This document shows positions 1 through 33,814 of a stretch of DNA of 33,814 nt, piece after piece. The position numbers and the translations under genes are program-made. The notes under the pieces are model-generated. The model was not told where the DNA came from. It made no database searches and saw nothing but the letters and a program-made list of their open reading frames with translations. Source of the DNA: Rubripirellula sp. (GTDB lineage: Bacteria; Planctomycetota; Planctomycetia; Pirellulales; Pirellulaceae); NCBI GenBank assembly GCA_012270065.1, contig JAAXJB010000010.1, forward strand, positions 1-33,814. The letters are read 5' to 3'. Every line of letters starts with the position of its first letter. Positions within the stretch are counted from its first letter, which is position 1.

Positions 1-221
1 ATACAACCCCCTCCTTATGACATCCGTTTTGATCCTCACACAGTTTTTCTTTTGAACCTGACTCCACCACCGAGTCGCCCCCCCAACGTTGTCAACACTG
101 AATCTCGACCCGTCTCACTTGGCACGCCAGCTGGACAGCGGCGTTTTGGGAGACACCTGCCATGGGTCAGACGACATGGCATTCACCCAAAACAGAAGCC
201 ACGATGTTCAGGGCATGAAGG

Positions 222-1337
222 TCAAGAGCTGGATATTTTCGGGGCAGGTCGGCCGAAATGGAAACCCTGTGCGAGTTCAAACCCGACCTCAAGACACATT
301 TCGGCCTCCGCCTCAGTTTCAATTCCCTCAGCGAGCGGCGCGATACCAAAGTCACGCACCATGGCAACGAGAGTTTTCACCATCGTGATGTGCTTTTCTG
401 AACTTTGGTCGATATCCCGGACCAACGACAGGTCGAACTTGAGAATATCAGGCGGAACCTCAATCAGGTCCAGAATCCGTGCTTGGCCAGCCCCGAAATC
501 ATCGTAGGCAAGAGCAATCTGCAGATCCTTCAATCGAGCCTGGAGTACAGCCATGGCAGGCAGGTCAGTAACCGCCGCTTCATGAATCTCGAGCATCATC
601 GCCTGATTCGGATCAGCGTCCCGAAGCACCTGCAGGGATTGCAGTAACTCCTCTTCCTGCAATTCTGTCGGGTGAGTATTAAGAAACAGGATCTGATCTC
701 TGGAAATATTCGATGCGTGGTTCAGTCCAGCCGTGCGACAGGCAATGCTCAATGCATCAGAGAGCCCCAGTTTTTCAGCGAGTGCAAACATCTGCGAGGG
801 CTTGGAAAGTTCTGGGTTGTCACTCCTTGCGAGGACCTCGTAGCCGACGATTTCACGATCGCCAAGTTTGACAACTGGCTGATAGTGCGGCACCAATCCT
901 GTTCCGTTGATCAAGTCCTCGAGCGCCACAAGCTGGGACGGAAGGCAACTGAAATCTTTGGTTTCAACAATCTGTGTGATACTTTCATCGCGTGCCAGAA
1001 CGCGAAACTCGGAAGCTCCAAGCTGGACAATGTCGCCGACCTGCAGGACGATTTCACCAGTGATCCGATCACCATTGACAATCGTCCCATTGGTGCTGTC
1101 GAGATCACGCAGGATCAAATCACTGTTTTTGGAAATCCTGAACTCGGCATGACGCCCCGAAACGGTTGCCCACATCAACTGGAGGTCACAACCAAAACGC
1201 CTTCCGACCGTGAAGCCCGACCGGTTGATCTGGACTTCCCGGAACTTCTGGCCATCGGCAATTGAGCCATACAAGTACCATTCCCTGTTTTCCAGGGCAT
1301 GTGTCTCTGAAATGCTAACGTCGGACTTGGATGACAT
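222..1337 (-). CDS. FHA-EAL fusion protein, putative cyclic-di-GMP phosphodiesterase
   Basis: The 371-residue protein joins an N-terminal forkhead-associated (FHA) phosphothreonine-binding domain (about residues 30-115) to a C-terminal EAL domain (about 145-365). The FHA signature is visible as GRR near 45, SGRHAEF near 60 and DLDSTNGTIVNG near 79. The EAL domain keeps the residues usually needed for hydrolysis of cyclic di-GMP: Glu in YEVLAR (about 167), Asn in FLNTHP (about 220), Glu in LEIHE (about 250), the Asp pair in DDFGAG (279-280), Lys in ILKFD (about 300), Glu in AEGIE (about 337) and Gln in AQGF (about 357). An active phosphodiesterase is therefore plausible, with FHA binding to a Ser/Thr-phosphorylated partner as the likely input. 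No signal peptide or membrane segment is seen, so it should be cytoplasmic. An in-frame start at 1385 would add 16 residues with no domain content; MSSKSDV at 1337 is preferred. Confidence 0.9.
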   Translation of the reverse strand: MSSKSDVSISETHALENREWYLYGSIADGQKFREVQINRSGFTVGRRFGCDLQLMWATVSGRHAEFRISKNSDLILRDLDSTNGTIVNGDRITGEIVLQVGDIVQLGASEFRVLARDESITQIVETKDFSCLPSQLVALEDLINGTGLVPHYQPVVKLGDREIVGYEVLARSDNPELSKPSQMFALAEKLGLSDALSIACRTAGLNHASNISRDQILFLNTHPTELQEEELLQSLQVLRDADPNQAMMLEIHEAAVTDLPAMAVLQARLKDLQIALAYDDFGAGQARILDLIEVPPDILKFDLSLVRDIDQSSEKHITMVKTLVAMVRDFGIAPLAEGIETEAEAEMCLEVGFELAQGFHFGRPAPKISSS

Positions 1338-1950
1338 GCGACCGCATGAAGCTGGCGGAAAAGACGACCAAAGGCGGGATTCCAAACACCAAAAATGTGC
1401 ACTCCGAGTGCGCTGGCAAGTTAAAGCCCCGTGGAACTATATGATCCTGTTTCATGTGAGGCATCGCGAATCATGCGAGCTACTCCAAAACCCCCCCGTT
1501 AAGCAGTCAAGCAACGGAACAAATTGTAAAAAACGGATCAGTGGTACAACCCGCATGAACGAACCACCCCTAATGGCTGTACACTGAACCACAGAGTGCA
1601 TACTCAGCCATGCCCAAGCTGAGTACACAAGCCAAGAAACAAAGGTAGGCCGGAAACACGAAGTTCTAGGGCCAACCCGCTCGAAGGCATCGCCGCTCCA
1701 AGGCACTGCCGCTCGAAGGCACTGCCGCTCGAAGGCACTGCCGGGGCATGCACCTGACAAACTTGACGCGAGTTCGACCTCCCTAAAATTTTTACCTTCC
1801 GCTCAAAGAACACAGCAGGAAGCTTCTCGAAATCCTCTTGATAATGGATTAAAAACCCGAGGAGCAGTACTTCGTGGTCGATTGGACCATGAAGCGGATT
1901 TGCGCTGGACAGTGAATCCATCCAAAGCGCCCACGAGGGAAACCGGAAAG
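1338..1950. other. Intergenic region between divergent genes
   Basis: No convincing gene lies between the divergent FHA-EAL and PhzF-family genes. The stretch contains a short tandem array at 1677-1740 (listed separately) and a run of C residues near 1490-1500. Open frames crossing the array are repeat artefacts with no family resemblance. Promoters for both flanking genes are expected here, but I could not assign -35/-10 boxes with confidence. Confidence 0.6.
1677..1740. repeat. Tandem repeat, four copies of a 16-bp unit
   Basis: Four head-to-tail copies of a 16-bp unit close to CCGCTCGAAGGCACTG lie at 1677-1692, 1693-1708, 1709-1724 and 1725-1740. The last two copies are identical; the first two differ by a few bases. 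The array is intergenic, upstream of the PhzF-family gene. The 16-bp period is not a multiple of three, so it does not encode a simple peptide repeat. Confidence 0.9.
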
Positions 1951-2757
1951 ATGCCACGAAACACCCTTGATTACTTCATCGTTGACGCGTTTACCAGCCG
2001 CCCTTTTACCGGGAATCCCGCCGCAGTCGTCCCCCTGCATTGCTGGCCGACGGACGATCGCTGGCTTCAGAACGTAGCCATGGAAATGAATCTTTCCGAA
2101 ACCGCTTTCATCGTCCCCAATGGACACGCTTTCGATCTTCGTTGGTTCACTCCGAGAGTCGAGGTTGATTTATGCGGACATGCCACGCTCGCCTCGGCAT
2201 TCACAATCTACCAGCTTGGACTGAACGGTCAGAACACGGAACTGGAATTCTCAACGCGCAGCGGCATCCTGCATGCCACACGCAACGACGATCAGATCCA
2301 GATGGACTTTCCCATCAAACCACGAAAACCTGTTGCCGCACCTGAACACCTGCTGGAAGCGTTAGCAATCACACCCACTTACATTGGAAAGAGTGAGTAT
2401 GACTATCTGCTTGAAGTGGAAACAGAAGATGAACTCCGATCGCTTGAACCGGACTTTACGCAACTCGCACAAGTCGACTGCCGTGGGATCATTGTCACCA
2501 GCAAATCCGACGACCCTGCTTATGATTTCATGTCGAGGTTTTTTGGCCCGGCTGTGGGCGTCGATGAAGATCCTGTAACCGGCTCAGCGCATTGCTGTCT
2601 TGCCAACCACTGGCAAGAACGAACTGGAAAGGACAAATTCACCGCATATCAGGCATCACAACGTGGCGGCATTGTACACCTGCAAATTCACGAAGATCGT
2701 GTCATGCTCTCTGGTCAGGCGATTACCGTTGCCCGGGGAGAGCTTCTGATTGATTGA
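1951..2757 (+). CDS. PhzF family isomerase/epimerase
   Basis: The 268-residue protein belongs to the PhzF/YddE family, which has a diaminopimelate-epimerase-like fold; characterised members isomerise or epimerise small metabolites without a cofactor. Visible signatures are the N-terminus YFIVDAFTSRPFTGNPAAVV (residues 8-27), the predicted catalytic Glu in NLSETAF (Glu50), DLCGHATLAS (about 73-82) and DEDPVTGSAHCCLA near 205. Length matches the family norm of about 260-300. An open frame extends upstream to 1882, but the first 23 residues are unlike the family; the ATG at 1951, preceded by a purine-rich GAGGGAAA stretch, gives the expected N-terminus. The substrate cannot be told from sequence, and nothing here indicates a phenazine pathway. 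It stands alone, 288 bp ahead of the next gene. Confidence 0.92.
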   Translation: MPRNTLDYFIVDAFTSRPFTGNPAAVVPLHCWPTDDRWLQNVAMEMNLSETAFIVPNGHAFDLRWFTPRVEVDLCGHATLASAFTIYQLGLNGQNTELEFSTRSGILHATRNDDQIQMDFPIKPRKPVAAPEHLLEALAITPTYIGKSEYDYLLEVETEDELRSLEPDFTQLAQVDCRGIIVTSKSDDPAYDFMSRFFGPAVGVDEDPVTGSAHCCLANHWQERTGKDKFTAYQASQRGGIVHLQIHEDRVMLSGQAITVARGELLID

Positions 2758-3045
2758 AGCGCGCTCCCCAATCTGCCAATTCCTTTCGGGATGAAGCGGC
2801 TGGCAAGAACGAAGAAAACATCGGTTGATTATTCTTCTCCCATGCTCCAGCTCCCCGGCAAATTTTTTTGATTCAGCCCGCCGAATCTTCGGTAAAGAAA
2901 AGATTCCAGTCGACTGTACACTTGCCGGGGTACTTTGCTGTACCATGTTGGTCATTCAAGATCGATCGCGTGGATTCGAACCATACGATTTTCCAGTGAC
3001 TTCGTCACACTTCACCGTGCCATTCCGCCAACCTCGGAAACACTC

Positions 3046-3630
3046 ATGAAATACCCCATTGAACTCAATTTCAAGCTTTTGACGTTTGGTCAACGGATTA
3101 CTGCAACGGACGCAGATGGAAATGTGATCATGTTCATCAAACAGAAAATGCTGAAACTGAAAGAGCAGGTGGAGGTTTATAACGACGCGGATCAGACACA
3201 ATTGCTATTCACCATGAAAGCAGACCGGGTGATTGATTTTTCTGCGAACTACCACTTTGCCGATGCTCAGGGCAACGACTGGGGAGCAGTCAGACGCAAA
3301 GGAATGCGATCGCTGTGGTCAGCGCATTACGAAATCATGCAGGATGGCGAAATCGACATGACAATGTCTGAGGAGAGTGCCTTCAAGAAGTTTTTGGAAG
3401 CACTGCTTGGTGAGATCCCTTTGATCGGCATTCTTGCCATCTACCTGATCAACCCAACCTATCTGGTATCGCGCCCCGATGGCACTCCCTTGCTGCGTCT
3501 GACCAAGAAACCGGCATTCTTCGAAGGGAAGTTTGTGCTGGAGAAACTGAACGACATGCCAGAAGACGATGAAGTGAGATCGTTGCTCGCCATTTTGATG
3601 GCAGCGTTGCTCGAACGAAAACGCGGTTGA
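3046..3630 (+). CDS. LURP-one/tubby-like domain protein
   Basis: The 194-residue protein starts MKYPIELNFKLLTFGQRITA and is rich in short beta-strands. The pattern of a twisted beta sheet carrying KQKMLKLKEQVEVY (about 29-42), RVIDFSANYHFAD, RRKGMRSLWSAHYEI and PTYLVSRPDGTPLLRLTKKP fits the LURP-one-related/tubby C-terminal-like superfamily of short bacterial proteins. A hydrophobic stretch, LLGEIPLIGILAIYLI (about 122-137), could be a hairpin or membrane-contacting segment. The frame is open from 2935, but the first 37 residues look like untranslated DNA and the ATG at 3046 matches the family N-terminus. Function is unknown; tubby-like folds in other proteins often bind lipids or act as scramblase relatives. 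It converges with the beta-barrel gene at 3756. Confidence 0.72.
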   Translation: MKYPIELNFKLLTFGQRITATDADGNVIMFIKQKMLKLKEQVEVYNDADQTQLLFTMKADRVIDFSANYHFADAQGNDWGAVRRKGMRSLWSAHYEIMQDGEIDMTMSEESAFKKFLEALLGEIPLIGILAIYLINPTYLVSRPDGTPLLRLTKKPAFFEGKFVLEKLNDMPEDDEVRSLLAILMAALLERKRG

Positions 3631-3755
3631 TCCTGAAATTCCGAGTCGCCGTGACCGGAACAGAAAAGGAATTCAGGCATACATCATGCGCGCCAACTCG
3701 GTGAGGGCCACGGTGATTTCCTGACATCACGTATGCAGGATGGATTCCAGCGGAA

Positions 3756-4682
3756 CTACAGGAATCGCAAGGAGAGACCTGTACCAACAAAATATTCGTC
3801 CGAATCGTCGTTCAGTCCTACGCCTCCACGCACATCCCATTGAATATCCTTGCCAAACAGGATCGTCACTCCCCCGTTCAAGTATTGCTCATTGAGTCCC
3901 TTGACTCCCTTCTCTGCCGCATAGCCGAACCACTCACCATAAACACCAAGTCGCTCAGTCAAGGATCTGCTCAAGGCCAGTGATTGTGTCCAGATGGTGA
4001 AGGTATCGGGCTGGCTGTCGTCAACAGCCCGATTGACTTGGGTATTGCCCGAAAAAGCCCAACGTTCATTCAAGTCCCAACTCCAGAGCCAGTTCACACC
4101 TGGAAGCACAACATCATTTGTCAAAGCTGAACTGCCTGTGGGAACCAGCATCTGTGGCATGATGGACATTTCCGGAAGCCAACCACACTGGGGCGTCAGT
4201 CCAATTTTCAACCCAAGATACAGGTCATCGCTGCCACTGATGTCCTCAATCGGATCTGCAATGGCCAGTCCGGTGTAAGCGATCCGCAGCTCCAGCCAGT
4301 CTTTCCAGATGCCCCGACGCATGAGCAACTCCGGCGCAGAATGCTGGTCTGACCCTGCATCATCATTCCGGGCATAGGTATAACCAAGTTCAAACTGGGT
4401 CACACCGAGTCCGACAGTGCTACTCGCCTCAGTGAAATCTGGACGATCTGTAATCAACGGTTCAGCATAATTGAGCCGCATATCCCAACCATCATTTCCG
4501 GGCCACGCAAAGAGGAAAGCTCGACCGGAATAATTCCCGCAGGAGCCAGCATCACAGCCAGAAAAATCGCACGCCGCTGGATCACAAACAGACTCATCAG
4601 CTTGACAATTTGCCGACAGAGCGAGCACGGAACCTGCAACGCAACACACGAGAAAAATCGTTGAGATGGCGACGCGATACAT
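3756..4682 (-). CDS. Outer-membrane transporter-like beta-barrel protein (MetA-pathway type)
   Basis: The 308-residue protein has a signal peptide (MYRVAISTIFLVCCVAGSVL, cleavage near 27), then a short Cys-rich linker with cysteines at about 26, 33, 38, 43 and 48. It continues as a beta-strand-rich body ending in an aromatic residue pattern (GTGLSLRFL), typical of outer-membrane barrels. The motif LITDRPDFTEAS (about 77-88) is a hallmark of the planctomycete transporter/Phenol_MetA_deg-type barrel family. It is probably inserted in the outer membrane and passes small molecules, but the substrate is unknown. The frame is open to 4721; the ATG at 4682 is preferred because it begins the signal peptide directly and has a GGAAAAG purine stretch upstream. 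Confidence 0.75.
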   Translation of the reverse strand: MYRVAISTIFLVCCVAGSVLALSANCQADESVCDPAACDFSGCDAGSCGNYSGRAFLFAWPGNDGWDMRLNYAEPLITDRPDFTEASSTVGLGVTQFELGYTYARNDDAGSDQHSAPELLMRRGIWKDWLELRIAYTGLAIADPIEDISGSDDLYLGLKIGLTPQCGWLPEMSIMPQMLVPTGSSALTNDVVLPGVNWLWSWDLNERWAFSGNTQVNRAVDDSQPDTFTIWTQSLALSRSLTERLGVYGEWFGYAAEKGVKGLNEQYLNGGVTILFGKDIQWDVRGGVGLNDDSDEYFVGTGLSLRFL

Positions 4683-5112
4683 TTTTCTTTTCCATGAGAG
4701 AAACGAGGCCGGAAACAACACGCTACCACCTCTTCTCTATCCATCGGCAGGCACTGATCACGGCAAGAACCCTGCTTTCAAGAGTGTGATTATCGTAAAA
4801 GCAGGCACAAAAGATCGCTCGACTCTTCTTTGAACTTCCAGGTACTTCTGCAAACAACCGCTGCAGACTGCCCAACCAGCGTCCATGGAATAAAAAAACT
4901 GTTTTCGCCTAATAAGATCTCAGGCAGAGACGTTGTCCACCTGAGTGACGAGAGTATCGAACTCACTCACAAAACCCCGGCACGCGGGACAAGCGGAATA
5001 AACGGAGGGTACGAAAGTTACGATCCAATCGTGTTTCCCGACGTTGACGGGCCGCCGACTTGACGGCTTTTTCTGCTGATTCAATCACTCTTGATCGCAA
5101 GGTTACGAAACG
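4683..5112. other. Intergenic region between divergent genes
   Basis: About 430 bp separate the beta-barrel gene (-) from the conserved unknown gene (+). A 77-codon open frame at 4830-5063 lacks a ribosome binding site and any recognisable family feature, so it is not called. I see no clear promoter boxes, terminator or repeats. Confidence 0.5.
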
Positions 5113-6057
5113 ATGTGTTGCTTCTCACAGTCAGTGCGGTCCGTATCAAGCACACGTATCTTCGGGCGACTTACTGAAAACAAATCACAGTACATCGCCT
5201 ATCAAATGAAATTTGAAAGCGATCAGGCGACTGCAATGATACTTCCGATTCCTGTGCGCAAACGCGTCAAGCAACGTGCTCTCCGATTCATTGATCTTTC
5301 TGACTACCCTGACTTTTTCAAAGATCTGGAAAGTGGTTTCCCCCGTCCAAGCCCCCCAGTCGACTCACTTGCTGAGGAAGGTCCCGGCAGACGTGCGGAA
5401 CTGAAGGTACACAAAGTTGGAGATTTCGAGGCTTCGTTTGTGCCATCAACGAAGCACTTTGCCAAACTGGACCCACGTTTTTCGATACCGGAAAGTACGT
5501 GGAACAGGATTCCGGCCTACGCTGACTTCAGCTTCGTAGTATTCCAATTGAAGGAACTTTCGGGTGAGCCACATCCGATGGCTTTCGAATTCGATACACG
5601 TGTTCCCGATGCGACATTTCTGCCTACCGTTCATATCCACGATGGAAAAGTACATCAACGTGAACACTTTGATCACACGCTTTATGTTCAAGACAAGGAA
5701 CTGGATGAGGCTGCAGGTGACTATCAAGGACACAAATTGTGGGATCTGAATGCTGGATGGATCCGGTCCCGTTCGCATGCCGGTGATTACATGGATCTCA
5801 AACGAGCCGGGAATGTTGTTTCGGGAGACCTGAAAGTGCACCGCAAATCGATGATAGGTCACTTCGCAAATGAAGACCAAGTGGTTTCGAGCAAGGTGCT
5901 GCAAGGTGATTCACTGGGATTAATCACTCCTCCAGCTGTACCAACGTCGATTGCCCTGGCCGGCGTGGGAATCGGGAGTGCATGGTTCTTGAAACGGAGA
6001 GGAGAAGTGATGACAGCGAAAAAATCCCCCGGATTTCCATCGACTGAAAGCGAGTGA
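5113..6057 (+). CDS. Conserved protein of unknown function with C-terminal membrane anchor
   Basis: This 314-residue protein begins MCCFSQSVRSVSSTRIFGRL, an N-terminus I recognise as shared by a family of uncharacterised bacterial proteins in which cysteines follow the start and the motif AMILPIPV (about 41-48) is conserved. The body is mixed alpha/beta with no catalytic signature I can name; YPDFFKDLESGFPRP and MAFEFDTRVPDATFLPTVHIH stand out. Near the C-terminus, PTSIALAGVGIGSAWFLKRR (about 277-296) is a single hydrophobic segment followed by basic residues, which resembles a membrane anchor or sorting signal. No classical signal peptide is seen. AAGG at 5099-5102 precedes the ATG by about ten bases and supports this start. 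It is flanked on both sides by more than 400 bp of noncoding DNA, so it is probably monocistronic. Confidence 0.75.
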   Translation: MCCFSQSVRSVSSTRIFGRLTENKSQYIAYQMKFESDQATAMILPIPVRKRVKQRALRFIDLSDYPDFFKDLESGFPRPSPPVDSLAEEGPGRRAELKVHKVGDFEASFVPSTKHFAKLDPRFSIPESTWNRIPAYADFSFVVFQLKELSGEPHPMAFEFDTRVPDATFLPTVHIHDGKVHQREHFDHTLYVQDKELDEAAGDYQGHKLWDLNAGWIRSRSHAGDYMDLKRAGNVVSGDLKVHRKSMIGHFANEDQVVSSKVLQGDSLGLITPPAVPTSIALAGVGIGSAWFLKRRGEVMTAKKSPGFPSTESE

Positions 6058-6517
6058 CCATGTCGTGAATGCCGTCCAAATCGCCGCAGCTGGCATGCAC
6101 CATGCTCCCGCCCCTTCACGGACGGTTTGACGACGGGTTCCGCAACCACGCTTCTGACCTCAAAGCGTGCAATTCCAAGCTGTCTGTATTCGCAGAACGG
6201 TGGACATCTGCCAGGCCAACCCTGCTTTAAACTCTTGCTACAACGGAGGCGATGAGCAGGTCAAAAAGAAGCTGATTTTTGCGTAACAGGGGTGGCTCCG
6301 GGTGTATACTGACGCGGTAACGCTGGGCGTCACGGCAGGAGCCTTTCGCCTCGGAAAATCTCATCTTTGGCAACCCGAATCCAATCTTCCACATCCAGCA
6401 GACCAAATGGTCGCATTTTGCTCGTCAGGATGACGCCAGAATTTTAGGCAACCGTGCCTTGGGCAAGCTGAATGAGGGAATGGGTCTGGGACCTGTGGAA
6501 CTCTGCCGATTGGTGAC
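6058..6517. other. Intergenic region upstream of the dockerin protein
   Basis: This 460-bp stretch has no supported gene. A TATACT hexamer at 6305-6310 resembles a -10 box for the downstream gene, but no matching -35 box sits at 16-18 bp, so I do not call a promoter. No terminator hairpin followed by a T-run was seen after the upstream gene. Confidence 0.45.
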
Positions 6518-9421
6518 ATGACAAGCTGCCGACGTCAACTCAAACAACATGCTTCCGAAAGACATCCGTCTCGGAAACGGTCGCGATCCAGACCGATGTA
6601 TCAGCGTCTGCAATGCCGCATTGAAAAACTGGAAACGCGGTCGATGCTAGCAGGTGATTCTGTTCCCAGCATTGATCCAGTTGCGGACTTGTCCATTCAC
6701 GAGGACGCTGGCCTGCAGATCATTTCCTTGAGTGGGATCAGTGAAGGGGAGGGAACGCCGGAATCTGTTCGCATCAGTGCGTCCAGTGACAATCTGGAAC
6801 TGGTTGACCATCCTGAGGTTACGCACCAACCGGGGCAAGCGACAGGCGAAATCAGGTTGGAACCGAAACCGAATGCCCATGGTGTAGCAACCATCGAAGT
6901 ACTGGTTGAAGATGCCGGTGCCGACAACGATTACCAGTCGACAGCAGATAATGGCCACACAAGCGTGACCTTCACTCTTGAAGTTTCAAGTGTCAACGAC
7001 GCGCCCACACTTTCGCCTGTGGGAGCGATTGCATTCGAGATCAACGAAAAAGCCTCGCTGATATCTTCCAGCCCGTTTCTTGAAGGACTGGATTATGGCG
7101 ACTCTCATCCCGGATCTGTATTTTCCTCATCCATTGATATGACATCGGATGGTACAGGCCTGATTGTGGGAGCCAGCAGTGGCACTGATTCGGAAGTCGG
7201 CTATGTCGAGGTCTACCAACGCGTTGATGAATTATCACCATGGATTCAGCATGGCCAACAACTGGTCGGGGACTCAGAAACCGTTCTGGGGCGAGCGGTC
7301 AGCTTGAATGATGGCAGTACACGAATCGCCATCAGCACCGGTCGGGCCGTTTCAGTGATGCAGCATGACCATGTTCAGGATCGATGGATCCCGCTGGGAG
7401 CACCAATTACCCAATATGGAATCATTTCCAGCGTTGACCTCGATTCGACTGGAGATCTGCTTGCTTTGGCGACAGCCGACAGCGACGGCATACCGAATGC
7501 GCAACTGTACCGGTTTGACGGCACTCAATGGGTACAGGAACAGGGCAACCTGACAATGGGTCAGGACGTCAATGAGGATGTGAAGAATCAAGTCGCCCAA
7601 AGTTACGTTGCCATCAATCAAAGTGGCACACATTTGTTGCACGCCATATCAGGTTGCGGCTGCACGGGGAAAGGATTTGCCCAGGTTTATTCCTGGGACA
7701 TCGAGGATTCGCAGTGGGTGCCGATGGGCAACCGCATCGAAGGCGAGGGCAGCTATGGAAGTGCAGTTGACATATCCGATGATGGAATGGTGGTTGCCAT
7801 CGGAGCACCTCAGTTGGGCACGGAAGCAGATCTTTTCGGAAACGGACTCGTCGAAGTTCTGAGTTTCGATACCAATTCGGGCCAGTGGTCGTCCTTAGGA
7901 AATCCAATTGCCGGAACGTCCAATGGCCAACAACTCGGAAAGGCCGTCTCTCTGTCTGCGGACGGACGAACACTGGTGATCGGATCATCGGGTGCTAGTT
8001 CAGAATCCGTCAACGCCGGCGGAAAGGTCAGCATCCTCAATTTCAATGACCAGATCGCGGATTGGGAGATCACCCAGGAGCACTACGGACCAGATGCAAA
8101 CGCGACGTTTGGATGGAAAACAGCAGTCAACGCCACTGGCAGTTCGTTGGTGATTGGTGCACGCGGTGGAACATCAAGTCCGAACAGAAACGGTAAACTC
8201 TTTTCGCTGTCCGAGGGCCACGCAGTCGCACTGGACGGCATCACACCCGGTGGAGGCGAAGACCAGTCGGTGAGAATCACTGCCGTGACAGACCAGCCAC
8301 AGATTACAGGTCAGCCAATCACGGTTCATGCAGACGGTGCCTCCACTGCACAACTGCTTTTTCAACCCGAACTTGATCAACCGGGAATCGCCCTGATCGA
8401 AGTGCAGGTGGAAGACCCTGGCGAGGATGGGGACTTCACAACGTCTGACGACAATGGCATTTCACAGCGAGTCTTTTCTTTCGGAGTTGGATTGTCGAGC
8501 TTTGAAGAAAGTGCCGGGACATTAACTCTGGATCTCGGCAAAACAAGTACCGATGTCCAGATCAGCAGAACGAATGAGGGCACAACCCTTCAACTGCAGG
8601 GCGACCGTTGGCTCGGAACGGCAACCGATGACATTCTGATTCCTGATGAGAATCGAATGATTTTACCGGCCCTGCAGCAGTTCAACCGGGTTGAACTTGT
8701 GCTCGATGGAGAACGTGATCTGGTGTTTCAAGACGTAAACGCCTGGCGTGTCGGTACACCACTGATCCTCGGAGAACGGTTCCTGAAAAGTGTGACACAG
8801 GCAGACAACGACCAGGAAGTCATTTACGTTGAAGATGATGCTGATTGGCAAAATCCGATTGAACCAAGCGACATCAACATGAACGGCTACGTGTCAGCAT
8901 CTGATGCTTTGCAGATCATCAACGAACTAGCTGCGAACGTTTACAGCGACCCATCGACCGGCATCCTGATGGATCCCAGAACGCTTGAATCCTGGCCCAA
9001 CAGAGCCTTTGACCACGACGCCAATGGTCGAGTCTCTGCCATGGACGCGTTACGCGTGATCAACCATATGGCATCTTTGCAGAATGACGAAAATGCAGAA
9101 GGCGAAGCATTCTTTTCATCACCACTTTCCATTTCAAATGGTCCATCAATTCAGTCAAAAAACCTGACTCCGCGGCCCTCGCTGTCGGACAGGCCGCCGA
9201 ACGAACTGGAACCTCACGTAGTCAAGCGAACTGTTGACCATCGTTTTCCCAGCAACGCTGACCTGGATCATGTGCAGCCTGGAAGCCGACCAGAAAACCA
9301 GAATAAAGAACCGTCTCCTCTGACGGACATCAGTACGAAAGTCACCACGTCCGTCGACCAGGTATTCAAAGACTGGCAGACAATCCCGCCACAGACGACG
9401 ACACCTGTTGAGACTTCCTAG
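6518..9421 (+). CDS. Large secreted protein with beta-propeller-like repeats and dockerin type I domain
   Basis: The 967-residue protein opens with a strongly basic stretch followed by CRIEKLETRSMLAGD (about 33-47), a variant of the LEPR-XLL signature found at the N-terminus of large exported planctomycete proteins. Residues about 50-165 form a cadherin/Ig-like module. About 195-555 hold FG-GAP-like propeller repeats, each with a W..LG element and a strand such as DISDDGMVVAIGAP. A second Ig-like module follows. Two calcium-binding dockerin loops are visible: DINMNGYVSASD (about 784) and DHDANGRVSAMD (about 831). A 110-residue Pro/Ser-rich tail ends the protein. It probably acts outside the cell as a structural or adhesive protein. 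An alternative start at 6596 (MYQRLQ) is possible, but the Arg-rich N-terminus fits this class, so 6518 is kept. Confidence 0.85.
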   Translation: MTSCRRQLKQHASERHPSRKRSRSRPMYQRLQCRIEKLETRSMLAGDSVPSIDPVADLSIHEDAGLQIISLSGISEGEGTPESVRISASSDNLELVDHPEVTHQPGQATGEIRLEPKPNAHGVATIEVLVEDAGADNDYQSTADNGHTSVTFTLEVSSVNDAPTLSPVGAIAFEINEKASLISSSPFLEGLDYGDSHPGSVFSSSIDMTSDGTGLIVGASSGTDSEVGYVEVYQRVDELSPWIQHGQQLVGDSETVLGRAVSLNDGSTRIAISTGRAVSVMQHDHVQDRWIPLGAPITQYGIISSVDLDSTGDLLALATADSDGIPNAQLYRFDGTQWVQEQGNLTMGQDVNEDVKNQVAQSYVAINQSGTHLLHAISGCGCTGKGFAQVYSWDIEDSQWVPMGNRIEGEGSYGSAVDISDDGMVVAIGAPQLGTEADLFGNGLVEVLSFDTNSGQWSSLGNPIAGTSNGQQLGKAVSLSADGRTLVIGSSGASSESVNAGGKVSILNFNDQIADWEITQEHYGPDANATFGWKTAVNATGSSLVIGARGGTSSPNRNGKLFSLSEGHAVALDGITPGGGEDQSVRITAVTDQPQITGQPITVHADGASTAQLLFQPELDQPGIALIEVQVEDPGEDGDFTTSDDNGISQRVFSFGVGLSSFEESAGTLTLDLGKTSTDVQISRTNEGTTLQLQGDRWLGTATDDILIPDENRMILPALQQFNRVELVLDGERDLVFQDVNAWRVGTPLILGERFLKSVTQADNDQEVIYVEDDADWQNPIEPSDINMNGYVSASDALQIINELAANVYSDPSTGILMDPRTLESWPNRAFDHDANGRVSAMDALRVINHMASLQNDENAEGEAFFSSPLSISNGPSIQSKNLTPRPSLSDRPPNELEPHVVKRTVDHRFPSNADLDHVQPGSRPENQNKEPSPLTDISTKVTTSVDQVFKDWQTIPPQTTTPVETS

Positions 9422-9859
9422 AAATACGTCTGCGTTCGCTGTCCACCTCACCAGACGGCAACTGCACCAATGAGACCAGATGCAGCATTGGAACATCCGT
9501 GATTGTTCTGCGTGTTTCGCAGGTGAGCTTTTTGAAAATTCATCACGCTTCGTTGATTGGGTGTTTGCACTTCCCGATCCTTCCTCATTCACGCTTTCGT
9601 GGCAAGAAACTCACGCCCTGTGCCTCTGAATTCTGTGCCTCTGAATTCCGTTCCTTTGAATTCCGTGCCTCTGAATGATGAACAACGGCGACTTGTCGGT
9701 GAAAACATGTTCCGTTGTGTGTCTGCAGAACAGATGCATGATGATCGCTGAACGCATCACGAGTGGTTTCCTCCGTCGCCAATGACTAGACTGCCGCTGA
9801 CTCACCGACTCAATGCCCTGACATTTCTGCCAATATCACCCCCGTTCGAGAACCAGCCC
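9422..9859. other. Intergenic region with a tandem array
   Basis: The 438 bp between the dockerin protein and the sialate esterase hold a 15-bp tandem repeat at 9620-9679. Open frames on both strands here owe their length to that array, which has a period divisible by three and no stop codons. I see no supported gene and no clear terminator. Confidence 0.55.
9620..9679. repeat. Tandem repeat, four copies of a 15-bp unit
   Basis: Units close to GTGCCTCTGAATTCC lie at 9620-9634, 9635-9649, 9650-9664 and 9665-9679. The first three are near-identical and the fourth diverges in its last three bases. Read on the plus strand the unit would encode Val-Pro-Leu-Asn-Ser, but the surrounding frame has no gene-like features. 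Confidence 0.9.
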
Positions 9860-11221
9860 ATGAATATTCCACGCCCCTTTTACGCAGCAATCTGCTCGGC
9901 AATCCTTTTGTTGTCCGCGGCACCATGCCATGGCGATGTCAAGTTACCAAGCGTCTTGAACAGTCACATGGTTTTGCAACGAGATGCTCCGCTTAACTTC
10001 TGGGGCTGGGCAGAGGCAGGTGAAAAAATCACAGTGACGATGGGGAACGCCAGTGTATCCACAAAAGCTGATACTGATGGCAATTGGAGCGTAACACTAC
10101 CTGCACAGAAAGCTGACAAGCAGCCACGGACCATTACCATTGCAGGCAACAATACGGTTGAACTGACAGATGTCCTGATCGGAGAAGTGTGGGTTGGATC
10201 CGGTCAATCGAACATGGAGTGGGCCTTGTCCAACACCCAGAATTCGAAGACGGCAATTGCAGCGGCAAACCACCCCACGATCCGTCTGTTTCATGTACCC
10301 AAGGTACAGACGAAAACTCCGTCCGCGGATGTAAAAGCAGAATGGAAAACCTGCACGTCAGAGAACATACCGCGATTTTCCGCCGTGCTGTACTACTTTG
10401 GTATTCAATTGCAAAAGGAATTGGATGTCCCAATTGGACTGATCAACAGTTCCTGGGGCGGATCACCCATTGAACCATGGACGATTGCAAATGAATCCTC
10501 GGGTGGCATGTACAACGGCATGATTGCCCCAATCGTCCAGTATCCCGTCCAGGGCGTCATCTGGTATCAGGGTGAAACCAATGTCCTGAGGAAAAACGGG
10601 TTGGCATATGAGGGCAAAATGAAGGACTTGATCGAGGGCTGGCGAAAAGCATTCAACAACCCGGATCTTGCTTTTTACTTTGTGCAGATTGCACCATGGT
10701 CAGGACGCTATGAGGAAGGCGAACTTCCCAAACTCTGGGAAGCGCAAGTTGCCACACTCAAGCTACCGGGCACTGGCATGGCAGTGACAACCGACCTGGT
10801 TGACAACATTGCTGACATTCATCCCCGCAACAAGCTGGATGTTGGAAAGCGTTTAGCGTTATGGGCATTGGCGAAAACATATCAAAAACACGGCCTCGCT
10901 TACTCAGGACCACTTTATGAATCGATGGCGATTGAGGGCAACGTGGCGCGCGTGGCATTCGCGCACGCCGCCAATGGACTGAAATCACGTGACGGAAAGC
11001 CGCTGAACGAATTTCAGGTTGCCGGAGAAGATGGCATTTTCTTCGATGCAAAAGCCACGGCCGATGGTAAAACCGTCGTCGTATCAAGTGACGAAGTCGA
11101 AGCCCCCAGAACCGTACGTTTCGGCTGGCACAAGGTTGCCAACCCGAATCTTGTCAATTCAGAAGGGCTTCCCGCGTCTCCATTTCAAACTGACAACTGG
11201 AGAGGCGGTACTGGCAACTAG
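9860..11221 (+). CDS. Sialate O-acetylesterase-like SGNH esterase, secreted
   Basis: The 453-residue protein has a signal peptide (MNIPRPFYAAICSAILLLSA, cleavage near AAPCHG). A short beta-sandwich region follows, including HMVLQRDAPLNFWGWAEAGE, the conserved start of this family. The SGNH catalytic domain has its nucleophile in GSGQSNMEW (Ser117), an Asn block in INSSWGGSPIEPW, WYQGETN, and the C-terminal Asp/His block in ADIHPRNK (His321). Family members remove O-acetyl groups from sialic acids or other acylated sugars; the true substrate here is unknown, and planctomycetes may use such enzymes on acetylated polysaccharides. Location is predicted to be periplasmic or extracellular. The frame is open to 9782, but the ATG at 9860 begins the signal peptide. 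Transcription appears to be independent of its neighbours. Confidence 0.9.
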   Translation: MNIPRPFYAAICSAILLLSAAPCHGDVKLPSVLNSHMVLQRDAPLNFWGWAEAGEKITVTMGNASVSTKADTDGNWSVTLPAQKADKQPRTITIAGNNTVELTDVLIGEVWVGSGQSNMEWALSNTQNSKTAIAAANHPTIRLFHVPKVQTKTPSADVKAEWKTCTSENIPRFSAVLYYFGIQLQKELDVPIGLINSSWGGSPIEPWTIANESSGGMYNGMIAPIVQYPVQGVIWYQGETNVLRKNGLAYEGKMKDLIEGWRKAFNNPDLAFYFVQIAPWSGRYEEGELPKLWEAQVATLKLPGTGMAVTTDLVDNIADIHPRNKLDVGKRLALWALAKTYQKHGLAYSGPLYESMAIEGNVARVAFAHAANGLKSRDGKPLNEFQVAGEDGIFFDAKATADGKTVVVSSDEVEAPRTVRFGWHKVANPNLVNSEGLPASPFQTDNWRGGTGN

Positions 11222-11551
11222 GTCGCAGCACATGAGATCGCCAGATCCTGATGAGTCCGCAGTGTTGAGGGACAACTGCAAAAACTGCTCTTAAAATCAG
11301 GTGAAGCGTTGCCTTGAAGTGAGAATGCCGGTTTCCACAGCAAACGGGTCCGGCGATTGGGAATTTTCGTCTATGCTGAAAGGGAGTCGGAACAGGATCT
11401 GAGCCCGCATGGGGTCAAATTCAAGCCGTTTGGATCAGCGAACACTCCAATGGAGTGCATACCAGAACTGGTGTTTTGGGGGTTGCATTGGGACGGCTTC
11501 CAGTCGTGGACGTGGCAAGCATGAAAGGCGGGATAACAGTGAAAGGCTGTT
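11222..11551. other. Intergenic region upstream of the cytochrome gene
   Basis: About 330 bp lie between the sialate esterase and the multihaem cytochrome. I see no gene, strong hairpin or confident promoter. An AAAGG ribosome binding site at 11542-11546 belongs to the cytochrome gene. Confidence 0.5.
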
Positions 11552-13609
11552 ATGATCGGTGAGTTGACAGTTTTTGTAGTTTTCTGGATCGTTGCTTTTG
11601 CTGCGACCGCTGTTGCTTTTGGCAAAAATCGTCGTCTCGGCAAACTACTGTTTTTCATTCTGATACCAGGCTTGGGCATCACAACGTTTGCCATGTGGCA
11701 AATGCGTATTGCAACACCGACACCGCCCAACCAAACAGATTCCGGCAATGGGGCAGGTGATGGGATTGAAATCACGGCAGCGGTCTATGAACCATTTCGT
11801 CCTGTGGAAGTTGCTGGTGACGGATACACGAAGGCTTCAGCATGCATTGAGTGCCACGACGAACAATATGCATCGTGGCACGACTCCTACCATCGCACGA
11901 TGACGCAATTGGCGACTCCTGAAACAGTGATGGGCAACTTCAACAACCAGACTGCTGTATTCAGCGGCCGCACCTACCACATGACCGAAAACGGCGATCT
12001 GTGCTGGGTCGAACTTCCCACGAATGTGGTTCAACCGGCGGGCCAGAAGATTTCACCAAACGAAAGAACCCAGCTGCCAATTGTGATGAGCACAGGCTCA
12101 CATCACATGCAAGTTTACTGGTTCCCGATGGGAAAGGGCCGTATGCTCGGGCAGTTCCCGCTTGTCTACCTGAAAGAAGACAACCGCTGGGTGCCCCGGA
12201 AGAGCTGCTTTCTGGAACCCCCCACGGACGCCACCGACATTGAAGTTGGACGCTGGAACAACACCTGTCTTCAATGTCATACGACGAATCCCAAACAGCG
12301 ACTGTCACGTGAATTCGTTTTCGACACTCAAGTTTCGGAATTCGGGATTTCATGTGAAGCTTGCCACGGTCCCGGAGAGGAACACATTGCCTTTCACAGG
12401 GCACGTCGGGAAAAGCCAGACTCAAGAAAGCCCGGCTCCGGAATCGTCGCCACGTCCGAAGCAGAGCGTTCCAATGGATCGTCATCGTCCACGACTGATC
12501 CAATTATCAACCCGCGTGATCTGGATCACCGACTGAGTTCACAGGTTTGTGGCAACTGCCACGCCATGGCCACACATCTGGATCCCAGCACGAGAAACAA
12601 CGGGCATACCTATCGCCCTGGCAAGGAGCTCTCTGAATCGCGACATCTGTATCGCTGCAATCCTGACAGTGAGGCGTTATTGAAACGTCAAGGTCAGGAT
12701 CCTCAGGCGTTTTATGATTCAGTGTTCTGGGGTGATGGCATGATCCGGGTCACCGGCAGGGAATTCAGCGGTTTGTCCGAATCGCCCTGCTACCAGCGGG
12801 GCACAATGTCCTGCATCTCCTGCCATTCGATGCACAAAGAATCAGAGGACACCAGATCGAAAGCAAGCTGGTCTGACGATCAACTGGCCATCGACATGGA
12901 CGGTGATCATGCCTGCACCCAATGTCACGATGCAGAGGACTATGGCAAGAAACACACCCACCATGATCTTTCGAGCAGCGGTTCACGTTGTTACAACTGC
13001 CACATGCCGCACACGAGCTATGGATTGATGAAGGCGAATCGAAGCCATCAACTCTTCTCTCCAAACGTTGCCATGGACGAGGCCGCCGGTCGTCCCAACG
13101 CCTGTAACCTGTGTCACCTCGATCAAACACTGCAATGGACTGCCGAGAAACTGGAAGCATGGTACGGGATTGAAAAACCCGCATTGGACAAAGATGATTC
13201 CGAGGTCGCAGCGGGAGTACAGTGGGCACTTGCAGGTGATGCAGGGATGCGGGCAATTGTCGCCTGGCACATGGGCTGGAAACCAGCCAGAGATGCAGCT
13301 CATTCCGACTGGATGGCAAGATATCTCGCACATCTCTTGACGGACCCCTACGACGTGGTCCGTTACATCGCCGGAAAATCGCTGAAGACAATGAAAGGAT
13401 TCCAGGACCTGGATTACGACTACGTTTCCAAACTCGCAGACCGTGTAACTGCTCAAGCCGAGGCGATCCAACGCTGGGATAGTGCACGCAGAGCAAAAGA
13501 ATCAAACGACCGTCAACTTCTGGTGACCCCCGACGGACAGCTTTTATCGCAGGAATTTTTTGAACTTGCAGAACAGCGGGATGACAAACCGATGTTTCTG
13601 AATGAGTAG
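11552..13609 (+). CDS. Octahaem c-type cytochrome with N-terminal membrane anchor
   Basis: The 685-residue protein carries eight CXXCH haem c attachment motifs, with first cysteines at about residues 98, 239, 268, 333, 421, 455, 480 and 518. Two hydrophobic segments (about 3-22 and 31-49, MIGELTVFVVFWIVAFAATA onward) anchor it, placing the haem region on the periplasmic side. The haem part resembles the cytochrome c554 superfamily of multihaem electron carriers, with conserved histidines such as YASWHDSYHRTM just after the first motif. After the last haem, about 530-640 looks helical and HEAT-like (YLAHLLTDPYDVVRYIAGKS). It probably moves electrons in the periplasm; no partner reductase is adjacent, so donor and acceptor are unknown. 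AAAGG at 11542-11546 is well placed for the ATG at 11552. Confidence 0.88.
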   Translation: MIGELTVFVVFWIVAFAATAVAFGKNRRLGKLLFFILIPGLGITTFAMWQMRIATPTPPNQTDSGNGAGDGIEITAAVYEPFRPVEVAGDGYTKASACIECHDEQYASWHDSYHRTMTQLATPETVMGNFNNQTAVFSGRTYHMTENGDLCWVELPTNVVQPAGQKISPNERTQLPIVMSTGSHHMQVYWFPMGKGRMLGQFPLVYLKEDNRWVPRKSCFLEPPTDATDIEVGRWNNTCLQCHTTNPKQRLSREFVFDTQVSEFGISCEACHGPGEEHIAFHRARREKPDSRKPGSGIVATSEAERSNGSSSSTTDPIINPRDLDHRLSSQVCGNCHAMATHLDPSTRNNGHTYRPGKELSESRHLYRCNPDSEALLKRQGQDPQAFYDSVFWGDGMIRVTGREFSGLSESPCYQRGTMSCISCHSMHKESEDTRSKASWSDDQLAIDMDGDHACTQCHDAEDYGKKHTHHDLSSSGSRCYNCHMPHTSYGLMKANRSHQLFSPNVAMDEAAGRPNACNLCHLDQTLQWTAEKLEAWYGIEKPALDKDDSEVAAGVQWALAGDAGMRAIVAWHMGWKPARDAAHSDWMARYLAHLLTDPYDVVRYIAGKSLKTMKGFQDLDYDYVSKLADRVTAQAEAIQRWDSARRAKESNDRQLLVTPDGQLLSQEFFELAEQRDDKPMFLNE

Positions 13610-13666
13610 CAGTTCCTGCCCACGAACCATCACTGCGGTCGTTTTCCTGTGGAAGCTTGACCACGG

Positions 13667-13692
13667 TGTGCCGCACGCGGCCTGCGTTTTTT
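13667..13692 (+). terminator. Possible weak intrinsic terminator after the cytochrome gene
   Basis: A short GC-rich hairpin (GCCGCACGCGGC at 13670-13681) is followed five bases later by six T residues at 13687-13692. The stem is only four to five pairs and not directly joined to the T-run, so this is a weak candidate. Confidence 0.3.
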
Positions 13693-13715
13693 GGTGTGGA
13701 ACGAGGAGAGTTTTT

Positions 13716-15140
13716 TCATTCCCGCAGACTGCCCGACTGTGTTTTTGCGACTTGCTTACGCACAACATCGACAATTCTCGCCTCGGAATCAGGATGCCAA
13801 ATCCCGGGCAGACCGTAATACACGTTTGATCCCCCACCCTCATAGCCTCCTTCGGCAAGCACCCTGCGCGATGGAATGTATGCCATGACATCATTTGCAT
13901 AAGCGGCGACCCATGTCTGATGTCCATTCAGTTCATCCTTCAAGCGTATCGCGTAATCAACTACGACTTCGCCACCAAGGTGAACAAAATCGACCTCACC
14001 ACCAAGTTCCCAAATCGCAATTGGGTAGGGATACGTGTCTGCAAGGGATCCGTCTGCCAACGTTCTCGTTTTCAATAATCTGGCACGTGATGCCTCATAG
14101 CGGTTGCTTGACTGTGCGGCCTGATTCAGTTCCAAGTCACCAGGAATCTCCTGTAGCTTCAAGTCTGTTTCTTCATACTGCGTGCGCAAGTCTGATTCGA
14201 GGATCGCCATCGGGCCAGCGAGAACCTCACCCACTGCTCTCGCAAGCTGATTGCCATAGTTCTTTGCCAACTCAACGGTGCGTCGCGGCAATGGGTTCTG
14301 ATCAGCACCACAACCCGCCCAGAACATGGCAGTGCATCCGGGATACATTTTTTCCAGCTCAAGCTGCGCATAACCCGGGTAATCGGCGTTCCACTGGCCA
14401 GCAGCCAAAGTCGTTGCGTGGCAGGCGTAACCAAACACTACGGCGACAAGTTTTCCGGAAAGATCACGCGCTGCAAGGACAGGCACATCATGATCAACTG
14501 GCCCCGACAATGTTCCCTTTGCCCGTTTTTCGGGCACAACATCATACGGCTTGTTTTCTCGCCGATTCACCGCGAACGTGGCTTTGCCACTCCCCCATTG
14601 AACACGCCCCGGCTGACAGGCATCGATCGCCATCCCAACAGCCGTCTCTATGTCGTCCACCAATCGGTCTGCATAGGCATCAATCCGCTTCTGTTGCAAC
14701 TCGTCGGCAAGCAGGTAATGCATTGGGGCCAGGTTCATCCCGACCACCGGGCCTGAATGGGTATGGCTGGTGAACAAGGCAATCTGCTGTCGCTTGAGCC
14801 CGAAAGAATGGTTCAAGCGTTTGCAGACCCGTTGCGAAACATCACGGCCGATCCCAACGAGATCCAGACAAATCATTACACCACGATTTGCTTCACCATC
14901 CTCCAGATACAGAACCTTGGCCCACAAGTCCGTATCTTTGTCGGTCGCGGGTTTCGTTCGGGACGCATAGCCTGCCATCATCAGCGGCTTGACAGGCGTG
15001 ATCACACGCCGCCCCGCACCGATCAACCACGATTCGCCGCCTGCATTTCCTTCCTGCCCAACAGCTGACGGTTCGCCCGAAGCCAGCATCAACGATGCCG
15101 CAAGCACCAAATTCACGATGAATCGTCCATCGCCTGTCAT
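13716..15140 (-). CDS. Neutral/alkaline ceramidase family protein, secreted
   Basis: The 474-residue protein has a signal peptide (MTGDGRFIVNLVLAASLML, cleavage near 27) and an N-terminal neutral-ceramidase-type domain. Likely zinc-binding motifs include SHTHSGPVV (about residue 125) and GYACHATTL (about 242). Bacterial and animal ceramidases cleave the amide bond of ceramide and have a GDVSPN motif holding the catalytic Ser. Here the equivalent segment reads AGCGADQNPLPRR, so that Ser appears to be missing and the reaction may differ. The protein is also shorter than true ceramidases (about 650-700 residues) and lacks their C-terminal domain. The frame runs open to 15308; the ATG at 15140 begins the signal peptide and has GGGGAG at a suitable distance. 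It converges with the cytochrome gene. Confidence 0.82.
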   Translation of the reverse strand: MTGDGRFIVNLVLAASLMLASGEPSAVGQEGNAGGESWLIGAGRRVITPVKPLMMAGYASRTKPATDKDTDLWAKVLYLEDGEANRGVMICLDLVGIGRDVSQRVCKRLNHSFGLKRQQIALFTSHTHSGPVVGMNLAPMHYLLADELQQKRIDAYADRLVDDIETAVGMAIDACQPGRVQWGSGKATFAVNRRENKPYDVVPEKRAKGTLSGPVDHDVPVLAARDLSGKLVAVVFGYACHATTLAAGQWNADYPGYAQLELEKMYPGCTAMFWAGCGADQNPLPRRTVELAKNYGNQLARAVGEVLAGPMAILESDLRTQYEETDLKLQEIPGDLELNQAAQSSNRYEASRARLLKTRTLADGSLADTYPYPIAIWELGGEVDFVHLGGEVVVDYAIRLKDELNGHQTWVAAYANDVMAYIPSRRVLAEGGYEGGGSNVYYGLPGIWHPDSEARIVDVVRKQVAKTQSGSLRE

Positions 15141-15472
15141 GCCAAGACTCCCCAACAAACTGAAAAACAAGATCAAAATCCGGCAACCGCTCGTGGCAGC
15201 AGCAACAGATTGTAACCCCTCCGTACTGGCATCGGTGCTAAAATCAAAGAGTTGATTGACAGTGACTCCTCTGATCGCAAACAGACACGCCATCGAAGAC
15301 CCTTTCATGGCGAGATCCCCGAGTTGACTTGAGATCGCTCATTGATTCCCTGCGAGCAATCGCATGTTGAGGAATGCAATTTGATAAAAACAGGTTTCCT
15401 GCTCACTTGGCAACAATCGCTCCCGTTTGTTGCGTCTCCTGCAGTCCCATTTCCCGGCCCAGGTAACGATTG
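15141..15472. other. Intergenic region between divergent genes
   Basis: About 330 bp separate the ceramidase-family gene (-) from the Cys-rich protein (+). It should hold both promoters, but I could not assign boxes with proper spacing. No repeat or hairpin stands out. Confidence 0.45.
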
Positions 15473-16090
15473 ATGATGCCACCAGACTGCTTCCTGTGTG
15501 ACAAAGGTCTAGCAACAGGAGACAACTGTGAATTGATCTGTTTTGCAAAGACGGAAAGTGACCATCAATGGCACACATTGGCCCAGTCTGAAGCAGGACT
15601 TACCGGTCATCCACCAGAATGCGGCTGGTTCTGTGAGCAGCATCTGGAAACGGTAAAGTCCCTGACACATTTGACAATTTCCGGCGCGTTACAGCATATC
15701 CGTGAAAGAGAATCCTGGCATCTCATTTACATTGATCTGTTCGATCGTGAAACACCTCCGATGATCCAGAGAACTGGCGTTGGCTATGAGAGTGGCTTCT
15801 GTGAATTCTGGGATCACATCCTGCCAACCACTGAAACCGATGGACGGCGTTACCCTTCTGACTACCGACTCGGCTTCCGATGTGGCATCCCGGACTATTC
15901 ATTACCTCGCAGCTGCCCGGATCTGACACTGATCAAACAGAACCTTCCAACCGCCGAGGAAGAAACTGCAACCGGCACGATCAAGCAACTGTCAATCTCC
16001 CAAGCGGCAGCACTTCGAACCAACGGTCTACCCGGAGCCGAGGAATGCCTGCGTCAGTACTGCGATCGGCTTTCCGGGACGCAACCGTAG
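15473..16090 (+). CDS. Uncharacterised Cys-rich protein
   Basis: I do not recognise this 205-residue protein. It starts MMPPDCFLCDKGLATGDNCE and has clustered Cys and His residues in its first third: CFLC, CELIC and CGWFCEQH (about 50-57). These could hold a metal ion, probably zinc, though the spacing matches no named zinc finger I know. The rest is mixed, with DLFDRETPPMIQ and a Cys pair in FRCGIPDYSLPRSC. No signal peptide or membrane segment is seen. The ATG at 15473 or the next at 15476 may be used; AGGTAACG at 15461-15468 is a modest ribosome binding site. A tandem repeat array begins 65 bp after its stop. Confidence 0.6.
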   Translation: MMPPDCFLCDKGLATGDNCELICFAKTESDHQWHTLAQSEAGLTGHPPECGWFCEQHLETVKSLTHLTISGALQHIRERESWHLIYIDLFDRETPPMIQRTGVGYESGFCEFWDHILPTTETDGRRYPSDYRLGFRCGIPDYSLPRSCPDLTLIKQNLPTAEEETATGTIKQLSISQAAALRTNGLPGAEECLRQYCDRLSGTQP

Positions 16091-16154
16091 AGGAGTCGCA
16101 CGGACAAGGAAACACGCTGCAACCGCTGCAGCAATCAACCGCAGTGGATTGACT

Positions 16155-16232
16155 GCTGCACGTTAAGGATTCACAGCACAGCTGCACGTTGAGGATTCAC
16201 AGCACAGCTGCACGTTGAGGATTCACAGCACC
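16155..16232. repeat. Tandem repeat, three copies of a 26-bp unit
   Basis: Units close to GCTGCACGTTGAGGATTCAC plus six further bases lie at 16155-16180, 16181-16206 and 16207-16232. The first differs from the second at one base (TTAAG for TTGAG) and the third differs in its final base. The array sits between the converging ends of the Cys-rich gene (+) and the giant membrane protein (-). There are no spacers, so it is not a CRISPR array. Confidence 0.93.
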
Positions 16233-16279
16233 AAGCGACAAGAAGTTTGTGCAACTGGCTGTGGCCTATCCAATCACAC

Positions 16280-19200
16280 TCAAACCGAATTGGTCTTTCG
16301 ACCGTGAAACCACACAAGGGTCACAGCAAATGCCGCCAACAAAATGATCACAAAAGTTGAACTGGCGAACGGCAGACGCAAACGCGACTCAAAGTCCAAC
16401 TCCAGTTCGAGCGGTGCATTTTCTGCGACTTGAACGCTACGGCTGAACGTGTAAACCTGTCCCTCTTCGGGAAGACTGATCACGATCGCCTGCGGAGCAG
16501 GCTCAGTGGTTCTCTGATGCTGCACCAAACGTCCGGCAATGCGTTGCAGTGTTGCATTGTCTTCACTTGAGTTGCCTCGCAACAATTGACTCAATTCCTG
16601 GGGTTGAAAATTCAGTTGATCCTGTTGCAGGATCGGATTATCGGCAGCTGCCTGCCGCATCTGCTGATTATCGCCCAGTGCCATGTCTTCCCGATCATTG
16701 TCCAGAAAGAGTCTTTGGCGCCTTGTATTGAGTCCGACAATCGCTTGCTGGGTTTGCAGGTTTTCCAGCTGGATGCGAGCATCTTCGTTGGACGCGGCAT
16801 CCAGACCATACTGGTTTGCAACGCTATTGAGTGCCCAGTTTGCCTTGGTCTGCTCACCCTGCTGAATGAACTGGTTTGCCTGCTGCAATGTGATGGCCGC
16901 CTGTTCGGCTTTCATTTGTCGAGAACGATTCGTTTTGGACAGATAGGATTTCCGGTCATAGTCAGCCTGACTGGTACGGCCAACCAGTTCGAGGTTGCCA
17001 TCGTTGTCTGTCAACTCGAAGCCTTTTGGTGCGATCACACTCCAGTCAATATTTTCCAGTGGCACATTGAGCTGCGGACTTTCGAGCTTCAATTTCCCAA
17101 GGCTACTTCCGGGAACGGTATAAACAAACCGTACGCTGGCAGTTCGATCATCCATGCCCGGCAGGATGTAGAATTGCCACGCGTTTGTTTCTCCACCAAC
17201 GCGAATTGAATTGACGCTCTCTCCATTGACAAAGATGCTGAAAATTTCTCCGCCTTCAGGCAATCCGACGCTCAAACTGCTCCGCTGAATGACTTCCATG
17301 CTGACATCGACTGCCGTCAATTGATCACCTTTGGCCGACAACACCGTCAGCAGATTTCCGCTTGCAACTCGCAACTTGAGTGCATCAGCAAGCGAGTGCC
17401 GTGTCACATCGATTTCCAACGGAGCTGCAGACTTCTGCGCTCTGAGCGTCACAACAGGCGCGTTGCGATTCTCCGAATCACGCAAGATGGCTGGCACGGC
17501 GTTCCAATCAATTTTCTGCCATCCCTGCGGCATGGACTCAATGTCGATTTCCAGTCGTCCACCTGCACGGACGGCAAAATAGAATGGCAATTGACCCACT
17601 TGCGGAAATTCAGCCAATCGCAGGACTTCCGTCTCGTCGCTGCGATCTCCGCGACGTTCATACTCAATTCGAAAATCGACCTGGCCAAGCACTCTGCGTT
17701 TGAACTGTATCTCCCACAGATTCCTATCAGGATCGATACGGACAAGGTCACTCACGGTTTTTCCACTGGCTCGCAAAGTCTTGATCTCATCCTCGTTGTT
17801 GATGGGAAGGACAATTTGCAAAGCACGAATGGATGCATTCTGCACATTGAAACTTGCAACCAGTGACGAACGAGTCTGACCCTCGCGAACGATGGTCTCC
17901 TGAAGCACATTACCTGCAATGCGAGGGTCGAGTTTCTCGATTCCGAGCACGAGTTTCCAGTCTTTCTGCAAGAGTCGAAATGCCAAAGCACCAGGGGATT
18001 TTCCACCCATCGCTCTGGGATCCGTTTCGGAAACATTCTGTCGAGATAGCGTTCGGAGCTGGATTCCCGTGGTAGGCCGAACGACAAGTTCACCCGTCTG
18101 GCGAACTCCCTCATTCAATTCGAATCGGGGCAATTCCCAGTCGGCCACATTGTTGGGTGTATTTCCGGTCAAAGTCAGTGAAAAACTCTGCGGACCAATT
18201 GTTTTGCCATTGAGATGCAAAATGATCTGTCGCTGACCATCTTCACTCAATTCCGCCCAATGATGCAGAGAAGGTCCAGTGAGCGACTCAACCTCAAGCC
18301 CTGCAGGCAGAGGAAAGCTCAACTGGAACAGGCCCGCTCGTGAAATCTCCGCAGAAAAATTGACAGCCAGAACAACACGTTCATCCCCAAACGACAGAAC
18401 CTGATTACTGAGCACCCTGACTTCAGACGCGACCGGCGCGACACGTAATTCGACGGCGCCGCCCTTTGCACCATAGCGGTAGACGCGATGAAGAACGGCC
18501 TCCGGATTGGTATTCAAACTGAAATCGAAGTCTCCCACATTGACCGTTGACATTTCCTCTGGCTTCAGGGTTTCTGGCTGCGCATCGGGGCCAAAAGCGA
18601 TGGCAACCAATCCAACTTCCCCATCCGCATCTTCGACTCGCAATGGGGCCAATGTGACGTCTGCCGGCAGCGTCTCGACCCCACGCTGGGTCTCGATCGT
18701 GAGATTGAATGGCTTTGATTGTGCTGGTGTAACTTCAAGTTTCAGCCTGCCCTGATCTGCATCAAATTGCCATGACCCAACGGGTCCCCCCACATCACTC
18801 ACCGTCAATCCGGCTGGCACAAGAACGGTCAGTTCGCTGACCTGTCCCTGTGATGCACGAACATTCAGTTGATGCCGGCCATCGACAACCCCAGGCCCTG
18901 GCAGAAACAGATTGGAAGCCTCAACAAAAAACCGGGTATCTTCCATCGTGACATCGCGGGCTCTTGGCTTCAAAGTCACCAATCCCTGCCCGGGTCCAAG
19001 CAGCAATCGAGTTCTGGTTGCTTCCTGATTTTCTTCCCCAACCTGTTCGATCCTCACCGCTGTGGAACAATTCACATCCCAACCACCTTCGTCGTACGAA
19101 AGTTCAATTCTCTGCACGGCAGCATCGCCTGTTGGCACAGAGATGCCTTCCTTTGGCTTGACCGCTTCGATCTGAAATTCGAACTGGGCCTGATAAACCT

Positions 19201-22200
19201 GTTCTGTTGCAGTTACCTCCAATTTTTTATCCTCGGCATCAGCACCGCCATCTTCCTGCCTGGCAGGAATACTGATGATGTATCCCATTCCACCGCCGGG
19301 TAAAACAGTCTTCGTGAGCCGCAATCCCTCGCCTTCGAATCTGGTAAGCACTGCAGGTGATCGCAAAAGCAGAAATCGATCGCCCGGTTTACCAGACAAG
19401 ACCAGTTTCCCATTGCCGGAAAGCCGTTGGTCCAGATGGGTAATTTTCCAGGCCTGCTCAATGGAGTCAGCGGCGCGTATCGCAGCAGGTGCAGCGACGG
19501 CCTGCGCGACTGCCTGTTGCGCCACGGGTTCCTGAGCGATGGACGTTGAAAACCAGGGTGAAGACAGAAGAGCGAACAACAGAATCGTCGCCGTGACTGG
19601 ATTCGGTCCACCTTCTGGGCCCTCATCATCCGAAATTTCCAAAATATCCGCCGTGATGGGATCGGAGCTATCCGATGATTCATCACTCGGATCCAAATTG
19701 CTTCCAGCCAGGGCCCGCTTGCGTTCTTTCGCCAACTTTCGATTTTCCTTCAACGAGCGGAAACCATCCCAAGCCGCGCCCAAAAACAGGAACAGAAAAA
19801 TCACCGTTGCCAGCAACCAGAAGAACCAGACAGTACTATCCCGCTGCATCAGAACCGCTACAAAAACAAAAAACACTGCGCCCACACGCAATGGCGATCG
19901 GTAGTCTGCAAATCTGCTCATGAATGAGCAGATGAACGCGGCAACACTGGCAAGAAAAACAAGAATTCCGGAAGTTGACAGATTCACTTGCCATAGCGGG
20001 ATATTGTGCACATCCAGACGTACAGCATCGCCAGCGGAAAGAATTGGCAAACTCAGAATCAGCGGCGCGACTTCACCCACCTGTTGCGAAGCATCGACCG
20101 CAGCACTGCACGCAAAGTAAACTGCTGCTACGAGTGGTAAAATTCCAAGGTGCCGCCAACTTGCACCACTGCTTCGCAAGATCAAACCAACCACAGAAAG
20201 GAAAATGACCGCCAGCAGGGATGAAGTGCCACGACGAGCCAACCCATCAAAACCGGATGGCCTCAGGACAGGCACCGGTGGCTCCACCGTCCCACCAGCA
20301 GGGACAAGAACTCTTTGGTCATCTCCCCGGACATTCCACTCGGTTTTCAGCACTGGTGCAAAAACTGTCGGGAGCATCAACTCCGGGTGTGATTCGCTGA
20401 CCGTCGGTTTACCTAAACGCAAACGTACTTCAACGGGAATGCTTGGGTCGATTCCGCCTGGCAGCGGAATCAGTGTTTCATCGCCCGAACTTCGTGCGGT
20501 GACAGGTTCACCATTGACTGTGACTTCCCATAAACGGACAGGCTCGCTTGGAAGCTGAATACGAAGCGATCTTTCTCCCCGCGACTTGACATAGTAGAGA
20601 ACCTCTGTGACCAGCTCACCGTCACGGGAAACACGACTTTCTGCCTCAGAGAATTCGATCACCTGACTGACCGTCGTTCCGGGTTGAAACCATTTGACTT
20701 TCAAACTCAGATTGAAGGGACGTTCCGTGTATTGCCAGGTGCCAAGCGGCGGCGCTGTACTCAGAAGCCTGAACTCTGCTGGCAGTTCCAGGGGATCAAG
20801 CACGAGCATTCCATCAGAGATGGATACGGTCTCGCTTTCAACCTGCATGGGGCTGACAATCTGGATGTACCCCCGCTCTCCCTGGACGCCCAATGGTGCC
20901 ACCTGACCCGGAGCAAAAGTTCCGTCAGACTCGCTGGGTTTTTCCTCAAAAGTGACGAGCAGAGTGTAGGGTCCCATCACAGGCTGGTGCAGGGACACGA
21001 TCAAGGTATCTCCATCTCGACGTGAATCCTGCACATTCTGCCCATCGACAACTTCGTTCTTCAAATTTTCTGGAAGCGTGATCCGCAACTCGGAAATCGG
21101 CGCCCCTGTGATGAAAAAGTTGATCAGGGCACTTCCATAAATCGTTTCCTGACTCAATGAATAGAGATGGAACACATCACTCTGAATACTGCGATCAAGC
21201 AGTTCGACCTTCATGGTCGCTGACCAATCCGGCTCCCTGATCCTGAATGCCTGCTGAAGATTGGGAGTTGGCTTGGGGAAGTAGGACAGGGGTTTTTCAA
21301 CAAGTAAATCTGTTGACTGGACGGTAAGCCGGAAACCGGGAGCGCCAATGATACCGATGTCGCCACGCACAGCTTTGGCTTCGGGATGCTCAATACGTGG
21401 CAAGATCCAATCACCTGCTGCAGCCGGTTCACTTTTCTCAAGATGCAAACTGACCAGTTGTCGACCGGAGATATCCTTTGTGAAAATTGTCTTCAGGTTA
21501 CGAAAACCATCGACAACTTCACTCGCTGCAAGGTAATCCGCAACACTGGCACCGCTGACAGAGACCACTGAATAATCCGAGGGGATCATGAAATTCCACT
21601 CACGGATGGGAGCCTCACGAATATCGAGTTCAATGTCAGCATGGATCATGCGGTCGGTTTCCGCCAACTGATACAACAGCAACTCGGAAACGCTCACCTC
21701 AGGTTGAATGCGGTCAGCCGCCACGGTGAACGCATGAGAGGCAGCCGGAAAACGGTAAACGTAAACCTGCCGTGCCTGAAGTGCGTCACCCGGAAACTGT
21801 TCTGGCGACAACTGGGTGAGCCCAGCGAGTCCTGTCGGTTCCAAACGAACAGAACCGAGATTTGCCAAGCGAACAAATCCGGAGTGACGAATCGTGCCCA
21901 CCGGCTCCAAACGCAAACCTTCGACGCGTACCGGAAAAGCACCAAGAGGAGTCTGGCTGCGCACATTCAGTTGGGCGTTTTCAGTAATGGGCTGACTGAG
22001 CGTCACATCCAATTGTCGCTGGCCGTCGTTGTCACTTACCTTCCAGGCAACGATGTTGTCACCCTTGACATCAAGAATCTCACCGGGGCCCTGCAGAACC
22101 ATGCTCAACGACCGTAACTCCCCCTGCAGGACCTGATAATTCAAGCGATGATCCTGCCGCAACAACCCAGACCCGACACGTGCCTCGATGATCCCAGTGG

Positions 22201-23410
22201 TTGTGAAAAACAGCTTGCCTTCTCCTGCCATCCGTTTCGGTTTCCATGTCAAGCGAACACGTCCACTGGCTGGCAAAAAACCGATCCATGCGTTTTCTTT
22301 CCACAAGGGAACAACGGATTCCTGGTCACGATGAAACAGAATCTGTTCATCGAGTCCCTGCAGATTGACTGGCACAACAGCACCAGACGCAATGGTGAAG
22401 TCAATGTTCTTTTGGCTACCAGCCGAAGTTTCGATTTTTGCAATAAAATCCAATTGGATGGCAAATTCCCCTGGCCTGGGAAACCGGATTTTATAGACCG
22501 TCTGTTTCCCGGATCTGGAAAGCCGTACCTGGTAGTCATCACTCTCCGGAACCTGGACAAGTGCAGCACGCCCACTCAGCAGGGTCAACTCGGTATTGGG
22601 ATCAGCAACGTTGGCCGTTGTCGTCAACTGGAACGCAACCGACTGGCCATCGCGATCGACTGTCCCACGCAGTGCTGTTTCCAGCAACTCCACCGGATCA
22701 GGCGACGCACTGTCACGCATCAAGGACAAACTGATCTTCCCGCCGGTGGACGTCTGAAAACTACCGCCATCTCTTTTACCGGAAAGCAGCACAAAACCTT
22801 CAACCGCTTTCAAGGTTCCACTAACACCAGGTCCATATTTAAACGTCACTCTGGAATCAAATCCAACACTTGCACCAGGCCCAAGATGAGTGAGGTTCAT
22901 GGTGGCAGGCAAACGGTATTCTGGAGACCGGATCTGGACAACAGGCTTCAAGTCTGTCGCTCCCTCTTTGAGTTGCAAATCCAGAAACCTCTCATTACCA
23001 CTTTGTCGGACTGACCACGAAGCGATTCCATCACCGGTGACGTTGGTTACCTGGCCATTGCCGATCAGACCGAAGCTCAAAGTTTCCGGTATTCCCTGAA
23101 CGACCTTGATTTCCAACATGACATTCTGGTCGATCTTTTGACGGCCCACAGTCGCATTGGCAATTGCTTTGGCACTGTAGAAAACCGGAGGTGGAGGTGG
23201 AGGTGTCCGAGACTCCAAAACAAGCGTTCGCACGCTACCCTGGTCCAACGATTCATCTTTCTGTGCGTCATTTTCCTGCGCGCTGACATGTGCCCCGCCA
23301 GCAAATGCAAGACAGGTCATCACAATCATCAACGGCAGATGCAACCCCCTGCACATTCCAAATGCAAAGGGCAGGTCACATTTCCTGTTTGGATAGGCCT
23401 GATTTCTCAT
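16280..23410 (-). CDS. Giant two-module membrane protein of unknown function
   Basis: The 2376-residue protein begins with a signal peptide (hydrophobic core LPLMIVMTCLAFAGGAHVSA) and a Pro run, then about 950 beta-rich residues predicted outside the cytoplasm. A bundle of four or five membrane segments follows at about 1062-1210, then an acidic loop (DESSDSSDP). A signal-peptide-like segment ending FSTSIAQEP lies near 1285, before a second beta-rich region (about 1320-2160), a Gln-rich probable coiled coil (about 2190-2260) and a final membrane helix (about 2347-2370). The two beta-rich regions are homologous: DWILPRIE/DWELPRFE, AFRIREPDW/AFRLLQKDW and FVNGESV/TVNGEPV occur in the same order about 1085 residues apart. 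I recognise no enzymatic motif. It starts 187 bp after the VWA gene on the same strand. The frame extends upstream only through a TTG at 23506; the ATG at 23410 is chosen, and 23356 is an alternative. Confidence 0.8.
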   Translation of the reverse strand: MRNQAYPNRKCDLPFAFGMCRGLHLPLMIVMTCLAFAGGAHVSAQENDAQKDESLDQGSVRTLVLESRTPPPPPPVFYSAKAIANATVGRQKIDQNVMLEIKVVQGIPETLSFGLIGNGQVTNVTGDGIASWSVRQSGNERFLDLQLKEGATDLKPVVQIRSPEYRLPATMNLTHLGPGASVGFDSRVTFKYGPGVSGTLKAVEGFVLLSGKRDGGSFQTSTGGKISLSLMRDSASPDPVELLETALRGTVDRDGQSVAFQLTTTANVADPNTELTLLSGRAALVQVPESDDYQVRLSRSGKQTVYKIRFPRPGEFAIQLDFIAKIETSAGSQKNIDFTIASGAVVPVNLQGLDEQILFHRDQESVVPLWKENAWIGFLPASGRVRLTWKPKRMAGEGKLFFTTTGIIEARVGSGLLRQDHRLNYQVLQGELRSLSMVLQGPGEILDVKGDNIVAWKVSDNDGQRQLDVTLSQPITENAQLNVRSQTPLGAFPVRVEGLRLEPVGTIRHSGFVRLANLGSVRLEPTGLAGLTQLSPEQFPGDALQARQVYVYRFPAASHAFTVAADRIQPEVSVSELLLYQLAETDRMIHADIELDIREAPIREWNFMIPSDYSVVSVSGASVADYLAASEVVDGFRNLKTIFTKDISGRQLVSLHLEKSEPAAAGDWILPRIEHPEAKAVRGDIGIIGAPGFRLTVQSTDLLVEKPLSYFPKPTPNLQQAFRIREPDWSATMKVELLDRSIQSDVFHLYSLSQETIYGSALINFFITGAPISELRITLPENLKNEVVDGQNVQDSRRDGDTLIVSLHQPVMGPYTLLVTFEEKPSESDGTFAPGQVAPLGVQGERGYIQIVSPMQVESETVSISDGMLVLDPLELPAEFRLLSTAPPLGTWQYTERPFNLSLKVKWFQPGTTVSQVIEFSEAESRVSRDGELVTEVLYYVKSRGERSLRIQLPSEPVRLWEVTVNGEPVTARSSGDETLIPLPGGIDPSIPVEVRLRLGKPTVSESHPELMLPTVFAPVLKTEWNVRGDDQRVLVPAGGTVEPPVPVLRPSGFDGLARRGTSSLLAVIFLSVVGLILRSSGASWRHLGILPLVAAVYFACSAAVDASQQVGEVAPLILSLPILSAGDAVRLDVHNIPLWQVNLSTSGILVFLASVAAFICSFMSRFADYRSPLRVGAVFFVFVAVLMQRDSTVWFFWLLATVIFLFLFLGAAWDGFRSLKENRKLAKERKRALAGSNLDPSDESSDSSDPITADILEISDDEGPEGGPNPVTATILLFALLSSPWFSTSIAQEPVAQQAVAQAVAAPAAIRAADSIEQAWKITHLDQRLSGNGKLVLSGKPGDRFLLLRSPAVLTRFEGEGLRLTKTVLPGGGMGYIISIPARQEDGGADAEDKKLEVTATEQVYQAQFEFQIEAVKPKEGISVPTGDAAVQRIELSYDEGGWDVNCSTAVRIEQVGEENQEATRTRLLLGPGQGLVTLKPRARDVTMEDTRFFVEASNLFLPGPGVVDGRHQLNVRASQGQVSELTVLVPAGLTVSDVGGPVGSWQFDADQGRLKLEVTPAQSKPFNLTIETQRGVETLPADVTLAPLRVEDADGEVGLVAIAFGPDAQPETLKPEEMSTVNVGDFDFSLNTNPEAVLHRVYRYGAKGGAVELRVAPVASEVRVLSNQVLSFGDERVVLAVNFSAEISRAGLFQLSFPLPAGLEVESLTGPSLHHWAELSEDGQRQIILHLNGKTIGPQSFSLTLTGNTPNNVADWELPRFELNEGVRQTGELVVRPTTGIQLRTLSRQNVSETDPRAMGGKSPGALAFRLLQKDWKLVLGIEKLDPRIAGNVLQETIVREGQTRSSLVASFNVQNASIRALQIVLPINNEDEIKTLRASGKTVSDLVRIDPDRNLWEIQFKRRVLGQVDFRIEYERRGDRSDETEVLRLAEFPQVGQLPFYFAVRAGGRLEIDIESMPQGWQKIDWNAVPAILRDSENRNAPVVTLRAQKSAAPLEIDVTRHSLADALKLRVASGNLLTVLSAKGDQLTAVDVSMEVIQRSSLSVGLPEGGEIFSIFVNGESVNSIRVGGETNAWQFYILPGMDDRTASVRFVYTVPGSSLGKLKLESPQLNVPLENIDWSVIAPKGFELTDNDGNLELVGRTSQADYDRKSYLSKTNRSRQMKAEQAAITLQQANQFIQQGEQTKANWALNSVANQYGLDAASNEDARIQLENLQTQQAIVGLNTRRQRLFLDNDREDMALGDNQQMRQAAADNPILQQDQLNFQPQELSQLLRGNSSEDNATLQRIAGRLVQHQRTTEPAPQAIVISLPEEGQVYTFSRSVQVAENAPLELELDFESRLRLPFASSTFVIILLAAFAVTLVWFHGRKTNSV

Positions 23411-23597
23411 TGAATCGCTCTGAATTCCCAAGGTTGATTTACGACATGTTGTGTTCAAATGCATCATCCAGAATCGTTGGATTTTTCCCGCAAATGCATC
23501 TCGCAATCAGTGCCAGATGCATTCAGTTTTGATTTTACGCAGCCCCTCATGCCATCGATGTAACGTGGATGTAACAGCAAACATGAAAGTTTGCATC

Positions 23598-25904
23598 TCA
23601 CTCTCCGTTGATTTGCCTCGCTTGCCGGATCATCAATTCCAGCTTTCGGATCTGCAGGTTATCGCGGTTCCTTTGTGGCAAGCTCGCAAGAATACTGGCA
23701 AGTTCCTTCAGATCGATCACGTCGGCCATGCTTCCTCCTTTCAGCTTTGCAGCGAAGAGTGAGGCCGCTGTCGCAACCTTCATCGATGGGGCAGCAAGGT
23801 CCGCACGGGGCGCACCCGCCTCAAAGGGGATTGGCCAGATCTCTTCGACCATGCGTCCGGATTCCAGATCCCGAAAACGCACTGACACCGTGCCTATGTC
23901 TCCATAGCCATCGGGTTTGACCTGCACCTGATACAGGGCAACGCCGGCCTCCGCGGCGGCCATCTCCGCTGCATCAACTGCATCATTTCTGAAATCTTCT
24001 TTTTTCAGGCGGTGCTTTTCGAAACCCAGCAGCTTGTACTTCCCAACACGCTGGGGATTGAACTCGACCTGAATCTTGACGTTCTTGGCTGCTGGTCGCA
24101 GTGCTCCCGCGATCTGTTTCGCGAAACCATCATTAACCGATTCCAACGAATCCAAAAGGTAATACCGCCCGTCTCCTTTTCTGGTCAACGCTTCAAGAAT
24201 CTCATCATTGAGTCCGTCAGCACTGATACCAGCAGCATCAAAAGCAATCCCACGGTCACGCATTTTGATGATCATGTCAGCCAGTCGCTCGGGACTGGCA
24301 TCCCCGAGATTGACGGCGCCATCCGTCAACAGAATGATCCGATTCTGTGCATTCTCGTGATACTGTTCCAGAGCTTTTTCGAAGGCCAACCCCAGCGCAG
24401 ACTCAAGGTTCGTCCCCCCTTCACTCGGCAAATTGTCGATCGCCTGCAGCAAAGACTCTGCCGCCTTGCCACTCACCCGATCTGCCAGCAATCGCGGCTG
24501 TCGGGCAAAGCTGATCAGCGTGACCTGATCCATCGGCTGCAGTTGTTGCGTCAAAACAGCAAAGGCTCTCCTGACCGTCTGCTGCCGGTCAATACGCTCC
24601 ATGGAACCCGAATTGTCCAGCAGAAATGTCAGCTTGAGCGGCGTAGTGCTTGCACGCCCGGCTGCTGCCGTTCGCATCGCAACACGCACCAGATTTCGTT
24701 GTTGGAGAAAAGGATGAATCGACTGCTCCACTCGGCAAGAGACTCGCTCATCCTGAGTCGGCATCGGATCACCATAATCGAATGCATTGAGAAACTCTTC
24801 GCTTCGGATCCGGCTCGCATCTGGCCATTCACCTTGAGCCAAAGCAGCCTGCGCCAACTTGAACGACACATCGCTTACATGCAACGAGAACGTTGAAAAA
24901 CCATCGACACTGGCATCCATTTCGGGGAACCCGTCCGGAACAGCTGAGCGACTGCTCCGCTTTCGACCTCGTAACGAAAGCTCTCTGTCCTTCGCAAAAT
25001 CACGTTCCAATGCATCTCTGGAGTTGAAAGTATCCGAATCAGCCAGTCTGCCGGGAGCCAACTGGTCGACCGCGCCGTCATCTTCCTCCAACTCTTCGAC
25101 AAGCCCATCATTCAAGCCCGGACCGGAAAGCCGATTCAGCAAACCCTGAGCGAGTTTTTTTTCACGCATTGGAAGACGCTGCTGCGCAGGCCCGCCGATG
25201 GGCTTGCCCTTGATTGCGTTTCCTTCGACTCGCACATCCAGTCCCCCGAGATCATGCCCATCAGCATCACGCCCATTAGCACCAAATCGGCCGGTGGGAT
25301 TCTCCATCACACCGGGACCAGGACCATTGACAGCGGCTGCAGGTTGGCTGAGAGCTGGCACTCCGCTCGTTGGCCCCGAACCACTCACTTCCCCCCTCAC
25401 CGTTGCGTTCGCCCTGTTGGCATTGGCAGCAAACGGGTCTGCTGAAGACGTTTTCTTCTTGGCAGACTCCAAACGTTTCAGGCTTTCCACTTCAGAGTTT
25501 TTATCACCGGCAAAACCTCCAGACTGCTGTTGACCCTGTTGCTGCATCTGACGTGACTGCACATCACCAAACGTATCTGCAAACAAATCATCGCTGGGGG
25601 CATCAGCGGCATCCTCGTTACTGATGCCCAGCATCTCACCGCCCAAATTCCCCTTCAGATTCCCATTCGCGTTCAGATCCGTGATGGCTCCGTCGCTGAA
25701 ACCACCACCGCCACCCATTCCTCCCATTCCACCTCCGCCCATGCCTCCCATTCCACCGCTGCCCATGCCACCGCCACGTTGGTTAAATCGATCTTCGAGT
25801 CGACCACCAGCGACATCCGCTCCCTCAATGGAATCTAGCTGGAAATTTTCTTCTACCTCGACAGCCTTTCCCAAACTCCCATCTGCGCCACTCTGGCATT
25901 GCAT
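23598..25904 (-). CDS. YfbK-type von Willebrand factor A domain protein
   Basis: The 768-residue frame has a low-complexity first third, including a Gly/Met-rich run (about 43-68). The planctomycete/YfbK-type VWA architecture follows: an N-terminal VWA-associated region from FSTFSLHVSDVSF (about 336), the VWA domain itself, and a C-terminal YfbK-like domain (about 600-768). The metal-ion-dependent adhesion site is intact, with DNSGSM near 430 and LLTDGAVNLGD near 525. VWA domains bind protein partners through a divalent metal. This frame lacks its own signal peptide, and its first ATG has GGGAG directly abutting it, which is too close for normal initiation. The frame is open upstream to about 25972 and lies in the -1 frame relative to the preceding gene, so it may be the continuation of that protein or be translationally coupled to it. 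Confidence 0.85.
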   Translation of the reverse strand: MQCQSGADGSLGKAVEVEENFQLDSIEGADVAGGRLEDRFNQRGGGMGSGGMGGMGGGGMGGMGGGGGFSDGAITDLNANGNLKGNLGGEMLGISNEDAADAPSDDLFADTFGDVQSRQMQQQGQQQSGGFAGDKNSEVESLKRLESAKKKTSSADPFAANANRANATVRGEVSGSGPTSGVPALSQPAAAVNGPGPGVMENPTGRFGANGRDADGHDLGGLDVRVEGNAIKGKPIGGPAQQRLPMREKKLAQGLLNRLSGPGLNDGLVEELEEDDGAVDQLAPGRLADSDTFNSRDALERDFAKDRELSLRGRKRSSRSAVPDGFPEMDASVDGFSTFSLHVSDVSFKLAQAALAQGEWPDASRIRSEEFLNAFDYGDPMPTQDERVSCRVEQSIHPFLQQRNLVRVAMRTAAAGRASTTPLKLTFLLDNSGSMERIDRQQTVRRAFAVLTQQLQPMDQVTLISFARQPRLLADRVSGKAAESLLQAIDNLPSEGGTNLESALGLAFEKALEQYHENAQNRIILLTDGAVNLGDASPERLADMIIKMRDRGIAFDAAGISADGLNDEILEALTRKGDGRYYLLDSLESVNDGFAKQIAGALRPAAKNVKIQVEFNPQRVGKYKLLGFEKHRLKKEDFRNDAVDAAEMAAAEAGVALYQVQVKPDGYGDIGTVSVRFRDLESGRMVEEIWPIPFEAGAPRADLAAPSMKVATAASLFAAKLKGGSMADVIDLKELASILASLPQRNRDNLQIRKLELMIRQARQINGE
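25695..25785 (-). repeat. Gly/Met-rich coding repeat in the VWA protein
   Basis: Imperfect repeats of codons for Gly-Gly-Met and Gly-Met-Gly-Gly produce a flexible stretch such as GGMGGMGGGGMGGMGG. It lies in the linker between the membrane-anchored upstream region and the VWA domain and probably serves as a disordered tether. Confidence 0.75.
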
Positions 25905-27151
25905 CTCCCGACATACAACGGACTTGTCGGTGGAATCGTTGGTGCGGGTGGCAACGCCGGTTTGCCGGGAACCTCACTCGCACTGCGGGGACTGACTGAC
26001 TGAGTAACAGGTGGCTGGGCGCCTGAACGATTCAAACCGAGTGCTCTTGATTCGGATTGCATTCTGCTTCCCGAACGTGTTGAATCCCGCTTGCTGTCGA
26101 AAGCCTGCTCAATTTCTTCCTTCTCATAGTCCTGAGCACGCTCTCCGAGTGCTTTTCTGGCATCTTCCAACGCCAAATTTTCGGAAAGGCTATCGATTGC
26201 TCCGGACTTGCTCATCGCGGATGACCGTTCGGCCTTTGCATCTGACTCTCTCCCCACATCAACGCCCCGGTCCATGCTCCGGTACGCGTTCCCGCTAACG
26301 CCCTGATCCATCCCCATCCCCATGTTGACGCCAAGCTCAACGGGATTCGCTACTTCGGCCATTTCGGAAAAAATCTCTGAATCTGTCTCCGCACTATCGA
26401 AGAGTCTTTCCGTGCCCGTCGCGTGCCACTGTTCATCCATGTCACCAGACTCATCACTTGGCGCTGAGTCCTCAAACATGGGGGCAGCAGACCTGGGGGC
26501 AGCAGACGCGGATGTAGGCGACCTCATCACCGCAGAGTCCACCATTGCCTGACTGCTTGTTACAACGAAACCCCGCGAATTCATGTACCAGAATCCCGAC
26601 AGCCCCAGAACCAGCAACAACGAGGCTGCTATTCCCGATACCCAATGATAATTCCGGGTGACCGACCTGAACTGTCCTGGCAACCTGCCCCACAAACCAG
26701 CAAACCCGCCGCCAGCAAACCCGCCGCCAGCAAACCCGCTGCCAGCAAACCTGCTTCCGGCCCTGACAGAACGGGAGCCTGGATGACCCAACAGACTTTC
26801 GCTACCAACATCAGCAAGTGAAATCGGGTCGGTTGGGACTTGATCGTCGAATAGAGCGAGGACATCTGCCCTTTTGTCCTGACTTAATTTCCAATCATCA
26901 CCGCAAACATCGGTGTTGCCTGACACAATCGCATCATCACCCTCCGCAACCAATGGCACACCACCAGCAGCATGACCAAGCAATCCGTGCATCTCCTGCA
27001 TCTGATTCTTGAATTCACGCACATCACTGCGCTCTTCAATCAAACGCTCGATTTCCTCTCTTTCAAAGTCCGAAGCTTCACCCAACAGAAATGCAACAAT
27101 ACGAACTTCGAGTTCTGCAGAAAGCCCCTCTGGAGCCGGTTCATTGTTCAT
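25853..27151 (-). CDS. Membrane-anchored putative anti-sigma protein, possibly N-terminal half of the VWA protein
   Basis: The 432-residue frame starts MNNEPAPEGLSAELEVRIVA and its helical N-terminal domain (about 8-60, with FLLGEASDFEREEIERLIEE) looks like the cytoplasmic part of anti-sigma proteins, though no zinc-binding HxxxCxxC is seen. A FAGGG pentapeptide repeat (about 132-151) and one membrane helix follow (about 170-190, ASLLLVLGLSGFWYM). A long low-complexity extracytoplasmic linker ends in a Pro-rich stretch (PALPPAPTIPPTSPLYVG). Its ATG overlaps the stop codon of the sigma factor gene as ATGA, a sign of translational coupling. It ends at 25853, 52 bp inside the next frame. In related planctomycetes I recall an anti-sigma-like N-terminus and VWA domain in a single protein, so this frame and the next may be one gene broken by a frameshift. 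Assignment as an anti-sigma factor rests mainly on position. Confidence 0.72.
   Translation of the reverse strand: MNNEPAPEGLSAELEVRIVAFLLGEASDFEREEIERLIEERSDVREFKNQMQEMHGLLGHAAGGVPLVAEGDDAIVSGNTDVCGDDWKLSQDKRADVLALFDDQVPTDPISLADVGSESLLGHPGSRSVRAGSRFAGSGFAGGGFAGGGFAGLWGRLPGQFRSVTRNYHWVSGIAASLLLVLGLSGFWYMNSRGFVVTSSQAMVDSAVMRSPTSASAAPRSAAPMFEDSAPSDESGDMDEQWHATGTERLFDSAETDSEIFSEMAEVANPVELGVNMGMGMDQGVSGNAYRSMDRGVDVGRESDAKAERSSAMSKSGAIDSLSENLALEDARKALGERAQDYEKEEIEQAFDSKRDSTRSGSRMQSESRALGLNRSGAQPPVTQSVSPRSASEVPGKPALPPAPTIPPTSPLYVGRCNARVAQMGVWERLSR
26697..26756 (-). repeat. Coding tandem repeat, four copies of a 15-bp unit
   Basis: On the plus strand the units CCAGCAAACCCGCCG lie at 26697-26711, 26712-26726, 26727-26741 and 26742-26756; the first two are identical, the third has one change and the fourth three. 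On the coding strand they give Phe-Ala-Gly-Gly-Gly-type pentapeptides just before the membrane helix. Copy number may vary without breaking the frame. Confidence 0.92.
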
Positions 27152-27705
27152 GAATTCACGTCCATCCCGAGTGGATGCAACTTGCCAGCCAACTCTTTGA
27201 GTATGTGGTGCAAACGATACCCGACATTACCGACACTCAACCCGGTCTTTTCACTGATCTCGCGATACTTCAAACCGTCAAAAAACTTCAATTGAACCAG
27301 TCTGCGATCCTCTTCATGAAGCGAGTCGATTGTTTCATGAAGGATCTGAATTGTTTCCAGCCTGGACAAAACCCCCGGAGGAGCGTCCGAGCTATTGCCC
27401 AGGCTCTCGATCAGCGGAGTGGTCATTTCCACTGCTTCTTCACGTCGGTTGTCACGCATGTAGTTGAACACCCTGTTACGAACACTGCGATAAAGCCATG
27501 CACGCGGAGACTCAACCTCATCCCACCTGACATGCAACTGCAGAAAGACTTCCTGCACTATCTCTTCTGCTACCGCTTTTCTTCGAACCAGAGAGAATGC
27601 ATACCGCAACAGGGGCGTCTCTTCAGACTCAAACAGCGAGCGCAGTGTCCCGCGGTCGGGGCACTTGTCGCTTGCCGGTAAAACTCGGGGATTCCGATGC
27701 AACAT
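27148..27705 (-). CDS. ECF-type RNA polymerase sigma factor
   Basis: The 185-residue protein is a sigma-70 family, extracytoplasmic-function (ECF) sigma factor with only regions 2 and 4. Region 2 spans about 22-90, with LLRYAFSLVRRKAVAEEIVQ, VFLQL and PRAWLYRSVRNRVFNYMRD. Region 4 spans about 115-175 and contains a helix-turn-helix: YREISEKTGLSVGNVGYRLH. ECF factors redirect RNA polymerase to a small set of promoters and are usually held inactive by a membrane anti-sigma partner, which fits the next gene, overlapping by ATGA. AGGAT at 27709-27713 is a ribosome binding site well placed for the ATG at 27705. It is the first gene of the minus-strand block, and autoregulation is likely by analogy. 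Confidence 0.93.
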   Translation of the reverse strand: MLHRNPRVLPASDKCPDRGTLRSLFESEETPLLRYAFSLVRRKAVAEEIVQEVFLQLHVRWDEVESPRAWLYRSVRNRVFNYMRDNRREEAVEMTTPLIESLGNSSDAPPGVLSRLETIQILHETIDSLHEEDRRLVQLKFFDGLKYREISEKTGLSVGNVGYRLHHILKELAGKLHPLGMDVNS

Positions 27706-28326
27706 GAATCCTGTTGGCAGTGTCAGTGGAGTTTCACTTACGGGGAAGATCCTCTCGCTACATGAGAAGACCCGAACGACGACGACTTATTAGAAAAATC
27801 CGTGTTTTTTTCTCAAAAGAAACCATCATGGGAAGCTGGATCCCTCCTGATCAGTCAGAAAGAACACAGACCGGCGTCCAATGAATCGGGCGGTGGGAAT
27901 CAAGAAAACAGGCCCTCTGAACGACTCACTGCTGCATCATCCAAACCATTGGTACCAGCATAGTCACAAACGCACCGCGTGATGACACCGAGGATCGAAA
28001 AAACGGCACCGGCTTCCCCAGTGGTCCTTCCGGAAGCCCAACTGTCAATGCCGAAGCAGTCGTCACCATTTTCTGCGACCAGCACCCGCATCGCTGCTTT
28101 GACCAATTGAACTCCAATTGGTTGACCAGAATAATCCGGAAGGACGCAATTTTCTGGCACATGATCCCGACTGAGGCCCCACCCTGACTCCGATGGACAA
28201 GTCCTGCATTCAACAGGCCAACAACATTTTCAGATAAACTGTCAGAACAGCGCCAACGGCAGGAATGCCGGCTGACCTGAACGTGCGGCATTCAATTTCC
28301 CTCAACTCTCCTGTGAATAAGACACC
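27706..28326. other. Intergenic region between divergent genes
   Basis: This 621-bp gap separates the sigma factor block (-) from the GDSL hydrolase (+). It should contain the promoter of the sigma operon. Two overlapping minus-strand open frames (27900-28160 and 27926-28291) have no recognisable domain or good ribosome binding site and are not called. An A/T-rich patch lies at 27786-27825. I could not assign a promoter with confidence. Confidence 0.5.
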
Positions 28327-29076
28327 ATGAAAAGACGAACCTTCCTTGCAACCACCGCCAGTGTTGGAACCGCAGCTTGCCTTAGCCAACGTTGCATGTT
28401 GGCCGCCGAAGACTCAGCGGCCCCCAAACAGGAATTGAAGAAGGGAACAACGATACTTTTCCAAGGTGATTCCATTACCGATGCCGGACGAAACAAAAAG
28501 AATCCGGTTGCGAATGAAAAACTTGGCCGAGGCTACCCTAACCATGCGGCCAAGTTGTTACTCGAAGCCTATCCGCAACTCGATCTGCAGATTCACAATC
28601 GCGGTATTTCTGGCAACAAAGTCCCCGATCTGGATCGCCGCTGGCAAAAAGATTGCATTGATCTTCAACCGGACTTCCTGAGTATCCTGATCGGGGTGAA
28701 CGACATTTGGCACAAACTGAATGGGCGCTATGATGGAACAGCAGAAACCTATCGTGATGGATTCACTGCGCTTCTCGACAGGACACGAAAAGCACTCCCC
28801 GATGTCACCATTGTGATCTGCGAACCGTTCGTCCTGATGAGTGGGACGGTCAAGCAAAACAAAGACAAATGGTTTCCCGAATTCGATACTCGGCGAAAGT
28901 ATGCAAAACAGGTTGCAGAGAAAGCCGACGCAATCTGGGTTCCATTCCAGACCATGTTCGACCGGGCGGTGGATTCAGGCACCGAACCGGCAGCTTTGGC
29001 CAGAGACGGTGTCCACCCCACGCAGGATGGCCATGCATTGATGGCGAAAACGTGGCGACAAGTCGTCGGCATTTGA
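28327..29076 (+). CDS. GDSL/SGNH hydrolase, exported esterase
   Basis: The 249-residue protein has an Arg-containing signal sequence (MKRRTFLATTASVGTAACLS), possibly Tat-type but without a full twin-Arg consensus. A complete SGNH hydrolase domain follows: block I FQGDSITD with nucleophile Ser49, block II NRGISGNKVPDL, block III GVNDIW (about 123-128) and block V DGVHPT with Asp227 and His230. This pattern is typical of carbohydrate esterases and lysophospholipase-like proteins that remove acetyl or acyl groups; the substrate is not visible. It converges with the alpha/beta hydrolase gene across a 117-bp gap. No strong ribosome binding site precedes the ATG, but the signal peptide fixes the start. 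Confidence 0.9.
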   Translation: MKRRTFLATTASVGTAACLSQRCMLAAEDSAAPKQELKKGTTILFQGDSITDAGRNKKNPVANEKLGRGYPNHAAKLLLEAYPQLDLQIHNRGISGNKVPDLDRRWQKDCIDLQPDFLSILIGVNDIWHKLNGRYDGTAETYRDGFTALLDRTRKALPDVTIVICEPFVLMSGTVKQNKDKWFPEFDTRRKYAKQVAEKADAIWVPFQTMFDRAVDSGTEPAALARDGVHPTQDGHALMAKTWRQVVGI

Positions 29077-29193
29077 TTGCCGAAGACGCCAATGATGCAC
29101 ATGAAGGTCAAGTGACACGGGAAATTATCTTTCCCGCGTCAGGACAATCCATTGCAGGAACCGTTTTCGGGACATCAACTTCCGGCAACCATA

Positions 29194-30102
29194 TTACTTG
29201 TCCAGGAATCCGCTTGTCCTCAGCCATGCATGAAGATGTTCGTTCCACCGGGAAACCGGATTTTCAGACGGACGCATGCCATAACCGTGGCCACCTTTGG
29301 AATACGCGTGCAACTCGGCCGGCACACCTTTTTCACGCAACCGGGCAAACAGCAATGCGGCTTGGGCACCACGCATCGAATCGTCCCAAGTCACCGCCAT
29401 GAACGTCGGAGGCGTATCTTTCGTGACAGTCACCAATGATCCCAACTCGGCAACACGATCATTGTATTTATCCCCCAGATAGGCTGCATAAATCGGACAG
29501 ATGAAATCGGGTCGGCAACTGAGGTCATCGGCCTCGTCCACCCGGCTATAACACTTCGTGCCGTACTGAACACCCGACATCACGGTCAGATGCCCACCCG
29601 CTGAAAACCCCAGTGTGCCGACTCGTGCCGGATCAATCCCCCAAGTGTCAGCGCGGTGACGCACATACCGAATGGCTCGCTGCACATCCTGCATCGGCTC
29701 CCAGTGGATCCTGTCCGGCACTCGCCGTGGAACCCGATATTTCAAAACAAAGGCGGTCACACCAATGGAATTGAACCACTCAGCCACTTCCAAGCCTTCT
29801 TTGGGCCATGCAAGGATGTTGTAACCTCCCCCGGGGCAGATGATCACAGCGCAACCGTTTGCAGTTTTTTCAGGAGCCTCGTAAACCGTCAATGTTGCCC
29901 GTTCCACAAATCGAATCCGCTCCTCAGTGCGGGCTGCTTTCAGTTTTGCGATCACCTCAGGCTTGATCTGAACAGCCCCAGCGGGCAGCTTGCCAGGCCA
30001 GATTTCAAATTCAGGATGGTCCTCTGCTGACACAGAATAGCAGGGGGCAATGCAAATGCCTGTCATCACCAGATGTAATAGACAACGATTCAAAACGGTC
30101 AT
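29194..30102 (-). CDS. Alpha/beta-hydrolase fold esterase, acetylxylan-esterase/BD-FAE-like, secreted
   Basis: The 302-residue protein has a signal peptide (MTVLNRCLLHLVMTGICIAP, cleavage near YSVSA-E). Its alpha/beta-hydrolase domain has an oxyanion-hole motif CPGGGY (about 89-94), nucleophile elbow GFSAGG (Ser167), acid residue near TWDD (about 240) and catalytic His in KGGHGYG (His272). The arrangement matches the exported esterase group annotated as acetylxylan or feruloyl-type esterases and prolyl-oligopeptidase-like lipases, which deacylate plant or algal polysaccharides. The exact substrate is unknown. It ends opposite the GDSL hydrolase, so the two converge and may act on related acylated carbohydrates, but they are not co-transcribed. 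Confidence 0.9.
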   Translation of the reverse strand: MTVLNRCLLHLVMTGICIAPCYSVSAEDHPEFEIWPGKLPAGAVQIKPEVIAKLKAARTEERIRFVERATLTVYEAPEKTANGCAVIICPGGGYNILAWPKEGLEVAEWFNSIGVTAFVLKYRVPRRVPDRIHWEPMQDVQRAIRYVRHRADTWGIDPARVGTLGFSAGGHLTVMSGVQYGTKCYSRVDEADDLSCRPDFICPIYAAYLGDKYNDRVAELGSLVTVTKDTPPTFMAVTWDDSMRGAQAALLFARLREKGVPAELHAYSKGGHGYGMRPSENPVSRWNEHLHAWLRTSGFLDK

Positions 30103-30275
30103 GGTTTACCTTCGATGGACTCGCAACGGACGCTGGAAACTTCCAGACATTGTAATCGCCCGTGCCTGCCGGCGATCTCCCAGGCCAGATTGCGTTCTGA
30201 CTGTTTACCTGGAATTTACGACCATCCACTCTCCTGACCAATGAGCCTTGTTGCCCCATCGACTCCTGGCATGAA

Positions 30276-31145
30276 TCACGACACCCCTGGCCAACCGTCG
30301 GGCACAACGAAGAAACGCCGCGATTCATGAAAAGTTGTGCCATCACTCTTCAACTGCACAACGAGTGGACACCGCTTGCTGTTCGCGAAGTGTCCGTCCA
30401 TCCGTCCGCTGAGATCGTCGAATGACAACAAATCGTCCTCTTCACCCGACAGCTCAATCACGGACAGCCAATTCAGCTTTTCAAGCCAGCAGTATCTCAC
30501 ATCCTCTGATGCCATTGCGGGATCGTCTTGCAGCGGCCTGAACTCTGAATGGCGAAACCATGAACCCTTGAGATGGGCAGAAGACAGCCCGGGGTGCCCA
30601 ACACTTCTGTCTGCCTGACCATCGGGATAGAAAATCCGACCTTTGACGAACGCTTCACGAATTTCCACATCCACATCAGGCAACAACTGTTTGCCAAGCG
30701 TTAACTGGTGATCAAAAAGACGATGAAGCTTTCGATCCAAAGTATCATTCGCATTAGGTCCGATGAACGGACTTCCCAAAACACACTCTTGGGGATTGAA
30801 CAGATAGAACTTGACCGCGACCTCCCAATGAGTTGTTCGTCCATGCTCGTCAATGAAAATGAAATCGACTTCCCCAATCGTGCGTTTGTGATCGCGAATC
30901 ACATACGACTCAAAGAGCAGATCCACTTTGCGCAAATGCTGCAACCAATAAGAGACCAGGCCTTCGAAGTACTTGCCCAGGGAACGCAAACTCTTCTGCT
31001 CCATGAACCTGGCGAGGTGCATCGCATCAACATCCTGTTCGCGGATCCGCCAGTGGCCAGAAACAACCTGATCATTCGTTGCCAGGAGCATTGGGCTATT
31101 TACTACCCAAAGCAGATCCGAGAGCAACTGTCTGGTACACGTCAT
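30276..31145 (-). CDS. DUF1853 family protein
   Basis: The 289-residue protein matches the DUF1853 family: DLLWVVNSPMLL near the start, SLGKYFEGLVSYWL (about 55-68), RTIGEVDFIF (about 88-97) and HWEVAVKFYLFNP (about 106-118), then LDRKLHRLFDHQL. Family members resemble PD-(D/E)XK nuclease folds; here Glu92/Asp94 and Glu108 with Lys112 are possible active-site residues. Function is unproven, and a role in nucleic acid processing is inference from the fold. No signal peptide or membrane segment is seen, so it is probably cytoplasmic. It lies 173 bp upstream of the esterase gene on the same strand and is probably transcribed separately. Confidence 0.85.
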   Translation of the reverse strand: MTCTRQLLSDLLWVVNSPMLLATNDQVVSGHWRIREQDVDAMHLARFMEQKSLRSLGKYFEGLVSYWLQHLRKVDLLFESYVIRDHKRTIGEVDFIFIDEHGRTTHWEVAVKFYLFNPQECVLGSPFIGPNANDTLDRKLHRLFDHQLTLGKQLLPDVDVEIREAFVKGRIFYPDGQADRSVGHPGLSSAHLKGSWFRHSEFRPLQDDPAMASEDVRYCWLEKLNWLSVIELSGEEDDLLSFDDLSGRMDGHFANSKRCPLVVQLKSDGTTFHESRRFFVVPDGWPGVS

Positions 31146-31280
31146 GGTGTTTTCTGACTCCCGAGAGAAAACGCGTCAGTCGTTTCATGAAAGTGAACTC
31201 CACGCGACGAGTTTGATCATGCAGTACGGACTTGGGTTCTGAAATGCATCAAGCGCCAGCCCGAAAAATACCAAACCCAG

Positions 31281-31321
31281 TCAAAACAAAAAAAGCGGCG
31301 TTGCCGGATGGCAACGCCGCT
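31281..31321 (-). terminator. Strong intrinsic terminator of the DUF1559 gene
   Basis: A perfect 12-bp stem (31294-31305 with 31310-31321, sequence AGCGGCGTTGCC) closes a four-base loop. On the minus strand it is followed by a run of seven T and then GTTTT. It lies 28 bp after the stop codon of the DUF1559 gene, which is textbook Rho-independent termination for that transcript. Confidence 0.95.
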
Positions 31322-31349
31322 TCGTTAGACATGCTGAGTTGTCGGAGAA

Positions 31350-32588
31350 CTACTGATTAAGTTGCTCTTCGATAACTTCTTTGCTTGCTCGTGTACCCAT
31401 GGCACCCCAGAGACCGTAAGGGCTCTTGGAACCAGCACGTTGTCCCCAGTAGTAAACCGACTGAGCACGTGAGTCACCAGCCTCGATGGAGTCAGTGATG
31501 AAGATCACAGCACCGTCGCCCATCAGGACGTGTGCTCCACCTTGGTGCCGGCTACTTGGAGGCATGGTTCCCTCGCCACCCCATGTCCACCACATGCAAA
31601 GCTCCTTGTTAGGAGGCAAGATGGTGTTCATCTGGGAGTTGAGTGGGAAACTGTTCGCCCACATGAAACCACGACCAGCAAAGGAAGGACCAACGGAAAC
31701 TCCCTGAGCCCATTTGGTGGGGTACTCGGGATCCATCTTGCCGTTATCACGACACAGTGATGGATTGTCTGCGATTCCATAGTAAGCATCGTCAGCACCG
31801 ATGGTTCGGATATCCCGGTCACCGAGGTCCGTTGCGATCTCGCCAGCCATCACGGTGTTGGCAAGTCCATCAAGACAGTCACGGAACTTGGTCACCGAGC
31901 GGTGAGCGAACATTCCACGCTCAGCAGCGCGGGTGTAGTTCACCTTGAATGCACTCGGGCGAGGATTCAAGTTGTAGTGAGGAACACCGGTGTGACTCCA
32001 GTTGTGCGAGTCACCCATGCAAGCGGCGTAGTTCGTACGACCACCGGCAGGAAGACCTTGACCCGGATCACTTGGGCAACGCAGAGTTGGGATCTCTGTC
32101 ATCCATGGGCGATAACGACGGTTCTGGATGGAATCCGGATTTCCGCCTGTGCGATACAAGCTTGGAGTCGGTCCCATCGCGGGCCATGGTCCACCGTTGA
32201 GTCCGACAAATGGAGTGTTTGGATTATCCAAGTCGAACTGGCTGGGATTGGAAATTTCTTCCCAAAGAGCCTGCTGCTCCATGAATGGCAGAATGCCGAC
32301 GATGAAGCTCAACGATTGATTGTTGCGGACAGAACTGTTGTGAGCGTAGTGTCCAGGAACGATCAACTCACCTGTGCCGGCACCCTGAGTGGGCATCTGC
32401 TTGTAGGTCGAGTGATAGTTGTGGATCGCAAGCCCGATCTGCTTGAAATTGTTGCTGCAGCTCATGCGGCGGGCAGCTTCGCGAGCAGCCTGCACAGCGG
32501 GAAGCAGCAAGCCGACCAAGACCCCGATGATCGCAATGACCACGAGGAGCTCGACCAGCGTGAAGCCGGAGCGAGAACTTTTTCTCAT
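31350..32588 (-). CDS. DUF1559 protein with type IV pilin-like N-terminus
   Basis: The 412-residue protein belongs to the planctomycete DUF1559 family. It starts MRKSSRSGFTLVELLVV, a prepilin leader with cleavage before Phe in SGFTLVELLVVIAII and one hydrophobic helix, as in type II secretion or type IV pseudopilins. LLLPAVQAAREAARRMSC, the family signature, follows, with the large DUF1559 domain continuing to QLNQ at the end. GDGAVIFI near the C-terminus is typical. It probably assembles into a surface pilin-like structure or sits in the inner membrane facing the periplasm. Many paralogues per genome are usual in planctomycetes. An upstream ATG at 32600 is in frame, but GGGG lies about six bases before the ATG at 32588, which is preferred. 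It follows the small lipoprotein gene by 69 bp and probably shares its promoter. Confidence 0.93.
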   Translation of the reverse strand: MRKSSRSGFTLVELLVVIAIIGVLVGLLLPAVQAAREAARRMSCSNNFKQIGLAIHNYHSTYKQMPTQGAGTGELIVPGHYAHNSSVRNNQSLSFIVGILPFMEQQALWEEISNPSQFDLDNPNTPFVGLNGGPWPAMGPTPSLYRTGGNPDSIQNRRYRPWMTEIPTLRCPSDPGQGLPAGGRTNYAACMGDSHNWSHTGVPHYNLNPRPSAFKVNYTRAAERGMFAHRSVTKFRDCLDGLANTVMAGEIATDLGDRDIRTIGADDAYYGIADNPSLCRDNGKMDPEYPTKWAQGVSVGPSFAGRGFMWANSFPLNSQMNTILPPNKELCMWWTWGGEGTMPPSSRHQGGAHVLMGDGAVIFITDSIEAGDSRAQSVYYWGQRAGSKSPYGLWGAMGTRASKEVIEEQLNQ

Positions 32589-32657
32589 ACTAATCCCCAT
32601 TAATAATTAAACAAAAACGAAAACAAAAATCGACAAACGGATGTCGACAAAGGGTAT

Positions 32658-32873
32658 CTACTTAGGTGTGGCTGGGGCGGCTGGCGCTGAGCCACCTGCC
32701 TCTCCAGGTGCTCCAGGCATTGTGACGTTGTCCGCTTCTGCCTCTTGCTCTGGAGTGAGCTGACCGCTCACGACTGTGTTTTCTTCGGTACCACCGCACC
32801 CACTCATCACAACGGCAGCCAAGGCCAGGCTTAGTGACATTACAAAGCGACGCACAAAGTTGGAATCAAGCAT
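32658..32873 (-). CDS. Small lipoprotein
   Basis: The 71-residue protein has a basic N-terminus and hydrophobic segment ending in a lipobox, VVMSGCGG, with the lipidated Cys at about 26. A short acidic then Ala/Pro/Gly-rich tail follows (SAPAAPATPK). Such tiny lipoproteins commonly precede DUF1559 genes in planctomycetes, so the pair may work together at the membrane; the role is unknown. The start at 32873 is supported by AAGGA about ten bases upstream. A TTG three bases earlier could also be read as a start. Confidence 0.85.
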   Translation of the reverse strand: MLDSNFVRRFVMSLSLALAAVVMSGCGGTEENTVVSGQLTPEQEAEADNVTMPGAPGEAGGSAPAAPATPK

Positions 32874-32941
32874 CAAATAAGTCCTTGAAGGTAAGAGGGT
32901 GCCAGCGAACGGACACGCCTGGGTGGAAAACCTCGGTGTGA

Positions 32942-32965
32942 GGGCCTCTCGGCCCCAAAAGGGGG
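32942..32965 (-). promoter_or_regulatory. Leader with two competing hairpins upstream of the lipoprotein
   Basis: In the predicted minus-strand transcript, CCCC-TTTT-GGGG and GGGCC-GAGA-GGCCC can each form a hairpin, but they share the same G-run and so exclude each other. They lie in the first 40 bases of a leader of about 105 nucleotides. This may only stabilise the RNA; a regulatory switch is speculation. Confidence 0.4.
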
Positions 32966-32983
32966 TAAAAATGTTAATCAGCT

Positions 32984-33012
32984 GGTATAGGTCAGTTATT
33001 AAGGCTCGTCAA
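32984..33012 (-). promoter_or_regulatory. Sigma70-type promoter for the lipoprotein-DUF1559 operon
   Basis: On the minus strand TTGACG (33007-33012) and TATACC (32984-32989) are separated by exactly 17 bp, close to the housekeeping consensus. Transcription should begin near 32977 and give a leader of about 105 nucleotides before the ATG at 32873. Confidence 0.8.
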
Positions 33013-33141
33013 GTATTTTTTAGGGAGTTTCTGTTAACGACTTGGGCGATGGCGTTATCTGATCCCTTCGAATACCCCAGAGGGCGAAAATTACCATCCC
33101 GGAAATGACGCCCAGTTCCCAGAATCCGATTCTCCGCTCAA

Positions 33142-33178
33142 GTTCCGGCCCCAGGTTCCGGCCCCAGGTTCAAGGCCT
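33142..33178. repeat. Tandem repeat, two and a half copies of a 13-bp unit
   Basis: GTTCCGGCCCCAG occurs at 33142-33154 and 33155-33167, followed by a degenerate third copy beginning GTTCAAGGCC. It is intergenic. Confidence 0.85.
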
Positions 33179-33759
33179 TCGTCCCGGACGGCTACCTCAT
33201 GCAATGCTCGGGAAATGCCCGCGTACTCGAATGGTCAAATTCCTTCGTGCCGAATGACCTCCCACCTTAAACGGTTCCGTGGCTTCTCGAAGTCGCTTTC
33301 CACCTACTGGCAGCCAATTGAGCTGGCCAGCCTAACGATTCTTCTATTCCTGCGGGTAACCGTACCCGTTCGTTCAACACCACAAGAAATCCCGACTTAC
33401 CCCCGGCACCGCTCGAGTCCCACAGTCGCTTACAACCACCCCACCCCCTCCACAGAGGTGGGCTCGCGGCATACTCGACTCATACGTGCGCCGGATTTTC
33501 ATGCCGAGCCGAACAGATAGCACGAAAAATTGCCCAACTGACATCAGCTCGGCATCTTCATCTCAACGGTTCCCCAGCTTCAATTGCGGTGCGTTAAATA
33601 CAGCCTGAAAACGCACATCATTTGTAGAAAAACGGGAGTCCCGGGCGAAACCAGCTTGCCCGATGCAAGCACAACTTCACACAGATTCCCCAACGAGGCA
33701 AATAAAGGCATGCAGATAGAAGGGCGAAACAGAACAGGCGTCGTCATGACTGGAATACG

Positions 33760-33797
33760 GAGGATTCAAAACCGAGGATTCAAAACCGAGGATTCAC
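33760..33797. repeat. Tandem repeat, nearly three copies of a 14-bp unit
   Basis: GAGGATTCAAAACC occurs at 33760-33773 and 33774-33787 and a partial copy GAGGATTCAC follows at 33788-33797. The core GAGGATTCA also occurs in the 26-bp array at 16155-16232. Confidence 0.9.
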
Positions 33798-33798
33798 T

Positions 33799-33814
33799 GC
33801 AGGTGTGCACCTGC
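33799..33814. repeat. Short inverted repeat at the window edge
   Basis: GCAGGTGTGCACCTGC has complementary arms GCAGGTG and CACCTGC around a two-base centre. It abuts the 14-bp array and is cut by the window end, so its full extent is unknown. Confidence 0.7.

Follow-up and report, generated by a model that had tools for sequence, protein, structure and literature searches.

Switches built from an ECF sigma factor and an anti-sigma factor are known, and the described systems closest to the present locus are the ECF/class I anti-sigma pairs of the RskA/SigK and RsiW/SigW type. As in those pairs, a small sigma factor with regions r2 and r4 was found to be followed by a protein with one probable transmembrane (TM) segment and an anti-sigma-like N-terminus, in an operon that is possibly autoregulated. 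Unlike in those pairs, the predicted exoplasmic part is a VWA/YfbK region placed after a long low-complexity linker, and the gene of a giant protein follows. E. coli YfbK is a lipoprotein that is not known to have a sigma-linked N-terminus or a TM segment. The C-terminal half of the second protein resembles the YfbK family in that the Pfam domains vWF_A, VWA and YfbK_C all scored above the cut-off, which confirmed the YfbK-type VWA identity proposed in the initial annotation, but its VWA region is fused to a sigma-linked N-terminus and a TM segment. A VWA-bearing anti-sigma factor tied to a giant scaffold would be a new form of such a switch. Among the literature matches listed (titles and starts of abstracts), neither an ECF/VWA anti-sigma pair nor a study of the giant was present, and an earlier description within an ECF classification is possible; in the part of PMC12826043 that concerns VWA genes, these belong to another cluster.

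The window (the whole stretch of DNA analysed, 33,814 nucleotides) comes from an assembly of 7 Mb in 122 contigs. It carries a unit of three genes, all on the minus strand, running from the ECF sigma factor through a probable anti-sigma/TM/VWA-YfbK fusion to the giant (Table 1). A scan of the window for consensus sigma-70 promoters and terminators gave results at or below the shuffle level, a search against Rfam gave no match and a tRNA scan found none.

Table 1. Features of the three-gene block and their positions in the window
Feature	Position	Strand	Details
Promoter-like motif CTAATAA-N13-GGGTCTT upstream of the sigma gene	27767-27793	minus	
ECF sigma factor	27148-27705	minus	185 aa; Pfam Sigma70_r2 1e-12, r4_2 1e-13
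Fusion gene, broken by a frame break: anti-sigma-like N-terminus, TM, low-complexity linker, VWA/YfbK	23598-27151	minus	Single ORF in 50 named relatives
N-terminal half of the fusion gene	25853-27151	minus	432 aa; anti-sigma-like domain ~residues 1-105, probable TM 170-188, linker
Frame break (approximate)	25853-25930	minus	tblastn of an intact relative changes frame there
C-terminal half of the fusion gene	23598-25904	minus	768 aa; vWF_A, VWA with intact MIDAS-type motifs, YfbK_C (Pfam)
Giant ORF from an alternative TTG start a few codons upstream, 2408 aa	16280-23506	minus	
Giant membrane-anchored protein, 2376 aa from the ATG at 23410	16280-23410	minus	
Giant ectodomain A, all-beta	20252-23233	minus	AF2 model, Foldseek
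Giant hydrophobic segments between the modules, ~residues 1065-1212, then K/R-rich linker	19775-20218	minus	Hydropathy scan
Giant ectodomain B: all-beta, helical region, C-terminal TM	16283-19474	minus	AF2 model, hhalign to module A

Four ordered genes on one strand had been described in the initial annotation. The order, the strand and the small gaps or overlaps were upheld: the sigma ORF and the N-terminal fusion ORF overlap by 4 bases, and the gap between the VWA ORF and the giant ORF is 91 bases, or 187 if the giant starts at the ATG, the start which also gives the 2376 residues originally reported. The sigma factor has the ECF composition, with only r2 and r4, both above the Pfam cut-off, and a length of 185 aa against about 190, in agreement with the original assignment; it was 52-83% identical to the 12 other sigma factors in the alignment. 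The gene count had to be lowered to three, as the two middle ORFs, which overlap by 52 bases (25853-25904) in different frames, correspond to one gene. When 20 stretches and 68 named loci were searched by ORF and by profile, the N-terminal domain and the VWA core fell within one ORF in 50/50 of the named loci with the sigma factor and both parts. The intact fusion was 911-1525 aa long in these relatives, and same-genus VWA homologues had an open frame of 889-1263 aa in ten genomes without a contig-end cut. When the fusion protein of a relative was aligned to the window by tblastn, its frame changed at the junction of the middle ORFs.

This assembly does show two ORFs, which might be read as two real proteins produced by a lineage-specific split, one of them a free, unexported VWA protein. 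Such a split is very improbable, given the single ORF of the 50 relatives. The VWA half has no hydrophobic segment fit for export or anchoring, either as a TM or as a signal peptide (best 19-residue hydropathy 1.1, judged by hydropathy only). Its C-terminal two-thirds was 77-81% identical to the nearest relatives, compared with 79-81% for the giant and 81-83% for the sigma factor, so that no decay of the VWA half was apparent. As both halves of the fusion are as conserved as the neighbouring genes, the break is either an assembly or sequencing error or a real, recent mutation. The four-gene reading of the block was rejected on the basis of the single fusion ORF, and a programmed frameshift was rejected by reasoning that the relatives are in frame. 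A second apparent frame break, near the end of the VWA region, was observed at one other locus (L128).

The fusion gene adjoins the ECF gene, and its product carries a probable TM segment, judged by hydropathy only. The anti-sigma-like character of the N-terminus, also proposed in the initial annotation, was supported through paralogues and not by a direct match. The N-terminus encoded in the window gave no significant match to an anti-sigma Pfam family, and zf-HC2 matched the first 231 residues of only 2 of 51 fusion members, at an E value of 0.12 or worse. The fusion N-terminus matched the N-termini of 11 paralogous VWA proteins with an E value of 3e-12 in a single pairwise hhalign comparison, and a sigma factor was seen beside 8 of these 11 proteins. 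When five paralogue N-termini were tested, one matched zf-HC2 at 1.7e-4 (22.1 bits, cut-off 22.2) and RskA_N at 0.005; of the other four, three matched zf-HC2 at 0.13-0.3 and one was without an anti-sigma match. Unlike the zinc class I anti-sigma factors, the window N-terminus has no Hx3Cx2C motif. Non-zinc class I anti-sigma domains exist, and in the relevant part of PMC7406223 about 44% of the class I domains are without the zinc motif. Family resemblance and position together suggest that the fusion N-terminus probably holds the sigma factor at the membrane. In some of the VWA proteins linked to a sigma factor, the TM segment resembled the one at the N-terminus of pilin-like DUF1559 proteins: PF07596 (DUF1559) matched 3 of 51 fusion members (best 1.2e-6), and the likeness in L065 was noted by eye. 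A true DUF1559 protein with an N-methylation motif is encoded at 31350-32600 of the window.

The giant protein had no Pfam match above threshold, and searches of NCBIfam and PDB sequences were also without result. By hydropathy only, a signal peptide-like start is followed by the first ectodomain, a hydrophobic cluster, a K/R-rich linker that is probably cytoplasmic, a second ectodomain and a C-terminal TM. Module B aligned with module A by hhalign at E 2e-29 across 759 columns, which marks the two as homologues, and they are separate genes in L097, L122 and L123, with gaps of 159, 59 and 285 bases, respectively. In these split giants each gene has a signal-peptide-like start, and the product of the first gene finishes in a K/R-rich tail that follows the TM cluster. 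The giant is thus predicted to consist of two exported modules with their ectodomains outside the inner membrane, anchored by the central TM cluster and the C-terminal TM. AlphaFold2 models, built from 53-row alignments, presented both modules as chains of beta-sandwiches, with helices at the end of module B; the mean pLDDT was 85 for each, and the pTM values (0.39 for A, 0.42 for B) make the arrangement of the domains unsure. The best Foldseek match of both modules was Ost1/ribophorin I (E 6e-9 and 2e-9, probability 1.00), and further matches were mainly to integrin alpha chains and M1 aminopeptidases; for ribophorin I and the M1 N-domains the identity was ~8-14% and the TM-scores were 0.1-0.3. 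Although the modules resemble Ost1/ribophorin I and M1 aminopeptidase N-domains in fold, the giant did not match ribophorin I in Pfam or in a PDB profile search, and the low TM-scores and the lack of sequence similarity mark the likeness as a fold resemblance and not as family membership. M1 aminopeptidases are characterised by an HExxH zinc motif and a GxMEN motif. HExxH occurred in 1 of 69 giant ORFs (L130 only) and G[AP]MEN in none of the 69; M1-type catalysis by the giant was rejected on the missing zinc-peptidase motif.

The reading preferred here, for which the chances are about even, is that of a self-contained, autoregulated ECF envelope switch, in which the giant is the main output and probably also the partner that the VWA domain meters. 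The N-terminus of the anti-sigma/VWA fusion would tether the sigma factor to the membrane. The fusion would cross the membrane by one probable TM segment and present its VWA domain on the other side, and the giant would extend both of its beta-sandwich chains outside the inner membrane. If the VWA domain lost or changed its exoplasmic partner, most simply the giant or an envelope structure that the giant builds, the sigma factor would be released and would transcribe its own promoter. Sigma factor, inhibitor and giant would then rise together until the partner of the VWA domain was restored; being raised with the other two, the giant would be chiefly the output of the switch and probably also the quantity that it meters. 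Anti-sigma action, autoregulation, the topology and the two roles of the giant are all what we infer for this locus.

The conservation of the gene order was assessed in 68 loci, which came from scanning named genomes with the giant alignment and were picked up through two short peptides of the giant; this sample therefore favours close giants, and it includes near-copies (e.g. L095, L107 and L132) and some repeats of L069-L083. The VWA gene was directly upstream of the giant in 61/68 loci, and the sigma gene lay beyond it in 50/68. In every remaining locus, 18 for the sigma factor and 7 of these also for VWA, the contig stops within or immediately upstream of the giant, or within the VWA gene; these loci were left out of the respective counts. 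Of the 50 complete loci, 37 showed the 4-base overlap between the sigma and fusion genes. No fourth conserved neighbour was detected: the commonest flanking cluster occurred in only 19/69 loci, on either side and on both strands, and a fourth operon member was rejected for this reason. The loci came from Planctomycetota and Verrucomicrobiota, including Stieleria, Rhodopirellula, Aporhodopirellula, Neorhodopirellula, many Pirellulaceae bins, Haloferula rosea and other Verrucomicrobiota. A strong giant match was present in 17 of 22 genomes of the same genus, and giant relatives occurred in 62 of 241 genomes of the family (16 of 68 genera), mostly with one match per genome. The giant was in split pieces in G017, G071, G123 and G144, and module B is covered by each of two matches in G228, which means that this genome does not have the giant as a single copy. 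In a tree of 39 giants, made by a quick method and with long branches flagged, one branch parted Planctomycetota from Verrucomicrobiota. The tree is compatible with both old inheritance and one transfer.

The metal-site motifs of the VWA domain (DxSGSM, GGTN and TDG) were kept in 63/63 VWA cores, that of the window included, and this domain is predicted from the sequence to face the side of the membrane opposite to the N-terminus. Other planctomycete pairs of a sigma factor and a VWA/YfbK protein (C58, L058, L061, L062, L063, L065, L067 and L068) share with the window a VWA/YfbK core behind an anti-sigma-like N-terminus and an adjoining sigma gene, but their VWA cores were only ~30-35% identical to that of the window and no giant match lay in their 1.5-kb flanks. 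In a wider set, the other VWA/YfbK proteins of the order, a sigma factor was beside 9 of 16 loci with 1.5-kb flanks (L059 being a weak match) and a giant beside 0/16. The same genome contains a second such pair (C58:6052-8520), 33% and 32% identical to the sigma factor and VWA/YfbK protein of the window, with no giant match beside it in stretch L002, which ends inside the VWA gene. Giant-like proteins at ~20-25% identity were found in 7 of 60 genomes, mostly as pairs of ~1.2k and 2.6k aa, and the planctomycete pairs (L085-L088 and L182, and L180 in part) shared profile-detectable giant modules and TM clusters, perhaps with three modules in all, judged by length. No sigma or VWA profile match was detected near them in 8 stretches from 7 genomes (L085-L088 and L180-L183, with one further G030 site left out); L085 begins inside its first gene, which hides its upstream side, and in L181 the giant profile itself was below threshold. 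The proposal that the block forms one unit across planctomycete genomes was accordingly borne out for close homologues and not for the remote relatives.

These observations might indicate that the VWA anti-sigma factor senses an unrelated cue, such as envelope stress or a protease signal, and that the giant is only an envelope-strengthening effector which makes no contact with the VWA domain: sigma-linked VWA paralogues occur with no giant in their short flanks, and remote giants occur with no detected sigma factor or VWA. This is quite unlikely, as all 15 VWA matches at 54-81% identity adjoin a giant or a contig end, with the next best at no more than ~40%. The distances between VWA cores and giants also correlated better (0.95) than those between sigma factors and giants (0.79; 43 loci), although shared ancestry would also yield correlated distances, and the short length of the sigma factor by itself lowers its correlation. 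The remote relatives also count against the envelope switch with the giant as output; they imply that the giant superfamily is not there only to feed a sigma factor, and they speak against a giant that serves solely as its sensor.

Upstream of the sigma gene, the pattern CTAAKAA-N13-NN[GT]TC recurred; a relaxed form was present in 34 of 56 upstream regions and absent in 22, including 9 of the 13 whose records carry Verrucomicrobia in the title, a result that speaks against the preferred reading. The pair CTAA/GTCT was the best 4-mer pair, in 27/56 regions, compared with at most 6 for any pair in mononucleotide shuffles performed three times. In the genome of the window, the strict form CTAAKAA-N13-GNGTCTT had one exact match, at this operon, and one more with one mismatch, against 18 matches for reversed controls at up to one mismatch. 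The same form gave 11 matches in 9 of the 22 genus genomes, 9 at the operon and 2 elsewhere, with 8 in the controls. In the 241 family genomes the stricter CTAAKAA-N13-GGGTCWT gave 19 matches, 13 at the operon and 6 elsewhere, with 36 for the reversed control (summed from the table). By these counts, the strict site is near-exclusive to this operon. The strict scan would miss weaker sites elsewhere, as it misses many of the operon's own promoters: the pattern was found in 9 of the 22 genus genomes and the giant in 17, so many of these promoters deviate, and other targets may do likewise. One exact match (L167, G003:C1:2820928) lay ~190 bases upstream of an ORF that by eye resembled a winged-helix regulator; the next ORF, also judged by eye, was ABC-ATPase-like. 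This match may be due to chance.

It is established that the regulon of an ECF sigma factor frequently extends beyond the operon that encodes it. This leaves room for classical surface sensing, the role suggested in the initial annotation, in which the giant would be the receptor for a ligand or a mechanical load and would signal through the VWA domain, with the sigma factor running a wider regulon from promoters too loose to be seen. The strict co-occurrence of sigma factor, VWA protein and giant is concordant with such a role, and large exposed chains of beta-sandwiches would suit ligand binding. We regard it as unlikely, since the strict motif elsewhere did not exceed the control level (for strict sites only) and no extra neighbour gene is conserved. 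A strict motif that is near-exclusive to the operon suits a giant that is chiefly made by the switch no less well than one that signals to the VWA domain. A stronger form of the preferred switch, in which the sigma factor is private to its operon, a VWA domain meters a giant of ribophorin I-like domains in a closed loop, and the giant belongs to a new PVC superfamily of envelope scaffolds that also occurs free of sigma factors, appears somewhat unlikely.

Through this operon, a giant family that is so far uncharacterised becomes accessible from a defined starting point; it is carried by cultured planctomycetes (Stieleria, Rhodopirellula and Neorhodopirellula) and by the cultured verrucomicrobium H. 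rosea. If the loop is closed, sigma activity would report the state of the giant, and the envelope role of the giant would be testable by promoter fusion; if the sigma factor is private as well, one operon would carry sensor, switch and structure together. VWA domains are put forward here as exoplasmic parts of anti-sigma factors, a subject with no study among the literature matches listed.

The genome also encodes, at C101:6355-6834, a VWA-containing open frame of 3153 aa which is unrelated to the block and was matched by frames of 3099-3182 aa in six same-genus genomes. Elsewhere in the window, an FHA domain and an EAL domain are joined in one ORF (222-1385), a 967-aa protein carries a type I dockerin domain (6518-9421), and a neutral/alkaline ceramidase-like protein is encoded at 13716-15308, ~1 kb past the 3' end of the giant gene.
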